The position numbers and the translations under genes are program-made. The notes under the pieces are model-generated. The model saw nothing but the letters and a program-made list of their open reading frames with translations, was not told where the DNA came from and searched no databases. Shown here piece after piece: positions 1 to 64,000 of a stretch of DNA of 64,000 nucleotides (position 1 is the stretch's first letter; every line of letters begins with the position of its first letter). Source of the DNA: Nitrosopumilus sp. (GTDB lineage: Archaea > Thermoproteota > Nitrososphaeria > Nitrososphaerales > Nitrosopumilaceae); contig NZ_JAILWC010000002.1 in assembly GCF_025699125.1 (NCBI RefSeq), positions 248,001 through 312,000 of the forward strand. Reading direction: 5' to 3'.

Positions 1-89
1 ATTATAATTTGAAATCAGCGATTGGAAAATTTGAGAAATTATTGAATGATTTCAAATTTGGAACAGCAAAAGAAGTATTAGCAATTTAG
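1..89 (+). CDS. C-terminal end of an unidentified protein (5' cut by window)
   Basis: An open frame enters from the left edge and stops with TAG at 87-89. The visible 28 codons encode a lysine-rich, helix-like tail ending KEVLAI. Nothing identifies the family. It runs toward the nonulosonate operon on the opposite strand, with an 80-base AT-rich gap between the two stops, so it is probably the last gene of a neighbouring unit of the same glycan locus. Confidence 0.45.
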   Translation, partial: YNLKSAIGKFEKLLNDFKFGTAKEVLAI

Positions 90-167
90 AGTATTTTTTA
101 ATAGCAGTTATCCATTTGACTAAATTAAAAAACACATATTGAAAATCAGATTGGAGAATAATTTCAA

Positions 168-1040
168 TTAGTCAGAATGATTAATTGTGTATTCTAAGCC
201 AGTCTGAATATCAATTTTGGGGTTAAAGTTTAGGATTTTTTTTGCTTTTGTGTTATCAGCCCAAATACATTTTTCATCAGGTATTTCTGAACTGTATTTA
301 ACAGTAATTTTTGTTTTAGTGATTTGTTCAACTATTGAAATTAATTCTTTGATTGAATAACATTTTCCAGAAGAAATATTGAAAATATTAAATCCATCTA
401 ACTTATGATTAATTACATTTAAAATACAATCAATAGCATCATCAACGTAGAGCATGTCACGTTGTTGTTTTCCTTGATTATAACAAATTGGAATGATGGT
501 TTTGTCCTTTGTAGAGTTTATAATTTTGCTTAGAAATCCATTATTTTTAGTTGGACCATAGATTCCTGCAAAACGTAAAACAGTAACATTAATTCCATGC
601 ATTTCTGAAAAATATTTGTACATTTGTTCAGTGAGTAATTTTATCATCCCATATGATGACTTTGGTTTTAATGGATCAGTTTCTTGTGAAGGTCTTTTCA
701 AATTTTCTCCATATACATTAATGGAAGAAGCTAAAATTATTTGCTTTATTTTTTTGTCAATACAAGAATTTAGTAAGTTCAGACCTCCAAGTATGTTTGA
801 ATTAATATAATCAGATTCATTTGGAGTCAGTTGTCCCAACAAATTAACTATTGTTTCATTCTCACGTATTTTATTTAGAAAAGAATTTGTGTATAAAATA
901 TTTCCCTTGAATGTTTCAGCAGTAGTTTGTAAATTTGAATTATGAATCATCATTCTTACAGAATTATTTTTTTCGATTTTTTTAAGAAGTGATTTTCCAA
1001 GAAAACCAGCTCCACCAAATAATAATATATTTTGAGTCAT
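168..1040 (-). CDS. NAD-dependent sugar epimerase/dehydratase
   Basis: Extended short-chain dehydrogenase of 290 residues. The N-terminal Rossmann loop GGAGFLG binds NAD(P), and the catalytic tyrosine and lysine are in YGMIK after the SSINVYG segment, as in UDP-glucose 4-epimerase relatives. The C-terminal half carries the usual RDMLYVDD motif of sugar-nucleotide epimerases. It is the last gene of a four-gene minus-strand operon (dehydratase, NeuB, NeuC, this gene) and starts 1 base after the NeuC-like stop, so it probably acts on a nucleotide sugar of that pathway. The exact substrate cannot be read from the sequence. Confidence 0.85.
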   Translation of the reverse strand: MTQNILLFGGAGFLGKSLLKKIEKNNSVRMMIHNSNLQTTAETFKGNILYTNSFLNKIRENETIVNLLGQLTPNESDYINSNILGGLNLLNSCIDKKIKQIILASSINVYGENLKRPSQETDPLKPKSSYGMIKLLTEQMYKYFSEMHGINVTVLRFAGIYGPTKNNGFLSKIINSTKDKTIIPICYNQGKQQRDMLYVDDAIDCILNVINHKLDGFNIFNISSGKCYSIKELISIVEQITKTKITVKYSSEIPDEKCIWADNTKAKKILNFNPKIDIQTGLEYTINHSD

Positions 1041-1041
1041 A

Positions 1042-2184
1042 TTAATAGAAAAGTTGTTTTTGTATAGGGATTTTTTTGATATCTAAGTTTTCTAGTAATT
1101 TCACAATTTTTTTTGCAGAATGACCTTCTCCATACAGACTTTTTGTTTTCTTACACTTTTCTAAAAATTGTTTATCATAAATTGCTTTTATTATTACTTT
1201 TTTAATTTTATTTTTATCATAATCTACATCTATGACACTTGATGATTGAAGTCTTTTAGATTGTCTACTGCCAATATCGATAGAGGGTACATGTAAAAAA
1301 GGGGCTTCCATTATTCCGCTGCTAGAGTTACCTACCAACACAGAAGAGTTTTTGAGTAAATTTATGTACTTTTCAAAGCTTAGTGTAGAATATTGTTTGA
1401 TTTTAGAATGTTTGATGATTTGAGAAATTTGTTTTGATCCAGCATCTGCATTTCCATAAATTAAAATTGCTTGAACATTCAATTCTTTTACCGCATCCAA
1501 TGTTTTTCTAAAATTTTTTTGGATTGAATCTAATTCCGTAGTAACTGTGTGCTGAAGAATCAATACTAGAGGCTTAGATAAATCAATATCAAATTCTTTT
1601 TCTAGTTCATGTTTAGGGATTTTTTTCACTGTTCTAATACTATCAAGAGAGGGATTTCCTACAACATGAACATATTTTGGATTTTCGCCCATTCTGATTA
1701 TTCGTCTAGCAGCAGATGAATTGGTGACATAGTGAATATGCGCAAATCTTGTAGTAGCATGTCTGATAGGATCATCAATTGTACCACTAACTTCACCACC
1801 TTCAATATGAATTACAATTTTATTCATATGAGCTCCAATAATTGCAGATGCAAAGTTTGCACCTATATCAAATCCAGATAATATGATATCAGGATTTAAT
1901 TTTTTAACAAGTTTAGATAATTCAATAATTGATTTTCCAAATGCAGATACCATTTCAAACCCAGTATCATCTTTTTTTCTAGAGTACATTTGAAACTTTG
2001 CAGTAATTTTAAAACCATCTTTTTTGATATCTTTCAAGGTGTTTCCATGCTCTTTTAACAAATGACTTCCTGTAACAATCAAAAAATAATCTAATTTTGA
2101 GGAATTTTCAATTTCTTTTATAACAGGCCTGAATTTGGAGTAATCTGCACGCCTCTCAGTAACAATTAAAATTTTTTTTTTCAA
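1042..2184 (-). CDS. neuC: UDP-N-acetylglucosamine 2-epimerase, hydrolysing (NeuC/LegG-like)
   Basis: 380 residues with the GT-B-like fold signature of hydrolysing UDP-HexNAc 2-epimerases. The N-terminus ILIVTERRADYSKFRPV is typical of NeuC/LegG, with HIEGGEVSGTIDDPIRHA in the middle and the UDP-binding GNSSSGIMEAP near residue 287. These enzymes release UDP and give the free 2-epimerised hexosamine (ManNAc or its 4-amino-6-deoxy analogue) used by NeuB. Its start overlaps the NeuB-like stop by 4 bases (ATGA type), so the two are translationally coupled. NeuC and LegG cannot be told apart by eye; the upstream 4,6-dehydratase favours a legionaminic-type substrate. Confidence 0.9.
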   Translation of the reverse strand: MKKKILIVTERRADYSKFRPVIKEIENSSKLDYFLIVTGSHLLKEHGNTLKDIKKDGFKITAKFQMYSRKKDDTGFEMVSAFGKSIIELSKLVKKLNPDIILSGFDIGANFASAIIGAHMNKIVIHIEGGEVSGTIDDPIRHATTRFAHIHYVTNSSAARRIIRMGENPKYVHVVGNPSLDSIRTVKKIPKHELEKEFDIDLSKPLVLILQHTVTTELDSIQKNFRKTLDAVKELNVQAILIYGNADAGSKQISQIIKHSKIKQYSTLSFEKYINLLKNSSVLVGNSSSGIMEAPFLHVPSIDIGSRQSKRLQSSSVIDVDYDKNKIKKVIIKAIYDKQFLEKCKKTKSLYGEGHSAKKIVKLLENLDIKKIPIQKQLFY

Positions 2185-3242
2185 TATGCATCCTTTTTTG
2201 ATAATTGAACATTCTTTGGAATATTTCTTTTTGCTAATTTTCCTATGATTTTATAATAATCGCGTGATGGAATATCACCTGTTGCAGGTCGTTTAGTAGT
2301 AATATTTTTTTCTGAAAATTTTTCACCTATTGATATGTTTTTTAACGACACAACAGACTCTCTTGCAAATTTTAAAATAGGTTTTTCTTTTGAAAAAATT
2401 TTTTTTGAATTTCCTAATGCAAGTTTAACTGCTCTACAACCCTTAACTAATTCTGAAAATTCATTTGGTTCTAAGGATAGTTTTTGATCTGGTCCTGGTA
2501 AATTCTTGTTTAATGTAAAATGTTTTTCGATTAAACAAGCTCCTTTTGCAACAGCACCTAAAGCAGTATAAATTCCAGGAGAGTGATCTGAAAGACCAAT
2601 AGGAATGTTGAATAATTTTTGAAATTTTTCAATAACACCTAGATTGACATCCTTATAATCTGAGGGATAAATTGAGGTAGTTTGTAATAAAATAATTGGG
2701 ATATGTCGTTTTTTAAAAAAGGAAACACTTTCTTTAATTTCCTTTAGTTCAGACATTCCTGAGGATAAAATAACCGGTTTTTTAGTATCAGCTATTCTTT
2801 TTAATAAAGGAAAATTTGTCAATTCTCCTGAACCAATTTTATATGCAGGTACATTGATTTTTTCTAACCGATCAACAGCTTCTACGGAAAACGGAGTAGA
2901 AAGAAATAGAATCTTTTTTTTCTTACAATATTGTTGAATTTTTGCTTCTTCTTTTTCTGAAAGTTCACTATTTTTGATGATATTCCATAAGGTTTTTTTT
3001 GAGATATTCCCAGGTTTGATATTAGATTTTATCATTTCTTTGTCCGTGATATGTGTTTGAAATTTAATACAATCAGCACCAGTCATTTTTGCAGAATCAA
3101 TCATTTTTTTTGCTAGTTTGAATGATCCATTATGATTTATTCCAGCTTCTGCTATTACAAAAATGGAATTTTTATCCCCAATCAAATAATTACCGATTTT
3201 AATTTGTTTCAATTCAATTAATGATAGTTTTGAATTATCCAC
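2181..3242 (-). CDS. neuB: N-acetylneuraminate/legionaminate synthase (NeuB family) with SAF domain
   Basis: 353 residues. The NeuB TIM barrel begins with FVIAEAGINHNGS and continues with KFQTH and GLSDHSPG, residues that bind PEP, metal and the amino sugar. A C-terminal antifreeze-like SAF domain follows from about residue 290 (RESVVSLKNI to the end). The enzyme condenses PEP with a 2-acetamido hexose to give a nine-carbon nonulosonic acid. Length is normal for the family. It overlaps the preceding dehydratase by 25 bases and the following NeuC by 4 bases. A second, much shorter NeuB-like protein lies at 29913-30644. Confidence 0.92.
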   Translation of the reverse strand: MDNSKLSLIELKQIKIGNYLIGDKNSIFVIAEAGINHNGSFKLAKKMIDSAKMTGADCIKFQTHITDKEMIKSNIKPGNISKKTLWNIIKNSELSEKEEAKIQQYCKKKKILFLSTPFSVEAVDRLEKINVPAYKIGSGELTNFPLLKRIADTKKPVILSSGMSELKEIKESVSFFKKRHIPIILLQTTSIYPSDYKDVNLGVIEKFQKLFNIPIGLSDHSPGIYTALGAVAKGACLIEKHFTLNKNLPGPDQKLSLEPNEFSELVKGCRAVKLALGNSKKIFSKEKPILKFARESVVSLKNISIGEKFSEKNITTKRPATGDIPSRDYYKIIGKLAKRNIPKNVQLSKKDAY

Positions 3243-4087
3243 ATATCATCTTTTTCTTGTGAAATCTTTTTTTCATCATCAGTGATCAGAATCTCTTGTA
3301 GTTTTTCACCCTGTCTAAGACCTATTACTTTGTAATTTTTAGAAATTTTTAGTGCTAAATCTTTAATATTAAATAAGTTCATTTTTGGGACAAAAATTTC
3401 TCCACGATTAACTTTTGTTATGCATTTAAAAATAAATTCTACAGCTTCTTCCATGTGAAAAAAATATCGATTCATTTTAGGATCAGTGATTGTTAAAGAT
3501 TGATTATTCTCAACCTGTTCTTTCCAAACTTCAAAAACATTTCCTCGTGTTTCAATAATATTTCCTAAACGAACTGTAGCAAATTTTGTAGTGAGGATGT
3601 GAGGTCCAGCCCAGTTTGTCAAACGTTCTCCTAATTGTTTTGTATTTCCATATAGTGTTGAAGACTCAGCAACCTTATCGGTGCTTATGTTGATAAATAT
3701 TTTGGGTTTGTTTTTTATAACAGATTTGATCATATTGATAGTTCCATTAACATTGACATCAATGGTATCAATAGGATTGTATTCAGTGATTTCAATATTT
3801 TTTAGCGCTGCAGTATGAATTACAACATCTACACCAAATCCTGCTAATTCAATTCTGTCTTTATCAAGAATTGTTCCCAATAGGAATCTTACTCTAGGAT
3901 CAGTTAAAGAACGCTTTAGTTTGAATAATGCATGCTCATTATTGTCAAAAACCCGAATTGATTTTACAGGATAATTTAGTAATTCTTTGGCTATTGCAGA
4001 ACCCAGACTCCCAGCACCACCAGTAATCAAAACTACCTTATTTTTGAGTAATTTTGAAAGTTGTGTTTTATTTACAGTTTTTTTCAT
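3218..4087 (-). CDS. UDP-HexNAc 4,6-dehydratase-like protein (LegB/PseB/CapD family)
   Basis: 289-residue polysaccharide-biosynthesis dehydratase. Seen are the NAD loop TGGAGSLGSA, the HTAALK segment typical of the FlaA1/CapD/PseB family, ISTDK followed by YGNTK with the catalytic tyrosine and lysine, and DPKMNRYFF. The family makes UDP-4-keto-6-deoxy-HexNAc, the first step toward legionaminic or pseudaminic acid. It is the first gene of the minus-strand operon with NeuB and NeuC. A clearly related but distinct homologue with more canonical PseB motifs is at 28409-29404. No aminotransferase is next to this copy. Confidence 0.82.
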   Translation of the reverse strand: MKKTVNKTQLSKLLKNKVVLITGGAGSLGSAIAKELLNYPVKSIRVFDNNEHALFKLKRSLTDPRVRFLLGTILDKDRIELAGFGVDVVIHTAALKNIEITEYNPIDTIDVNVNGTINMIKSVIKNKPKIFINISTDKVAESSTLYGNTKQLGERLTNWAGPHILTTKFATVRLGNIIETRGNVFEVWKEQVENNQSLTITDPKMNRYFFHMEEAVEFIFKCITKVNRGEIFVPKMNLFNIKDLALKISKNYKVIGLRQGEKLQEILITDDEKKISQEKDDMWIIQNYH

Positions 4088-4238
4088 TTTTTAACCTCTA
4101 ATCTTTATTTAGAATATAATGATATTTTTATACATTCAACAAATAAGTCATTCTTTTCTGTTCAATTTCACCATGAAAAATTATTTTCCATCAATACCAA
4201 ATCAAAATTTTTATACTCTGTCAAGCAGGATTTGATGC

Positions 4239-5168
4239 TTGACAGATTCATTGGAATTAAAATTGAGAAATTTTTTAAATCTGTATTGGTTGCGGCCTGA
4301 AAATGGGTTAATTACTCCATTTAAGAGTAAAGCATTTGAAAATCTTAAGTTTGAATCACCTTCATTAGATCTTAGTTGTGGAGATGGTTTGTTTATGGCG
4401 ATCCATCTAGGAGCTATTTTTGAGAATGATTTTGATTATTTTAAATCAACAAAAGCAAAAGATTTCAGCCATGATAAAATGGTAGATATTTTTGATGATT
4501 TTAATGAAAATTATAATGTGGAATTTGTCAAGAGGCCTAAAATAAAAATAGATTATGGTTCAGATTGGAAACAAGCATTATTAGATAAAGCTGAAAAACT
4601 GGATTTGTATAAGAAATTAGTCTTGCACGACAATAATCAATTGCCATTACCTTTTGAAGATAATTACTTTAAGACAATTTACAGTAATTCTGTGTATTGG
4701 GTCAAACAACCTGAAAAATTAGTTTCAGATATTTATAGAATAACTAGCCCTGGTGGGATGTGTTCATTAGAGGTATTAACTCCGCATCGTTATGAAATTT
4801 TATATCAATTAGAAAAAGTTCTTTCTCCCACTGCAATTTCAATATTAGATAGAAAGCGTAGGGAAAATACGCCGGGATTAAAGGAATTATCAGAATGGAA
4901 AGAGATTATGCAGAATGCAGGTTTTGAGATTGTTGAGATAAAATCTGTATATCCACATAAAATTTTAATGGACATATGGAATATTGGATTACGTCCAATA
5001 TCACATTTACTTATTCAAATGTCAGATTCGTTAGAATCTGAAAAACGTCAAAAAATCAAACAAGAGTGGGTAGAAATTTTTTATGAGTTATTTAAGCCTC
5101 TGCTAACAATTGGTGAATCGTATTCTTTAGAAAATGCACCTTATCTATCTTTTCTTCTTAAAAAATAA
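4239..5168 (+). CDS. SAM-dependent methyltransferase
   Basis: 309 residues of class I methyltransferase. Motif I is LDLSCGDG near residue 44, and the acidic/aromatic FEDNYFKTIYSNSVYWV segment is like Methyltransf_11. There is a TTG start; the nearby ATG at 4235 is in another frame. An insertion of about 60 residues separates motif I from the rest of the core. It stands alone between the nonulosonate operon (divergent) and the CMAH-like gene, so it may methylate a sugar or lipid-linked intermediate of the glycan pathway. The substrate is unknown. Confidence 0.75.
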   Translation: MTDSLELKLRNFLNLYWLRPENGLITPFKSKAFENLKFESPSLDLSCGDGLFMAIHLGAIFENDFDYFKSTKAKDFSHDKMVDIFDDFNENYNVEFVKRPKIKIDYGSDWKQALLDKAEKLDLYKKLVLHDNNQLPLPFEDNYFKTIYSNSVYWVKQPEKLVSDIYRITSPGGMCSLEVLTPHRYEILYQLEKVLSPTAISILDRKRRENTPGLKELSEWKEIMQNAGFEIVEIKSVYPHKILMDIWNIGLRPISHLLIQMSDSLESEKRQKIKQEWVEIFYELFKPLLTIGESYSLENAPYLSFLLKK

Positions 5169-5204
5169 TCAACAATGAAATTAAAATTGGAATTTGACTC
5201 TAAG

Positions 5205-5214
5205 TTTATATAAA
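5205..5214 (+). promoter_or_regulatory. TATA box of the CMAH-like gene
   Basis: TTTATATAAA lies 25 bases before the start codon at 5239, the spacing expected for an archaeal TATA box and a transcript with almost no leader. This suggests the Rieske/MBL gene has its own promoter. Confidence 0.55.
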
Positions 5215-5238
5215 TTTTTTAACGTAAAATAATAGTTC

Positions 5239-7074
5239 ATGGAATATAAAATCGGAGATGCAAATATTCTTGAAAAATTACCTGTTGCAATTGAAATCGA
5301 TGGAAGACCATATATTTTATCAAAGAAAGATAATTCTTTACCTATTTTATTTAGTGCGATATGTCCACATCAAAGCGGAATTGTTTCAGAATTAAAAAAA
5401 GAAGTGTTAAGATGTCCTAATCATGGATGGGAATATGATCCTTGTAATGGGAAAGCAACAAATGTTCCAGATAAATGTCTACAAACTTTTCAAGTAAAAA
5501 TTGAAAATGATGAGCTTTATGTGAATTTACCTTTCAATAAAACAAACAAAAGAATATTTGATAATGGTCCAAAAATTCCTCCTAAAATTACCATTGTAGG
5601 AGCTGCAGGTTTATTATTTGAATGGAATGGATTCAATATTTTATCAGATCCTTGGATTGAGGGTCCATGTATGCTTGGAGGATGGACAAATTATCCACCA
5701 CCAGGAATCAAAGTGGGAGACTTGCCTAAAATAGATGTTATTTGGATTTCTCATGAGCATTCTGACCATTATCATGAACCAACGCTTTCACAATTGGATA
5801 AAAACATTCCAGTTTATGTTACAAAATTTGATGATGGTAGATTAGCTAAACGTATACAAAAATTAGGATTCACAAATGTCATACAAATCAAGACAGGTGA
5901 ACCAATTAAAATTACAAACGAAATTGAGTTGATTTCATTTAAATCTGGAAGTATATGGAATGATAGTATTTCATATTGGAAATTTGGAAATTTTACAATT
6001 CTAAATTGTAATGACGCAGGATTTAATTGGAAAATAAAAGATACAGTAGGTGAGGTAGACTTAGTTTGTCAACAATTTACAGGTCCTACTAGTAGTTATC
6101 CAGTAGCATGGAATCATTTAGACAATAAACAAAAAAATCAGATTTTGATTAGACAAAATAATGGAATGTTAAAAATGATGGAAAATGTCGCAGAAGTATG
6201 TAATGCAAAATACATATTGCCATTTGCAAATTTTTTTGAGCTTGGAAATCCTGAACATCTAAAATATATGAAAATTCAAAGAAAAAATTCGTTAGAAGCA
6301 GTTGTGAAATTTTTTAAAAATAAGAATGTCAAAGTATTAGATTTGATACCAGGTGAGTCTTGGGATGGAATTACTGGAAAAATGATTAGGCGTCCAGAAC
6401 GTGAAAAATTCTTTAATGAAGAGTTTATGTTCAAATATTTACATGATACTTGTGAATTAGAGAGAGAATTTGGATATAAGCCAACAAAATTTGACATGAC
6501 GCATGATGATATAAAAAAATATTTTGAACTATTTAGTGGTTCAAAATTAGCTAAAGATGTAGGAACATATTCAGTTTCATTTACAATTGAAAATGAAAAA
6601 CCACTTCATGGATTAATTTCTTTTAAAGATGGAAATGTAAACTATGAATCTATTTTAGAACCTAAAGATGCAGATATGCAAATGTCATGCCCAGGAGGAA
6701 TCGTACAAGAAGTAATAAAAAAGGATTTGTCATGGGATGAAGCATTTAATGGATTTTGGTGTACATTTTCTAGAAAACCAGACGTATACAATATTCACTT
6801 TTGGAAATTATTGTATGCACCTTGGAGAGCTAGGCCAGATTATGTTGAACAAAAGGATCTAGAATTTTCCAAAACAGTAACAGATATGTCAATAGCAGAC
6901 ATTATTGAAAAAGGTGGATTAACTGCAACAAAAATTTTTGAAAAATATGGATTATTCTGTACAGGATGTCAACCTGGAATGGGTGAAAGTGTTGAAGAGG
7001 GATGTAAATTACACGGTATTTCAGATAAAAAAACAAGAGAATTAGTTGATGAATTAAACTTATTAGAAATTTAA
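5239..7074 (+). CDS. Rieske + metallo-beta-lactamase-fold protein resembling CMP-sialic acid hydroxylase (CMAH), with C-terminal DUF1858
   Basis: 611 residues. Residues 1-105 form a Rieske domain with the full [2Fe-2S] ligand set: C42-P-H44 and C59-P-N-H62. Residues about 120-380 are a metallo-beta-lactamase-like fold with H172-E-H174-S-D176-H177 and a later aspartate (D259) in LNCNDAG. Residues about 400-540 form an extra domain that looks SCP2-like to me (weak). Residues about 545-611 are a DUF1858-type module with FCTGC, as found next to redox clusters. Rieske plus MBL-like fold is the architecture of vertebrate CMAH, which hydroxylates CMP-Neu5Ac to CMP-Neu5Gc. The gene converges on and overlaps by 4 bases a CMP-nonulosonate synthetase, which supports a CMP-nonulosonate substrate. 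The activity is inferred; another Rieske oxygenase role is possible. Confidence 0.75.
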   Translation: MEYKIGDANILEKLPVAIEIDGRPYILSKKDNSLPILFSAICPHQSGIVSELKKEVLRCPNHGWEYDPCNGKATNVPDKCLQTFQVKIENDELYVNLPFNKTNKRIFDNGPKIPPKITIVGAAGLLFEWNGFNILSDPWIEGPCMLGGWTNYPPPGIKVGDLPKIDVIWISHEHSDHYHEPTLSQLDKNIPVYVTKFDDGRLAKRIQKLGFTNVIQIKTGEPIKITNEIELISFKSGSIWNDSISYWKFGNFTILNCNDAGFNWKIKDTVGEVDLVCQQFTGPTSSYPVAWNHLDNKQKNQILIRQNNGMLKMMENVAEVCNAKYILPFANFFELGNPEHLKYMKIQRKNSLEAVVKFFKNKNVKVLDLIPGESWDGITGKMIRRPEREKFFNEEFMFKYLHDTCELEREFGYKPTKFDMTHDDIKKYFELFSGSKLAKDVGTYSVSFTIENEKPLHGLISFKDGNVNYESILEPKDADMQMSCPGGIVQEVIKKDLSWDEAFNGFWCTFSRKPDVYNIHFWKLLYAPWRARPDYVEQKDLEFSKTVTDMSIADIIEKGGLTATKIFEKYGLFCTGCQPGMGESVEEGCKLHGISDKKTRELVDELNLLEI

Positions 7075-7772
7075 AATTCTTTAAACAATTTTTTTTGTAT
7101 AATCATTTCAACTGTTTTAAATTCCAATTCAGTATCTATCATAATTCCAGTTTCTGGAGGAATTTCGTAAGGAAGGATTTTTGGCAAAATAATTTTTTTA
7201 TATTTTAAAAATTTTTCGACATTAAAAGTATCCAATCCAGTCATTTGATAAATAGGAGGAGCTTCTTGCCTACTTCTAGGTCGATTTCCTTTAGTTTTGC
7301 TCAATTTTAGAAATCCATGTGAATTTAATTCAAACATATTAAAATAAGGATTAAAGTGTTGACGGTAAACTCCAAAAACTGCGTGTGGTTTTTTTTCCTC
7401 TAGTAATTTTATAGTATTTTCCATATCAATATTTCTAATGAATGGGGCGGTACAATCCCGTAAAACAAGTGTTTCAAAATCATATCCAAGCGAAAATAAC
7501 TTTTTAATTCCATGGAACAAAACCGGTGCAAATCCAATTTGGCTTGTTGCTAAATGTTTAGGACGTGAGAATGGAACCTCTGCGCCAGATTTTTTTGCAA
7601 TAGAAGCAATTTCTTTATCTTCAGTTGAAACAAAAACATGACTAAATAATTTTGATTTTAAGGCAGATTGTATAGTATATGCAATCAGAGGTTTACCTGC
7701 AATTTTTCGTATATTTTTTCTTGGAACACCTTTTGAGCCACCACGAGCGCCAATAAAGCAGATAGGTTTCAT
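7071..7772 (-). CDS. neuA: Acylneuraminate cytidylyltransferase (CMP-nonulosonate synthetase, NeuA/LegF-like)
   Basis: 233 residues. The N-terminal nucleotide loop IGARGGSKGVPRKNIR and the downstream PLIAYTI and FVSTED segments are those of NeuA-type CMP-sugar synthetases. It activates the product of the NeuB reaction with CTP so that glycosyltransferases can use it. The gene converges on the CMAH-like gene with a 4-base overlap and sits 9 bases after the KpsC/S-like gene, with which it is probably cotranscribed. A second cytidylyltransferase of the different SpsF/PseF type is at 31720-32514, which suggests two separate CMP-nonulosonates. Confidence 0.92.
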   Translation of the reverse strand: MKPICFIGARGGSKGVPRKNIRKIAGKPLIAYTIQSALKSKLFSHVFVSTEDKEIASIAKKSGAEVPFSRPKHLATSQIGFAPVLFHGIKKLFSLGYDFETLVLRDCTAPFIRNIDMENTIKLLEEKKPHAVFGVYRQHFNPYFNMFELNSHGFLKLSKTKGNRPRSRQEAPPIYQMTGLDTFNVEKFLKYKKIILPKILPYEIPPETGIMIDTELEFKTVEMIIQKKLFKEF

Positions 7773-7781
7773 TTTTATTGA

Positions 7782-9290
7782 TTAATTTGATTCCTTAAAT
7801 TGTTTTATTTTCTTTTCAAATTCTGAAGATAATGAATCAATTTGAGTTTGATGTTGGAATATAAAATCTTCCATTTTTTTTATTGGTATTTCCACATCAG
7901 CTAAAATACTTCCATAATAAAAATAATCATGTTCTTTCATTTCAAAATCTAGTAAATCAAAATCAAAGGAATTTTTATCTAAAAGGATGAGATATTTGTC
8001 CAAGTCTGAGGAATTAACATTTTTCTTTAACGAAAGACGAATGGTTTTTGACAAATCATGTATTGATGAAACTTTTTCAACTGATGGTAAAATGGCATAC
8101 CCAAGATCGGAGAAAATTATTGAAGGTTTTCCATAAAATGCAGCATCAAGGCCTGCTGTTCCGCCTATAGTAATGACTAAGGAACAATTATTGTATAATT
8201 TTTCAGTTGGATATGATGGATGAATCAAAGTAACATTTGGAATTTCCATTATTTGTTTATAGTCAGATATAGAACGCCATCCTCTAATTTCTTGAGCAGG
8301 ATGCTCCTTCACATATAATCTGTATCCAATTGGGATAGATTTTGCAACATGACGAACATTTTCAATCTGGTTGGTGAAAAAAGGGGCAGAAATTAATAAA
8401 TTTCGTTCTTCATTATTAGACAATGCAAAATAAATAAAAGGTTCAGATAGTTCCAAATTTTGTTTTAAATTATTATTAACAAAATTTCTTCTATATTTTT
8501 TCTTTAAGGAAAAAATCACAGTATCAAAAAAAACACGCAGTTTGGTTCTTCCTGAATAAAAATAATGATTTCCAATGTTTGTATTCTTTGAAATCAAGAA
8601 AAATTGAATTGCGGCTTTGATTTTATTTAATTTGGAGCTAGAACGTTTTTTTACATAATTTTTTATCTGGCCAGAATAATTAAATGACTTTAGATAATTT
8701 TGTAATTCTGTAAAATCACGATTTTTTCCTTCAATGTCTTTTAGTGATTCAGTACTATCAAGATGTTGTGTTTCCTGCGATATTATACATTTTTTTCCTA
8801 TTCTAGACAAGTATAGATTCAAAACTTTAATCCCTTTTGCTTTGCATATTTCATAAAATAATTGATGATGATGTAAAGGAGGAACTTTTGTTATGAAAAA
8901 ATCAGGTTTAATTTCATCTAGAATTGATTCAAATAGCTTACATTCTTGAGATAAAATATTAAGAATTTCTTCTCTAGAAAACTTGTAGATTCTATTGAAA
9001 CGATAGAATATTCTTTCATTTATTGCTAAATTCCAAAGATCAACACCATATTTTTTTTCAAATTCTGATAGATAAGACATGTCTATATCTTTTTTATTTT
9101 TACTAAGATAATCATGGTAATACCAGACCTTCTTAAATGGAACAAATTTTTGTTCTTGGAAAAAATTTTTTGTTCTATTTGTTATGTCTATTATTGCATA
9201 AAGGTCATAGTCATTTTTTTTATGAAAATTATTTGCTACAAAGAACGGCAATAGAGTTTGATCTAACCAAAAAATTATTTTGTCTCCCAT
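7782..9290 (-). CDS. Capsule-polysaccharide-synthesis-like glycosyltransferase (KpsC/KpsS-like)
   Basis: 502 residues. The C-terminal third looks like the nucleotide-sugar-binding half of capsule polysaccharide proteins of the KpsC/KpsS type: YVKEHPAQE, then a segment ending SLVITIGGTAGLDAAFYGKPSI, with the glycine-rich turn and following acidic residues. In bacteria such proteins add Kdo linkers, and related GT-B enzymes add sialic acid. Here it lies just upstream of the CMP-nonulosonate synthetase in the same orientation, so a nonulosonate transferase role is reasonable but inferred. The N-terminal 230 residues are not recognised. It is divergent from the flippase gene. Confidence 0.65.
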   Translation of the reverse strand: MGDKIIFWLDQTLLPFFVANNFHKKNDYDLYAIIDITNRTKNFFQEQKFVPFKKVWYYHDYLSKNKKDIDMSYLSEFEKKYGVDLWNLAINERIFYRFNRIYKFSREEILNILSQECKLFESILDEIKPDFFITKVPPLHHHQLFYEICKAKGIKVLNLYLSRIGKKCIISQETQHLDSTESLKDIEGKNRDFTELQNYLKSFNYSGQIKNYVKKRSSSKLNKIKAAIQFFLISKNTNIGNHYFYSGRTKLRVFFDTVIFSLKKKYRRNFVNNNLKQNLELSEPFIYFALSNNEERNLLISAPFFTNQIENVRHVAKSIPIGYRLYVKEHPAQEIRGWRSISDYKQIMEIPNVTLIHPSYPTEKLYNNCSLVITIGGTAGLDAAFYGKPSIIFSDLGYAILPSVEKVSSIHDLSKTIRLSLKKNVNSSDLDKYLILLDKNSFDFDLLDFEMKEHDYFYYGSILADVEIPIKKMEDFIFQHQTQIDSLSSEFEKKIKQFKESN

Positions 9291-9460
9291 TTTTTTAACT
9301 AAATACGATTATTATCAAAGGGCATTTAAGCCTTAAATTGAAAATTCAAAAAATACAATAATTCAAGATACTTTTAGATGTATTAATTCATTATAGTTAC
9401 TAAATTATTTTTTTAACAAAATGCTATTATGAAGAAAATTGTGGTACCCAATAGAACGAA

Positions 9461-10594
9461 TTGGCTGAAATTAAGAGTATAGTATCGGTGGGAATGGCAG
9501 ACACCGTAGGAGCAGGAATGACTGCTATTTTTTGGTTCTATATGGCTACTTTACTTGATGCAGAACAATATGGAGAAATACATTATTTTTTAGGAATAGC
9601 TGGAATAGCTTATGCCATTTCATTAATAGGAACTCAAAATACTGTAACAGTTTTCACAGCAAAAAACTTCAAAATCGAACCTACATTATATTTTCTTACA
9701 TTAGTAATTACATCTGTTTCAGCTATTATACTGGCTTTAATTTTCTATAGATTAGATATTAGTCTAATAGTTTTTGGTTTTATTCTTAGTGAATTATCGA
9801 TTGGATACTTACTAGGGAGAAAAAATTACATAGGTTATTCAAAATATGTTTTAACACAAAAATGTCTAACCTTGGGAGTAGGCATAGGTTTTTACTTTTT
9901 ATTTGGAGTAGATGGAATAATTTATGGACTTGCGTTATCATACATTCATTTCATAATCATTTTTTTTAAAATATTTAATAGGTCTAAGATTAATTTTTCT
10001 CTTCTAAAATCTCGTTTTGGATTTGTAAGAGATAATTATTTTTACAGTTTATCTATTGGATTTAGAACTCAGATAGGAAAATTAATTATTGTACCGTTGT
10101 TGGGTTTTTCGATATTAGGAAATTATGCCTTAGCATTACAAGTTGTAGCAGTTTTAATGATGTTTTCCAATATAATTTTCAAATATTTACTTAGTCAAGA
10201 AGCAAGTAACATATTACATGACAGACTAAAGAAATTTACAATTTTAATATCAGTAGGAATATCAGCTCTTGGAATAATATTCTTGCCTTTAGCTATAACA
10301 TCAGTTTTTCCAAAATATATTTTGGCTGTTGATGCAATACGTATAATGAGTTTAGCAGTAATTCCTTCAACAATCAGTCTTTTGTATACTTCAAAATTAT
10401 TAAGTTTAGAAAATAGTAAGACAGTATTAATTGGAAAATTAATTTCAGTTATAACCATGATTGTAGGGATAGTAATACTGAGTGATTTTTTAGATTTAAT
10501 AGGCATAGCAATTGCGTTTGTTTTATCTGCTACAGTTGAGGCAACCTATCTTATTTATCAAAATAAAATCAACATTGGAGAAAAGAATGGCTAA
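9461..10594 (+). CDS. Polysaccharide flippase (Wzx/MATE-like, MOP superfamily)
   Basis: 377 residues, almost entirely hydrophobic, with about 10-11 predicted membrane helices. The N-terminal pattern, with a long helix followed by LLDAEQYGEIHYFLG, is typical of Wzx-type flippases. It would move lipid-linked oligosaccharides across the membrane. A TAG stop lies in frame at 9452-9454, so the TTG at 9461 is the first available start. It is slightly shorter than the usual 400-480 residues. The next gene overlaps its end by 8 bases, so both form one unit. Confidence 0.78.
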   Translation: MAEIKSIVSVGMADTVGAGMTAIFWFYMATLLDAEQYGEIHYFLGIAGIAYAISLIGTQNTVTVFTAKNFKIEPTLYFLTLVITSVSAIILALIFYRLDISLIVFGFILSELSIGYLLGRKNYIGYSKYVLTQKCLTLGVGIGFYFLFGVDGIIYGLALSYIHFIIIFFKIFNRSKINFSLLKSRFGFVRDNYFYSLSIGFRTQIGKLIIVPLLGFSILGNYALALQVVAVLMMFSNIIFKYLLSQEASNILHDRLKKFTILISVGISALGIIFLPLAITSVFPKYILAVDAIRIMSLAVIPSTISLLYTSKLLSLENSKTVLIGKLISVITMIVGIVILSDFLDLIGIAIAFVLSATVEATYLIYQNKINIGEKNG

Positions 10595-12227
10595 AAATTC
10601 AAATCAAATAATTTCACGATTCGAAATAATTGACAAGAAAGTTTCATTGATAACGAAGAGTCCAATACTTTTTTTAATTGGGATTGGAGTAATTGGGTTT
10701 TTTGTTAGAACCTATTATTTTCCTTGGGACATTCCCATTATTCTAGATGGATTAGATTATTTGTCATATGCAGTAGTTATGAGTCAAGAAGGGCATTTCC
10801 CCACAGGATGGGATTTGAGTAATAATGGTTGGCCTTCTTTTTTGTCAATATTCTTTACAATTTCAAATAATGACGGATTGATAGAGTTTAGCCATATTCA
10901 ACGGATGTTGACAGTTATAATTTCGGTATTAACTGTAATTCCAGTATATCTATTATGTGCTAGATTTGTTGCTAAAACTTCTGCACTTATTGGTGCAACT
11001 CTATTTGTGATGGATCCTAGGATAATCATCAATTCATTGTTAGGAATTACTGAGACAAGTTTTGTATTTGTTGGTGCTATTGCATTGTTCTTATTTTCAA
11101 GTAAAGATGTGAAAGTAGTATCAGCATCGTTTGGAATTTTAGCACTGTTCACCATGATACGATATGAAGGAATAATTTTGTTAATACCATTTTTAGTACT
11201 TTATATTATTAGATTTAGGCATCAAAAAAAGTTTTTTTTAAAGTTGTTAGGAGTTATAGGAATATTTATTTTAATTTTATTACCTATGGCATATTTTCGA
11301 ATTCAAGCAACAGGTAATGATGGAATAATCAGTGAAATATCACAAGGAGGAGCAAACTATCTTTCAAAACACATTGTTCAGGGAATTCCTGATAAAGATG
11401 ATCCAATATATGGACCAGATTCTATAGAGGAAAATAAAATTTTTCAGTTCATTACACTTGGTTCTACAAATTTAATAAAATATCTTGGATGGGTGATGAT
11501 ACCAATTTTTATATTTTTTGTACCAATTGGTTTTTTCATATTTTTACAAAATCGTGATGAGAAAACAAAAATTATGATTCTAAGTGGAATTTTTCTTCTT
11601 ATTCCTGCATTTTATGCATATGGGAGAGGGATTGAAGAAACACGATATCTGTATGTATTATTTCCAATTTTTTGCGTTTTTTCATCATTTACAATAATGA
11701 GATTTGAAAATAAAATTCAAAAAAAAGGAATATTCATATTATTTCTGATATGTGGAATTTTTATTGGTTCTGTTACATACCTTGAATACAAAAAGATCGA
11801 TTATGTTCATGAGGTTGAAGCTTTTTCTATCGCTAAGGAGATAGTTAAGATTGCAAGTGGAGTAAACCATTTTCCACCAGAGAGCACATACATACATGTA
11901 GCCGAAGTTGCAAAGAAATGGCCAGACATTCCATTACCAGATGAAACAGGCTATAATCAACTATTTGAAATTAAAAAAATTTCCCCAGAAAATTATTTTT
12001 TATTAAGTGAATTCATAAAAGACTCAAAGGAGAAAGGACTGACTCACATAGTTGTTGATGGAAATGAAAGAAAATCAAAATTTCTTAATGAGATTTTTTT
12101 CAACGATGAAAATTATCCATATTTAATAAAGGAATTTGATTCGATAGAAAAGGATTACAAATACCATGTAAAAATCTATAAAATAGACTATGAAAAGTTT
12201 GAAGAGTTTTTAAAAAATAATCCTTAA
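10587..12227 (+). CDS. GT39/ArnT-like membrane glycosyltransferase
   Basis: 546 residues from the ATG at 10587, which is preceded by a GGAG ribosome-binding site; an upstream ATG at 10512 would overlap the flippase by 83 bases and has no such site. About 10 membrane helices are visible. The first loop after helix 1 carries two aspartates (DGLDYLSYA), as in the catalytic loop of protein-mannosyltransferase/ArnT-like enzymes (GT-C fold). A soluble extracytoplasmic tail of about 130 residues follows. Such enzymes use polyprenyl-phosphate sugars on the outer face. The acceptor is unknown; it follows the flippase in one operon. Confidence 0.7.
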   Translation: MAKNSNQIISRFEIIDKKVSLITKSPILFLIGIGVIGFFVRTYYFPWDIPIILDGLDYLSYAVVMSQEGHFPTGWDLSNNGWPSFLSIFFTISNNDGLIEFSHIQRMLTVIISVLTVIPVYLLCARFVAKTSALIGATLFVMDPRIIINSLLGITETSFVFVGAIALFLFSSKDVKVVSASFGILALFTMIRYEGIILLIPFLVLYIIRFRHQKKFFLKLLGVIGIFILILLPMAYFRIQATGNDGIISEISQGGANYLSKHIVQGIPDKDDPIYGPDSIEENKIFQFITLGSTNLIKYLGWVMIPIFIFFVPIGFFIFLQNRDEKTKIMILSGIFLLIPAFYAYGRGIEETRYLYVLFPIFCVFSSFTIMRFENKIQKKGIFILFLICGIFIGSVTYLEYKKIDYVHEVEAFSIAKEIVKIASGVNHFPPESTYIHVAEVAKKWPDIPLPDETGYNQLFEIKKISPENYFLLSEFIKDSKEKGLTHIVVDGNERKSKFLNEIFFNDENYPYLIKEFDSIEKDYKYHVKIYKIDYEKFEEFLKNNP

Positions 12228-12593
12228 TCATGTTATATTGGATAATTTCTCAGAAATGACAAAACCGATAGCATATTTGTTATCATGACTTATAGAGCCC
12301 AAAACTTTGTATTTTTTATTCCAATCTTTTAGTAGTTTGATTTTTAATTTTGATTTTGAATGATATGTTTCAATATCAAGAAAGGATATTGGTTCTTTAA
12401 TTGATTTTTTTAGTGCTTCTTTAATTGCAAATTTTCCTGCAAAGTGTTCAGCAGAATTTTTGTATTTCAAGCAATATTTAATTTCAGAGGGAAGAAAAAG
12501 TTTTTTATAAAAACTTGGTTTTTTTAAATAAGAGATTTTTTCAAATTTTTCTATATCAACTATGTCTATTCCTATGCCGAAATTTTCAATCAT
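12228..12593 (-). CDS. acpS: Holo-ACP synthase (4'-phosphopantetheinyl transferase, AcpS type)
   Basis: 121 residues from the ATG at 12593; a longer reading to 12659 adds residues that overlap the MaoC gene and do not match the family. It has the two hallmark motifs: GIGIDIVDIEKF (Mg-binding D10) and FAGKFAIKEALKKS (E59). AcpS transfers the phosphopantetheine arm of CoA to a serine of an acyl carrier protein. The matching ACP gene is two genes upstream. Dedicated AcpS proteins are uncommon in archaea. It ends directly against the stop of the GT39-like gene on the other strand. Confidence 0.9.
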   Translation of the reverse strand: MIENFGIGIDIVDIEKFEKISYLKKPSFYKKLFLPSEIKYCLKYKNSAEHFAGKFAIKEALKKSIKEPISFLDIETYHSKSKLKIKLLKDWNKKYKVLGSISHDNKYAIGFVISEKLSNIT

Positions 12594-12616
12594 GTTAATT
12601 TCATCAAAAACAGATT

Positions 12617-13045
12617 TTATTCTCGTACAATAACTTTTGCCACACCATCTACTATGCATTTTCCAGTTTGATTATGAATAATTGTTTTCATAGTAATTAA
12701 TTTAATACTAGATTTTTTTTCAATGATTTCTCCTTCTATAGTTACTTCATCATCAATAAAACATGGATTTCTAAAATTCAATGTTTGTGAGAAATACAAT
12801 GAATTTTTACCTGGCAAATTCATGCCTACAAGTTGTGAAAAAAACGAGGCTAAAAGCATTCCATGACATACTCTTTTCCCAAAATTTGTATTAATAGCAT
12901 ATTTTTCATTCATGTGTAAAGGATTAAAATCACCACTAATTTTTGCAAAATCATTTAACAAAGATTCATCTATTTTTTTAGAGAAACTTGTTTTTTGACC
13001 CACAAAAAGATCATCAAAACTATATTCTGCTGGAGAGTCAGTCAT
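12617..13045 (-). CDS. MaoC-like hot-dog hydratase/dehydratase
   Basis: 142 residues of the MaoC/R-hydratase family. The N-terminal SFDDLFVGQK, the catalytic stretch ISGDFNPLHMNEKYA (Asp and His) and the C-terminal strands VTIEGEIIEKKSS are visible. These proteins hydrate or dehydrate 3-hydroxyacyl thioesters on CoA or ACP. It overlaps the ACP gene by 8 bases and is followed by AcpS after 23 bases, so the substrate is probably an acyl group on that ACP. What acyl group is processed is unknown. Confidence 0.87.
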   Translation of the reverse strand: MTDSPAEYSFDDLFVGQKTSFSKKIDESLLNDFAKISGDFNPLHMNEKYAINTNFGKRVCHGMLLASFFSQLVGMNLPGKNSLYFSQTLNFRNPCFIDDEVTIEGEIIEKKSSIKLITMKTIIHNQTGKCIVDGVAKVIVRE

Positions 13046-13277
13046 CTAAAATAATCCCATGTGCCTTTAGATATTTTTTAATATCTGATACATTTTTCGT
13101 TTCAGTTACTTCATCAATTGTAAATTCAGTTTTAAATTCTGATTCTAATTCATCTAATAAAATATAGGAATTAAAAGAATCCCAACTAGAAATTGTTTCA
13201 GGACTAGAATTATCATTAATTTCATTTATTGGTACGTCCATTACTTTTGCAATTATTCCATAAAGTTTTTCAGACAT
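13038..13277 (-). CDS. Acyl carrier protein
   Basis: 79 residues, acidic, with the four-helix ACP pattern and the phosphopantetheine attachment serine S34 in SWDSFNS (canonical DSL becomes DSF). Its ATG overlaps the FkbH stop by one base, and its 3' end overlaps MaoC. The family carries acyl chains as thioesters. Archaea generally do without ACP-dependent fatty acid synthesis, so a carrier in a glycan locus with its own AcpS most likely serves sugar acylation. Confidence 0.88.
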   Translation of the reverse strand: MSEKLYGIIAKVMDVPINEINDNSSPETISSWDSFNSYILLDELESEFKTEFTIDEVTETKNVSDIKKYLKAHGIILDD

Positions 13278-15043
13278 TATTTTTCTTCGATTTTAATAAA
13301 ATCAGGAATTTGAAATGTTTCATTTATAGAAATTATCCAAGAATCACCTTCTTTTTTAAATCCACAGTCAGGTAGGAAATTTTCAATTGGTTTATTCTTT
13401 TGTGTCGGAATAAAATCTGCTTTGATTTTCTCTACACCATGTTCTTTGGCTGTTTTGATAATATGACCTAATATGCTTTTTTCAACTTCACGGCCCATAA
13501 CTCTACAGCTCAAAAGAAAAGTATCAAGAACCCAATGTTTTGTTCCATTTTTTTGAACAATAAATGCTCCTGTTATTCCATTATCACCAAATTTATCTTC
13601 AACCTGTGCACATCCTATCAAAAAATTTTCATCTTGAGAAAATTTTTGAATGTCTTCTAACTGATATCTTTTTGTAGTTAGATTAAATTGATTAGTTTTA
13701 AGAATTAGCTGAGAAATTCTAGGGATAGTGAAATCGTCAGCTTTTTTTATAGTAACTTTGAGTTCCATATTTTTAAGAAAGTCTTGTAGATTTAATGATG
13801 ATTTTTCCAAGTCTTTTCTTTCTTTTTGTTGTGAGTACATCAAACCTCTTTTTTTATCTTCATCAGTAATTTTGAGTACATTAAATTCATTCATTTCTTC
13901 TAAAACGTGAGTGTATTTTGAGGGATCTTTAGGAAGATCAACAGTAAGAACCTGAGGTAGGCTTGATTTCATAAATTCTCTATGAATGGGATCGTCATCA
14001 ATAAATACAAAATTTTCAAGACCAAAATTTAGATCCTCTGAAATTTCTTTCATGTTTGATACTTTATCATTCCAATTTATTTTCATACATGCAAAATGTT
14101 CTTTTCTAAGTACCATATCTGGATGATTTTCAATAACTTCAAGTGCATCATTTGGATTATTTTTACTATTAATGGCAAGTAAGATTCCACGATTATGTAA
14201 TCCCAATAGGTATTTTTGAAATTCAACAAATGCATTTCCAGGAGGTCCAGATCCCAATTTGATTCCATCAAAACCATCCTCGCCAATAATTCCACCCCAT
14301 AACGTATTATCCAAGTCTAAAACAATGCATCGTTTTGACAAACCTAAAGTTGCGACAACATATCCAATTAAGTCATTTGTCAAATGAGGAATATAATCTA
14401 GAGAAATTTTAATGTCTCCAAAAAGATATTGTTTGGGATCAAATACATTATTTTCTCCATGTCTAGTGACAAATCCATTCATATCAAACAAATAGGCAGA
14501 ATCTAAATTTGAAATAAAGTCTTGCAAATTTTCATTTAACTTTATAATCATTTTTTGAAGACTAAAATCAGATTTTGTTTCACAAATTCCATAATTGGAT
14601 CTTGCAGGAATGGTAAAATTTGAAATGATGAATTTAGATTTTGATTTTTTTGTAAATACTTGAATTAAATTTTTTATCTCTTCATATTTTTTTTGGACGA
14701 ATTCTTTTCTTTGTTTTACATCAATTGAATATGGAGAATACCAAAAATCTCCCAATAGACTTCTGGTATCTAAAATTAGAAATACAATGTCAGGATCAAA
14801 TTGATAAAGATTACTTTCAGGATTTAGTATTTCTTGATGGTATTGATTATAACTACCCAAATAAGTTTCACAGTTAATTTTTTTTTCAGTGCATTTTACC
14901 TTAAAAGTTTCTTCAATACCATTTAAGGTAAAACTAGATAAAATTGCAATTCTAATGTTTTTTTCAAAGTTTTTTTCCAATAGTTTGCTTTTTGTCAGAT
15001 AATAGGATAATTTATTTTCATTAACCATGTTAGGACATTTCAA
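13277..15043 (-). CDS. FkbH-like HAD protein (glyceryl-ACP-forming type)
   Basis: 588 residues in three parts: an N-terminal SGNH-like region (about 30-235), a HAD-IIIC phosphatase domain starting at VLDLDNTLWGG (nucleophile D243, acid D245) with SKNNPND and VFIDDDPIHRE, and a GNAT-like C-terminal domain (about 410-575). FkbH proteins take 1,3-bisphosphoglycerate, remove phosphate and load glyceryl onto an ACP. The ACP, a MaoC and AcpS follow in overlapping order. Starts at 15043 (MKCPN) or 15028 (MVNEN) are both possible. The product here could be glyceryl or a derivative; this is inferred from the family. Confidence 0.88.
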   Translation of the reverse strand: MKCPNMVNENKLSYYLTKSKLLEKNFEKNIRIAILSSFTLNGIEETFKVKCTEKKINCETYLGSYNQYHQEILNPESNLYQFDPDIVFLILDTRSLLGDFWYSPYSIDVKQRKEFVQKKYEEIKNLIQVFTKKSKSKFIISNFTIPARSNYGICETKSDFSLQKMIIKLNENLQDFISNLDSAYLFDMNGFVTRHGENNVFDPKQYLFGDIKISLDYIPHLTNDLIGYVVATLGLSKRCIVLDLDNTLWGGIIGEDGFDGIKLGSGPPGNAFVEFQKYLLGLHNRGILLAINSKNNPNDALEVIENHPDMVLRKEHFACMKINWNDKVSNMKEISEDLNFGLENFVFIDDDPIHREFMKSSLPQVLTVDLPKDPSKYTHVLEEMNEFNVLKITDEDKKRGLMYSQQKERKDLEKSSLNLQDFLKNMELKVTIKKADDFTIPRISQLILKTNQFNLTTKRYQLEDIQKFSQDENFLIGCAQVEDKFGDNGITGAFIVQKNGTKHWVLDTFLLSCRVMGREVEKSILGHIIKTAKEHGVEKIKADFIPTQKNKPIENFLPDCGFKKEGDSWIISINETFQIPDFIKIEEK

Positions 15044-15132
15044 TTTTTAGTATTTGTTGTTTATGATTGAGTATTCAGTAATTATAATCAGATAAGTTTA
15101 GATTTAAAATTAAGCTTGAATAGAATAAGCAT

Positions 15133-15663
15133 ATGGATGATGAGAATCCTACTTCAGTAAATGAGAAGGAATTAATGGAATATTACGGATATACTGGAAC
15201 TTTTGGTAATTTCAGAATGAAGATGAAATTTCTTCATTCATGGATTTTGCACTCTATTGCATATTCGTGTCCACATTCAGAAACCACAGCTAAAATTCAA
15301 CGATTACGTGGAGTCAAAATTGGTAAAAATTGCCATTTTTCAGCATATGTCCAATTAGATTTGATTTATCCACATTTAGTTAGCATAGGAGATAATGTTA
15401 CATTTGGTTCAAATGTAATAGTTTTTGCTCATACAAATCCAGCAGCGAATTTATTTTTAAAAAATGGCGAATTTCCAAGAAAAGTTGCAGAAGTAAAAAT
15501 AAAGAATGGTGCAGTGTTGTTTCCAGGTTCAATAGTTACAGCAGGAGTAACCATAGGAGAAAATAGTGTCATATCAGTAGGTAGTGTAGTAACTAGTGAT
15601 GTGCCAGATTATTGTGTTGTAGTTGGAAATCCAGGAAGAGTCATAAAGAAAATCGATCATTGA
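15133..15663 (+). CDS. Hexapeptide-repeat (left-handed beta-helix) acyltransferase
   Basis: 176 residues. Isoleucine-patch hexapeptide repeats begin at about residue 62 (VKIGKNCHFS, VSIGDNVTFG) and end with the classic tail VTIGENSVISVGSVVTSDVPDY...GNPGRVIKK. A histidine in the FAHTN loop is a likely catalytic base. The gene diverges from the FkbH-ACP-MaoC-AcpS operon across a gap of about 90 bases, so it is the best candidate for moving the ACP-bound acyl group onto a sugar. It could instead use acetyl-CoA. Confidence 0.85.
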   Translation: MDDENPTSVNEKELMEYYGYTGTFGNFRMKMKFLHSWILHSIAYSCPHSETTAKIQRLRGVKIGKNCHFSAYVQLDLIYPHLVSIGDNVTFGSNVIVFAHTNPAANLFLKNGEFPRKVAEVKIKNGAVLFPGSIVTAGVTIGENSVISVGSVVTSDVPDYCVVVGNPGRVIKKIDH

Positions 15664-15686
15664 ATCAGACAGTAAAATTAAGAGAA

Positions 15687-16049
15687 TTATTTTATCAGAT
15701 CTTCAACAATTTTTCTGTATTTGGGATAAACAGTATCTTCATAATTTTCAAAGACTTCAAAAAATAATGAATCTTCTTTTGCAATTAGTAAATGTGCTAC
15801 ATTAGATTGTACATAAATAATACTAGGAGAAGAAATGATTGAGATTTTTTCTTTTCCTGTTTTTATATTTTCTTCACGATATTCAATTTTGCCTGAGATC
15901 AAAAAATGACTTGTATCGGTTTGATGAAAATGTCCACCTCTTGCAAAACCTTTCTTAATTTCAATTAGATTAATTTTTTTATGATCATACTTTAGAAATA
16001 AGATTTTTCCTCGTTTATCTTCAATTTGTGTGTCAAACTCTAGGCTCAA
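15687..16049 (-). CDS. Cupin-domain protein (WxcM/FdtA-like)
   Basis: 120 residues forming one cupin barrel. The GGHFHQTDTSHFLISGKIEY motif contains the metal or substrate histidines, and NVAHLL is the second motif. It resembles sugar-nucleotide ketoisomerase or WxcM C-terminal domains in glycan loci. No reaction can be assigned with confidence. It converges on the acyltransferase and is upstream-spaced by 32 bases from the sulfotransferase on the same strand. Confidence 0.7.
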   Translation of the reverse strand: MSLEFDTQIEDKRGKILFLKYDHKKINLIEIKKGFARGGHFHQTDTSHFLISGKIEYREENIKTGKEKISIISSPSIIYVQSNVAHLLIAKEDSLFFEVFENYEDTVYPKYRKIVEDLIK

Positions 16050-16081
16050 ATCTATTTGATTAATAATAATTCTTATTAAAA

Positions 16082-16948
16082 TTATTTATCCCAATCAAAT
16101 TCTCGTCCTATCATGCTAAATAATTCAGCATTAGGTTTTTTATAAAAGTCTATTAAAAACTTCCTTGTTTCACTTTTCATCTTAGGATAAGAAGCCACTT
16201 TATGTTTTTCCGGATTTACAACATGGTTTTTTGGGATTTGTAAGAAATCAAAAATTTTGTCTAATGTTTCTTGAGGTTTAGATTCAAAATCTTCTGTTGA
16301 AATAATGAATAATTGTTCATTATTGAACAATTCCAACCAGATTTTTAGTTGATTTGCATAAAGCCCCTTTACAATGTATGATCTAGGAGTAGTATACTTT
16401 TCCAGTTCATTTTCAGATTCAATCTTATTATTCAAACGATTTAATTCAACTTGAATTGCATCCTCAAATGATAAATTTTCAGATCCTGCTCTAACACCTA
16501 AATGGTAATTCGAATATGCCCTATCTATAGGATTTCGAAAGAGAACTATTAATTTTACATTTGGGAGAATTTTTAGAATTCGTTTTGCTACAGTTGGACT
16601 CCATATGTAAAAAGGAGTATCTTCACCAGTAATTGCAAACTTTTTGTTGTGTTTTACTATCCACTTTGAGAATAATGTTGGAAATAACGAACGATACCAG
16701 TTTAATCCCAGATGAAAATTACTATCAAAAAAACCTAATTCATCATATGCTGCAGGAAGCACACATGGATGTTGGCAAATATTATAGTATAATGAAGTTG
16801 TTCCACTTCTAGCTGTACCAATAATTATAAAATCAGGCAGTGATCTGAGAGGCCCACTAATCGCAAAAATGTGTCGTTTAACAAATTGGTAGTAAAATCG
16901 CTGAAAAACCCTATGAATTTTTGGATATTTTTTGAGCCAATTTTTCAT
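16082..16948 (-). CDS. PAPS-dependent sulfotransferase
   Basis: 288 residues. The 5'-phosphosulfate loop is IIIGTARSGTTSLYYN (around residues 41-56), and the 3'-phosphate-binding motif is LFRNPIDRAYSNYHLG, as in heparan-sulfate-type and cytosolic sulfotransferases. A hydroxyl of a carbohydrate is the probable acceptor, so the surface glycan is likely sulfated. An N-terminal basic, aromatic segment (about 1-35) could associate with the membrane, but no clear helix is seen. It follows the CgeB-like gene by 12 bases in the same orientation. Confidence 0.88.
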   Translation of the reverse strand: MKNWLKKYPKIHRVFQRFYYQFVKRHIFAISGPLRSLPDFIIIGTARSGTTSLYYNICQHPCVLPAAYDELGFFDSNFHLGLNWYRSLFPTLFSKWIVKHNKKFAITGEDTPFYIWSPTVAKRILKILPNVKLIVLFRNPIDRAYSNYHLGVRAGSENLSFEDAIQVELNRLNNKIESENELEKYTTPRSYIVKGLYANQLKIWLELFNNEQLFIISTEDFESKPQETLDKIFDFLQIPKNHVVNPEKHKVASYPKMKSETRKFLIDFYKKPNAELFSMIGREFDWDK

Positions 16949-16960
16949 AAAAACTTCACT

Positions 16961-17842
16961 TTACACCAAATTTTCGATCAAATTAACCAATGAACATACG
17001 GCGTTGTCATTGTTAAAATTTTCAAGTGCAAATTTCCTTCCATCATTAGCAATTTTTTCCCATTTGGAATTATCTAAATCAGATAAATAATCTTCAAACT
17101 TTTGTTGATAATTGGCTTCATTAATAAAAATGGCAGTTTCACCATCTACAAATCCAAGTAAATTTGCTCGATTTTTCTTAGTGACTTCCATGAATGTCAA
17201 ACATCCTGCTGCAGGAATTTCCCAGAATTTTATAACAGGCTGATATGTACAGGCTGCAATTGCAGCTGCATATTTTTGAAGGAGTAGAGGATATTTATCA
17301 TTAACAAATTCATGGTTGAGTGTTGATGTATAATCAACATATGGAAGATTTGTACATATTGTTCTAAGATAATATTGTTCTAGGGCATTCCATTTTGGAT
17401 TTTTTACTTTGTTTATCAATTGGGAAAAAAATTTCATATTTCCAATATTTCCAGAGTTTAAGATTTTATTTTTTATTCTTTTTTTAAACGGGGTTAGATT
17501 TTGATATAATGAGGGTTCAATTCCTATGAAAATTGTTTTGTAATTAAAATTTTTTGGATAGAGTTCATGAAAATAATCACTTGGATTAAAATGAAAATAA
17601 TAATCAATCTTCCATTTTTTATGAAATGGTATAGATTTTTTTGCTTGTGCTGCATCGGCAGCTTTTGCAATGATTGGAATATCTAAATCTTCAATATTGT
17701 GAATTTCTTCAGGCATTCCATAAGTATTATTTTCCCACAGTAAAATAGCATCAAATTTATTTTTCAGTTGTTTGGCATCAAAAGATTTCTCGGTAGGAAA
17801 ATATGTCACCATTAATGATTCATTTCTTTTTAACGCATTCAT
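16961..17842 (-). CDS. CgeB-like glycosyltransferase, main reading frame (5' part frameshifted)
   Basis: 293 residues are open from the first ATG of this frame. The C-terminal part matches CgeB/GT1-like transferases: KFWEIPAAGCLTFMEV followed by GFVDGETAIFI, where the sugar nucleotide binds, and a final KFALENFNN helix. The reading frame seems to have lost its start. Upstream of the ATG it still reads GKHYDNVYYHFF in natural protein style, but a TGA follows further upstream, while the neighbouring frame supplies the missing N-terminus (see 17839-17967). The intact protein would be about 334 residues. Whether this is a real mutation or a base-call error is unknown. Confidence 0.7.
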   Translation of the reverse strand: MNALKRNESLMVTYFPTEKSFDAKQLKNKFDAILLWENNTYGMPEEIHNIEDLDIPIIAKAADAAQAKKSIPFHKKWKIDYYFHFNPSDYFHELYPKNFNYKTIFIGIEPSLYQNLTPFKKRIKNKILNSGNIGNMKFFSQLINKVKNPKWNALEQYYLRTICTNLPYVDYTSTLNHEFVNDKYPLLLQKYAAAIAACTYQPVIKFWEIPAAGCLTFMEVTKKNRANLLGFVDGETAIFINEANYQQKFEDYLSDLDNSKWEKIANDGRKFALENFNNDNAVCSLVNLIENLV

Positions 17843-17967
17843 AAAAAAATGATAGTATACATTGTCGTAATGTTTTCCAGACAGATAAATATTTGATTTT
17901 TCATAAATAAATGCAATCTTATATTTTTTTGAAATTTTTAATCACCAACAATTACAACGTATAACAT
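17839..17967 (-). pseudogene. Out-of-frame N-terminal piece of the CgeB-like glycosyltransferase
   Basis: A 42-codon frame starts at an ATG at 17965-17967, only 14 bases after the rmlA stop, and encodes KYKIAFIYEKSNIYLS, a normal first beta strand and loop for a GT-B enzyme. It then derails and stops at 17839. The continuation SGKHYDNVYYHFF is in the other frame. The junction is the short repeat ccagagacag near 17877-17886; one AG fewer restores a single frame. This indicates a 2-base insertion (or equivalent). Confidence 0.6.
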
Positions 17968-17981
17968 ATTTTAAAAATCAA

Positions 17982-19046
17982 TTACAGAGAAATTTTTGTT
18001 CCTTCTCCAAGTAAGAATATCTTTTCATCTTGATCAGTTTTTTTAGAGATATTTGAATTTGATGAGATAATACTATTTTTGATTTTTATACTACAATCAA
18101 TTTCACAGTTTTCCATTATAATAGAATTTTTAATTTTACAATGGGATAATTTTGAATTATCACCAATACTGGTGTTTGGGCCAACACACACATCATCATT
18201 AATTATACAGTTTTTCCCAATAATTACAGGTCCCATTATTTTGGAATTGTTTTTAATTAACGTACCTTCTCCAATCATCACATTACCTTCAATAATAATA
18301 TCATCATCTTTGGTTCCATAAAAATAAGGTTTCATATTTTCAAGAATAGTTTTATTTGCTTGTAGAATATCTTCTGGAGTTCCAGTATCTTTCCAAAAAT
18401 CAGTAATAACATAGTATCTCACTTTTTTATTAATATCCAATAACATTTGAAGAGCATCAACAATTTCAAATTCATTTCTCCAAGAAGGTTTTAGCTTGTC
18501 TATAAGATCAAAAATTATCGGAGTTAGAAAATAAATTCCAGTAACTGCTAAATTAGATGGAGGGTTTTTAGGCTTTTCAATTAATTTGATTATTTTCTTA
18601 TTTTTTATTTCTGCAATTCCAAATTGGGAGGGGTTGTTAACTTCACATAATAAAATAGATGCAGCATCATCAGAATTTACAAAATCGCTTACATAATCTT
18701 GAATATTTTTTTGAATTATATTGTCACCTAAAAAAACAACAAATTTTTCATTATCAATAAAATCTTTGCAAAGTCTTACGGCATGTGCAATACCTTTTGG
18801 AGAATCTTGTTCAATGTAAGATAATTTTACTCCAAAATCTTTGCCATCACCGTAATATTCTTGGACTTTATTTGAGCCAATTCCACCAATTATTATGGCA
18901 ATATCTGTAATTCCAGCAGTTCTCAAAGATTCTAAACAGTATTCTGACATGGGTTTGTTTGCTATTGGTAAAAGTTGTTTTGGTCCGGTATGGGTTAAAG
19001 GACGTAATCTAGTTCCATGTCCCCCATGTAAAATAATTCCTTTCAT
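17982..19046 (-). CDS. rmlA: Glucose-1-phosphate thymidylyltransferase, long form (RmlA)
   Basis: 354 residues. The nucleotidyltransferase signature GGHGTRLRPLTHTGPKQLLP is near residues 8-27, followed by VFLGDN and FWKDTGTPEDIL. A C-terminal left-handed beta-helix (about 245-335, repeats such as IGEGTLIKNN and VCVGPNTSIGDNS) marks the long archaeal/actinobacterial RmlA type. It makes dTDP-glucose (possibly UDP-glucose), the first step of dTDP-rhamnose. It lies downstream of rmlC and rmlB on the minus strand, with rmlD divergent at 20751. Confidence 0.9.
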   Translation of the reverse strand: MKGIILHGGHGTRLRPLTHTGPKQLLPIANKPMSEYCLESLRTAGITDIAIIIGGIGSNKVQEYYGDGKDFGVKLSYIEQDSPKGIAHAVRLCKDFIDNEKFVVFLGDNIIQKNIQDYVSDFVNSDDAASILLCEVNNPSQFGIAEIKNKKIIKLIEKPKNPPSNLAVTGIYFLTPIIFDLIDKLKPSWRNEFEIVDALQMLLDINKKVRYYVITDFWKDTGTPEDILQANKTILENMKPYFYGTKDDDIIIEGNVMIGEGTLIKNNSKIMGPVIIGKNCIINDDVCVGPNTSIGDNSKLSHCKIKNSIIMENCEIDCSIKIKNSIISSNSNISKKTDQDEKIFLLGEGTKISL

Positions 19047-19095
19047 TTTTTTAAAATGGTTTTATCTATAATTAAATTCATCTTTGATTATTTTG

Positions 19096-20097
19096 TTATT
19101 TATCCCAATTTAATGTCCAAGGTTGTGGATGAAGTGTTTTTTCATCAACTAATGGTTCCCACCATTGCTTGTTTTGAATATACCAATTAACAGTTTCTTG
19201 TAATGCAATATCAAAATCATATTTTGGAGCCCAATTAATTTCATTCTTAATTTTTGAAGAATCAACGGAATAATGTTTATCATGTCCAGGTCTATCAGGC
19301 ACAAATTCAATTAGATCATGAGGCTTATTCAATAGATTGAGAATTTTTTCTACAATATTTTTATTAGAAATTTCATTCCATGCTGTAATATTGTAAATTT
19401 CGCCTGACCGACCTTTTGAAATTAAAGCATCTACTGCTTCCACATGATCAAAAACATAAATCCAACTTCTAATTTGATTTCCATCACCATAAAGGGGAAC
19501 TTTAAGATTTTTCAATGCACGTATTATTGTTTTTGGGATAAGTTTTTCGGGGAACTGATTTGGGCCAAAATTATTAGTGCATCTTGTAATAATACAATCT
19601 ATTCCATAAGTTCTTCTATATGCACCTACAAGTAAATCCGCTGCAGCTTTAGTTGCTGAATATGGATTACTGGGTTTTAGAATATCATCTTCATTAAAAG
19701 ACGTTTTATTTTCCAAATCACCATATATTTCATCAGTGGAGATATGAACAAATAATTTATCGTGTTTCCTTGAAGATTCTAAAAGTGAATATGTACCTAG
19801 AATATTTGTTTCAATGAACGGTTTTGGATTTGCAATGCTTCTATCCACATGTGTTTCAGCTGCAAAATTAATTATCACATCAACATCTTTGGAAATTTTT
19901 TCAATTTCTGTAACATTTTGCATATTCTCTTCAAAGAAGGAATAATTTGGATTATTGATTTCAGATAAATTAAGTTTGTTTGAACCTATTGTCAGATTAT
20001 CTATATTGATAATAGTATCTTCTGGAAATTTTTTTAGATGATTTTTGATAAACGTGCTTCCAATGAAACCATAGCCACCACATACAAGAAATTTCAT
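19096..20097 (-). CDS. rmlB: dTDP-glucose 4,6-dehydratase (RmlB)
   Basis: 333 residues. NAD loop GGYGFIGS, FAAETHVDRSI, the active-site HISTDEIYG with YSATKAAAD (Tyr and Lys), CTNNFGP and the C-terminal region with PDRPGHD are all characteristic of RmlB. It converts dTDP-glucose to dTDP-4-keto-6-deoxyglucose. Its start overlaps the stop of the RmlC-like gene by 4 bases, and rmlA follows 49 bases downstream, so the three are one unit. Confidence 0.95.
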   Translation of the reverse strand: MKFLVCGGYGFIGSTFIKNHLKKFPEDTIINIDNLTIGSNKLNLSEINNPNYSFFEENMQNVTEIEKISKDVDVIINFAAETHVDRSIANPKPFIETNILGTYSLLESSRKHDKLFVHISTDEIYGDLENKTSFNEDDILKPSNPYSATKAAADLLVGAYRRTYGIDCIITRCTNNFGPNQFPEKLIPKTIIRALKNLKVPLYGDGNQIRSWIYVFDHVEAVDALISKGRSGEIYNITAWNEISNKNIVEKILNLLNKPHDLIEFVPDRPGHDKHYSVDSSKIKNEINWAPKYDFDIALQETVNWYIQNKQWWEPLVDEKTLHPQPWTLNWDK

Positions 20098-20606
20098 TTC
20101 TGATTCACATCATTCCAATCATAGGGGCGTTTTGTTCTAGGATCAATAATAGATGGATCATTCCAAAGAAGTCTTTCCTCATCAGGATTTTCATAATCGT
20201 ATAAATTATTTATAAAATAAACCGTGTAAGAGGGCTGATTACCAATAGTTTTGGTCCCATGCCAAAAATTTCCTGGAACTTTAATAATTTGTAAGTCATC
20301 TCCACTTGCAATAATTTCCACCAATTTTCCAAAAGTTTTTGATTCTTCATTGTTATCATATACACAGATCTTCATAGAACCTTTCAAAACAGTAAAAAAA
20401 TCCACTTGATTTCTTTTATGCCTATGCCAAGCACGAATAACTCCAGGATTACTTTTTGAGATGTTAATTTGATTGGGCTTGTCTTGTCCAAAAAACCCAT
20501 TCCAATCATTTCTAAAGATTTCAGTAACAAAACCACGTTCATCATTATTTATTTTAGGAAATAAAACTTGTACTCCGAGATCATAACTCTTAATTTCTAA
20601 ATCCAT
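20094..20606 (-). CDS. RmlC-like dTDP-4-dehydrorhamnose 3,5-epimerase family cupin
   Basis: 170 residues of the RmlC fold, with NDERGFVTEIFR at the start and VIRAWHRHKRNQVDFFTVLKG where normal RmlC has a G-L-H-Y/F-Q segment. The WHRH variant and shortened length show it belongs to a divergent RmlC subfamily. Position between rmlB and divergent rmlD argues that it supplies the 3,5-epimerase step, but loss of the usual active-site context leaves open that it only does 3-epimerisation or a structural role. Confidence 0.75.
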   Translation of the reverse strand: MDLEIKSYDLGVQVLFPKINNDERGFVTEIFRNDWNGFFGQDKPNQINISKSNPGVIRAWHRHKRNQVDFFTVLKGSMKICVYDNNEESKTFGKLVEIIASGDDLQIIKVPGNFWHGTKTIGNQPSYTVYFINNLYDYENPDEERLLWNDPSIIDPRTKRPYDWNDVNQK

Positions 20607-20750
20607 ACAATACCAACTAAATTATATGTTAATATTGTTTAGTATTCGTTGATGAATTTTTTTAAAGCGAATTTGATTGAAGTAATTTTCTAAAAAGCTA
20701 AAAATGTAATTTAAAAAGTTTTTATCATATCCAAATTTGATTTGTAATTA

Positions 20751-21692
20751 ATGAGTAAAAAAAGAATGCTAGTAGTAGGTGGAAGTAGTTTATTGGGATA
20801 TAAATTATTGGCAAACGCAAGTGATTTTGAACTTTTTTCTACATATGATAAAAATTTGATTTTTTCTAAAAATGCCGAACTCATAAAAATGAATATTGTT
20901 GATCAAGTAGATTGTCAAAAAATTCTTGAAATAAAGCCAGATATTATTGTAAATGTTGCTGCTATGACAAATGTTGATTATTGTGAACAATTCAGAAATG
21001 AAGCACATAATGTTAATGTTATGGGAACAAAAAATCTTGCAAAAATTGCACAAAATTTAGGATGTAAATTTATTCATATTTCTACGGATGCAGTTTTTTC
21101 TGGAGAGAAAAATCATTTTGTTGAAGAAGACAAGCCTAATCCCATAAACGTCTATGGTAAAACAAAGTTAGAAAGTGAAAAAATTGCGTCTAAAGTTACA
21201 AATTATTTAATATTACGTCCCAGTGTTTTGTTTGGTTGGATTCCTTTAAAAAATCTCCAAGTAAGAGATAATTCTGTAAAGAAAATGAATTTTGCGTTAT
21301 GGGTTTTAAAAAAATTAAATGAAAAACAAAAATTATCAATAGTAGATGATCAATTCAGCACACCTACTTTGGCAGACAATTTATCAGAAAACATTGTAAA
21401 AATGACAAAAAAAGATATGCAAGGAATTTTTCATGCATCAGGTCTGTCTTGTATTAATAGATTAGATTTTTCTAAAAAAATAGCAAAAAAATTTGGATAT
21501 TCAGATAATTTAATCACTCCTTGTTCTTCAATAGAATTAAAACAGATTGCTAAACGATCTCTAAAATCATGTTTGAACTGTGATAAAATAGTCAGAAATG
21601 GAATGAATCTTTTGGAAATAGATCAAGCAATAGAGATAATGTACACTCAGATAAAAAAAGAAGAGCCAGAACTTATAGATGTGACATCATAA
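20751..21692 (+). CDS. rmlD: dTDP-4-dehydrorhamnose reductase (RmlD)
   Basis: 313 residues. The NADPH loop VVGGSSLLGYKL, NVAAMTNVDYCE, HISTDAVFSGE, YGKTKLESE (catalytic Tyr/Lys) and DDQFSTPTLADNL are RmlD hallmarks. It completes dTDP-L-rhamnose. It diverges from rmlCBA across 144 bases and is followed 22 bases later by a GT2 glycosyltransferase, which suggests the rhamnose is used at once. Confidence 0.92.
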   Translation: MSKKRMLVVGGSSLLGYKLLANASDFELFSTYDKNLIFSKNAELIKMNIVDQVDCQKILEIKPDIIVNVAAMTNVDYCEQFRNEAHNVNVMGTKNLAKIAQNLGCKFIHISTDAVFSGEKNHFVEEDKPNPINVYGKTKLESEKIASKVTNYLILRPSVLFGWIPLKNLQVRDNSVKKMNFALWVLKKLNEKQKLSIVDDQFSTPTLADNLSENIVKMTKKDMQGIFHASGLSCINRLDFSKKIAKKFGYSDNLITPCSSIELKQIAKRSLKSCLNCDKIVRNGMNLLEIDQAIEIMYTQIKKEEPELIDVTS

Positions 21693-21714
21693 AAAGTAGA
21701 AAATTCGACGAATT

Positions 21715-22761
21715 ATGACTAACATTAATACAAAAAAAGGATTGATCTCAATTATTATTCTTAATTATAATGGAGAGAAATTCTTAGAGAATTGTTTAGA
21801 GTCAATTTTCAGAGAAACTAAACAAGATTATGAGGTCATAGTGGTAGACAATGATTCTCCTGATAAAAGTGGTGAAAAATTTTCAGAAAAATACCAAAAT
21901 TGCAATTTTATTCTAAATAAGAAAAACGTAGGTGTTTCAGAGGGATTAAACATCGGAATAAGAAATGCAAATGGAGAATTCATTGTATTATTAAATAATG
22001 ATTTGATTGTTGCACCAAAATGGTTAGATTATTTACTTGAAGCATATCAAAAAAAAGGCAGTGGACTTTATCAACCAAAATTTTTGAAAATGAAAGATAG
22101 AAACATAATAGACAGTGCAGGAAATTTGATAAATATTTTTGGATTTGGTTTCTCTAGAGAAAAGGGAAAAAGAGATCTCTTACAATATAATGAGATTGAA
22201 GAAATTGGATTTGCAGCAGGAACTTGTTTGTTTTGTTCAAAAGAAATTTTTGATAAAGTTGGTTTGTTTGATGAAAAATTATTTGCATATAATGAAGATT
22301 TAGATTTAGGATGGCGTGCAAGATTGCAAAATTATAGATCATTTTATGTTCCAAAATCCATCGTATATCACCATGGAAGTGCGCAATGGAAATGGAGTGG
22401 AGAAAAATTTTACTTACTTGAGAGAAATAGATGGGTAGTACTTTTATCAAATTACAAGATTAAAACCATTCTAAAATTACTTCCATCATTGTTGATTATT
22501 GAAATTGTGTTATTGATTTTTTTTACTAAAAAAAGAATGCTTTTAAAAAAATTGAGAAGTTATGGAGGGATAATCAAATTTTGGAATCATATCAGAAAAA
22601 GAAGGAAAATAATTGAAAAAACAAGGAATGTAGATGATGAAGAAATTTTTAAATCATTTAGTTGTACAATTCAAACACCTCTAGAGGTTTCTGAAACTGA
22701 AAGTATTGAGAAATTTAACAAGTTGTTAAAAATTCTTGGAAAATTTGTCGGATATTATTAA
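21715..22761 (+). CDS. GT2 family glycosyltransferase (rhamnosyltransferase-like)
   Basis: 348 residues. The GT-A start SIIILNYNGEKFLENCL, the DNDSPD and LLNNDLIV motifs (metal-binding DxD replaced by NND, as in WbbL-type enzymes), and FAYNEDLDLGWRARL (catalytic ED) are clear. One hydrophobic segment near residue 255 could anchor it. WbbL-like proteins often transfer rhamnose; placement after rmlD fits. The acceptor is not known. Confidence 0.85.
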   Translation: MTNINTKKGLISIIILNYNGEKFLENCLESIFRETKQDYEVIVVDNDSPDKSGEKFSEKYQNCNFILNKKNVGVSEGLNIGIRNANGEFIVLLNNDLIVAPKWLDYLLEAYQKKGSGLYQPKFLKMKDRNIIDSAGNLINIFGFGFSREKGKRDLLQYNEIEEIGFAAGTCLFCSKEIFDKVGLFDEKLFAYNEDLDLGWRARLQNYRSFYVPKSIVYHHGSAQWKWSGEKFYLLERNRWVVLLSNYKIKTILKLLPSLLIIEIVLLIFFTKKRMLLKKLRSYGGIIKFWNHIRKRRKIIEKTRNVDDEEIFKSFSCTIQTPLEVSETESIEKFNKLLKILGKFVGYY

Positions 22762-22816
22762 ATTTTAAAAGGATATAGTAATCAATATATTCAATCCTAT
22801 AAACCTGTCACTACAA

Positions 22817-24058
22817 ATGAGAAAATATCATAAAAAAAATGAATGTAGAATTTGTTCTAGTCAGGATCTAAAATTGATATTAGATCTAGGTAAACAACCT
22901 CTAGCAAATGCTTTCATAAAAAAAGAAAATTTACAAAAATATGAGAATAAATTTCCTCTAAGATTATACTTGTGTAAAAATTGTTTTCTTCTACAGTTAT
23001 TAGATATTGTAGATAAAGAATTTTTATTTAAAGAATATCTATATTTGACGAGTGCAAGTAAGCCAATTCTAAATCACTTTCAAAAATATGCATCTGAAAT
23101 TTATAATGAATTTTTAAAAGAAATTAAAAAGCCGTTTGTGATAGAAATTGGTAGTAATGATGGATCATTATTAAAAGAATTCAAAAAATTAGGAACAGAT
23201 GTTTTAGGAATAGAACCCGCTAAAAATATTGCAAAAATGGCAAATGATATTGGAATTCCAACAAAAAGTAATTTTTTAAACCAGAATATTATAAAAAAAA
23301 ATTCTTTGGAGAAGAAAGCATCGATTGTAGTTGCTAATAATGTATTTGGACATATTGAAGATTTGAAAGAATTTATGAAATGTATAAAACTTTTATTAAA
23401 AAATAAAGGAATTTTTGTATTTGAAGTACCATATCTAATTGATTTAATTCAAAAATTAGAATTTGATACAGTGTATCATGAACATTTATCATATTTTTCA
23501 TTAAGACCATTAATGAAATTAATGAATGAATTTAATTTAGAAATATTTGATGTAAAAAAACAAAAAGTTCATGGAGGCACTATACGAGTATTTGTAGCTG
23601 AAAAAGATAATTTTGAAATTACAAAAGATTTGAAAGAATTAATTAAATATGAAGAAAAATTTGGAATTTATAAAATTAAAACATATGAAAAATTTTCAGA
23701 TAATGTTAAACAATTAAGGAGTGAACTGCAAGATAAATTATCAAAATTTAAGAAAGAAGGTAAAATAATTTTTGGGTATGGTGCTCCAGCAAAAGGAAAT
23801 GTATTACTAAATTATTGTAAAATTGGAACACAATTCTTAGATTATATTTTAGATACAACACCACTAAAACATGGATTATACACTCCAGGAATGCACATAC
23901 AAGTAAGATCAGATATCACACACCAAGAATTATCATCACAACAAATTGCGTTGTTATTAGCATGGAATTATGAAGAAGAAATAATAAAAAAAGAAAATGA
24001 ATTTATGAAAAAAGGAGGAAAATTTTTAGTGCCTATTCCAATACCCAGACTAATTTGA
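22817..24058 (+). CDS. Sugar C-methyltransferase (Methyltransf_13/14 type)
   Basis: 413 residues in three parts: an N-terminal zinc-binding module with CRIC near residue 10 and CKNC near residue 56, a SAM-binding core with VIEIGSNDGSLL, and a C-terminal domain with FGYGAPAKGNVLLNY that is typical of the NovU/TylC3 family. HGGTIRVF is also characteristic. The family C-methylates nucleotide-linked 4-keto-6-deoxy sugars, consistent with the rmlA/rmlB product nearby. It suggests a branched deoxysugar, though this is inferred. Confidence 0.88.
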   Translation: MRKYHKKNECRICSSQDLKLILDLGKQPLANAFIKKENLQKYENKFPLRLYLCKNCFLLQLLDIVDKEFLFKEYLYLTSASKPILNHFQKYASEIYNEFLKEIKKPFVIEIGSNDGSLLKEFKKLGTDVLGIEPAKNIAKMANDIGIPTKSNFLNQNIIKKNSLEKKASIVVANNVFGHIEDLKEFMKCIKLLLKNKGIFVFEVPYLIDLIQKLEFDTVYHEHLSYFSLRPLMKLMNEFNLEIFDVKKQKVHGGTIRVFVAEKDNFEITKDLKELIKYEEKFGIYKIKTYEKFSDNVKQLRSELQDKLSKFKKEGKIIFGYGAPAKGNVLLNYCKIGTQFLDYILDTTPLKHGLYTPGMHIQVRSDITHQELSSQQIALLLAWNYEEEIIKKENEFMKKGGKFLVPIPIPRLI

Positions 24059-24117
24059 ACAAAATTTATGGATATTACTAAACTAATTTTATATTGCAAT
24101 AGGAGTTTAATATTAAA

Positions 24118-26013
24118 ATGAATTCAGAAATTATTGTTAATGAGGAATTATTGTTAAAAAATAATGAAAGAGCAAACATAATTTTTGCAGATTCAACTAC
24201 ATCATTTAGTAAATTAAAAAATATAATTCAAGAATTTAAGGATGTAAGAATTATTGTTTTTGATATTGACTTAAGAAAAAAACTGTTGAAAAATAATATT
24301 AGTCATATTATTTCTGATGAATTTCTCAGTGAAAATGATCTTGAATTAATTCAAAATGAGGCATATAATCTGTCTAAATGGTTTGATCAATCTGAAATCA
24401 ATTCTGAATTAATTTTTGAGAATGTCAACATTGGAAGATTGTTTCATGAACAATTCGCTGAATTTTTAGTAAAATTCTTAAGAAAATATAGAGTAATTTA
24501 CAATTTTTATAAAAAATACTCAAATTGCGTATTTTTTGCATCAGGAATTTTATTTGATATTATAAATTCATTTTCAGATTCAAGTAAAAAAATTGAAGAG
24601 GAGATAAAGGAAACAAATTTTATTTTTGATAAGGTCAGAGTAGATTTCAAAGTAGGAAATCGTTATTTTATGATTTTGATTTCTCGAAAATTATATCTGA
24701 AGTTAAAAAAACTCTCAGAGATTTTTATCAATTTGTTTTTTGGACCAAAGAAAAAAATTAATGGTAAATCATCATTACTTGTTGAAATTCATACTGATAG
24801 ATACAAAAAATTATTATTAAAATCTAAAAGTGAATCATTAAGTCTATTTTTTTATGGTAGGCGAAGACCAGCAATTTGGAATTTTGATACATATAAAATT
24901 TTTAAGAAATCAGATTGTAAGATTATTTCTTCACAGGTATTAAAAGATAATAGATTTGAAATAAATAAAGATGCCAAAATAAACGAATTAAAAATTCAGA
25001 TTGAGAAATTATGGAAAAATGATGAATTTTTTACAAAGTTTTTTTCTAAGGATGGCATTTCATCATGGAGTATTATCAAGCCTACACTCATGAATTTAAT
25101 CAATAATAGAATTGAAGAAGTAGTTAATGAAATCGAATTGGTAAAAAGATTATTTAAAAAATTCAGATTTAATTCCGTAGTTGTTTTTCAAGAGGTGGGT
25201 TTAACAGAACAGATAGTAATTAGTCAAGCAAAACAATTTGATATTCCAATTGTTCTTTTACAACAAGGTCTTTACTATGATACGGAAGAAGCAAAAACTG
25301 CAAATAAAGTAATGACAGTATATCCAAGAAATGCAGATAAATTTGCAGTGTGGGGTGAAATTTCCAAAAGTGATGCTCTTAAAAATGCAAAATTATCTGA
25401 TTCAAGAGTAGAAGTTATAGGAGCACCACGATATGATAATGAGGAATTTTGGAATTTAACAAGTAAAAAAGAATATGTTCTTTTAGCTGCACAAGGACCT
25501 GCTTATAACTATGTTCAAGGACATCAAATAAAAAATTTCGAAGATTATGAAGATGCAATTTCTAAAATTTGTAAAATTCTATTAGAACATAATAAAAAAA
25601 TTGTTATAAAATTACATCCTAGTCCTAGAGAATTTGACATAACAAATTATATTAAAAACATTAATTCTGAAATTGGTGTAGTAACTACAGGAGATATTAT
25701 TCCATTAATCAAATCATGTAGTATGATGATTTCAATGGGGTTATCAACATCAATTATAGAAGCACAAATTCTTCATAAACCAGTTATTATTGTTCCAGTT
25801 GTAGATTATAAAATGGGTGTACCAGAAATATTTAAAAATAATTATTCTACTATATGTTCTCCAAATAATTTTGAAGAGAAATTAAGAAAAATGCTAGAAA
25901 ATAATGAAGTAGAAAAGGAGATGATTAAGAAAGGGGATGATTTTATGAATAAATATTTGGCAAATCCTAAAAATGCAACAGAAAGTTTTATTGAACTACT
26001 TAAAACATTATAA
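24118..26013 (+). CDS. Large capsule-type (KpsS/GT-B-like) transferase
   Basis: 631 residues. The C-terminal half has the GT-B pattern seen in capsule/teichoic-acid-like transferases: VFQEVG, PIVLLQQGLYYD, VIGAPRYDNEEF, VIKLHPSPREFD and SCSMMISMGLSTSIIEAQILHKP. The last motif is analogous to the GGTAG motif of the protein at 7782-9290. The N-terminal 250 residues are AT-rich and not recognised. It may transfer an activated sugar or nonulosonate from a CMP donor; this is inferred. Confidence 0.6.
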   Translation: MNSEIIVNEELLLKNNERANIIFADSTTSFSKLKNIIQEFKDVRIIVFDIDLRKKLLKNNISHIISDEFLSENDLELIQNEAYNLSKWFDQSEINSELIFENVNIGRLFHEQFAEFLVKFLRKYRVIYNFYKKYSNCVFFASGILFDIINSFSDSSKKIEEEIKETNFIFDKVRVDFKVGNRYFMILISRKLYLKLKKLSEIFINLFFGPKKKINGKSSLLVEIHTDRYKKLLLKSKSESLSLFFYGRRRPAIWNFDTYKIFKKSDCKIISSQVLKDNRFEINKDAKINELKIQIEKLWKNDEFFTKFFSKDGISSWSIIKPTLMNLINNRIEEVVNEIELVKRLFKKFRFNSVVVFQEVGLTEQIVISQAKQFDIPIVLLQQGLYYDTEEAKTANKVMTVYPRNADKFAVWGEISKSDALKNAKLSDSRVEVIGAPRYDNEEFWNLTSKKEYVLLAAQGPAYNYVQGHQIKNFEDYEDAISKICKILLEHNKKIVIKLHPSPREFDITNYIKNINSEIGVVTTGDIIPLIKSCSMMISMGLSTSIIEAQILHKPVIIVPVVDYKMGVPEIFKNNYSTICSPNNFEEKLRKMLENNEVEKEMIKKGDDFMNKYLANPKNATESFIELLKTL

Positions 26014-26068
26014 AAATAATTTTTCAAACTAAAGTATTTTTTATTATAGAGAATATATTAACTCTATT

Positions 26069-27451
26069 TTGAATAAATATTGTAAGTTGAATAATAAGAA
26101 TGATTTTCATAAAATAGATTTTCCAGATTATGGGGGGGAAATGTATGAATTGGTACGTGAATTATTTCCAATTTGTCGCAGTATAACAGGAAATGGAGTT
26201 AGAGAAACTCTTGAAATAATTAAAAAACACATACCTATAAAAATTCATGAAGTTCCAAGCGGAACAAAAGTTTTTGATTGGATAATACCAAAAGAGTGGA
26301 ATATCAAAGATGCTTATGTAAAAAATTCAAAAGGTGAAAAAATTATTGATTTTAAAAAATCAAATTTACATATTTTAAATTATAGTAGTCCAATAAATAA
26401 AAAAGTTACATTAAGTGAATTAAAGGAGCATCTATACACTTTACCTGAACATCCAAATTGGATTCCATACAGAACTTCATATTATAAAGAGAATTGGGGA
26501 TTTTGTATACCACATGAACAATTTAAAAAATTAACAGAAGATGAATACGAAGTAGTAATATCATCCACATTAGATAAAGGGCATTTAACATATGGAGAAT
26601 TACTCTTGAGAGGTGAAAGTCAAAACGAGATTTTATTTTCATGTTATATTTGTCATCCTTCTATGTGTAATGATAATTTAAGTGGAGTATCGCTTCTAAC
26701 ATTTCTTGCAAAATATCTTTTAAACAAGAAATTAAAATTCTCATATCGATTTTTGTTTATTCCAGAAACGATTGGTGCAATAACTTGGTTATCTATTAAT
26801 GAAAAAAAAATTGATAGAATAAAAGGTGGACTTGTTGCAACATGTTTAGGGGATAGTGGACACATTACATACAAAAAGACAAGAGATGGGAATTCAATGA
26901 TTGACAAAATTGTTGAAAATATTCTAAAAGAATCTGGAGAAAAATATGAGATTATTGATTTCTTTCCAGCAGGTAGCGATGAAAGACAGTTTTCTTCCCC
27001 AGGATTCAATCTTCCAATTGGATCAATTACCAGAACACTTTATGGAAAATTTCCCGAATATCATACATCTGCGGATAACCTAGATTTTGTACATCCAAAA
27101 AATTTTCAAAGTACTTTTGAGAAATATCTAAGTGTAATTTTTGAATTGGAAGAACATTTTGGAGGTTCTTCCTTGAGCAAAAGTACTCAAAAACATACAA
27201 AAAAAACGGAATTAATGTTCAAGAATATTTATCCAAAATGTGAGCCCAATCTTGGTAAAAGAGGATTATATGATATGATTGGAGCAAAGAAAGATGGGAT
27301 GAAAGATAAAATGCCAATATTTTGGGTGTTAAATTTTTCTGATGGGGAAAATAGCCTATTAGACATATCACAGCGTTCAAAAATAGAATTGAGTGATATC
27401 AAGCTAGCTGCAAAACGATTGGTTGAATCAGGTTTAATTCAACCAATCTAA
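26069..27451 (+). CDS. DUF4910/DUF2172 aminopeptidase-like protein with winged-helix end
   Basis: 460 residues from a TTG at 26069. An ATG at 26141 (MYELVRELFPICRSITGNG) has a seven-G ribosome-binding site just before it and gives 436 residues, and may be the real start. ICRSITGNGVRET and CYICHPSMCNDNLSG, GSDERQF and YHTSADN are the conserved metal-site motifs of this M28-like family. The last 60 residues look like a winged helix. The family is common in bacterial O-antigen loci but its substrate is not established. It may hydrolyse an amide on a glycan precursor. Confidence 0.8.
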   Translation: MNKYCKLNNKNDFHKIDFPDYGGEMYELVRELFPICRSITGNGVRETLEIIKKHIPIKIHEVPSGTKVFDWIIPKEWNIKDAYVKNSKGEKIIDFKKSNLHILNYSSPINKKVTLSELKEHLYTLPEHPNWIPYRTSYYKENWGFCIPHEQFKKLTEDEYEVVISSTLDKGHLTYGELLLRGESQNEILFSCYICHPSMCNDNLSGVSLLTFLAKYLLNKKLKFSYRFLFIPETIGAITWLSINEKKIDRIKGGLVATCLGDSGHITYKKTRDGNSMIDKIVENILKESGEKYEIIDFFPAGSDERQFSSPGFNLPIGSITRTLYGKFPEYHTSADNLDFVHPKNFQSTFEKYLSVIFELEEHFGGSSLSKSTQKHTKKTELMFKNIYPKCEPNLGKRGLYDMIGAKKDGMKDKMPIFWVLNFSDGENSLLDISQRSKIELSDIKLAAKRLVESGLIQPI

Positions 27452-27539
27452 CGAAATTAATTTTAGACATAATGGAATTTTAATCATTTTAAACAGTTGA
27501 TAAATAATTTATGTACGATAGATCCAAAAATTACAGGAA

Positions 27540-28346
27540 ATGGTTTGTCCTCTATGTGAATCAAGAGAATTTCAAGAAATAAAGTTGGATACATGTAAAG
27601 TATTTCAGTGTAGTCAATGTTCTTTACAATATATAGATAGTAAAGAACATAGCAGAAATTCCAATTATCTGAAAAATTATAAGGAATCAAGAAAGGAGAA
27701 TTCTACTTCAAGTAGATTGCGGCAAATACAATACTCTATAGATGCCAAACATTTGAAAAAAATAGTTCCGAAAGGGAATGTATTAGATATTGGGTGTTCA
27801 ACTGGAGGATTCCTAGCTAATCTAAGTAAAATTTCTGATCTCCAACTTTATGGAATAGACATAGATAGAGATGCAATCGCGATAGCTGAAGAAAAATGCA
27901 ATTCAGCAATCAATTTTACTGAAACAGATTTGATTAACTATCAAACTAATTTGAAGTTTGACTGTATAGTATTTAGAGGATCTTTTCAATTTTTAGGATT
28001 TGATCTAAAAGAAACCATGAAAAAAATTGCTGAGTTAAGTTCAGAAAATGTAAAAATTATTATTTACAGCCTTCCCAATTCTGATTCAATTTTATATAAT
28101 TTATTAAAAGATAATTGGCATTTATTTGATGAAATTTCACATACATTGATTTTCAATAAAATGTCCATAATGAAGTTATGTGAAATATATAATTATAAAA
28201 TTCAAGAATGTTCATATCCATACTTAGAAACGCCATATGCAAATCATGTAAAAGACAATGAAAGTTTAATTCAGTTAATTAAAGGTGAGACAAAAAAGAG
28301 TTTTCCTTTTTGGGGAAATATTATGCAAATAGTTTTAGAAAAATAA
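27540..28346 (+). CDS. SAM-dependent methyltransferase with N-terminal zinc ribbon
   Basis: 268 residues. CPLC near residue 3 and CSQCSLQY near residue 25 form a zinc ribbon, as in methyltransferases of sugar loci. The SAM motif is VLDIGCSTGGFL (around residue 80), followed by YGIDIDRDAI. It resembles the protein at 35226-36068 in layout. It probably methylates a nucleotide sugar or glycan; the acceptor is unknown. It is followed by the PseB gene. Confidence 0.8.
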   Translation: MVCPLCESREFQEIKLDTCKVFQCSQCSLQYIDSKEHSRNSNYLKNYKESRKENSTSSRLRQIQYSIDAKHLKKIVPKGNVLDIGCSTGGFLANLSKISDLQLYGIDIDRDAIAIAEEKCNSAINFTETDLINYQTNLKFDCIVFRGSFQFLGFDLKETMKKIAELSSENVKIIIYSLPNSDSILYNLLKDNWHLFDEISHTLIFNKMSIMKLCEIYNYKIQECSYPYLETPYANHVKDNESLIQLIKGETKKSFPFWGNIMQIVLEK

Positions 28347-28408
28347 TAACATATTTAATTTTTTTAGATAAGCAAAGCTTTTTAGAATTAGTTAGAAGAG
28401 AATCCATC

Positions 28409-29404
28409 ATGGAAGGAAAAAAGATCCTAATTACAGGCGGTACAGGTTCATTAGGACAGGCTCTTACTAAACGCCTTTTAGAAATGAAAGTAGACACAAT
28501 TAGAATTTTCAGTAGAAATGAAGAAAAACAGATTCAGATGGAAAATCAATTTAACGATAATCGTCTTAGATTTTTTTTAGGAGATATTAATGATTATGAA
28601 CGTTTAAAACGAGCTTTTGAAGATATAGATATCGTTTTTCATACTGCAGCATTAAAACATGTTCCAAAGATAGAATACAATCCTTTTGAAGCAATTAAAA
28701 CAAATGTAATAGGTTCACAGAATGTAATTAACGCTTGTCTACATGAAAATGTAGAAAAAGCTGTTGCGATAGGTACAGATAAAGCTGTTTCTCCATTAAA
28801 CACCTATGGAGCTACAAAATTATTAATGGAAAAACTATTTGTAACTGCAAATAATTTTGCAGATCCAGAAAAACATTTAACTAAATTTATTTCTGTCAGA
28901 TATGGAAATGTTTTTGGTAGTAGTGGTTCAGTAATACCATTATTTCTTGAACAGATTAAGCAAAAGAAAAAAATCACAATAACAGATCCGAGAATGACTA
29001 GATTTAGTATTACAATGGATGAAGCATTAGATTTTATTTTGAATGCTACAAATTCAGGTAAAGGTTCAGAGATTTTTGTACCAAAAATGCGGGCATATAA
29101 CATCATGGACCTAAAAGATGCTTTAAGCGATTTATTTGAAAATGTCAGTGAAGAAATTATAGGGATAAGAGCTGGAGAAAAATTGCATGAAATTTTAATT
29201 AGTGAAGATGAAATTAGGTATAGTTGGGAATACAATAACATGTATTTTATTACAAATCCACTATATCCACTATTTCACATAGATAATATCAAAGAAGTAT
29301 ATCAAGGAATAAAAAAAATAGAAAATGTTAAAGATTATTCATCAGATAAAGTAGAAAAGATATCAAAAGAAGAATTAAAGCAAATGATTAAAAAAGTAAT
29401 TTAA
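28409..29404 (+). CDS. pseB: UDP-GlcNAc 4,6-dehydratase (inverting), PseB
   Basis: 331 residues from the ATG at 28409 (MEGKKILIT); the longer frame from 28310 overlaps the preceding methyltransferase and lacks homology. Seen are TGGTGSLGQALTK, HTAALKHVPKIEYNPFEAIK, the catalytic IGTDKAVSPLNTYGATK, and SVRYGNVFGSSGSV. All are near-canonical PseB/FlaA1 motifs. It converts UDP-GlcNAc to the 4-keto-6-deoxy L-arabino sugar, committing to pseudaminic-type acid. It begins the second nonulosonate set of the window. Confidence 0.93.
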   Translation: MEGKKILITGGTGSLGQALTKRLLEMKVDTIRIFSRNEEKQIQMENQFNDNRLRFFLGDINDYERLKRAFEDIDIVFHTAALKHVPKIEYNPFEAIKTNVIGSQNVINACLHENVEKAVAIGTDKAVSPLNTYGATKLLMEKLFVTANNFADPEKHLTKFISVRYGNVFGSSGSVIPLFLEQIKQKKKITITDPRMTRFSITMDEALDFILNATNSGKGSEIFVPKMRAYNIMDLKDALSDLFENVSEEIIGIRAGEKLHEILISEDEIRYSWEYNNMYFITNPLYPLFHIDNIKEVYQGIKKIENVKDYSSDKVEKISKEELKQMIKKVI

Positions 29405-29432
29405 GATAAAGAAATAATACGTAAAGAATAAT

Positions 29433-29852
29433 TTATTTTTCTAATTCATAGGTATGTTGAATTAGATTGAATTTTTGATTTTTAAAAAATTGAATTGATT
29501 TCTTATTTTTTGGATTTATATTTGCTAAATATCTGGAACGAGGATGTTTTTCCATTAATAGGTTAATTGCAGCAGAAGCAATACCCTTACTATGAAAATC
29601 CTTTTTAACGAAAATACCAATTTCGTTATCTTTTGTCAGGTAAACTGAGCCTACAGGATTTTGGAAGGCTTCAATAATATACCATTTTGAGTAGGGTTTG
29701 GACATGACAAATTTTACATGTTGTGTAAAACTAGGCATTTTTTTATGAGAGATATTTGCTCTTGGATCTCTTTCCTTTAACAAATCATAAAGAAATTCAC
29801 AGTCTGATTTTTTCACAGATTTCAATTTAACAGAGATCACATTATTTTTCAT
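29433..29852 (-). CDS. GNAT acetyltransferase (PseH-like)
   Basis: 139 residues of the GNAT fold: EIGIFVKKDFHSKGIASAAI (acetyl-CoA-binding strand and loop) and NPKNKKSIQFFKNQKF near the C-terminus. In pseudaminic acid clusters a GNAT protein (PseH, SpsD) N-acetylates the 4-amino sugar made by PseC. It lies between PseB and the NeuB-like gene, on the opposite strand, which supports this role. It is shorter than most PseH (about 160-180 residues). RimI-like protein acetylation is the alternative. Confidence 0.75.
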   Translation of the reverse strand: MKNNVISVKLKSVKKSDCEFLYDLLKERDPRANISHKKMPSFTQHVKFVMSKPYSKWYIIEAFQNPVGSVYLTKDNEIGIFVKKDFHSKGIASAAINLLMEKHPRSRYLANINPKNKKSIQFFKNQKFNLIQHTYELEK

Positions 29853-29912
29853 TAGAATTAATTTAATCGAAACTTTAAAACAGTTAAATTTTTCCTTATG
29901 TGTGTTAAATAA

Positions 29913-30644
29913 TTGAAAACCATAATTGTAGCTGAGATAGGTTCAAACTGGGAAGGAAGTGTATCAAAAGCTAAAAAAATTATTCAGGAATGTAAAAAAG
30001 CCGGAGCAGACATAGTAAAATTTCAAATGTGGCGTGCAGAAGATCTTTATTCAAAGAATCATCCGAATTGGAAAGAAATTAAAAAATCTGAGTTAACATT
30101 TGAAAAAGCTAGAAAAATTAAAAAAATTGCTGATCAAGCAAGAATAGAATTCATGTGTAGTGTATTTTATCCAGAAGCTGTAACATTTCTAGAAACGTTA
30201 AATGTAAAAAAATACAAAATAGCATCAAGAACTTGTCTTATTAAAGATCCACATTCACTTGAAGTATTAGAAAGTAAGGCTTTAACAAAAAAACCAATCA
30301 TCATAAGTATGGGAATGGGTGGAGATAAGAAAAAAATAGAGAGGATATTTTCTAAAAATAAAACCATTTTTTGTTATTGTATTTCAGAATATCCATTGGA
30401 ATTCAAGAAAATTGATTGGAAAGAAGCTCTAAAGTATGATGGGTTTTCTGATCACACATCAGGAATTACAGCACCCATATTATTTACAATATTGAAAAAA
30501 CAAAAAAAATCCAAACAGATTCTAATCGAAAAGCATGTTAAATTAAAAAATTCTAAAGGTCCAGATGCATCAACTTCAATGAATACCAAGGAATTATCTG
30601 AATTAGTATCAAATATCAGAATTATTGAAAACGCAAATTTTTAA
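29913..30644 (+). CDS. Short NeuB/PseI-like synthase without SAF domain
   Basis: 243 residues from a TTG start. It opens with IIVAEIGSNWEGSV, then KFQMWRAEDLYS and GFSDHTSG, so the PEP-condensing NeuB barrel is present. IEKHVKLKNSKGPDAS matches the KHFT...PGPD segment. The protein stops there: the C-terminal antifreeze-like domain found in NeuB/PseI (usual length about 340-350) is absent, and some barrel helices are shortened. No remnant SAF reading frame is seen downstream, as the gene converges on the aminotransferase after 6 bases. It may be a native short form. Confidence 0.8.
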   Translation: MKTIIVAEIGSNWEGSVSKAKKIIQECKKAGADIVKFQMWRAEDLYSKNHPNWKEIKKSELTFEKARKIKKIADQARIEFMCSVFYPEAVTFLETLNVKKYKIASRTCLIKDPHSLEVLESKALTKKPIIISMGMGGDKKKIERIFSKNKTIFCYCISEYPLEFKKIDWKEALKYDGFSDHTSGITAPILFTILKKQKKSKQILIEKHVKLKNSKGPDASTSMNTKELSELVSNIRIIENANF

Positions 30645-30650
30645 TTAAAA

Positions 30651-31736
30651 TTAGGAAAATTCATTGACTGCGTCAATTATTTTGTAAATTTGATCATTTG
30701 ATAGGTTTGGATGAATGGGAATAGAAACTATCTCGTTTCCCACTTTTTCTGTTACAGGTAGATGGGAATTGGTTTTATACATTGAAAAGGTGTGGACTGG
30801 CCTATAATGGATTCCAGTTTCAATTCCAATTTGATTCATTTTTTTTCTAAATTGATTTCTATTTTTTACTCGAATCCAATATAGGTGATAAGAACAATTT
30901 TCATCAAATATCATTTTTTGTTCTAAATTAATTTTTTTAGAATATAATTTAGCAATTTTTTTTCTTTTTATATTTAATTTATCTAATTTTTTTAATTGTA
31001 TAATTCCAATTGCTGCTGAGAATTCATTCATGTAATAATTCCAACCCATTTCCTGTACATCATAAAATGAATCATGTCGATTTGTAATACCACACCAACG
31101 TCTAGATTCCAATATTTTTTTAAATTTTTTAGAAGATTTACCATTAAGGGAAATCAACCCCCCTGTAGGCATTGCAAGATTTTTGACAGGATGAAAGCTA
31201 AAACAAACAGCACTACTGTGTTTTCCGATTTTTTGATTCTTATATGTTGAACCAGACGCATGTGCAGCATCCTCTATTCGAGTTAAATCATAATCCTTGC
31301 AGATTTTTTTTATTTTGCTCAAATCACAAGGCATTCCCCCAAAATGTACAGGAAGAATCACTTTGGTTTTATCAGTTATAGATTGAGTAATCTGTTCAGC
31401 ATCAATACAGAGATTTTTTTCATCCACATCCACAAAAATAGGTTTACCACCATTCAACTTTATTGCATGAATTGTTGAGACAAATGTTAAAGAGGGAACA
31501 ATCACTTCTTTATTTTTTATATCCATTAATGATAAAGCAAGATTTAGAGCAGAGGTTCCACTATTTACTGCAACACAATCAGTTGAACCGACATATTTTT
31601 TGAATTTGTTTTCAAATATTTTCACATTTCCAGTTCCAGAACCAGATGCCCAGAATTTACTTTGTAATACTTTGATAATAGCTTTTTCTTCAGATTGATC
31701 AATTGACGGATCAAATAGCTTAATTTTCTTTGTCAT
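30651..31736 (-). CDS. DegT/DnrJ/EryC1 sugar aminotransferase (PseC/LegC-like)
   Basis: 361 residues from the ATG at 31736 (MTKKIKLFD); a longer reading adds 14 residues with no match. It has NSGTSALNLAL, the PLP region EDAAHASGSTY, CFSFHPVKNLAMPTGG (catalytic lysine), and WNYYMNEFSAAIG. It transfers an amino group to the C4 keto sugar from a PseB-type dehydratase. It overlaps the SpsF gene by 17 bases. It is the only DegT-type aminotransferase in the window, so it may serve both nonulosonate pathways. Confidence 0.92.
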   Translation of the reverse strand: MTKKIKLFDPSIDQSEEKAIIKVLQSKFWASGSGTGNVKIFENKFKKYVGSTDCVAVNSGTSALNLALSLMDIKNKEVIVPSLTFVSTIHAIKLNGGKPIFVDVDEKNLCIDAEQITQSITDKTKVILPVHFGGMPCDLSKIKKICKDYDLTRIEDAAHASGSTYKNQKIGKHSSAVCFSFHPVKNLAMPTGGLISLNGKSSKKFKKILESRRWCGITNRHDSFYDVQEMGWNYYMNEFSAAIGIIQLKKLDKLNIKRKKIAKLYSKKINLEQKMIFDENCSYHLYWIRVKNRNQFRKKMNQIGIETGIHYRPVHTFSMYKTNSHLPVTEKVGNEIVSIPIHPNLSNDQIYKIIDAVNEFS

Positions 31737-32514
31737 GATTTTCTCTGTCTTTTTTCCTAGATTTAAGGTACTCTTCATCTTCTTTTAGAGATTTTTGGTA
31801 TCCTTCATGTGGTATTTGATTTTTATTTATTTCAAACAATTCTGGTTCTTTGGAAAGCAAATCAAGAATGTCATTCATCAAGATAGGTCTCTTTTTGATT
31901 TTAGACACAATTAATTTTACTAGTGTCAAATCATTTTCACGATCAATTGTCCATCTTAAATTTGAAATATTTTTTGGATGTTCTACATTAAAGATCTTAA
32001 AGTTACCAGAATTATTATACAAATAAGGAGTAACGTGTTCTCTTTCAGAAGGCTTTATTGCATTTTTCCATGCTTTTTCAAGGGATTCAAAAGAGAATAT
32101 TTCAACTTCTGTACCATATGGGAATGTTCTCACATACGCATTTGTTAAACAATCATATGAATTAGCGGTAAATTCTTTTATCAAATCATCCACAATCGTG
32201 GGATCTATCAACGGGTTATCTGCAGTGATTCTCACAATAGTGTCAATGGAAAATTCTTTTGCACACTGATAATATCTGTCTAGAACATCATTTGGACTTC
32301 CTCTGAAAACATCTACATTCATAGTGGCAACGAAATTTTCTATTACATCATCTTCATCCAGAGTGGTAGTGGCTACAATGGTTTTGTCAACTAATTTACA
32401 GGAACGAAGTTGCTCTAAAACATAGTACAAAACTGGATTTTCATCAAGGTTTAGCATCACTTTTCCAGGTAATCTAGTAGAACCAATACGTGCCTGAATT
32501 ATGCAACCAATCAT
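31720..32514 (-). CDS. SpsF/PseF-type CMP-sugar synthetase
   Basis: 264 residues. IIQARIGSTRLPGKVML is the nucleotide loop of the SpsF/PseF cytidylyltransferase family, followed by TTTLDEDDVI, VFRGSPNDVLDRYYQCA and ITADNPLIDP. It would activate a pseudaminic-type nonulosonic acid as the CMP sugar. The operon runs pyruvate-kinase-like gene, this gene, aminotransferase. It is a different subfamily from the NeuA at 7071-7772. Confidence 0.88.
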   Translation of the reverse strand: MIGCIIQARIGSTRLPGKVMLNLDENPVLYYVLEQLRSCKLVDKTIVATTTLDEDDVIENFVATMNVDVFRGSPNDVLDRYYQCAKEFSIDTIVRITADNPLIDPTIVDDLIKEFTANSYDCLTNAYVRTFPYGTEVEIFSFESLEKAWKNAIKPSEREHVTPYLYNNSGNFKIFNVEHPKNISNLRWTIDRENDLTLVKLIVSKIKKRPILMNDILDLLSKEPELFEINKNQIPHEGYQKSLKEDEEYLKSRKKDRENHDKEN

Positions 32515-32526
32515 ATGAAATGAAAT

Positions 32527-33099
32527 CTATTTTACATATTCAGTAATACGTTTTTCTTCATCACTGAAAATAACCCCGATTGTTCTTAAAAGAATTATAT
32601 TGTTTTTAGAACAATATTCTCCTAATTTATTTACATAAGTTACAAAATTTGAAGAAGGTTCATTTCTCTTCAACATTGACGAATAGAGATCATCATGATC
32701 AAGCATTGCTATTTTTTCTTGCGAAGGAATTGAATTCATTATCTCTTCAATATTGTTCACACCAGTTGGACTTTCAATTTTAGGAATCAATGTGATGGAT
32801 GAAGGGAGTAATTCAAGATGTTTTTTGAGATCACTTGCAGATTCAACATTGGAAATTGCCAAATATTTTACGTTTGAATGTGACTCTAATATTGGAATCA
32901 GATCTTCAAGTGAGTACTTGTTGTTAGGCGGTTTTGTTCTATGTATGGGCAAATCAACAAAGACATCATGCTCTGAGTGCTTTTTTAAAAGATTTTGTAA
33001 TTCATCTAATGAATTGGTCCAAGCTAAGTTGATTCTAAAAATTGTATTTTCAGGTACAGGAACTCCGTAATTTGTTAAATTTTGAGAGGCAATTAGCAC
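32527..33099 (-). CDS. Pyruvate-kinase-superfamily TIM-barrel protein (aldolase-like), unknown function
   Basis: 190 residues from a GTG start. The order FRINLAW, VFVDLPIHRTK, YLAISNVESASDL, LIPKIESPTGVNNIEEIM and AMLDHDDLYSSM follows the core of pyruvate kinase (Arg of the NFS region, the DLxGxxxR strand, the catalytic Lys of AKIEN, the ARGDLG strand), and also the HpcH/HpaI pyruvate aldolase barrel. The phosphoenolpyruvate/pyruvate-binding Lys and Glu seem kept (KIES), but the nucleotide-binding B domain is missing. It is the first gene of the aminotransferase/SpsF operon. It might feed or perform a pyruvate/PEP condensation for the second nonulosonate. This is inferred. Confidence 0.65.
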   Translation of the reverse strand: MLIASQNLTNYGVPVPENTIFRINLAWTNSLDELQNLLKKHSEHDVFVDLPIHRTKPPNNKYSLEDLIPILESHSNVKYLAISNVESASDLKKHLELLPSSITLIPKIESPTGVNNIEEIMNSIPSQEKIAMLDHDDLYSSMLKRNEPSSNFVTYVNKLGEYCSKNNIILLRTIGVIFSDEEKRITEYVK

Positions 33100-33158
33100 A
33101 AAAAGAATTTTTTTTTGCGTTATTTATCGTTTTTTCATTAATTCTGATTGAAGAAGAA

Positions 33159-34283
33159 TTAATCTCTCATAGAATCAAGGATGATTTTTAATGCTGATTC
33201 TGAGATTTTGTGTGTTTTATGAGTCTCATCCAGATAAATCTCAAAATGACCATGTTTTAATTTCTTGATGGATTCTTTAATTTCATTTTCATACGATTTG
33301 AATAATTCGCCTGAAAAACAACATGAATCATATTTATTAAAAATCTGAACAAATTTTCTATCATCACCATATGAATTCATTATGTACAAATCAAGATAAT
33401 TTGCATTTTGATAAAGTGCTGGAAGCCATTGTTCATAGTCTCCATAATTTTGAGGAATTGAACGAAGGTAAATTGGAACAGAGCCGGCAACAGAATAACT
33501 TTGTGAAATTCTTGCATCAATTGCAGGATACAAAGTGGCAGTCCAACCGCCACCGGATATACCAACCATATGATATGAGGAAAAATCGTAATTTTCATCC
33601 AAATAGTTTAATGATACAGTTATAGGTTCCATAAAAAATTTGATCGGAGATAAATCTGATGATTCAAGAAATCGTAAATGTTCATGCGATGTTAATTTTA
33701 TTGTACCAATATTAGGTACCTTAATCACAGGTTGATCATTCATTCCCAACAAGGGCATTGAAAATGCCAATACTGCGTAATCATTTTCTAGAAAAAATTG
33801 AATGGTTTCTTTTCCTTTGTAGAAATCACCTGCATGACCCTGATGATATATTATTAACTTGTTATTGCTGGATTCAGGGATAAATAGATAAGAGATGGAG
33901 TTTACACCATAATCCATTACAACATTAATTTGATCAATTCTTTTGAGATTTTTAAAATTCTCATATAATGGATTTGAAATATTTGTTTGAACGCTATCAG
34001 GTAATTTTGAATTAGGAAGTCCATCGCCACTCCAAATAAAATCAATTAAATTATTTCTTAATTTGGATATATCATCGATAGTTTTAATATGAATTAATGA
34101 ATTTACATCATTTTCATAAATAATATTTTTTTCATCAGAATCGTTTTTTTCATTTAATGAAATCGTTTTTACATAATCTAATTGCTCATATGGAAAGATT
34201 TTGTATGTACCTACTAAAACCCCATAAATAAAAACAGAAATGGACAAAGCTGCTATTATTAACAAGAGAGAGTTTTTTTTCAA
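33159..34283 (-). CDS. Membrane-anchored alpha/beta hydrolase
   Basis: 374 residues. Residues 7-28 form one N-terminal membrane helix or signal anchor (SLLLIIAALSISVFIYGVLV). The rest is extracytoplasmic. It has YHQGHAG as the oxyanion region, MVGISGGGWTA with the nucleophile serine, and a late histidine (KHGHFE or THKTH). The family includes esterases. It could trim or deacylate the surface glycan or a peptide outside the cell. Substrate unknown. Confidence 0.75.
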   Translation of the reverse strand: MKKNSLLLIIAALSISVFIYGVLVGTYKIFPYEQLDYVKTISLNEKNDSDEKNIIYENDVNSLIHIKTIDDISKLRNNLIDFIWSGDGLPNSKLPDSVQTNISNPLYENFKNLKRIDQINVVMDYGVNSISYLFIPESSNNKLIIYHQGHAGDFYKGKETIQFFLENDYAVLAFSMPLLGMNDQPVIKVPNIGTIKLTSHEHLRFLESSDLSPIKFFMEPITVSLNYLDENYDFSSYHMVGISGGGWTATLYPAIDARISQSYSVAGSVPIYLRSIPQNYGDYEQWLPALYQNANYLDLYIMNSYGDDRKFVQIFNKYDSCCFSGELFKSYENEIKESIKKLKHGHFEIYLDETHKTHKISESALKIILDSMRD

Positions 34284-34395
34284 TGTATATGATGATTTTT
34301 CATATTAATTTAAAATCTTCTTAATAATGATCTATAAGACGGTCATGATAAATCTGATTTATGGTTATATTGAGAAAATTATTAGGTATTTGTAG

Positions 34396-35187
34396 ATGAA
34401 ATGTGAGATGGGAGAAAATACTGAAAAGAAATGGTGGGAATTAATTAGAAATGGTGAATTGGCAACAGCTTTGGAAATGTTTCCAAAAGAGAGAAATTTG
34501 GAAATTTTAGAGATTGGTGGTCGTGATGGATTCCAGGCAGAATTAATTTCTAAAAAAGGATACAATGTCACTTCAATTGATATCAAACCACTATTTCCAC
34601 AATTTTTTCCTGTTCAAAAAGGCGATATTAACAAATTAAATTTTAAAGAAAATTCATTTGATATCATATTTTCTTCAAATATGTTACAAGAAATTAATGA
34701 TATTGAAGTGGCTTTTATGGAAATGAGAAGGGTTTTGAAAAAAGACGGATTAATTATCCATATTGTTCCCTCAACATGGTGGTCATTTATCACAAATTTT
34801 TGGCATTATTGTTTTATTCCCAAATATTTGGTCAAGTCAAAGAAATTCCAGCATATTTTTAATTCATATGAAAAAAAAGAAAATAATAACGAAACTCTAA
34901 ATGATGAAAATGTATCTTCAAAGAAAAATCTAAGAAGATTGTTTTTTCATCCTCTAGGTGCAAATACCAGTTTTATTCATGAGATACTTTATTTTTCAAA
35001 TTTTTATTGGAAAAAATTATTTAAGAAAAACGGATTCAAAATTGTTAACAAGAAAAACTGCCCTTACTGTTATTCAGGATATGCTGTATTCAAATTCAAA
35101 TTCATCAAGTTAAGGAAGTTTTTGGCTAAGATTTGTTTTCCAAGTTGTTATTGTTTTACACTAACTCTAAATTCAGTTAGAGATTAA
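34396..35187 (+). CDS. Class I SAM-dependent methyltransferase
   Basis: 263 residues. The motifs LEIGGRDGFQAELI, VTSIDIKP and ENSFDIIFSSNML are the Methyltransf_11 core. A C-terminal half of about 110 residues with positively charged and aromatic segments (FYWKKLFKKNGFK) may contact membrane or polymer. It is followed by another methyltransferase 38 bases later. Acceptor unknown. Confidence 0.8.
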   Translation: MKCEMGENTEKKWWELIRNGELATALEMFPKERNLEILEIGGRDGFQAELISKKGYNVTSIDIKPLFPQFFPVQKGDINKLNFKENSFDIIFSSNMLQEINDIEVAFMEMRRVLKKDGLIIHIVPSTWWSFITNFWHYCFIPKYLVKSKKFQHIFNSYEKKENNNETLNDENVSSKKNLRRLFFHPLGANTSFIHEILYFSNFYWKKLFKKNGFKIVNKKNCPYCYSGYAVFKFKFIKLRKFLAKICFPSCYCFTLTLNSVRD

Positions 35188-35225
35188 CAGATAGTTTGAT
35201 ATTATAACATAATCTGAAAATAGAT

Positions 35226-36068
35226 ATGGAATGTATTTCTTGTGGAAATTTATCAATGAAAAAATATACAAATAATTCTTATTTAGAATTACCAGTATTT
35301 CAATGCGAAAAATGCAATCTTTACGCTACTGGTGAATCAGAAATTGAAATTACAGAAAAAACAAAATCAATTTACAAAGATAAGCATTGGGGAGACAATA
35401 ATTTATGGGATGCTAAAAATGCAGTAAAAGATAATTTTTCAGACATAGATTCACAAGGAAAAAGAAGACATTGGATTTCGCAAAAAAAATATTGTAAGCC
35501 ATATATGAATAACAAAAAAAGCATTTTAGAAATTGGTGCGGGTCAAGGTCAAGCTACATTTTGGTTTGATGAAGAAGGATTTTCGGTTACATCTATTGAA
35601 CCAGATGAAAATAATGTTAAATTAATTAATCAAAAATTAAAAAATAGTCATTGTATTGTTGGTTCTGCAGAAGATTTTCAATTAAAAGAAAAATTTGACA
35701 TTATTTGGATGTCACATGTTTTGGAGCATCTAATAAAACCTATTCAGTTTTTTAAAAATATTCAAAAAAATTTAAAGAATGATGGGATTTTTTTTATCGA
35801 GGTGCCTAATTGTGAAAATGCCTCTATGCTAAAAGCATCTATTTTTAAAGTACCCCATACATTCCATTTTTCAAAGAAATCTCTAGTAAATTTAGCTAAT
35901 AAAACAGGGTTCAAAGTAGTAGAATGTGACTATTTTAGACCTGCAACAAAATTTGAAGGAGTTATGAATAAAGTAACAAGATCAAGATTAAAAAAATTTC
36001 AATATTATCCAAGAATACCTACAAACAGTAAAAAAGGAAAATTTTTGCGATTAATTTTAAAAGTTTAG
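35226..36068 (+). CDS. SAM-dependent methyltransferase with N-terminal zinc ribbon
   Basis: 280 residues. CISC near residue 3 and CEKCNLYA near residue 28 make a zinc ribbon; SILEIGAGQGQATFW is SAM motif I, followed by WMSHVLEHLIKP as in Methyltransf_23. It resembles the protein at 27540-28346 in architecture, and both may act on sugars of the glycan. The tail is basic. Last gene before the palindrome at 36184-36206. Confidence 0.8.
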   Translation: MECISCGNLSMKKYTNNSYLELPVFQCEKCNLYATGESEIEITEKTKSIYKDKHWGDNNLWDAKNAVKDNFSDIDSQGKRRHWISQKKYCKPYMNNKKSILEIGAGQGQATFWFDEEGFSVTSIEPDENNVKLINQKLKNSHCIVGSAEDFQLKEKFDIIWMSHVLEHLIKPIQFFKNIQKNLKNDGIFFIEVPNCENASMLKASIFKVPHTFHFSKKSLVNLANKTGFKVVECDYFRPATKFEGVMNKVTRSRLKKFQYYPRIPTNSKKGKFLRLILKV

Positions 36069-36183
36069 AATTAAAATCACAGATTAGTTTTTTAAAGTAT
36101 GTCAAATATCTTTTTTATAAAAAAGTTCTAAATCAAAACCTAAGAATATTAAATTTTTCATAATAAAAAATAGTTTGAAAAGA

Positions 36184-36206
36184 TTAAATCAAAAAATTTG
36201 ATTAAA
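36184..36206. terminator. Inverted repeat between convergent genes, possible bidirectional terminator
   Basis: AATCAAA and TTTGATT are separated by three A residues, with flanking TTA/TAA extending the stem by one bulge. The element lies in the 152-base gap between two convergent genes, in T-rich surroundings, so a terminator role on both strands is plausible. Nothing else was seen in this gap. Confidence 0.3.
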
Positions 36207-36220
36207 TTCTTGAAAATTAA

Positions 36221-36724
36221 TTAAAAAGATATTTTTTTATCAATATTTCTAAAAAATTCTAAATCTTTTTCATTTGTGAATGTTCTGTTTTTCAGTAATT
36301 GAGAAATTTCATTTTGTAATACAACAATATTTTCTAAATCTTCTTTTGAAGCTTTTTCAACAGCAGATGACTTGAGAATAAGATCTAATAATTTTAGATT
36401 TAATCTTAGAATTGCTTCAGTATTAACAACCATTCTACGCTGATAAGGATTGGTTTCCATTGAGATGTCTACTTCCGATCTAAATGCAGCCGTTTTTTTA
36501 TAATGAGCATAACCAATAAAGATTAGAAGGGGTATACCTACAAATGTAACAATTACAATATAATGCAAAAAACTTGGAAAAATCAGTAATAAAGAAGGAA
36601 TACGTTCAATTGCTAAATAATATGTTACAGTCAATGTGTTTATAGCAGCAAAAATAAAAGCAAAATATAGTGACCATCCATTTCGAAAATAAAACCAGGC
36701 TCTAAATCCTAAATGCTTTTCCAT
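36221..36724 (-). CDS. Small membrane protein with two helices, unknown function
   Basis: 167 residues. Two hydrophobic segments (about residues 16-36 and 50-72) are followed by a soluble, coiled-coil-like C-terminal half rich in Leu, Lys and Glu. No domain is recognised. It stands alone between glycan genes on the opposite strand, with 112 bases to the next gene. It may be a general conserved protein of this lineage rather than part of the glycan system. Confidence 0.65.
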   Translation of the reverse strand: MEKHLGFRAWFYFRNGWSLYFAFIFAAINTLTVTYYLAIERIPSLLLIFPSFLHYIVIVTFVGIPLLIFIGYAHYKKTAAFRSEVDISMETNPYQRRMVVNTEAILRLNLKLLDLILKSSAVEKASKEDLENIVVLQNEISQLLKNRTFTNEKDLEFFRNIDKKISF

Positions 36725-36836
36725 AAAACAGATAATGATTTAGACTATATCAATATCACTAAAAATTAAAATTGATTTCAGTGAAAAAATTTCAGGATAT
36801 TTAATATTGAGTAGGCTTGAATAAGAATACACAGAA

Positions 36837-37907
36837 TTGAAATTACTTATAGCATATGGAAGCCAGGGAAAGTTCTTTCATTTAAAAGAATTCTCAGATT
36901 CTTTACAAAAATTAGGTGTGAAAACCATGTTGGTCAAGGATACAGATTATAGTACAGGTTTCCCCAGTAAAAGACCACAAGAATGGTTTGGAACAAATAA
37001 AAAGTTTAGAAATCTAATTGATGAATTTGCGCCAGATGCTGTGTTTATTGATAGGCAATCTCATTTTGGAATAGATACAATCAAATCAAAAATTCCATTA
37101 TTTGTTCTGTTAAGAGGGCATTATTGGTCCGAAATCGAATGGGCAAAAAAAACATTACATAAAGGACCAATTATGAGAGCAGTGATTTGGTTTAGAAACA
37201 AAACTGCAGAAAAATGTTTTAGAAATGCAATTACAATATTGCCAATATGCAAATACTTGGAAGATGTTGTAAAAGAACATCATCCAACTCAAGAAACGTT
37301 TCCATTTTTAGAGGGAATAAATGCCAAACATTGGCATAAAGTTGAAGGAATGAAGTTAAAACATCCCTGTGTAGGTTTGTTGCAAGGTGCAGACTGGTGG
37401 GGGAAAACAAAAGAGATGCTAATTTTAAAAAAAGTCATGAAGGAACTTCCAAATGTAAATTTCTATTGGGTAGGTGATGGAGTTTATAGAGAAAATATTA
37501 TTTCAGAATTAGAAAAATTTGAAAATTTTCATTGGTTGGGACATTTACAGTATCCTGAAAAAGTCAGAGAATTTCTAAGTGAAATAGATATTTACGCACT
37601 AGTAAGCGGTATGGATTTGGCTCCACTTACTCTAAAGGAAGCTCAATTAATGGAAAAACCTGTAATTGCTACAAATGCAGGAGGTATTGCCGAGATGATG
37701 CAGGATAAAAATACTGGATTTTTGGTTGAAGAAGGAAATTCTAAAGATTTGATAGATAAGATCTCGATTTTGTTAAATGATAAAAAATTAGCCTCAGAAA
37801 TGGGAAAAAAAGGCAGAGAATTTGTAATTGAAACTTTCAGTTGGGATGTAATAGCCAAACGATTTTTAGATCATGCTAAAAACAGATTAAAAATTAACTT
37901 AGACTAG
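36837..37907 (+). CDS. GT4 family glycosyltransferase (copy 1)
   Basis: 356 residues, TTG start. GT-B fold with FYWVGDGVYRE, FHWLGHL and the EX7E-type SGMDLAPLTLKEAQLMEKPVIATNAGGIAEM segment that binds the nucleotide sugar. A closely similar paralogue lies at 42361-43422; both share the stretch GMKLKHPCVGLLQGA almost base for base. It overlaps the end of the convergent asparagine-synthase-like gene by 14 bases. Donor and acceptor are unknown. Confidence 0.87.
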   Translation: MKLLIAYGSQGKFFHLKEFSDSLQKLGVKTMLVKDTDYSTGFPSKRPQEWFGTNKKFRNLIDEFAPDAVFIDRQSHFGIDTIKSKIPLFVLLRGHYWSEIEWAKKTLHKGPIMRAVIWFRNKTAEKCFRNAITILPICKYLEDVVKEHHPTQETFPFLEGINAKHWHKVEGMKLKHPCVGLLQGADWWGKTKEMLILKKVMKELPNVNFYWVGDGVYRENIISELEKFENFHWLGHLQYPEKVREFLSEIDIYALVSGMDLAPLTLKEAQLMEKPVIATNAGGIAEMMQDKNTGFLVEEGNSKDLIDKISILLNDKKLASEMGKKGREFVIETFSWDVIAKRFLDHAKNRLKINLD

Positions 37908-39123
37908 TATCAGATTTCATTTCTTTTGTAATAAATACTCTATACCAAATTTCAAATGCCAATAATCCTAAAAATTTATTCACATATCTAACATCCAGAT
38001 CATTTTTATCAATATGTTTTAAAATCCAATTCCCATTAATCCATTTATCTTTAACAACTCTTGCATCAGACAAATAATTTTTGCAAATTTTTTGTCCATA
38101 AGATTTCCAAAGATTTAACGTATTCACGCTGAATCCTTGTTTTTCTTTTGGAATTAATGTATCCAAAGTATATTTTTTTAATAATCTCTGTAATGGAATT
38201 TTCCCAATATTTTTATCAGGATCATATTTCTGGTTTGAATTTAAATGAGCAGCATAAGAAATGATATCTTCAGAAAGTAATGGAGTAATTGATGTTAATT
38301 CAAAATAATGGTTTATTTTTTGATTTATTGGGGCAAAATTATACATCAATTTTCCATTATAATCTGCAAGAAAAACTTGATCCAAATCAGACAGAGAATT
38401 ATCAAAATAGGGCAAAATTTGGTCATAAATCAAATTCCAATCAAAAGATGTTTTTTCTCCAAAAATTTGTTCTTGATCTATCACATTATCTCTTTCATGG
38501 CATTTTAGATACGCCTTTGTTTTTTCTAATGGTGAGGATTTTGAATTAACTAGTGATAAAAATTTTGCATACCTAAAAGTATACCCTCCAAATACTTCAT
38601 CACCTCCATCCCCTGCTGCCAAATAATTTGAAAAATTTTTAGATTTTTTTGCCACATAATACCAATGTAAATCCCAAAATGGAAGTTTAGTAATACTGAT
38701 GGCTTTTGGTAGTTCTTTTAGATAGTTTTCTAAAAATAATACATGATGATTTATTCCAAAATGTTCAGCAATTTTTTCAGCAGTTTTGGTTTCATCAACA
38801 CTGTCTGCAAATTTTATTGAAATTGCATCAACTTCTAATTCAGGAATAGTTTTTTTAAGGAAAGCTAATACAAGTGAAGAATCCACACCTCCACTAAGTG
38901 CCAGAGAGATTCTTTTTACGTCAGCTTGTTGGATTTCTTTTAAGATGTAATTTTCAATAGATTTTTCAATAAAATCAAGAGAAAGATCATTGGTTTTTGA
39001 CTCTAAATCCTTCCATGTTAATTGTGGAAGTAATGGTTTCTGAGAAGGATCATATCGTAAAGTAAGAATATTTCTGATTTGGTTTGGATCTACAAGCATA
39101 TCTCTAGAATTTACCAGTGCCAA
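37894..39123 (-). CDS. Asparagine-synthase-like amidotransferase without glutaminase domain
   Basis: 409 residues. The ATP-pyrophosphatase loop LALSGGVDSSLVL (residues 75-87) and AAGDGGDEVFGGY are typical of AsnB C-terminal domains. The N-terminal class II glutaminase domain with its Cys2 nucleophile is absent; the first 55 residues are a short replacement. Such stand-alone forms amidate uronic acids in bacterial O-antigens. It follows the sugar dehydrogenase with a 20-base overlap, which suggests coupling. It may use ammonia directly. Confidence 0.85.
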   Translation of the reverse strand: MALVNSRDMLVDPNQIRNILTLRYDPSQKPLLPQLTWKDLESKTNDLSLDFIEKSIENYILKEIQQADVKRISLALSGGVDSSLVLAFLKKTIPELEVDAISIKFADSVDETKTAEKIAEHFGINHHVLFLENYLKELPKAISITKLPFWDLHWYYVAKKSKNFSNYLAAGDGGDEVFGGYTFRYAKFLSLVNSKSSPLEKTKAYLKCHERDNVIDQEQIFGEKTSFDWNLIYDQILPYFDNSLSDLDQVFLADYNGKLMYNFAPINQKINHYFELTSITPLLSEDIISYAAHLNSNQKYDPDKNIGKIPLQRLLKKYTLDTLIPKEKQGFSVNTLNLWKSYGQKICKNYLSDARVVKDKWINGNWILKHIDKNDLDVRYVNKFLGLLAFEIWYRVFITKEMKSDTSLS

Positions 39124-40489
39124 GAGATCTAAAGATCAATTTTGATTTTTTTGCATCATCTTTATCAAAAATCCTTTTTGTGTCAATGATTACAGGCATT
39201 TGTGTTTTTGATGCTATGTATGATGGCTTTAAATCATAAAATTCTTTGTGAGCAGTTACTAGAACAACAGAATCTACGTTTGACAATGCCTGATCAATAT
39301 TATTTTCTGTTTCAATATCAAATATGTTTACTGATTTAAAAAATGGATCATATATTTTGATTTTTGAACCATGTTGTTTTAATTTTTCAATAATTGTTTC
39401 AGCAGGTGTAAGTTGGATATCTTTAACCTCAGGTTTGTATGAAATTCCCAATATTAGGATGGTTGAATTAGAGATTTCTTTTTTTGCTTCTTTTAATCCA
39501 TCAATTATCATGCCAATCACATGATCAGGCATGCTTTCATTTACTTCTCTTCCAATTTTTACAAGGTTTAACATATTACTATCAAATTGTTTTGCTGAGT
39601 TTAATAGTTGATATGAATTTACGGGCAAGCAGGGTCCTCCGACTCCAGGTCCAGGATAATGAACCTGAAAATTATATTTACTTTTAGCAGCTTCAAGAAC
39701 AACGGATATGTCAATTCCCAGTTTTTCAAATAATAACGCAAGTTGATTTACAAATGCAATATTAAGATCTCTAAATACATTAGTAGTTAGTTTTACTGCA
39801 TTTGCAGTTTTACAGTTAGGCATAGGAATTAGTTCTACGGGGAAAACATGTTTGTAAATCTCTGTAATAATTTTAGTGGTTTTATCATCTATTGCACCTA
39901 CCAATCTGGGAAGATGTGTAAAATCGATCATTATGTCTCCAGGATTTGCAGTTTCTGGACACACTCCTATGAAAAAATTCTTTCCAGCAACTAATTGCTT
40001 TTTGCCATCTTCAATAATTTTGATTAGTTCATTTTCAACGAATCCAGGCTCAATTGTACTCTCTACTACTATCAATGAATAAGGTTCTAGCAATTCCCCG
40101 AGTTTTGCTCCTACAGATTTTAATGCGGAGTAATCAGGTATGTTGTTTTTATCCATTGGTGTAGGTAATGACAATAATATTACGTCAGAATTTGGAACAG
40201 CGTCTTCTATTTTGGTTGTCGCATGAAATTTTTTATTCGTTACTACTTCATTAAATATGACATCATAGCCCGGTTCATCTTTTAAAGGATAGTCATTTGA
40301 ATTAATTCTAGTTACCAGATCAGCATTTATGTCAACGCCTGTAGTAGGCAATCCTGATTTTGCAAAGGATAGTGCAGTGGGCAATCCAATTCGCCCTACA
40401 CCAACAACACAAACCTTCAGACTTTTACTAGAGAGTAATTCTTTAACATGTTCTAAATCATCTAATCTGTTTGAATCACTGTTTTTCAT
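39104..40489 (-). CDS. UDP-sugar 6-dehydrogenase (WecC/WbpA family)
   Basis: 461 residues. The NAD loop VCVVGVGRIGLPTALSFA, the STIEPG motif, the central CKTANAVKLTTNVFRDLNIA, and GPGVGGPCLPVNSY with the catalytic cysteine all match UDP-ManNAc/UDP-GlcNAc dehydrogenases. It oxidises C6 to give an aminouronic acid. It is downstream of the deacetylase and overlaps the asparagine-synthase-like gene, a context that suggests the acid is amidated. Which HexNAc is used cannot be read. Confidence 0.92.
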   Translation of the reverse strand: MKNSDSNRLDDLEHVKELLSSKSLKVCVVGVGRIGLPTALSFAKSGLPTTGVDINADLVTRINSNDYPLKDEPGYDVIFNEVVTNKKFHATTKIEDAVPNSDVILLSLPTPMDKNNIPDYSALKSVGAKLGELLEPYSLIVVESTIEPGFVENELIKIIEDGKKQLVAGKNFFIGVCPETANPGDIMIDFTHLPRLVGAIDDKTTKIITEIYKHVFPVELIPMPNCKTANAVKLTTNVFRDLNIAFVNQLALLFEKLGIDISVVLEAAKSKYNFQVHYPGPGVGGPCLPVNSYQLLNSAKQFDSNMLNLVKIGREVNESMPDHVIGMIIDGLKEAKKEISNSTILILGISYKPEVKDIQLTPAETIIEKLKQHGSKIKIYDPFFKSVNIFDIETENNIDQALSNVDSVVLVTAHKEFYDLKPSYIASKTQMPVIIDTKRIFDKDDAKKSKLIFRSLGTGKF

Positions 40490-40553
40490 AGTTTCACCAA
40501 TTATTTTTTAATATACATAATGAACAATAATTCACTACATTTGAAATTTTGCA

Positions 40554-41261
40554 TCATATAAAAAATCTATGAACATGGTATGCTTCAGCATAATCAAGGC
40601 CAATTTCATTTCCTCTGATTCTTGCAAGGGCAGTTAAACTACTTCCATCTCGTTGTTCAGGACGAATTTGAGTTTTGTAAATATTCATGGCTTTAATTTT
40701 TTTGTTAACATCATTTTTTGAAAGATTCACATAAAAATTCGGAGAAAATTTTCCAAATTCAGAAGCGGCTGACCAAAAATAATATTCTGGGGATTCATAT
40801 GAAACAACTAGATGGGGTAAATGGGATGTTTTTTGTGAATGCGGTCTTAATGCTGCAATTGCAACCTTATACGCTTGAGTATGATCTTGATGAGTTGAAA
40901 AGATAGTTGGAATTGCAACTATAGTGGGTTTAATTTTAGAGATTGCAATTTTACTTCTAAATCCTAATAATTCAATTAATTCTTGTTGAGGCATTGTGTC
41001 AATATGTATAATTTCATCATGATAATGTGCAATTTCATATTTATCAATATTCAAAAATTTTGAAACCCTTGAAACTTCATTTCTCCAGTCTTCCTTGGTT
41101 ATTCGTGTTCCTTCAAATTTATCAAATCCTCCTAGTGACAATATTTGAACGTAAACTTGTCCTCCACCTTTTTTTATTTTATTTATCAAGCCAAAACATC
41201 CCATTACCTCATCATCAGCATGAGGAGATATGACAAGTAGTTTTTCTTTTTCTAAATTCAA
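40554..41261 (-). CDS. PIG-L/LmbE family deacetylase
   Basis: 235 residues. ISPHADDEVMGC is the zinc motif (HxxDD), and STHQDHTQAYK is the second, HxxH-type segment. The family removes the acetyl group from GlcNAc-containing substrates, including nucleotide sugars and lipid-linked sugars. It is the first gene of the minus-strand cassette with the dehydrogenase and the amidotransferase, so it may expose the free amine of the same sugar. Confidence 0.88.
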   Translation of the reverse strand: MNLEKEKLLVISPHADDEVMGCFGLINKIKKGGGQVYVQILSLGGFDKFEGTRITKEDWRNEVSRVSKFLNIDKYEIAHYHDEIIHIDTMPQQELIELLGFRSKIAISKIKPTIVAIPTIFSTHQDHTQAYKVAIAALRPHSQKTSHLPHLVVSYESPEYYFWSAASEFGKFSPNFYVNLSKNDVNKKIKAMNIYKTQIRPEQRDGSSLTALARIRGNEIGLDYAEAYHVHRFFI

Positions 41262-41392
41262 TTAGATATCTCCAATAACGACCCATTTTCACAACATAAA
41301 AGCATATTGTATAAATCAAAAATAATTTAAAAATTATTCTTAAAGTATTACAAATTCAATAAATTTATGAATACTTGTTTTAGAATCAATTC

Positions 41393-42310
41393 ATGAATAT
41401 TGCTGTAACAGGAGGGGCGGGTTTTATTGGTAGTCATATTGTAGAGCATTTAGTTAATAGAGGTGATTCTGTTACTGTTATTGATAATCTTCATACAGGA
41501 AAGATAGAAAATTTAGATACAGTCATAGATCAAATAAATTTTATTCAGGCAGACATACGAAATATTGATTCATTGAAAAATGTTTTGAAAAATGTTGATG
41601 GGGTTTTTCATGAAGCTGCTTTAGCATCAGTTCAAGAGTCATTTTCTAGACCAAATGAATATTATGATGTAAATGTTAATGGCACTGAAAATATTCTCAA
41701 ATTAGCAAAAAAATTTGGGTTCAAAATAGTGTATGCCAGTTCATCAAGCGTTTATGGAAATCCAATTGATATTCCTATAAAAGAAGATGCGCAAAAAATG
41801 CCTGTTAATCCATATGCCAAAACTAAATTGGATGATGAAATTTTAGCAGAAAAATATGCTAAAAATGGTGTCGGTGTTATTGGATTAAGATATTTTAATG
41901 TGTTTGGGGAACGTCAATCAGAAAATTATGCAGGAGTAATAAAGTTATTTCTTGAAAGAATACAAAATAAAGAACCACCTATAATTAATGGTGACGGTTC
42001 ACAGATTAGAGATTTTGTTTATGTAAAAGATGTTGTTAGAGCAAACATTTTGGCATTAGAGAGTAATGTAAAAAATGCTTTTATAAATATAGGAACAGGA
42101 AAAACGATTTCAATTTTAGAATTAGCTAATCAAATTATAAAATCATCAAAACTCTCATTGAAACCAATTCATAAAAATGCGTTAGAGGGAGATGTTCATA
42201 AAAGTCAGGCGGATGTAACACTAGCCAAAAAATTATTGAATTGGGAATATGAAGTTGAATTAAAAGATTGGTTAAATGAAACAGTATCAGAATTAATAAG
42301 AAGGAATTGA
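41393..42310 (+). CDS. NAD-dependent nucleotide-sugar 4-epimerase (GalE-like)
   Basis: 305 residues. TGGAGFIGSHIVEHL, the SSSVYGNPIDIPI motif, YAKTKLDDE with catalytic Tyr and Lys, and LRYFNVFGERQ are the UDP-HexNAc/UDP-glucose 4-epimerase motifs. RDFVYVKDVV is also typical. It is followed by the GT4 copy 2 gene after 50 bases. It likely interconverts a gluco and galacto nucleotide sugar. Confidence 0.9.
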   Translation: MNIAVTGGAGFIGSHIVEHLVNRGDSVTVIDNLHTGKIENLDTVIDQINFIQADIRNIDSLKNVLKNVDGVFHEAALASVQESFSRPNEYYDVNVNGTENILKLAKKFGFKIVYASSSSVYGNPIDIPIKEDAQKMPVNPYAKTKLDDEILAEKYAKNGVGVIGLRYFNVFGERQSENYAGVIKLFLERIQNKEPPIINGDGSQIRDFVYVKDVVRANILALESNVKNAFINIGTGKTISILELANQIIKSSKLSLKPIHKNALEGDVHKSQADVTLAKKLLNWEYEVELKDWLNETVSELIRRN

Positions 42311-42360
42311 AGAGTAGATTACAAAAGTATTATACATTGCTCAAAAATTAATTCATTAAA

Positions 42361-43422
42361 TTGAAATTATTAATTGCAGGATTTGGTCTAAGATACATTC
42401 ATCTAAAGGGTTTTGCCGATACACTGAAAAAATATAATATTGAATGTAAGGTTGTAGTAGATTCTGAAATATTTGATGGTTTTCCAAGTAGAAAAATTAG
42501 AAATTGGTTTCAAAGTAGAAGAAAATTCAATAAGCTAATTAAGGAATTTAAGCCAGATGCAATATTTATTGATAGGCAAAGACATTTTGGAATTGCCGCT
42601 TTAAAGGCAGATATTCCATTATTTGTTCATTTGAAAGGAGATTATTGGAAAGAGATGGATATGGCTAGAAAAACACTTTACAAATCATTTCCAAAACGCA
42701 TTGCTCTTAATCAATGGGATAAGATTGCCAAAAAATGTTTTGAAAATGCAACAGTAATTTTACCGACATGCAAGCATTTGGATAAGGAATTAAAGAAGCA
42801 TTATCCAGATAAAAAATCTGAAATTTTTTATCAAGGCATAACTCCGTCTCAATGGATTCCAGAAAAAGGAATGAAGTTAAAACATCCTTGTGTAGGATTG
42901 CTTCAAGGTGCAGTAATTTGGGAAAAAGCAAAAGAGATGCTTACATTGAAAAAAGTATTGGAAGCCATGCCAGACATTACATTTTATTGGGCAGGTGATG
43001 GCCCATATCGTGATAAAATTCTTCCAGAATTACAAAAGTATGAAAATTTTCATTGGTTGGGAAAATTAAAACATCCGGAAGAAGTCAAGAAGTATCTTAG
43101 TGAAATTGATGTTTATGCACTGATTAGTGGAATTGACATGTCACCTGTTTCATTATTAGAAGCACAGGTTTTAGGAAAACCGGTAGTTGCTACAAATGTT
43201 GGAGGAATTCCTGAAGAAATGAAGGATAAAGAGACAGGTTTTTTGGTAGAGAAGGGAGATCACAGAGATTTAATTTCAAAGATTTCAATGTTATTTGATG
43301 ATCAGAATAAAGCAAAGCAAATGGGTATTAAAGGTAAGAAATTCGTTGAGGATAATTTTAGCTGGGAAAAAATTGCTGAAGATTTTATTAAAGTTTCAAA
43401 AAAATACATTGATGTAAAATGA
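42361..43422 (+). CDS. GT4 family glycosyltransferase (copy 2)
   Basis: 353 residues, TTG start. It aligns along its whole length with the protein at 36837-37907. Key parts are FYWAGDGPYRD, FHWLGKLKHPEEV and SGIDMSPVSLLEAQVLGKPVVATNVGGIPEE. Conserved residues in the nucleotide-sugar site are kept, and the N-terminal halves diverge more, which suggests a changed acceptor. The two copies flank the deacetylase/dehydrogenase/amidotransferase/epimerase block. It ends 6 bases before a convergent methyltransferase. Confidence 0.88.
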   Translation: MKLLIAGFGLRYIHLKGFADTLKKYNIECKVVVDSEIFDGFPSRKIRNWFQSRRKFNKLIKEFKPDAIFIDRQRHFGIAALKADIPLFVHLKGDYWKEMDMARKTLYKSFPKRIALNQWDKIAKKCFENATVILPTCKHLDKELKKHYPDKKSEIFYQGITPSQWIPEKGMKLKHPCVGLLQGAVIWEKAKEMLTLKKVLEAMPDITFYWAGDGPYRDKILPELQKYENFHWLGKLKHPEEVKKYLSEIDVYALISGIDMSPVSLLEAQVLGKPVVATNVGGIPEEMKDKETGFLVEKGDHRDLISKISMLFDDQNKAKQMGIKGKKFVEDNFSWEKIAEDFIKVSKKYIDVK

Positions 43423-43428
43423 AATATT

Positions 43429-44481
43429 TTACAAATTAATTTTCTTACCTGTAACACTAATTCCACTTTCAATTTCTTTGAAGGTTGTAATTTTGATTTT
43501 TGCATCTTTAAACCATTTTTTAACTTCAGAAGGTGTGTGCCTAAATGCATATTTTGGTGAATACCAATCAAAATTAACACCTACACTTCTTTCAAAATTA
43601 TCTGATTCATCCCAAAAACATTTTAAAAAATGCCAATAAACAAATCTCTGAACATCATATTCGCCCGCTTTTACACCTAAAATTGGAATATCGTAAGGAA
43701 TTTTGATTTTCTTTTTTAATTTTGCCAAGCTTTTTCCCAAATACGTCATCTGCTTTGAGAAATCAGTGCATTCTTCAACAGACATTTTTACAGTTTTGTT
43801 TCTAATATAGTCATCAACATATTCTCTTACGGGAGCTTTTTTATTATAAACATAAATTGAAATATCTCCAGAATTCGTAAGAAATTTTGTTAGATATTTG
43901 AAGGAAGTTCCAGTATTTTTTGTATGATGTAAAACTTGATCTGAATAAATATAATCAAAAAACTTTCTTTGAAATGGTAATTGCCGAAGATCTGCTTGTA
44001 AAAAATGAACATTTGGCAATTTACCATATTTCTCATATGCAAAATCAATGCTTTCACTTGCATCTAATGCAAAAACATCAGCATTTGGATTTAAGGAAAG
44101 AAATTTGGCGCTATTGCCAATTCCAGTACCTGCATCAAGGATTTTAGTTTTAGTATCTAAGAATTTATTAAAATTTAATTCAGTTTTCCACCCATATCTA
44201 TCTAAAAACCACTTTCTTTGAAAATCTATCCAATCTTTTTTTTGATGATTTTTATGATGTTTACGCCATTTTGCACTAAAAGCATCTTCAGTCCTGACAA
44301 AATCTTTTGTTTTATCAACTACAAAACGTGGTATTCCTTTATTGATCTTAAAATTATCGTTACATTTATCACAAGAGATTAAACCCTCTATAATTTCACT
44401 ATCTTTTTTCTTTTTAATTTTTACATGAATAGAATTCCTACATGTGGGACAAACAAGAAAATCAAGTAGTCTTTGTTTCAA
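43429..44481 (-). CDS. Methyltransferase with Trm112-like zinc ribbon
   Basis: 350 residues. The N-terminal zinc ribbon is CPTC near residue 12 and CDKC near residue 38, followed by GIPRFV as in Trm112-like/YcaR-like domains. Then SAM motif LDAGTGIGNSAKFL and FDYIYSDQVLHHT appear. A C-terminal section of about 150 residues follows, with FKDAKIKITTFKE at its end. Such fusions methylate sugars in glycan loci. Acceptor unknown. It is downstream of the GT4 gene at 44543 on the same strand. Confidence 0.82.
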   Translation of the reverse strand: MKQRLLDFLVCPTCRNSIHVKIKKKKDSEIIEGLISCDKCNDNFKINKGIPRFVVDKTKDFVRTEDAFSAKWRKHHKNHQKKDWIDFQRKWFLDRYGWKTELNFNKFLDTKTKILDAGTGIGNSAKFLSLNPNADVFALDASESIDFAYEKYGKLPNVHFLQADLRQLPFQRKFFDYIYSDQVLHHTKNTGTSFKYLTKFLTNSGDISIYVYNKKAPVREYVDDYIRNKTVKMSVEECTDFSKQMTYLGKSLAKLKKKIKIPYDIPILGVKAGEYDVQRFVYWHFLKCFWDESDNFERSVGVNFDWYSPKYAFRHTPSEVKKWFKDAKIKITTFKEIESGISVTGKKINL

Positions 44482-44542
44482 AACTAATTAGATTTCAGAT
44501 GTGTTAAATAAAAACTAATAATTTTTGTTTTACTCATTATTG

Positions 44543-45481
44543 CTAATCTGTGTATAAATCAAGATATTTTGGAAGTAGTACCTCCCACGAAAAAAATTTG
44601 TTTATGAAATCATTTGCGTTTTGTATTAGTTTTTTCTGTAATTCCTCATCATCTAATAGTGAGTTTATTGCATCTAGCATTTTAGATGGATTTTCAGAAG
44701 GAATTAAAATTCCTGTTTCATGATCGATAACAATTTCAGATACTCCTCCTACATTTGTTGCTATCACCGGAATTTTTAGATAAAAAGCTTCTTTGATTAC
44801 CTGGGGAATACTTTCCATCCTAGATGGAACAACAAGTAGATTCGATGATTTTAAAATTTCCATAGTTTTTTTCCATGGTAGATCAGTACAATAAACAACA
44901 TTACCGTTAATTTTATGTTCTATTTTTTTTAAAACATCAATTCCTTTTTCATAGCTATCACGACCTATGTAGACTACTTGATTTTTCTTTTTTTCAATTT
45001 TAGTGAAATTACTAAATTTTTTTGTATCTAACGGTGCAGGTAAATAAATAAAATCAACATTAATTTTTTCTTTATAATATTTTTGAATAGTTTTTGAATC
45101 AGTAGTTAATTTATCTGAAATTTTAAACGCCTTCAGCTCCGCTTTACTAGCTAGATATCCAGTAGTTTTAGAGTGTAACATTTCTATTTGCTCAGAATAT
45201 GCTCCGTGTACTGAAAGAATTTTTTTGTTAGAATTTACATATTTCATTACGAATGCAGATGGTATATTCCATGCATGAACAACATCATATTTTTCTTGAT
45301 TTATTAATGATTTTAAAATTCCAAAAATTGTAAAAGATGGATTTTTTAGTTTTTTGATTGGAATGTGTGGTATTTTCATTAATTTTACATCATGACCTTG
45401 TTCACGTAATTTTTCAGCAACTCGGAATGCATGGCCTCCAATTCCACCTTCATATCTGGGAGAAATATACAGAATTTTCAC
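44543..45481 (-). CDS. GT4 family glycosyltransferase
   Basis: 312 residues. ISPRYEGGIGGHAFRVA binds the acceptor side; VVYIGRDSYEKGIDVL and PSRMESIPQVIKEAFYLKIPVIATNVGG are the nucleotide-sugar motifs of GT4, including the E-x7-E pair. It is shorter than average for GT4. First gene of the minus-strand unit ending in the methyltransferase, with 61 bases between them. It marks the right edge of the glycan region. Confidence 0.88.
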   Translation of the reverse strand: MKILYISPRYEGGIGGHAFRVAEKLREQGHDVKLMKIPHIPIKKLKNPSFTIFGILKSLINQEKYDVVHAWNIPSAFVMKYVNSNKKILSVHGAYSEQIEMLHSKTTGYLASKAELKAFKISDKLTTDSKTIQKYYKEKINVDFIYLPAPLDTKKFSNFTKIEKKKNQVVYIGRDSYEKGIDVLKKIEHKINGNVVYCTDLPWKKTMEILKSSNLLVVPSRMESIPQVIKEAFYLKIPVIATNVGGVSEIVIDHETGILIPSENPSKMLDAINSLLDDEELQKKLIQNANDFINKFFSWEVLLPKYLDLYTD

Positions 45482-45532
45482 AAAAAAAAATTAGTTGTAG
45501 ACTTTTTAAGGTCTTGTATTAAAAATCAGATT

Positions 45533-45652
45533 GCATATTGTAGCTTGAGCAGTATCATGAAACGCTTGACTCTACACAGCCAGCGGTAAGCTCATCACCT
45601 ACACCACATCTCATTAGACCTCTGTAAAGACCATCTTCTAGTTTAACATCTT
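45533..45652 (-). pseudogene. Decayed 3' fragment of the tetraether-synthase-like radical SAM gene
   Basis: Read on the minus strand, this stretch gives KLEDGLYRGLMRCGVGDEL and TAGC, almost the same as the C-terminus of the radical SAM protein at 47174-48838 (KLEDGLYRGLMRRGAGDEL, AAGC). A one-base deletion then shifts the frame; the out-of-frame continuation FHDTAQAT still matches FHDAAQAT. Similarity fades before about 45660. Only about 40 codons remain, with no start codon. The remainder of the 273-base gap between the GT4 gene and the antiporter shows nothing clear. Confidence 0.8.
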
Positions 45653-45754
45653 CATCATAGAAAGTTAGGATAACTAAAATTAAGACAACTATTTGTAGGG
45701 ATTTTGTCCTGTAAAAAAACAATTTTGATATAGATTAGATTATTTTAAACGATA

Positions 45755-46954
45755 TTGGAGTTAGAACAAATATTTGTCAGTATTGTAATATTATTAGCAG
45801 TAGCTAGACTTCTTGGTGAATTATTTCGTAGATTTAAACAACCTGCTTTAGGAGGTGAACTACTTGCAGGAATAATACTTGGACCCACAATATTTGGAAT
45901 CATCATTCCAAATGAAAATCTTGAACTGATTTCAACAATTGCAATTTTCTTTATCATGTTGTTCATAGGACTTGAAATGGATCTAAAAGAACTTAAAAAA
46001 ACAGGTAAATCTGCATTCATAATATCTGTATTTTCCTTAGTGATACCTTTTTTCATAGGTTTTCAAATATCAGTTATTTTTGGTTCATCATTAATTCAAT
46101 CAATGTTTATGGGATTATTGTTGTCGGTTACATCAGTACCAGTTAGTGCTATAATTTTATTGGAATTGGGAATCTTAAAAACAAAAATTGGTAATACTGT
46201 AATGTCTGTTGCAGTAGTAGATGACATAATATCATTGGTCATACTTGCAGTGATTTTACAAATGCACATGACAGAAAGCACATCACTTAATGTTGTTGAT
46301 ATGGGATTATCAATAATTCCTATGTTGATCTATCTTGTTGGAATTATATTTTTAGCATTTGCTATTCACAAATTCAATTATTGGTTCCCACATAGATTAG
46401 AATTATTCTTTACAAAAGCTAAGACCAGAGAAGCTACGTTTGGTATTTTGATAATTATGACAATAACATTATCACTTTTAGCACAACTAGCTGGCCTTCA
46501 TTTTATCATAGGTACTTTCTTTGCAGGATTGATTTTTAGTGGAAAAGTACTTGGTAAAAGAGAATCTGATAAATCATATGGAATATTATCTGGAGTAACA
46601 TTTGGATTTTTTGCACCATTATTTTTTGCAATTCTTGGAATAAAATTCAGTGGTCAATCATTAGATACAGCCATACTTCCATTAGCATTATTGGTGGTAT
46701 TAGGTATTTTTGGTAAAACTCTAGGCGGATTTATTGGTGCTAGATTATGTAAATTGTCAAAGGTGGAAAGTTTGGCAACAGCATCATTGTTAAACGGACG
46801 AGGAACTGTTGGTCTTGCTATTACTGCTTTAGCATATTCTGTTGGGATTTTAGATCTTACTTTATTTTCGGTTGCAGTGGCAATTTGTTTTATTACTACA
46901 GTGTTAACACCAATTATTGCAAAACCTCTTTTAAAAAAAATAACAGTAGCATAA
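45755..46954 (+). CDS. Kef-type monovalent cation/proton antiporter (CPA2)
   Basis: 399 residues, TTG start, about 12 membrane helices. GELLAGIILGPTIFGI, LELGILKTKIG and VAVVDDIISLVILA (the ion-site aspartates) and RGTVGLAITAL are CPA2 motifs. No C-terminal TrkA or other regulatory domain is attached, as in the shorter NapA/KefB-like members. It would exchange Na+ or K+ for protons. It is a single gene at the boundary of the glycan region and the core genes. Confidence 0.9.
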   Translation: MELEQIFVSIVILLAVARLLGELFRRFKQPALGGELLAGIILGPTIFGIIIPNENLELISTIAIFFIMLFIGLEMDLKELKKTGKSAFIISVFSLVIPFFIGFQISVIFGSSLIQSMFMGLLLSVTSVPVSAIILLELGILKTKIGNTVMSVAVVDDIISLVILAVILQMHMTESTSLNVVDMGLSIIPMLIYLVGIIFLAFAIHKFNYWFPHRLELFFTKAKTREATFGILIIMTITLSLLAQLAGLHFIIGTFFAGLIFSGKVLGKRESDKSYGILSGVTFGFFAPLFFAILGIKFSGQSLDTAILPLALLVVLGIFGKTLGGFIGARLCKLSKVESLATASLLNGRGTVGLAITALAYSVGILDLTLFSVAVAICFITTVLTPIIAKPLLKKITVA

Positions 46955-47173
46955 CATGTTAAAGAATTGCAGTGAAAATATTACTCAAAGGCATAATGAA
47001 AACTTTGATAGAATCACACTGAAACAAACCCATGAGAAAATTTTGGGAAAAACAAATGAATTAACTTCATTATTTGATCTGATTTTAGATGTTTTTTGAA
47101 TTTTAGGAAAACTGATAGCATAAAATAAAATTATACAGTATTGATTTTTTAAGGTGATTACAAATTTTGAAAT

Positions 47174-48838
47174 CTACATTGTTGCTTGTGCAGCATCATG
47201 GAACATCTGGCTCTTTGCACAGCCAGCAGCAAGTTCGTCACCTGCTCCACGTCTCATAAGACCACGATAAAGACCATCTTCTAATTTGACGCCTTCTCTT
47301 TCTTCCCATTCCTCTACAGTGATGGAATATTTCTTTTGGATTCTATCTCTGTACCATTCTGGAATTACGTTAAATGCACAGAATGGAACTATTCTGAGAT
47401 CAGGAGTAAGATAGTGAATATCACATCTTTGCAGTCTTTCCAAATCTTCGTTGTATTTGTCTTGAAAGTGCATCATGCCAAGGAATAATCCCTTGACGTG
47501 CCAAGATCCTACTGAATCAAATGATCTCTTCATGAGAATGTTACCAAACATCTTTGCCAAATCCAAGCCTGCTGGTTGCTTTTTAGTATCAACGAATCCT
47601 TTGAGTTTTCTTACAACTTCAAGCATTGTAAAGTATTTGTTTTTACCAGAGCGAATCTCTTCTGCTTTGTCTTCAAATAGTTCTAACATTCCCTGAATAT
47701 CACAGAATTTAGTTAATGGAACAAATTTCTTTGTATCTGCATCTTCAAAGATGTATGTTCCTGCACCACATGCAAAGTGGATTGATAATTCGTATTTTGG
47801 CTTGCTAGAGAATGCTTCAATTACATTAGTCAGTGGCATGCAACTTGGAACTGGGAACCAGTCATCTACAGTTACTTCACCGTTTGTTTGCTCTTCAATT
47901 CTTTGAACACAATCAGGAACTGTGATTCTGTATTTTTCACGTTCGGATTTACCCATTCTTCCAGTTAGGGAGACAGGTTGGAAATTAACAGCGTGAACTA
48001 CATCCATGTTCTTTTGAGCATATCTGATAATTCCGCCTAGTTCATGATCATTAATTGATTTGATAACCGTTGGAACAAATACTACAGTAGTACCTGTCTT
48101 TCTGCAACTATCTAGTGCATATGGAATCTCCCAGTGGTTTTTAGGATTTGTTCTTGCAGTTACACCATCAAAGGAAAGATACAAGTTGTTACAACCGGCT
48201 AGTCTTACTTCTCTTGCTGCTTCTGGATCCATTGCATGTCTAATTCCATTAGTGTTCATCTGGATATGGTCAACGCCTTCCTCTTTCATAATTTTGATAA
48301 CATCGGCGATATCTTCTCTGAGCATTGGTTCACCACCAGTGATTTGCATAGAGTTTCCTGGAATTGGTCTTTCAGCTCGCAAAGTCTTCATCATTGCTCT
48401 GACTTGGGTATGATCTGGTTCGTACATGTAAGCGCCTTCAAGGCCTTTCTTTACATAAAAGAAGCAATACCAGCATGTTAAATCACATCTATTAGTTACA
48501 ATCATGTTTGCAAGTCCGCTGTGAGAGAGATGGTTTGAGCATAATCCACAGTTATTTGGACAGGAACATTTGTCAATCATTACGTTTGGAGAATGAGCGC
48601 CTTTACCGTCCATCCAGTAAGTACTGAATTTCTTGTACATTTCATAAGAGCCAAAATACAATTCCTCACATTCACCGTGAGTTGGACAGACTTTGGACAT
48701 GAAGACCTTGTTATCTCGCTCAAAGACTTCGGCATCCAGAATCATGTTGCAATCTGGACAGATACTTTGAGTGAATCTAATTGTGGACTTTTTACCTAAA
48801 TTTTTACTTGATTGATTGGATATCTGAATTAATGCCAT
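47174..48838 (-). CDS. Radical SAM protein of the tetraether lipid synthase (Tes) type
   Basis: 554 residues. The radical SAM cluster site is C118-x3-C122-x2-C125 in CDLTCWYC. Extra cysteines are at 27/30 and 51 (CPDC, CPTHG) and at 91, 93, 97 and 100, giving more metal centres, as in the MJ0619/Tes family. That family joins two archaeol chains to form membrane-spanning tetraethers, which this lineage is known to make. The assignment rests on motif layout. It has its own TATA box and is divergent from a TrmB regulator. A fragment of its 3' end is at 45533-45652. Confidence 0.82.
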   Translation of the reverse strand: MALIQISNQSSKNLGKKSTIRFTQSICPDCNMILDAEVFERDNKVFMSKVCPTHGECEELYFGSYEMYKKFSTYWMDGKGAHSPNVMIDKCSCPNNCGLCSNHLSHSGLANMIVTNRCDLTCWYCFFYVKKGLEGAYMYEPDHTQVRAMMKTLRAERPIPGNSMQITGGEPMLREDIADVIKIMKEEGVDHIQMNTNGIRHAMDPEAAREVRLAGCNNLYLSFDGVTARTNPKNHWEIPYALDSCRKTGTTVVFVPTVIKSINDHELGGIIRYAQKNMDVVHAVNFQPVSLTGRMGKSEREKYRITVPDCVQRIEEQTNGEVTVDDWFPVPSCMPLTNVIEAFSSKPKYELSIHFACGAGTYIFEDADTKKFVPLTKFCDIQGMLELFEDKAEEIRSGKNKYFTMLEVVRKLKGFVDTKKQPAGLDLAKMFGNILMKRSFDSVGSWHVKGLFLGMMHFQDKYNEDLERLQRCDIHYLTPDLRIVPFCAFNVIPEWYRDRIQKKYSITVEEWEEREGVKLEDGLYRGLMRRGAGDELAAGCAKSQMFHDAAQATM

Positions 48839-48866
48839 ACCTGTTATCGGAATTCTTCTGAAATAC

Positions 48867-48874
48867 TATATAAT
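48867..48874 (-). promoter_or_regulatory. TATA box of the radical SAM gene
   Basis: ATTATATA on the minus strand lies about 29-36 bases before the start codon at 48838, giving a leader of only a few bases. The divergent promoter of the TrmB gene is about 50 bases away, so one regulator could affect both. Confidence 0.45.
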
Positions 48875-48923
48875 GCATTTCATACTAGCCCCCGTGTGGA
48901 ATTTAGTAATTGGGCATACCTGA

Positions 48924-48931
48924 TTTAAATA
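48924..48931 (+). promoter_or_regulatory. TATA box of the TrmB-type regulator
   Basis: TTTAAATA lies 26-33 bases before the ATG at 48957, so the transcript would be nearly leaderless. The palindromic core GTCGAC between box and start (48941-48946) could be part of an operator, such as for autoregulation; this is a guess from position only. Confidence 0.5.
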
Positions 48932-48956
48932 CCAAAACTGGTCGACTAGATCGCAT

Positions 48957-49724
48957 ATGAGCATATCTGATAAAACAAGAAAGGCATTAGAAAAAATCGG
49001 TCTTACAAGTTACGAGATCAGAACATTTTCTGCATTACTCAAAGCTGGAGAGTTAACAGCATCCGACCTTAGTCAGAAATCAGGAGTGCCATATTCGAAA
49101 ATTTACGAAGTACTAGGAACTCTGGAAGATAAAGGCTGGATTGGATCAGATGACTCTAGACCAACGAAATATTTTGCAAAGTCACCATCTACTGGACTGG
49201 AAACGACAAAACAGAAAATGGAGACAGATTTTTCGCAGAACCAAAGTGTAATTTTAAATGAATTAGTTCCATTGTATGAAAAAAGCGGCACGAGTGAAAG
49301 GCCAGATATTTGGGTATTGTCAGGTGCAATAAACATTGCAGCTAAAATTCTAGAGATGGTAGATACGTGCAGAAACGAGGTAATGATTGCGTTGCCAGAA
49401 GCTGGAGTAGAGCTAGTAAAGCAGGCATTGCCAAAACTTAGATCATTACATGATAAAGGAGTGGAAATTACAATTCTCACTTCAGACAAAATGGATAAAG
49501 AATCAATCAAGGCAATAAAAAGAGTTGCAACTGTAAAAATTAAGAAGGGCTTGTTTGGAGGGGGAATAATTTCTGATAAAAGATATGTTGTGATTTTGTT
49601 GGGCCCGGAAATTGGCGGTGCAAACACTTCAGATGTTGTAGCAATTTGGGCAGATCATGCAGGGTTAGCAGGATTTGCGCGTCAATACTTTGAATATTTA
49701 TTAAAAGACTCTAAGGTAATATAA
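48957..49724 (+). CDS. TrmB family transcriptional regulator
   Basis: 255 residues. Winged helix at the N-terminus (ALEKIGLTSYEIRTFSALL, GVPYSKIYEVLGTLEDKGW) with the TrmB DNA-reading pattern, a short coiled region, and a PLD-like C-terminal domain from about residue 115 (IWVLSGAINIAAK, VEITILTS) that senses a sugar or related effector. It ends 1 base before the DtxR-like gene, so the two regulators are cotranscribed. It is divergent from the radical SAM gene. Confidence 0.9.
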   Translation: MSISDKTRKALEKIGLTSYEIRTFSALLKAGELTASDLSQKSGVPYSKIYEVLGTLEDKGWIGSDDSRPTKYFAKSPSTGLETTKQKMETDFSQNQSVILNELVPLYEKSGTSERPDIWVLSGAINIAAKILEMVDTCRNEVMIALPEAGVELVKQALPKLRSLHDKGVEITILTSDKMDKESIKAIKRVATVKIKKGLFGGGIISDKRYVVILLGPEIGGANTSDVVAIWADHAGLAGFARQYFEYLLKDSKVI

Positions 49725-49725
49725 T

Positions 49726-50181
49726 ATGGATGCATTAAGTGATGATGAAGAGACTCTCTTTGTAGGAACTGCAGAAGCAGAACATGTAGAGATGTATCTC
49801 AAGGCAATCTGGCATATCAAGGAAAGGGGGGAGGATGTCAAGATTAGCACCATTGCTAAAATGCTCAATGTAAGGCAACCAAGTGTTGTTCAGATGCTCA
49901 AGAAATTAAACAGTAAGAATCTTGTGAATTACAACAAGGCAGGTGTGAAACTTACAGAGGATGGCGAAAGAATAGGTGCAAGCATGATGAGAAACAGCAG
50001 ATTACTAGAGGTACTAATGGACAGTGCATTAAAAGTTGAAATTGACGAGGAGATGGTTTGTGGCATTGAACACCACATGAAAAAACAATTTACAGATGCA
50101 TTGTGTACCATGTTAAACCATCCAAGGAAATGTCCACATGATCATGAAATCCCTATGGGCGAATGTTGTAAATCAGCATAA
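49726..50181 (+). CDS. DtxR/MntR family metal-dependent regulator
   Basis: 151 residues. AEHVEMYLKAIWHIKERG and the helix-turn-helix STIAKMLNVRQPSVVQMLKKL, and the second-domain EIDEEMVCGIEHHMKKQ are DtxR/MntR features with metal ligands among Cys, Glu and His. The C-terminal SH3 domain is absent, as in short MntR types. The C-terminal tail CPHDHEIPMGECC adds more possible metal ligands. It probably controls iron or manganese genes. Cotranscribed with the TrmB gene. Confidence 0.85.
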   Translation: MDALSDDEETLFVGTAEAEHVEMYLKAIWHIKERGEDVKISTIAKMLNVRQPSVVQMLKKLNSKNLVNYNKAGVKLTEDGERIGASMMRNSRLLEVLMDSALKVEIDEEMVCGIEHHMKKQFTDALCTMLNHPRKCPHDHEIPMGECCKSA

Positions 50182-50230
50182 GTGAAATTACATCCCAAAA
50201 GATATATCATCTTAGAAATTGAATTGAATC

Positions 50231-50395
50231 ATGGCATGTTTTTGTGGGTGTGAAACATATGAAAAGTATGAGGATGGATTCAAGATTGCATGTGTAAAGT
50301 GTGGACACGGTCCTCAAAATCACGACGAAGAGTTCAGAGCCGCTGCAAGAAAGAATGAATCACAAAGTCAGAAACGTGATGTAGATTTCGGATGA
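50231..50395 (+). CDS. Small zinc-binding protein (54 residues), unknown function
   Basis: ATG at 50231, TGA at 50393-50395. The product starts MACFCGCETYEKYEDGF and has a second pair in CVKCGHG, so four or five cysteines form a compact zinc site. The rest is charged (KNESQSQKRDVDFG). It is 49 bases after the DtxR gene on the same strand and abuts the stop of the convergent YjbQ gene with no gap. The codon pattern and cysteine spacing argue that it is a real gene. Confidence 0.65.
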   Translation: MACFCGCETYEKYEDGFKIACVKCGHGPQNHDEEFRAAARKNESQSQKRDVDFG

Positions 50396-50827
50396 TTATT
50401 CGCCAATAATTTTAACTAATACTCGCTTTGGTCTTTTACCGTCGAATTCTCCATAGAAAATTTCTTCCCAGGGTCCAAAATCCAATTCTCCGTTAGTTAT
50501 TGCTATTACCACTTCTCTTCCCATGACTTGTCTTTTAAGATGAGCATCTGCATTGTCTTCTCCTGTTTTGTTGTGATCATAATGGTTTGTTGGCTCGTGT
50601 GGGGCTAATCCTTCCAACCATTTTTCATAATCATGGAGTAAACCACCTTCATTGTCATTGATAAAAACACTAGCAGTGATATGCATGGCATTTACAAGAC
50701 ACAATCCTTCCTTGACTTTGCTTTTTACAACAAGATCTCTAACATCATTTGTAATGTTTACAAATGCTCTCCGTGTTTTAACTTCAAACGTAAGATATTC
50801 TGTTAGAGATTTCATATTTTTTGACAC
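50396..50827 (-). CDS. YjbQ family (UPF0047) protein
   Basis: 143 residues. [42 protein letters not shown] and the C-terminal [19 protein letters not shown] are family motifs. YjbQ proteins are a conserved family with a reported thiamine-phosphate synthase side activity; the cellular role is unsettled. Single minus-strand gene. Confidence 0.9.
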
Positions 50828-50984
50828 AGATTAAACATTAAAAACCTAAGGTAGGCTCAGAACTCAAGATCCTCATCATCAATCAAAGGGATAGGTTCAT
50901 CACTGCCTGCATGCATATTTTAGGCAGATTCCTATTGAGTCTTTCAAGAAGCTTGATAAATGGCTAAGAGTTCAATCTTTCAAA

Positions 50985-51401
50985 ATGGTTGCAATTGATA
51001 CTCCGGCTTCATTGGAAAGTTTTAGAAGATTTATCATTTCAAGTACCTGTAAATCTTATGCACCACGAAGCTACTTGGAGGATTCAGAGGTATTTGCAGA
51101 AAGAGAGGACAATCTGGGTGCAATTTATGTTGAAGCAGCCGATAAAGTAACTTTGAAAAAAATAAGAGACATCACATTTGTCAATGCAAGAGATATTCTA
51201 GGAATAATCTATAATTCAAAAAGTGGAAATACATCCTTGAAATGGCGTCAGTTAAGACGAAACAATGGCAAAGTTTCAGGAGAAGCTTCAGCAAATTCTC
51301 TTACAAATCTTGCAGAATCAGGTGTCCTTACTTTGGATTGGGTTGAAAATTATCTAAAGAAAAAAACAGAAGAGACAAAGACAAACGAAGTCACAAGCTA
51401 A
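50985..51401 (+). CDS. Conserved hypothetical protein
   Basis: 138 residues, no domain recognised. The protein is soluble with mixed alpha and beta stretches, a conserved-looking central segment KWRQLRRNNGKVSGE, and a Lys/Glu/Thr-rich tail. It is 32 bases before the Pelota gene on the same strand and could be cotranscribed with it. No function can be given. Confidence 0.65.
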   Translation: MVAIDTPASLESFRRFIISSTCKSYAPRSYLEDSEVFAEREDNLGAIYVEAADKVTLKKIRDITFVNARDILGIIYNSKSGNTSLKWRQLRRNNGKVSGEASANSLTNLAESGVLTLDWVENYLKKKTEETKTNEVTS

Positions 51402-51433
51402 ACTCTTTTCTTTTTGTAGATTAGAATACTATC

Positions 51434-52474
51434 ATGATTACAAAGACTATTGATGAGAATTCAATTTCAGTCATGCCAGAAGATTCTGATGACCTTTTGA
51501 ATCTACGTCGAATAATTAAGAAAGATGACAAAGTAATAGGTGATACAACAAGGGTTCTAAAACAGGACAAGGATTATTCTAGACCAGACAAAGGTGAAAG
51601 GATCAAAGTCAGAATTGCATTAATTGTGGAAAAAATTTCTCTAGATGATGTATTGGACAGGCTAAGAGTTGGAGGAACAATTTATGAATCAAGTAATGAA
51701 GCAGTGCCTCACGGATCACATCATTCGTTTATTTTAAAAATAAATGACGGAATTACAATTTCAAAGAAAAAATGGTCACCCATAGAGAAGAAACTTTTAG
51801 AATCAAATAGTCAAAATGGTTTTGTACTTGTAGCCATTGATACTGCTGATTGTGGAATTGCAAGATTGAAAGGAACTCATTTAGAATTTATGCCAAATAT
51901 TTATTCAGGCTCTGGAGGTAAAAGATACAAGACAAATTTCAATATTGAAAAATTCTTTGAACAAGTACAACAAGCAATATTTTCTATTTCTAAAAAAGAA
52001 GATTCAATAATAATTTTTGGTCCTGGTGAAACAAAGAAAAGATTTGCAAATTTTATTGAAAAATCTCAAAAATTCAAAATCAAAGTTGTAGAAGGAATTG
52101 ATTCTGGCGGAGAAGATGGAATTTACACATTTACAAAATCTAAAGCAATGCAGGAGATAATGTCAGATAGCAAATTAGCCAAGGCTTCAACAATAATTGA
52201 CGAGGTAATGCTTCTTGCTAATAAAAAAAGTAACAAATTCACTATGGGGTTTGAAGAAACTTTTAAGACAAATCAGATGGGGGCAGTTGAATCTTTGGTG
52301 TTCTCAGATAGAATCATACAGGAAAATGATGAACAAAAGATCATGGATTTTCTTAATGATGCTGAGAGTAAAGGTGTAAAGATTTACAGTGTTGATTCAT
52401 CAACAGACATTGGTTTAAGAGTTACTGGTTTGGGTGGAATAGTTTCATTGTTACGATATGCAATAGAAACCTAA
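51434..52474 (+). CDS. pelA: Pelota (archaeal mRNA surveillance factor)
   Basis: 346 residues. Three eRF1-like domains: the Sm-like N-terminal domain (MPEDSDDLLNLRRIIKKDD), the middle domain (VLVAIDTADCGIARL, IIFGPGETKKRF) and the C-terminal domain (VESLVFSD, GLGGIVSLLRY). Together with a GTPase and ABCE1 it releases stalled ribosomes. Gene length is typical. Its end overlaps the convergent CutA gene by 4 bases. Confidence 0.95.
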   Translation: MITKTIDENSISVMPEDSDDLLNLRRIIKKDDKVIGDTTRVLKQDKDYSRPDKGERIKVRIALIVEKISLDDVLDRLRVGGTIYESSNEAVPHGSHHSFILKINDGITISKKKWSPIEKKLLESNSQNGFVLVAIDTADCGIARLKGTHLEFMPNIYSGSGGKRYKTNFNIEKFFEQVQQAIFSISKKEDSIIIFGPGETKKRFANFIEKSQKFKIKVVEGIDSGGEDGIYTFTKSKAMQEIMSDSKLAKASTIIDEVMLLANKKSNKFTMGFEETFKTNQMGAVESLVFSDRIIQENDEQKIMDFLNDAESKGVKIYSVDSSTDIGLRVTGLGGIVSLLRYAIET

Positions 52475-52782
52475 TTGGTAGATTCAATCAACCAGTTAAG
52501 ATATGATTTGTTGAGTGAGGAAACGGTTAGTTCGGCTATCTCTGGGACTTCATATGGATGAGTTTCCAAAATTTTCTTTTTTAATAGTTTCTTATTTTTT
52601 GTCACAGTTTTGAAAATTGCAATATATTCAGATGAGTTTTCAATTTTTCCCTTCCAAGAATAAATTGATGAGATTTTTGAAACATTGACACATGCAATGG
52701 TCTTATTTTTTACAAGTTCATTTGCAATTTTTGAAATTGATTTTTTATCAGGATATGTTGAGACGATTATTACTGGTTTCAT
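52471..52782 (-). CDS. cutA: CutA family divalent-ion tolerance protein
   Basis: 103 residues. VSTYPDKKSISKIANELVKNK, ACVNVS..ISSIYSWKGKIE, and HPYEVPEIAEL are the family signatures. CutA forms a trimeric alpha/beta core; its role in metal tolerance or as a signalling scaffold is not settled. Convergent with Pelota (4-base overlap), divergent from the site-2 protease. Confidence 0.95.
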   Translation of the reverse strand: MKPVIIVSTYPDKKSISKIANELVKNKTIACVNVSKISSIYSWKGKIENSSEYIAIFKTVTKNKKLLKKKILETHPYEVPEIAELTVSSLNKSYLNWLIESTN

Positions 52783-52825
52783 AGTAACCGATAAATGTAC
52801 GTTCTTTAAAAAATTAACAATTAGT

Positions 52826-54022
52826 TTGGAACTTGATTTTATTACTCAGAATTCGATCATCTATGTCTTAATTGCATGGGTTATGATAGTGATTATCGCA
52901 AAAGCTCTAAAGGTAGAAAAATATGGTTTTGAAATAAAGGCGTACAGTCTAGTATACAAAAACAAAGGAGTTAATGTAGTTCTAAATAAAGTTCTAAGCA
53001 GGACTAGAAGAGGAATCAGGGTTTTTGCTGATACGAGTGTAATTGCAGGATTTGTTATGATGGGATTTGCATTTTGGTTTTTGCTAAATAATGTTTCAAA
53101 CTTTTTTGTTGCACAAGATGACTTTTCAGAATTAACAGTACTTATTCCAGGAATCACGTTAACATCGGCATCATCAATTACATTCTTTTTACTTTCAATT
53201 CCAATAGTTCTGGTAGTTCATGAAGGTGCACATGGAATAGTTGCAGCATTGGAAAAAATAAAGATCAAGACAGGTGGCTTTGCAATATTTATCGCAATGT
53301 TTGCAGGATTTGTAGAACCAGATGAGGAAGAATTTGAAAAAGCAAAAAAGATTTCAAAGTTAAGGGTTATTGGTGCAGGAGCTACGGCAAATGTAATTTT
53401 TGCATTTGGTTTGGGATTGATTTTATTGACAAACCCATTTTTTGCAATGGTTTTGCCTGAACCACTCCTAACTACGTTCTATGAATTACCAAGTGGAGTT
53501 TTGATTCTTTCAATAATTGAAAACTCTGGAGCTGAGCAAGCAGGATTATTGGCAAATGACATAATCACATCCATTAATGGAATACCGATCTACAGTCCGG
53601 CGGATTTTCCCAGTTTGAGTCCGGGTGAAACAGCAAGTGTCTCAGTAATTAGAGACGGTCAAGAATTAGATTTCGGTGTTGAAATTATTCCATCACCTGA
53701 AGATCCTGAAAGAGGATTAATTGGAATTATGAGAGACAATACATTTGCTTACAAACCACTAATGAATTTCATTGAATGGAATGATCCCAATGTTTCAATG
53801 TTTTTGTTATGGTTATGGATGATTTCATTTTTCATAGGAATCATCAATATGCTTCCTCTTCCAATATTGGATGGCGGTAAATTTATCCATACAATAATTG
53901 ATAAAAAAATATCAGACAAGTCAGTAAATGTTGTAATGTGGGGAATTTACGCATTCACATTTGTTCTATTTGGGCTCAACATTGCTTTATCATATATGAA
54001 ATCTGGCTGGTTTACAATTTAG
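52826..54022 (+). CDS. Site-2 protease (M50) with PDZ domain
   Basis: 398 residues from the TTG at 52826; an earlier ATG at 52685 would run antisense through CutA and is unlikely. It has the metal site HEGAHG in helix 3, a PDZ domain between the catalytic motifs (GVLILSIIENSGAEQAGL, SINGIPIYSPADF), and LPLPILDGGKF with the aspartate ligand. Five to six membrane helices. Cleaves membrane-bound regulators or remnants of signal peptides. Substrate unknown. Confidence 0.9.
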   Translation: MELDFITQNSIIYVLIAWVMIVIIAKALKVEKYGFEIKAYSLVYKNKGVNVVLNKVLSRTRRGIRVFADTSVIAGFVMMGFAFWFLLNNVSNFFVAQDDFSELTVLIPGITLTSASSITFFLLSIPIVLVVHEGAHGIVAALEKIKIKTGGFAIFIAMFAGFVEPDEEEFEKAKKISKLRVIGAGATANVIFAFGLGLILLTNPFFAMVLPEPLLTTFYELPSGVLILSIIENSGAEQAGLLANDIITSINGIPIYSPADFPSLSPGETASVSVIRDGQELDFGVEIIPSPEDPERGLIGIMRDNTFAYKPLMNFIEWNDPNVSMFLLWLWMISFFIGIINMLPLPILDGGKFIHTIIDKKISDKSVNVVMWGIYAFTFVLFGLNIALSYMKSGWFTI

Positions 54023-54065
54023 AAATCACCTAAAGAATCATTAATGAAAAAATACCAACAAGTTC

Positions 54066-54977
54066 ATGATCTGCGATAAATGTGAAAATCCAGCAGTATA
54101 CACACGAAAATATTCTGGACAAAAATTATGCTCAGTTTGTTTCTCAAACTCCATTGTAAGGAAAACAGCCAAAACTATTTCAAAATATAATATGATAAAG
54201 CACAGTGAACTAGTAGCAGTTGCAGTATCTGGAGGAAAGGATTCCTTAGCATTACTAAAAATTATTCATGAAATGGCATTAACACATAATTTTAGAATAA
54301 TAGCAGTTACGATAGACGAGGGAATTCCAGGATACAGAAATGAAGCGCTGGAAATTGTTGAAAATTTTTGTGAGAAATTAAATGTAGAACACAAAGTTTA
54401 CTCTTACAAAGACTTGTTCGAATTAACATTGGATGAAGCATTAGAATTAAGAGAAAATGAAAAAACTTCCTCCTGTTCAATTTGCGGTATTTTGAGAAGA
54501 CGCGCAATTGATTTTGCAGCAAACGATGTTGGAGCTGATGTTATTGCAACCGGCCACAATCTAGATGACACATTACAAACGTTTGTCATAAACATGCTTT
54601 CAGGAGACACAACAAAGATTGGATGGATGGATCCTGATACATCTTCAAATTCTTTAAGAAAGATAAAACCATTCTGTGAAATATATGAATCTGAAATAGT
54701 ATTTTATGCATTTACAAATGATATTCCATTTCAATCAGAGCCTTGCCCACACATGAATGAAGGGATTAGAACGGAGATTCGTGAATTTCTAAATTCTCTA
54801 GAAAACCAACACAGTGGAATTAAAAATAATTTGTATCAATCAATTCTCAAAGTTTCTCAAAGTGTAAAGACTTCAAATTCAAAAGAAAAAACAGTTTGTG
54901 AAAAGTGTGGAACTGAATGTACTGGTAAGATATGCTCAGTTTGCAACATGGTTTTAAAACTGAAAGAAAATCATTAA
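54066..54977 (+). CDS. tRNA 2-thiolation enzyme of the TtuA/Ncs6 type
   Basis: 303 residues. Zinc ribbons at both ends (CDKC near residue 3, CSVCF near 22; CEKCG and CSVC near the C-terminus), the PP-loop AVSGGKDSLALLK near residue 54, and the CSICG plus CPH (Fe-S) cysteines. Archaeal members thiolate U34 or U54 of tRNA. 44 bases after the protease gene. Whether it is TtuA (U54) or Ncs6 (U34) is uncertain. Confidence 0.9.
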   Translation: MICDKCENPAVYTRKYSGQKLCSVCFSNSIVRKTAKTISKYNMIKHSELVAVAVSGGKDSLALLKIIHEMALTHNFRIIAVTIDEGIPGYRNEALEIVENFCEKLNVEHKVYSYKDLFELTLDEALELRENEKTSSCSICGILRRRAIDFAANDVGADVIATGHNLDDTLQTFVINMLSGDTTKIGWMDPDTSSNSLRKIKPFCEIYESEIVFYAFTNDIPFQSEPCPHMNEGIRTEIREFLNSLENQHSGIKNNLYQSILKVSQSVKTSNSKEKTVCEKCGTECTGKICSVCNMVLKLKENH

Positions 54978-55040
54978 AAGATATATTCATGAATTTTAAA
55001 AATGCCTAGTCATGTATAATATAAGATGTCCTCGTTATGC

Positions 55041-55048
55041 AAATATAA
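55041..55048 (+). promoter_or_regulatory. TATA box of the SRP RNA
   Basis: AAATATAA lies 22-29 bases before the inferred 5' end of the RNA at 55070, the normal archaeal spacing. Confidence 0.45.
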
Positions 55049-55069
55049 CATACTTTCTTTAGAAAAAAC

Positions 55070-55385
55070 GGTAGTAGGGAGGATTAGGGTGCTAGCCGTG
55101 CCCTGTTCTGAAACCGGCTATATGCAGAGATCAGCAACTGTTGGGTAAATCTCTAGATGGGTAATTCCCGCTTGGTGTGCGGAAATGAAATCACGCCGAG
55201 GCGGGTGGTTGCAGGACTAGAAATATCCGAAGGGATAACTTCTAAGACCGAACCATCGAAAGGGATGAGGTCCGGGAGGGAGCAATCCTAAGGTGGAGCA
55301 TCCACGCTTCCTCGTCAACGTGGCGGATCTTGTATGCCTTGAAATGGGGCTATTCGTCTAGACTGGAGCCAGCAGAGCTACTACC
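55070..55385 (+). ncRNA. Signal recognition particle RNA (7S)
   Basis: 316 bases. The first eight bases GGTAGTAG pair with the last eight CTACTACC, closing helix 1 of archaeal SRP RNA. The Alu part has GCTAGCCGTGCCC near the 5' end. The conserved SRP54-binding helix 8 is visible as GGTCCGGGAGGGAGCAATCC (55270-55289). GC content is far above the flanks. Together with SRP54 and SRP19 it targets membrane proteins. Confidence 0.93.
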
Positions 55386-55392
55386 TTTATAA

Positions 55393-55400
55393 TTTAAATA
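55393..55400 (+). promoter_or_regulatory. TATA box of the small gene at 55415
   Basis: TTTAAATA ends 14 bases before the ATG at 55415, so the transcript would begin at or just after the start codon, unless a GTG/ATG downstream is used. It lies directly after the SRP RNA 3' end. Confidence 0.4.
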
Positions 55401-55414
55401 AAAACTGCAAAGTC

Positions 55415-55747
55415 ATGGAAGGAATCATCTCATTTGGAAATAAAAGAAATTACGAGGATTTTAAAAAACAGATTCCAAGTTCAGTGCTGCCTCTTTTTGA
55501 TTCCATTAGAGAATTTTGCTTTTCTTTAGGAGAAAATGTTGTTGAGAACATCAGGATGCACAGAGTGGTTTTTTGTAAATCAATTACTTTTAGATGGTTT
55601 GCAGATGTAGAACCTCAGAAAGAAGGAGTGATTATAAAAATTCAAAAAGACAGAAAAGAGCCAGTACAGATTATTCAGATAAGCAAAGAGCAAAAAATTT
55701 CAGAGTTTGGAGATTTGATTAAAGAAGCATTTGAAAAAATTCACTAG
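55415..55747 (+). CDS. DUF5655-like small protein
   Basis: 110 residues. It is mixed alpha/beta with FCFSLGENVVENIRMHRVVF and FADVEPQKEGVIIKIQKD, resembling the DUF5655 domain, which often interacts with nucleic acid modification proteins. The match is by eye only. It overlaps the convergent acylphosphatase by 4 bases. Confidence 0.6.
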   Translation: MEGIISFGNKRNYEDFKKQIPSSVLPLFDSIREFCFSLGENVVENIRMHRVVFCKSITFRWFADVEPQKEGVIIKIQKDRKEPVQIIQISKEQKISEFGDLIKEAFEKIH

Positions 55748-56022
55748 TATGCAACGTCAAATTTTGTAAATTCCCCCGTGAACTTTTCATTTCGTATTTC
55801 TACATCTTCAACTATTGCATTTGCAGGTCCGCCATGAGCCCATTCAACAAGTCTAGTAACTTTTTCTGTGTCTCCTTCTAAAACAGCCTCAACACGGCCG
55901 TCCTTCAAATTTTTGACCCACCCGTAAACATTATTTTGTTTTGCTTTAGCTTTTAATGTCTGACGAAAAAAAACTCCTTGTACTCTACCTGTTACAAAAA
56001 TTCTAATTCGTTGCTTTGACAT
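55744..56022 (-). CDS. acyP: Acylphosphatase
   Basis: 92 residues. IFVTGRVQGVFFRQTLKAKA holds the phosphate-binding loop and catalytic arginine; YGWVKNLKDGRVEAVLEG gives the catalytic asparagine. It hydrolyses carboxyl-phosphate anhydrides such as acetyl phosphate. Follows rpl2 on the minus strand after 49 bases. Confidence 0.95.
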   Translation of the reverse strand: MSKQRIRIFVTGRVQGVFFRQTLKAKAKQNNVYGWVKNLKDGRVEAVLEGDTEKVTRLVEWAHGGPANAIVEDVEIRNEKFTGEFTKFDVAY

Positions 56023-56071
56023 TAAAGGTAGATTTCATAGAGTCATTAATCAATTTTAGGTTAAAGAAAAA

Positions 56072-56806
56072 CTATCTTCTTTCTTTAATTCTAGCTCTAC
56101 CAGTCTTTCTTGCAGCGATGCTACCTACCTTTGCACCAGGTGGGGCATCTCTTGAAACAGTTGAGCTTTGACCGACGTGTTGATGACGACCACCACCGTG
56201 TGGGTGAACATATGCTGCTTGAGCAACACCTCTGACAATTGGATATTTCTTTCCTTTAGCTTTAAAGCTACGCCATTTGTTACCTGCACTCATAAAGTGT
56301 CGTTCACTAGCTCCACCACCAGCAAGAGTGCCAATCATTGCTCTGTTTTTTGGATTTAATGTGGTAAATCTTCCAGATGGTAGTTTAACAGTAACACCCT
56401 CATCACCATGAGAGAAAATAGTTGCATTGGTACCTGCTGACTTTACTATAGCGCCACCATCTCCAAAATGCTTTTCAATATTACAAACAATTGTGCCATC
56501 AGGAATGTTTTGAACACTAATTACATTTCCTTTCTCAATCTTTGATTTTAATCCAAATTGTAAAGTTTCGCCTACTCTAGCTCCAAGAATTGCCGGAACG
56601 TATGAAACAGATCCATTCTCAAATCTGATTTTTGCTAAAGGTGCTTCTCGTCCACGTTCATGAACCAAATCAATAATTTCACCTTCATGCTGTTCTGCAA
56701 GTGGAAAACGAGGATAATTTGCCTTGGAACCTACTTTACCAGTAGATGTAGACCTAAATTGCATTCCTCCACGGCCACGTCTTCTTACTAATGGTCTTTT
56801 ACCCAA
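56072..56806 (-). CDS. rpl2: Large ribosomal subunit protein L2 (uL2)
   Basis: 244 residues. GKRPLVRRRGRGG and the C-terminal stretch VRGVAQAAYVHPHGGGRHQH, whose histidine lies near the peptidyl-transferase centre, are universal. It stands alone, without the L23/S19 neighbours of the S10 operon, and has its own AT-rich promoter region (near 56832-56840). Normal length. Confidence 0.97.
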   Translation of the reverse strand: MGKRPLVRRRGRGGMQFRSTSTGKVGSKANYPRFPLAEQHEGEIIDLVHERGREAPLAKIRFENGSVSYVPAILGARVGETLQFGLKSKIEKGNVISVQNIPDGTIVCNIEKHFGDGGAIVKSAGTNATIFSHGDEGVTVKLPSGRFTTLNPKNRAMIGTLAGGGASERHFMSAGNKWRSFKAKGKKYPIVRGVAQAAYVHPHGGGRHQHVGQSSTVSRDAPPGAKVGSIAARKTGRARIKERR

Positions 56807-56880
56807 GTTGATCGTTTCCTACGTAAAGAGGATTTTAAGCTTGTGATGGCTATTGTAAGTTAAGAAAATTACCACAAAGG

Positions 56881-56888
56881 TATAAAAA
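56881..56888 (+). promoter_or_regulatory. TATA box of the Cdc48 gene
   Basis: TATAAAAA lies 22-29 bases before the ATG at 56910, giving a leaderless or nearly leaderless transcript. It is the clearest TATA box in the right third of the window. Confidence 0.6.
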
Positions 56889-56909
56889 TTAGACAGAGGG
56901 CATTTCTAT

Positions 56910-59096
56910 ATGAGCCAAAGCGGTCTTTCTCTCAAAGTTCTCGAAGCATATACTAGAGATGTTGGGAGAGGCGTAGCAAGAATCGATTATGATTCTATGG
57001 ATACTCTAAATGCCTCTACAGGCGATGTTATAGAAATAAAAGGTAAAAGAAGAACAGTTGCAAAATGCCTTCCGTTGTACCCATCTGATGAAGGAAAAGG
57101 AATTATTAGAATTGATGGACTAGGTAGAAATAATTCAGGAATTGCAATTGGAGACACAATTTCGGTTAGAAAAATAAAAGCAGTGGCTGCAGAAAAAATA
57201 GTAGTTGCTCCATTAGAAGCAATTCCTCCAATTGATGAAAGATATCTTGCAGATGCACTAGAGAGTGTTCCATTGATTAAGGGTGATAATGTAATGGTTC
57301 CATATTTTGGTGGACGTTTAACTTTTCAAGTTATTGGAGTTACCCCTGCAGCTGATGCAGTTTTGGTTACTCAAAAAACTGTTTTCCATATTGCAGAAAA
57401 AGGAGAGACACTACGTGGAGTTCCACAGGTAACCTATGAAGATATTGGCGGTTTAACAGATGAGATTAAAAAAGTCAGAGAAATGATAGAGCTTCCATTA
57501 AGACATCCTGAAATTTTTGAAAAGTTGGGAATTGAAGCACCAAAAGGTGTATTGCTATATGGTCCACCAGGAACAGGTAAGACATTACTTGCAAAAGCAG
57601 TAGCAAATGAAAGTAATGCACATTTTATCAGTATTTCAGGTCCAGAAATCATGAGCAAGTTTTACGGAGAGAGTGAAGCTAGACTAAGAGAAATTTTCAA
57701 AGAGGCAAGAGAGAAATCTCCATCAATTATCTTTGTTGATGAAATAGATTCCATTGCACCAAAAAGAGAAGAAGTTACTGGAGAAGTTGAAAGAAGAGTA
57801 GTTTCTCAAATGTTATCATTAATGGACGGTCTAGAAGCTAGAGGAAAAGTAATTGTAATTTCTGCAACAAATAGACCAAATGCAATTGATCCTGCACTTA
57901 GAAGACCGGGAAGATTTGACAGAGAAATCGAGATTAAAGTTCCAGACAAAAAAGGAAGAAAAGACATTCTTGCAATTCACAGTAGAAACATGCCACTATC
58001 AGACGATGTCAATATAGATAAGATCTCAGCAGTAAGTCACGGCTATGTTGGTGCAGACTTGGAATATCTATGTAAAGAGGCTGCAATGAAATGTTTGAGA
58101 AGATTACTGCCTATTCTTAATTTAGAAGAAGAAAAAATTCCTCCAGAAACTTTGGATAAATTAATTGTGAACAATGATGACTTCCTCAAAGCTTTGATTG
58201 AAGTAACACCATCTGGTATGAGAGAAGTTTTCATAGAGAATCCAGATGTAAAATGGGACGATGTTGGAGGATTGGAAGATGTCAAACGTGAGCTGCAAGA
58301 AGCTGTAGAGTGGCCAATGAAATATCCTGGTCTTTATGATAAATTAGGACATACTATGCCAAGAGGAATCTTGCTTCATGGTCCAAGCGGAACAGGCAAG
58401 ACATTACTTGCAAAAGCAGTAGCTACACAAAGTGAGGCAAACTTTGTTTCAGTCAGAGGTCCCGAACTGCTATCAAAATGGGTAGGAGAATCAGAAAGAG
58501 GAATCAGAGAGATCTTCAAAAGAGCACGTCAGTCTGCTCCATGTGTCATATTCTTTGACGAAATAGATTCTATTGCACCAATCAGAGGCGCAGGTGGAGA
58601 AACAGCAGTTACTGAAAGAGTTGTCAGTCAATTACTTACTGAATTAGACGGAATGGAAAATATGCACGGCGTTATTGTATTAGCGGCAACAAATAGAGCA
58701 GACATGATAGATCCGGCATTACTAAGACCAGGAAGATTTGATAAAATTATCCAGATTCCACTTCCAGATAAAGAAAGTAGAAAGAGCATCTTGAAAATTA
58801 ATGCAGCAAAAATTCCAATAATTGACGATGCAAGCGATCCTCAGCATGTAGATATTGAGAAAATTGCCGATCTAACTGATGGACTCAGCGGTGCAGATAC
58901 AGCATCCATTGCAAATACTGCAGTATCTCTTGTTATTCACGAATTTTTAGATTCACATCCAGATGAAAAAGACATTGAGAAAACTACCATTGATGCAAAG
59001 GTAACTATGAAGCACTTTGAAGAAGCAGTAAAAAAAGTCAGAGAGCAAAAAGATCTAAAGTTAGGCGAAAAACTAGTGGCATCCTATTACAGGTAG
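56910..59096 (+). CDS. cdc48: Cdc48/VCP-type AAA+ ATPase
   Basis: 728 residues. N-terminal double-psi barrel domain, then two AAA modules. D1: GPPGTGKT near 217 with [16 protein letters not shown]2: GPSGTGKT near 491 with [15 protein letters not shown]. The second Walker A has Ser in place of the second Pro. It unfolds ubiquitin-like-tagged or damaged proteins. C-terminal end ASYYR. It is followed by gatD after 32 bases, with a T/A-rich promoter-like gap. Confidence 0.97.
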
Positions 59097-59128
59097 TTTT
59101 AATAAAATAACAAATCTAAGTCTCGTAA

Positions 59129-60418
59129 ATGTCAGAGTACAGAGGATATGAAGGTAATTCGCTAGAATTCTTAAAGACAAATCAAATTGCAGTAGGAGAT
59201 TCTGTTAAGATTACCGCTGATATCACTTATTCAGGCATAATAATGCCAAGGTACGAGCACAGTGATGACAAGCATATTGTTTTGAAATTAAAAAATGGAT
59301 ACAATATTGGATTAGAAATTGCCAATATTGAAAAAATTGAGAAGAATCAAGTCACAGAAAAAATAATAGAAAAAACTGAAAGTATAGAGAAAACTGAAGG
59401 ATTGCCAAAAATTTTACTATTATCAACTGGGGGAACAATTGCAAGTAAAATCGATTATAGAACAGGTTCAGTGACTCCTGTGTTAACAGCTGCAGAACTA
59501 AATGCATCTGTTCCTGAACTTGCACAGATTGCAAATATAGATGCAGAGGTCTTATTTTCAGAATATTCTGAAAACATCATGCCAGAGCATTGGTTAAAAA
59601 TTGCTGAAAAAATAAATGAATATTCTAAATCAGATTATTCAGGAATAATTGTTGCACATGGTACAGACACGATGCATTATACATCATCCTTTCTTTCATT
59701 TGCACTAGCAGGATTTTCAATACCTATTGTACTTGTAGGTTCTCAAAGATCTTCAGATCGTGCTTCATCAGATGCAGCATTAAATTTGATTGGAGCAACA
59801 AAATTTATCACCACAAGTAATGCCAAAGGCGTCTATATTGTAATGCATCATGATGAAAATGATGAAACAGTTGCATGCCACATAGGAACTAGAGTAAGAA
59901 AAAATCACACTAGTAAAAGAGGTGCATTTCAAACAATTGGTGATGTTCCTGCATTCATAATTGCAGAAAATCAGATTCAAAAAAACATTAAAGAAGATTT
60001 TTTTAAAACAAATGAATTTCAACCAAGAATCAATTTGGACACTAAAGTTGCACTAGTAAAATATCATCCCGGTTATGATTCAGATTTGTTAGAAAAAATA
60101 ATAGAGATGGGATACAAAGGAATAATTTTTGAAGGAACAGGATTAGGCCATATTGGAAGAACAATGTATGATAGCGTAAAAAAGGCAAATGACAAAGGAA
60201 TTTTTCTAGGTATGACTTCACAGTGCATTGATGGTAGAGTCAGAATGACAGTTTATGAAAGTGGTCGTGATTTACTTAATTTAGGCATAATTCCACTGGA
60301 AAATATGATTCCAGAAGTTGCACTAGTAAAAGCAATGTGGGCGCTAGGAAACTCTCAAAATATTGAACAAGTAAAAAAAATTATGCTTGAAAATATAGCA
60401 TCAGAGATATCAAATTAA
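59129..60418 (+). CDS. gatD: Glu-tRNA(Gln) amidotransferase subunit D (asparaginase-like)
   Basis: 429 residues. A short N-terminal Tudor-like domain (about 1-85) is followed by a type I asparaginase fold with LSTGGTIASKIDYRTGSVTP and VAHGTDTMHYTSSFLS, both containing the catalytic threonines, and VLVGSQRSSDRASSDA. It releases ammonia from glutamine for GatE. GatDE is specific to archaea. Overlaps none; gatE starts 4 bases after its stop. Confidence 0.96.
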   Translation: MSEYRGYEGNSLEFLKTNQIAVGDSVKITADITYSGIIMPRYEHSDDKHIVLKLKNGYNIGLEIANIEKIEKNQVTEKIIEKTESIEKTEGLPKILLLSTGGTIASKIDYRTGSVTPVLTAAELNASVPELAQIANIDAEVLFSEYSENIMPEHWLKIAEKINEYSKSDYSGIIVAHGTDTMHYTSSFLSFALAGFSIPIVLVGSQRSSDRASSDAALNLIGATKFITTSNAKGVYIVMHHDENDETVACHIGTRVRKNHTSKRGAFQTIGDVPAFIIAENQIQKNIKEDFFKTNEFQPRINLDTKVALVKYHPGYDSDLLEKIIEMGYKGIIFEGTGLGHIGRTMYDSVKKANDKGIFLGMTSQCIDGRVRMTVYESGRDLLNLGIIPLENMIPEVALVKAMWALGNSQNIEQVKKIMLENIASEISN

Positions 60419-60422
60419 GAGG

Positions 60423-62345
60423 ATGGATAAGGTGTCAGAATTTTCTATTGGTAGTATTGGATTAAAAGTAGGACTGGAAATTCATCAGCAACTAGCAACT
60501 AATAAAAAATTATTTTGTAATTGCAAACCAATTGAATCAGAAGAATATTCCATTAAATTTCAAAGAAAATTGCGTGCAGTTAAAAGTGAATTGGGAGAAT
60601 ATGATCCAGCAGCTTTATTTGAAAAATCAAAATCAAAAACAATAGTCTATTATGCAAATTCAGAAAGTAGTTGTTTGGTTGAACAGGATGAAGAACCACC
60701 GCATAATTTAGATAATGATGCAAAAGATCTTGCATTGATAATTGCAACATCACTTAATTCAAAAATTTTTAATGAAATTTATCCAATGAGAAAATCTGTA
60801 ATTGATGGTTCAAATACAACGGGATTTCAACGAACCATGTTAATTTCACAAGGAGGAAAAATTGAAGTTAATGGTGAAACTATAGGTGTGCAATCAATTT
60901 GCCTGGAAGAAGATGCAGCAAAACTTCTTGGAGACAAAGGGAATATCAGAGAATACAGTTTAGATCGTCTAGGCGTTCCCCTTTTAGAGATTGCTTTAGA
61001 TCCAGTAGAAGGCGATTCAAAAAAAATTAAAAATATTGCATTGGCTTTAGGTAGGCTATTACGAAGTACTAAAAAGGTAACAAGAGGAATTGGATCAATT
61101 AGACAAGATGTCAATGTTTCAGTTAAAGACGGAGGAGGAATAGTAGAAGTTAAAGGAGTTCAACAATTAGAACAATTAGAAAAAGTAGTAGAATTTGAGG
61201 CTAAAAGACAATATGGGTTAGTAAAAATTGCTGAAAAACTGAAAAGTTCAGATTTTAAAGGAATTTCAAAAAGTGAAAATGTTTTTGACATCACTGAAGA
61301 TTGGAAAGGTTGTAAATCAAAAATCATTCAAAAAGCGTTAAAAGATAATTCAATAATCAAAGCAATTAAAATTGAAAATTTTTCTGGAATGTTTGGATAC
61401 ACACCATTTGAAGGAGTCAGATTAGGAAAAGAAATCGGGCAGTTAGTAAAGTTTTATGGTATTGGCGGAGTTTTCCATTCAGATGAATTACCAAACTATG
61501 GGATTGAAGAAAAAGATATTTTGATTGTGAAAAATATTTTAAAAGTTAAACAAAATGATGCATTCTTAATTATTGCAGCGCAATCTTCAAAAATAGATTT
61601 TGCAATAGATTCGATTATCAGCAGACTGTTAGAAGCCAAAAAAGGTGTTCCTGCAGAAACCAGATTAGCCACACAAACAGGTGAAACAGTGTTCTTAAGA
61701 CCACGTCCAGGCGCATCAAGAATGTATCCTGAAACAGACATCCCACCAATTTCAGTTACAAATCAAGAATTAGAAAATGCCAAGAAAAACATTCCAAAAT
61801 CATGGGATGAATCTCTTTTAGAATTACAAAAAAAATATGAATTGAATCCACAGCTTTCTGAGCAAATTTTTGATTCACGGTACATTGAATTGTTTGAAAA
61901 AATTATTGAACGAATTAAAATCAATCCTACGTTTGTTGCATCAATTTTATGTTCTACAATAACTAATTTAGAGAGAAATGGCCTTAACTCTGAATTATTA
62001 ACAGAAGAGAACATAATAAAATCATTTCAACTGTTAGAAGAAGGAAAAATTGCAAAAGAATCAATTGAGATCATCTATGAGAGCATCATGTCAGGGAAAT
62101 CGCAAACAATTGATGAAGCATTGAAAAATGCATCAATAGAGGCTGTTGATGAGACAAAAGTAGAGCAAATCATCATAGACATTATTGAAAAAAATCAAGA
62201 AATAATTAAAAATCAAAAAGAACGATCAATTGGACCACTAATGGGAATTGTCATGAAGGAATTAAGAGGAAAAGCTTCGGGCGAAATAGTGAATAATCTT
62301 CTTTTAAAAAATATCAAGAAAAAATTAGAAAATATGGAATTATAA
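60423..62345 (+). CDS. gatE: Glu-tRNA(Gln) amidotransferase subunit E
   Basis: 640 residues. LKVGLEIHQQLATNKKLFC is the GatB/GatE signature near residue 14, and NTTGFQRTMLI and GGGIVEVKGVQQLEQLEKVV follow. An AspRS-like insertion domain and the C-terminal YqeY helical tail complete it. An AGAGG ribosome-binding site precedes the ATG. With GatD it converts Glu-tRNA(Gln) to Gln-tRNA(Gln). Its stop abuts the tRNA-Leu gene on the other strand. Confidence 0.96.
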   Translation: MDKVSEFSIGSIGLKVGLEIHQQLATNKKLFCNCKPIESEEYSIKFQRKLRAVKSELGEYDPAALFEKSKSKTIVYYANSESSCLVEQDEEPPHNLDNDAKDLALIIATSLNSKIFNEIYPMRKSVIDGSNTTGFQRTMLISQGGKIEVNGETIGVQSICLEEDAAKLLGDKGNIREYSLDRLGVPLLEIALDPVEGDSKKIKNIALALGRLLRSTKKVTRGIGSIRQDVNVSVKDGGGIVEVKGVQQLEQLEKVVEFEAKRQYGLVKIAEKLKSSDFKGISKSENVFDITEDWKGCKSKIIQKALKDNSIIKAIKIENFSGMFGYTPFEGVRLGKEIGQLVKFYGIGGVFHSDELPNYGIEEKDILIVKNILKVKQNDAFLIIAAQSSKIDFAIDSIISRLLEAKKGVPAETRLATQTGETVFLRPRPGASRMYPETDIPPISVTNQELENAKKNIPKSWDESLLELQKKYELNPQLSEQIFDSRYIELFEKIIERIKINPTFVASILCSTITNLERNGLNSELLTEENIIKSFQLLEEGKIAKESIEIIYESIMSGKSQTIDEALKNASIEAVDETKVEQIIIDIIEKNQEIIKNQKERSIGPLMGIVMKELRGKASGEIVNNLLLKNIKKKLENMEL

Positions 62346-62430
62346 TGCGGGAAGTGGGATTTGAACCCACGAACTCCTAGAAGATAAGGATCTGAACCTT
62401 ACACCGTTGACCAGGCTGGGTGACTCCCGC
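62346..62430 (-). tRNA. tRNA-Leu(CAG)
   Basis: 85 bases on the minus strand. Acceptor GCGGGAG pairs with the TTCCCGC 3' end (one G-U pair), discriminator A. Anticodon loop is TTCAGAT flanked by TAAGG and CCTTA, giving anticodon CAG (Leu, CUG). The long variable arm is typical of Leu. No intron. CCA is not encoded. Confidence 0.95.
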
Positions 62431-62506
62431 ATTGTAAATTTTTGAAATCCAGAATAAGTTTCTTTATTATACCATGAAAAAGTAATTTAACCAATCAAGA
62501 AAGAAA

Positions 62507-62671
62507 ATGGAATTTAACGAAGTGTATTGTTCAAATTGTAAAAAAGTCCTTGGACAGTATAATGTAAAGTTCTACAATGACGAAAAAGTAAAAGAGTTAT
62601 TGAATACGACTCATTCTTCTCATATTAGAAACGGACATCAGATAAACATTAGAAAACTTGTAAAAGACTAG
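62507..62671 (+). CDS. Small zinc-ribbon protein (54 residues)
   Basis: ATG at 62507, TAG at 62669-62671. The product MEFNEVYCSNCKKVLGQYN has a single CxxC pair and a His-containing C-terminal half (THSSHIRNGHQ). A Com-like or half-zinc-ribbon fold is likely. It overlaps the stop of the convergent HAD hydrolase by 4 bases. No function is known. Confidence 0.6.
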   Translation: MEFNEVYCSNCKKVLGQYNVKFYNDEKVKELLNTTHSSHIRNGHQINIRKLVKD

Positions 62672-63207
62672 ACAGATTTAATTTTTTCAACAGCTTCGGA
62701 AAGAATTGAAATTCTGTGAATTTCATTTTCAGAAATGTGTTTATTCCATGGTTGAGAGTATAAGATTACTTGTTTTTTATTTTCAAGAAATTTTAGTGCA
62801 TTAAGTGGTGAATCGTCTATAAAAACATCATAATCCAAATCGGCTTTCATAGGCCCATCAATTACAGATACGTAATTATCAAAAGATATGTCATGATGAT
62901 TAAGCCAATTTTTTACAAAAGAATCAGTCGAACGTTCTCTTGCAGTAACTATATCTACTTGACCAATTTCTAAAAGATTTTTTGTTACAGATGATAGATT
63001 CTCTTCAGTAGGAGGTATAGAATTCCAATTTTTCCAGCAAGAGCTTAGTTCGGCATAGAAATCATATGGATTTATTTCATGATTCTTCCAAAAATCCCAA
63101 TCAGTTATGTCGTTTTTTGAGATTTTAGGTCTAATTGTATTATTATAATTTAACCAAGGAACTATGACATCAGCAAGTACGCCATCAACATCTAAAGCAA
63201 TTTTCAT
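62668..63207 (-). CDS. HAD-family hydrolase (5'-nucleotidase-like)
   Basis: 179 residues. The nucleophile motif ALDVDGVLAD is at the N-terminus, VTARER is motif II, and DVFIDDSPLNALKF is motif IV. It resembles 5'(3')-deoxyribonucleotidase or HAD-IB type. Length fits a single cap-less or small-cap HAD enzyme. It starts 4 bases after the dnaJ stop on the same strand. Confidence 0.85.
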   Translation of the reverse strand: MKIALDVDGVLADVIVPWLNYNNTIRPKISKNDITDWDFWKNHEINPYDFYAELSSCWKNWNSIPPTEENLSSVTKNLLEIGQVDIVTARERSTDSFVKNWLNHHDISFDNYVSVIDGPMKADLDYDVFIDDSPLNALKFLENKKQVILYSQPWNKHISENEIHRISILSEAVEKIKSV

Positions 63208-63211
63208 TTAT

Positions 63212-64000
63212 TTAGTCACTATCTTTTTGAAATTCTTCTAAAAGCTTTTTTTGATGCCTACTAAGTTTTTGTGGAATATTGACTACAATTCGAACATATT
63301 GATCTCCTTTTCCTCGAGAATTGATATGTGTGACTCCCTTTCCCTTTAGTTTGATTATAGTATTTGGTTGACTGCCAGAATCGACTTTAATTTTTTCTGT
63401 TCCGTCTAAAGTTGGAACAACGATTTCACATCCCAATGCAGCATCAATCATTGAAACATCCTGATCATAAAAAATATCTTTTCCATCTCTTTTGAATTTT
63501 GAATGTGGTTGAACTCTTACTCGTACTATCAAATCTCCATTAGAGCCTCCTGGAACCTCATTTCCTTCATTTGGCACTGTGTAATCTCCAGAATCAATTC
63601 CGGGTGGAATTTCAAAAGTAATTTTTTTGTTACCTTTTTTCTTTCCTTGACCCTTACATTCATCACAAGGAATCTCAATAATTGAACCTTGACCATTACA
63701 TGAAGAACATGGTGCAGCTGTTACAAAAGAAGCAAAACCCATATTCCTTGTTTGCCTTATTTGTCCTTGACCATTACATGAAGAACATGTTTTTTTGTTA
63801 GTTCCTGGTTTGCAACCAGTTCCATTACAATTGTCACATTGAAGTTGTTTTTGCAAATCAATTTCCATTTTTTTTCCATGAAGAACATCTTCTAATGTGA
63901 CTGAGGTTTCATAGAGAATATCAGAGCCTCTTTGTTGGTTAAAGCCGAAGCCTCCTCCACCGCGACCAAATATGGATTCAAAAATAGAATCAAAACCTCC
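63212..64000 (-). CDS. dnaJ: Chaperone DnaJ (N-terminus outside window)
   Basis: The C-terminal 262 residues are visible and the frame is open to the right edge. From the edge come the Gly/Phe-rich linker (FESIFGRGGGGFGF), the four CxxCxGxG zinc repeats (CDNCNGTG, CSSCNGQG, CSSCNGQG, CDECKGQG), and the C-terminal substrate-binding domains. The J domain lies beyond the window. ATG at 63866-63868 is internal, not the start. DnaJ delivers proteins to DnaK; dnaK is probably next to it. Confidence 0.93.
   Translation of the reverse strand, partial: GGFDSIFESIFGRGGGGFGFNQQRGSDILYETSVTLEDVLHGKKMEIDLQKQLQCDNCNGTGCKPGTNKKTCSSCNGQGQIRQTRNMGFASFVTAAPCSSCNGQGSIIEIPCDECKGQGKKKGNKKITFEIPPGIDSGDYTVPNEGNEVPGGSNGDLIVRVRVQPHSKFKRDGKDIFYDQDVSMIDAALGCEIVVPTLDGTEKIKVDSGSQPNTIIKLKGKGVTHINSRGKGDQYVRIVVNIPQKLSRHQKKLLEEFQKDSD

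Follow-up and report, generated by a model that had tools for sequence, protein, structure and literature searches.

What use might an archaeon have for an acyl carrier protein (ACP) encoded, together with its own phosphopantetheinyl transferase, in a glycan locus? To our knowledge, most papers describe archaea as lacking an ACP. The window analyzed here, a stretch of 64,000 nucleotides from Nitrosopumilus sp. (NZ_JAILWC010000002.1, positions 248,001 to 312,000), carries a cassette of five genes, which were assigned to families by profile searches scored against the Pfam and NCBIfam cut-offs. All five families named in a preliminary description of this DNA were recovered above Pfam or NCBIfam cut-offs, and all five gene positions were confirmed. 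FkbH, ACP, MaoC and AcpS form one operon that is divergent from a hexapeptide acyltransferase gene; FkbH and the acyltransferase flank an intergenic region (15044–15132), and this divergent arrangement is maintained in most relatives. The operon had been described as a set of overlapping genes, and this holds for FkbH/ACP (TAATG) and ACP/MaoC (ATGACTGA), which are true overlaps, but not for AcpS and MaoC. The AcpS open reading frame, which runs to 12659, was over-called, and there is no overlap with MaoC because the conserved and probable start is Met23 (12593). FkbH may start at ATG 15028 instead of TTG 15043.

The stand-alone ACP (13038–13277, minus strand) matched PF00550 with 24.9 bits (cut-off 20.8), and its attachment residue, Ser34, lies within a WDSF motif and is invariant in all 20 sequences aligned. 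The AcpS-type phosphopantetheinyl transferase (PPTase; 12228–12593, minus strand) scored 42 bits against PF01648 (cut-off 25) and also exceeded the cut-off of TIGR00556; it narrowly missed that of the TIGR00516 equivalog (58.3 vs 59.8 bits) and was filed in the PPTase superfamily only. It has the profile of a group I PPTase, with an ACPS domain, a length of about 120 aa and the catalytic Asp, Glu and Lys residues (D32, E81 and K85), which, together with H125, are conserved in the 29 relatives aligned. These two proteins are the only PF00550 and PF01648 members, and hence the sole ACP and the sole phosphopantetheinyl transferase, in the genome. The view of the locus as an ACP module that is complete in itself, AcpS included, is supported. 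The accompanying claim that an ACP is unexpected in archaea has to be tempered, since a 2012 review already allowed for a few sporadic archaeal ACP/AcpS, explained by gene transfer (PMC3533463), and further ACP/AcpS systems are present in the same phylum.

FkbH (13277–15043, minus strand), composed of FkbH_N, a HAD-IIIC phosphatase domain and a GNAT-like C-terminal domain, scored 310.9 bits against TIGR01686 (cut-off 146.65) and 74 bits against PF21211 (FkbH_N). The DLDNT and DDDP motifs and Cys513 are present in every archaeal row of the alignment, and the SCR motif (conserved Cys in SCRVxxR) in 32 of the 33 FkbH rows. At the Cys position of the CSKN motif known from bacteria, the archaeal proteins have Asn and the bacterial ones Cys, Val or Ala. 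AlphaFold models were built for FkbH and for the acyltransferase with four sequences as input (mean pLDDT 55), and both are poor; the FkbH model, which can be read for fold class only, weakly matches 3SLR and GNAT folds. A loss of catalytic residues from FkbH, raised at the outset, was not observed: the HAD motifs, the invariant Cys513 and the GNAT-like domain are all retained. The protein is probably a glyceryl loader, and in tetronate pathways FkbH is taken to make glyceryl-ACP from 1,3-bisphosphoglycerate (1,3-BPG) (PMC7489565).

The third protein of the operon, a MaoC/R-hydratase-fold dehydratase with a carrier-bound acyl group as its putative substrate (12617–13045, minus strand), scored 63.8 bits against PF01575 (cut-off 27) and matched PhaJ 1IQ6 (phmmer E-value 1.8e-28). 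Its D39 and H44 residues align to PhaJ and, with N41 and P42, are invariant in 15 relatives. The tailoring slot differs among relatives, being filled by MaoC, by MaoC plus a ketoreductase or by a glyoxalase/epimerase-fold protein. A FabG-like SDR joins MaoC in loci L050 (in the order FkbH-ACP-MaoC-SDR-AcpS) and L035, which are the deepest branches within the Nitrosopumilaceae clade of FkbH, and an SDR/ketoreductase is also found in L082. No dedicated ketoreductase was found at the window locus. A search for a reductase elsewhere in the genome yielded only distant SDRs, the best of them sharing just 22% identity with the L050 enzyme. The suggestion that MaoC implies a product other than plain glyceryl is supported. 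A route via pyruvyl- or lactyl-ACP has a precedent, although the window has no dedicated ketoreductase: DH-KR proteins turn glyceryl-S-ACP into lactyl-S-ACP in FR901464 and lankacidin biosynthesis (PMC4765723, citing He 2014). The gene set for a predicted glyceryl loader and a putative dehydratase on one ACP is present here, with a type of dehydratase different from that of the lactyl-ACP starter module.

The divergent gene (15133–15663, plus strand) encodes a left-handed beta-helix acyltransferase with the hexapeptide fold (PF00132, PF14602), for which acyl-ACP is the predicted donor. H68, H100 and R116 are invariant in 24 sequences. K117 is fixed in loci with FkbH-type loading and absent from those with ligase-type loading, which is suggestive of a residue that tracks the loading enzyme, in a comparison from which relatedness was not removed; no column of the alignment separates MaoC loci from VOC loci. 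In the same conserved block, a sulfotransferase (16082–16948, minus strand; PF00685) probably co-modifies the glycan. Neighboring genes encode a glucose-1-phosphate thymidylyltransferase of the RmlA type (17982–19046, minus strand; TIGR01208 above cut-off), which marks a candidate pathway for the acceptor sugar and adjoins the cassette in most relatives, an RmlB-type dTDP-glucose 4,6-dehydratase (19096–20097, minus strand; TIGR01181 above cut-off), an RmlC-like dTDP-sugar epimerase (20094–20606, minus strand; PF00908 above cut-off) and an RmlD-like dTDP-4-dehydrorhamnose reductase (20751–21692, plus strand; PF04321, with 206 bits against TIGR01214, slightly below the cut-off of 224). The neighboring sugar pathway of the window looks like that of dTDP-rhamnose; in many relatives, FdtA and DegT genes close to the cassette hint at an acceptor of the dTDP-3-amino sugar kind. 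A DUF3473 deacetylase gene adjoins the acyltransferase in 19 loci, which suggested a NodB/NodA-like exchange of acetyl for acyl, but the gene was considered to lie outside the core because it is missing from the window and from G122.

The chances appear to us slightly better than even that the cassette assembles a three-carbon acyl group on a carrier protein of its own and moves it to a sugar of a cell-surface glycan, a reading in which we infer all the enzymatic steps, the identity of the acyl group and the acceptor. AcpS would place phosphopantetheine on Ser34 of the ACP, and FkbH would strip the phosphates from D-1,3-bisphosphoglycerate and load glyceryl onto the carrier. MaoC would then dehydrate glyceryl-ACP (C2-H, C3-OH) to 2-hydroxyacryloyl-ACP and so give pyruvyl-ACP, which the FabG-like reductase, where present, would convert to lactyl-ACP. 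In the window the group would remain pyruvyl, or a general reductase would have to act, since no dedicated reductase is found there. The hexapeptide acyltransferase would finally transfer the acyl group to a hydroxyl or amino group of a deoxysugar that is probably attached to dTDP or to a lipid. Several observations were counted against this route, namely the lack of a ketoreductase in the window, the Asn at the CSKN Cys position of archaeal FkbHs (a position that is variable in bacteria too), the normal use by MaoC proteins of longer acyl-CoA substrates, their difference from the dehydratase in the published precedent, which is of the PKS type, the closeness of the acyltransferase to acetyl-CoA-dependent sugar O-acetyltransferases, and the poor quality of the AlphaFold models.

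The product could instead be glyceryl itself, with the enzyme of the tailoring slot (MaoC in the window, a protein of glyoxalase fold in relatives) doing no more than inverting or stabilizing C2 before transfer. This is unlikely in our view, given that MaoC proteins are hydratases or dehydratases, that the catalytic Asp and His are retained and that an SDR has been added to MaoC in several archaeal and bacterial loci, but it would accommodate the absence of a dedicated reductase from the window, C2 epimerization fits glyceryl-ACP, a methylmalonyl-CoA-epimerase-like VOC protein replaces MaoC in about six loci, and Glyoxalase_4 proteins also occur in bacterial FkbH loci. It is distinctly unlikely that the acyltransferase simply acetylates sugars from acetyl-CoA, as common O-acetyltransferases do, while the ACP operon serves another acceptor or a small secreted metabolite. 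The best matches of the protein are indeed enzymes of this kind (maltose/galactoside type), and hexapeptide enzymes are frequent in these genomes; however, it scored 58.7 bits against the galactoside O-acetyltransferase equivalog (cut-off 347, not reached), and Asn102 aligns to the catalytic His of LacA/Maa, with the invariant His100 two residues earlier. An acetylase unrelated to the ACP, the concern of the preliminary description, is also at odds with the genomic association: all 25 orthologues are restricted to cassette-carrying genomes (23 adjoin the cassette and two lie on separate short contigs), a sharp score gap separates them from other hexapeptide proteins (213, then 85, then 60 bits), and no other acyltransferase is common to the cassette loci. 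The association of K117 with FkbH-type loading, which is no more than suggestive, points the same way.

A minimal fatty-acid or hydroxyacyl pathway, in which MaoC would carry out the dehydration step while a short chain is elongated on the ACP, is very improbable. MaoC and the FabG-like SDR are enzymes of the fatty-acid type, but loading falls to FkbH or to an AMP-ligase, and the cassette loci have no recognized ketosynthase or malonyl loader. No convincing beta-ketoacyl synthase was found in the genome (best hits with E-values of 0.01–0.02, thiolase-like), and chain elongation is therefore unlikely; fatty-acid synthesis on a small scale was rejected for want of a condensing enzyme. We give the lowest probability of all to a nonfunctional cassette of bacterial origin, either in decay or present as a contaminant, which the patchy distribution and the broken FkbH and MaoC reading frames of G074 would favor. 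Against it, Ka/Ks ratios of 0.04–0.24 for all five genes relative to the nearest relative indicate purifying selection, the G+C content of the cassette matches that of the surrounding island (0.280 vs 0.283), and G122 carries the same locus, the block 10648–19188 being largely conserved with G122/L072. Furthermore, the archaeal FkbHs formed one group (support 81) separate from the sampled bacterial sequences, which were drawn from a plasmid collection only. A link of the cassette with viruses was dropped, a scan of viral contigs with FkbH as the query having yielded no relatives.

To return to the transfer of a C3 group from the ACP to a surface sugar, comparison with known systems reveals both shared and distinct features. 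Lactyl-ACP starter modules (FR901464 and lankacidin; PMC4765723) carry a C3 unit on an ACP with a dehydratase acting after glyceryl loading, as proposed for the cassette, and their reductase has a counterpart in two of the archaeal variants, L035 and L050, but none in the window; they use a PKS-type dehydratase and pass the acyl group to a ketosynthase, whereas the cassette has an archaeal host, a MaoC-type enzyme and a sugar as the predicted acceptor. The tetronate and methoxymalonyl pathways (PMC7489565) share FkbH, a stand-alone ACP and the predicted substrate, but the cassette lacks their polyketide synthase, dehydrogenases and FabH-like enzyme and has MaoC or VOC tailoring. Bacterial FkbH loci (L066, L067, L068, L069 and L082), mostly in polysaccharide regions, also have FkbH and ACP beside acyltransferases, in their case of the MBOAT, WcbI, AAC(3)-like, GNAT or hexapeptide type, with MaoC-SDR or Glyoxalase_4 tailoring; the acyltransferases differ, FkbH is about 32% identical and the stretches that were read contain no AcpS, which bacteria encode elsewhere in the genome. 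Sugar acylation from an ACP is known from NodF/NodA in Nod factor synthesis and from LpxA/LpxD in lipid A synthesis, the latter two being hexapeptide enzymes. These systems also move a carrier-bound acyl group to a sugar, and some cassette relatives have a polysaccharide deacetylase beside the acyltransferase, but their acyl groups are fatty ones supplied by fatty-acid synthesis, whereas the cassette is predicted to take a C3 unit out of the glycolytic or gluconeogenic pathway.

The cassette is patchily distributed, in about one tenth of the sampled Nitrososphaeria, and its gene order is retained in about 25 loci. The five-gene order, for which the preliminary description proposed a search, does occur in other archaea, across genera, although relatives have exchanged tailoring and loading genes for others; an AMP-ligase can stand in for FkbH while the acyltransferase is retained. 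This recurrence, like the Ka/Ks ratios, exceeds what chance would give. We would tentatively suggest, with a little less than even confidence, that the sole ACP of these archaea serves glycan decoration rather than lipids, and that a mobile cassette draws on 1,3-bisphosphoglycerate to furnish surface sugars with pyruvyl, lactyl or glyceryl groups. The loader (FkbH or AMP-ligase) and the tailoring enzyme (MaoC, with or without a reductase, or a VOC epimerase) would be exchanged between species under a conserved acyltransferase, which would give a strain-specific surface chemistry. Our literature search found no description of FkbH in archaea, nor of an ACP in ammonia-oxidizing archaea beyond a statement that none was known, and no published description of a non-lipid, swappable ACP cassette was found. 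About a tenth of the sampled Nitrososphaeria have a coherent ACP system, under selection, probably for a use other than fatty acids. If the proposed route is correct, it would tie the chemistry of surface glycans to central carbon metabolism through 1,3-BPG in a group of global importance, predict exact mass tags for glycoproteomes and provide a swap experiment made by nature, with one acyltransferase kept while the loading and tailoring enzymes vary. The carriers are some of the ammonia-oxidizing archaea; L033, identical to G068 and from the same family, belongs to Nitrosarchaeum, and the host of the window is archaeal by kinship. Bacterial loci, mostly in glycan regions, offer parallels to the proposed route: Subdoligranulum has an FkbH-ACP-MaoC-SDR operon, Niveispirillum has the arrangement FkbH-ACP-WcbI-MaoC::SDR, and in Maritalea an AAC(3)-like::FkbH fusion lies beside a MaoC::SDR::ACP fusion.

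The five genes of the cassette were all confirmed where the preliminary description had placed them in the window: FkbH (13277–15043), ACP (13038–13277), MaoC (12617–13045) and AcpS on the minus strand, and a hexapeptide acyltransferase (15133–15663) divergent from these four. The proposed gene overlaps hold for FkbH/ACP and ACP/MaoC, which share coordinates, but not for AcpS and MaoC, since the best AcpS start is Met23 (12593). The genes sit in an AT-rich glycan island, with a G+C content of 0.283 (bases 1–46000) versus 0.347 further on. The claim of a self-contained ACP module with its own AcpS was also supported. The only PF00550 and PF01648 matches of the entire source genome (1.85 Mb, 99.98% complete) both lie within the cassette. 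A ketosynthase search of this genome yielded weak matches alone (E 0.01–0.02), and there is therefore no recognisable fatty-acid cycle for the ACP to serve.

The ACP residue Ser34 shows no variation across 20 relatives, and AcpS (D32, E81, K85, H125) and MaoC (D39, H44) retain their functional residues. FkbH, for which a loss of catalytic residues would have spoken against the proposal, likewise retains DLDNT, DDDP and Cys513. The Cys of the bacterial CSKN motif is replaced with Asn in archaeal FkbH, and this position is variable among bacteria too. In a poor overall model of FkbH, the better predicted C-terminal part seems to resemble GNAT folds and the remainder 3SLR.

Among 300 genomes of the class, 31 had an ACPS match, 20 an FkbH above the cut-off and 20 a PP-binding match; our own profiles found AcpS and ACP missed by Pfam in two FkbH genomes (G034 and G122). 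Acyltransferase orthologues were identified in 25 genomes, the scores dropping from 213 to 85 bits (a sequence interrupted by stops) and then to 60 bits. All 25 carry the cassette; the acyltransferase adjoins it in 23, including G215 (beside an FkbH fragment where the contig ends), and lies on a separate short contig in G193 and G297. The expected gene order recurs in other archaea, but the loading and tailoring genes vary. The cassette has probably crossed genus boundaries, because the closest copy outside the genus (G025) has an acyltransferase 79% identical to that of the window, whereas most same-genus copies are only ~59% identical. In L055 (G074), the FkbH, MaoC and AcpS reading frames are broken and the neighbouring genes intact, reflecting recent decay or a local assembly error.

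Besides the window-type order FkbH-ACP-MaoC-AcpS, two loci bear a reductase (L050 and L035), and a glyoxalase/epimerase-fold (VOC) protein replaces MaoC in L033 (L056 being the same contig), L034, L036, L037, L039 and L074; a VOC-bearing set of these genes is also found in L097, from a different class of the phylum. In L040, L042, L043 and L046, FkbH and MaoC give way to an AMP-ligase and a different ACP, and L052 is also of this type, with a different hexapeptide enzyme. Donor type shifts at least four times on the acyltransferase tree, which argues that donors are exchanged beneath one acyltransferase. Lys117 of this enzyme is present in 20/20 FkbH-type and 0/4 ligase-type loci, a split equalled by 7 of the 10,626 possible four-sets in a count that ignores relatedness.

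The main rival for the transferred group is glyceryl itself, plain or inverted. PMC4765723, citing He 2014, describes dehydratase-ketoreductase proteins of the FR901464 and lankacidin pathways that turn glyceryl-S-ACP into lactyl-S-ACP. Judging from gene content, bacterial loci follow the same logic as the archaeal cassette: FkbH-ACP-MaoC-SDR in Subdoligranulum (the last two identified by reading the sequence, with a search match for MaoC as well), AAC(3)-like::FkbH alongside a MaoC::SDR::ACP fusion in Maritalea (ACP end read from the sequence), FkbH-ACP-WcbI-MaoC::SDR in Niveispirillum, and Glyoxalase_4 proteins in the SC52 and S. meliloti FkbH loci. The fusion is the best evidence suggesting that MaoC and the reductase act on the carrier-bound group. 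The reductase may have been lost from window-type loci, since L035 and L050 are the deepest branches among Nitrosopumilaceae FkbHs; with such a loss, pyruvyl, or lactyl formed via an unrelated reductase, is the likely product in the window.

In most relatives, GT2-RmlA-RmlB-FdtA genes on one side of the cassette and DegT-deacetylase genes on the other suggest a dTDP-3-amino-3,6-dideoxyhexose acceptor. The window neighbours encode RmlA, RmlB, RmlC-like and RmlD-like proteins and a sulfotransferase, a block largely kept in G122. Glycoproteomics found an N-glycan in Nitrososphaera viennensis and no definite one in Nitrosopumilus piranensis (PMC12153357). The window also holds two nonulosonic-acid-like gene sets (1042–4087, 7071–7772 and 28310–32514), one with NeuC, NeuB, a PseB-like protein and a PseF-like cytidylyltransferase and the other, at the opposite end, with PseB-like, GNAT, NeuB-like, PseC-like and cytidylyltransferase-like genes. 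The window further encodes, at 22817–24058 and 26069–27451, a sugar C-methyltransferase (Methyltransf_13/14) and a DUF4910/DUF2172 protein; a DUF4910 protein is also found downstream of the Maritalea FkbH/MaoC-SDR-ACP genes.

Archaeal ACPs are usually denied (PMC6138646, PMC10332631) or described as sporadic (PMC3533463). The cassette components belong to known families; what is new is how they are arranged and swapped, the tailoring, and the host. A different system, in L091, L093 and L099 (other families of the phylum) and L038 (Nitrososphaeria, family f16), combines AcpS and an adjoining ACP (confirmed by Pfam in L093, L099 and G013/L038) with phosphate acetyl/butyryl transferase and acetate kinase, suggesting an archaeal ACP loaded by acyl-phosphate; an NTP_transf_4 sugar nucleotidyltransferase-like protein accompanies it in L091, L093 and L099, and L038 adds thiolase/DUF35-type genes. 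In G075, of the same genus, one locus holds FkbH-ACP-MaoC-AcpS and another (L077, 7010–10732) a Dlt-like surface O-acylation set of consecutive DltD-like, ACP, FabG-like SDR and MBOAT genes. In two further Nitrososphaeria loci (L045 of G182 and L059 of G117), ACPS matches adjoin very large, possibly NRPS-like proteins of 830 and 1339 aa, which show similarity to PP-binding proteins and, weakly, to AMP-ligases.
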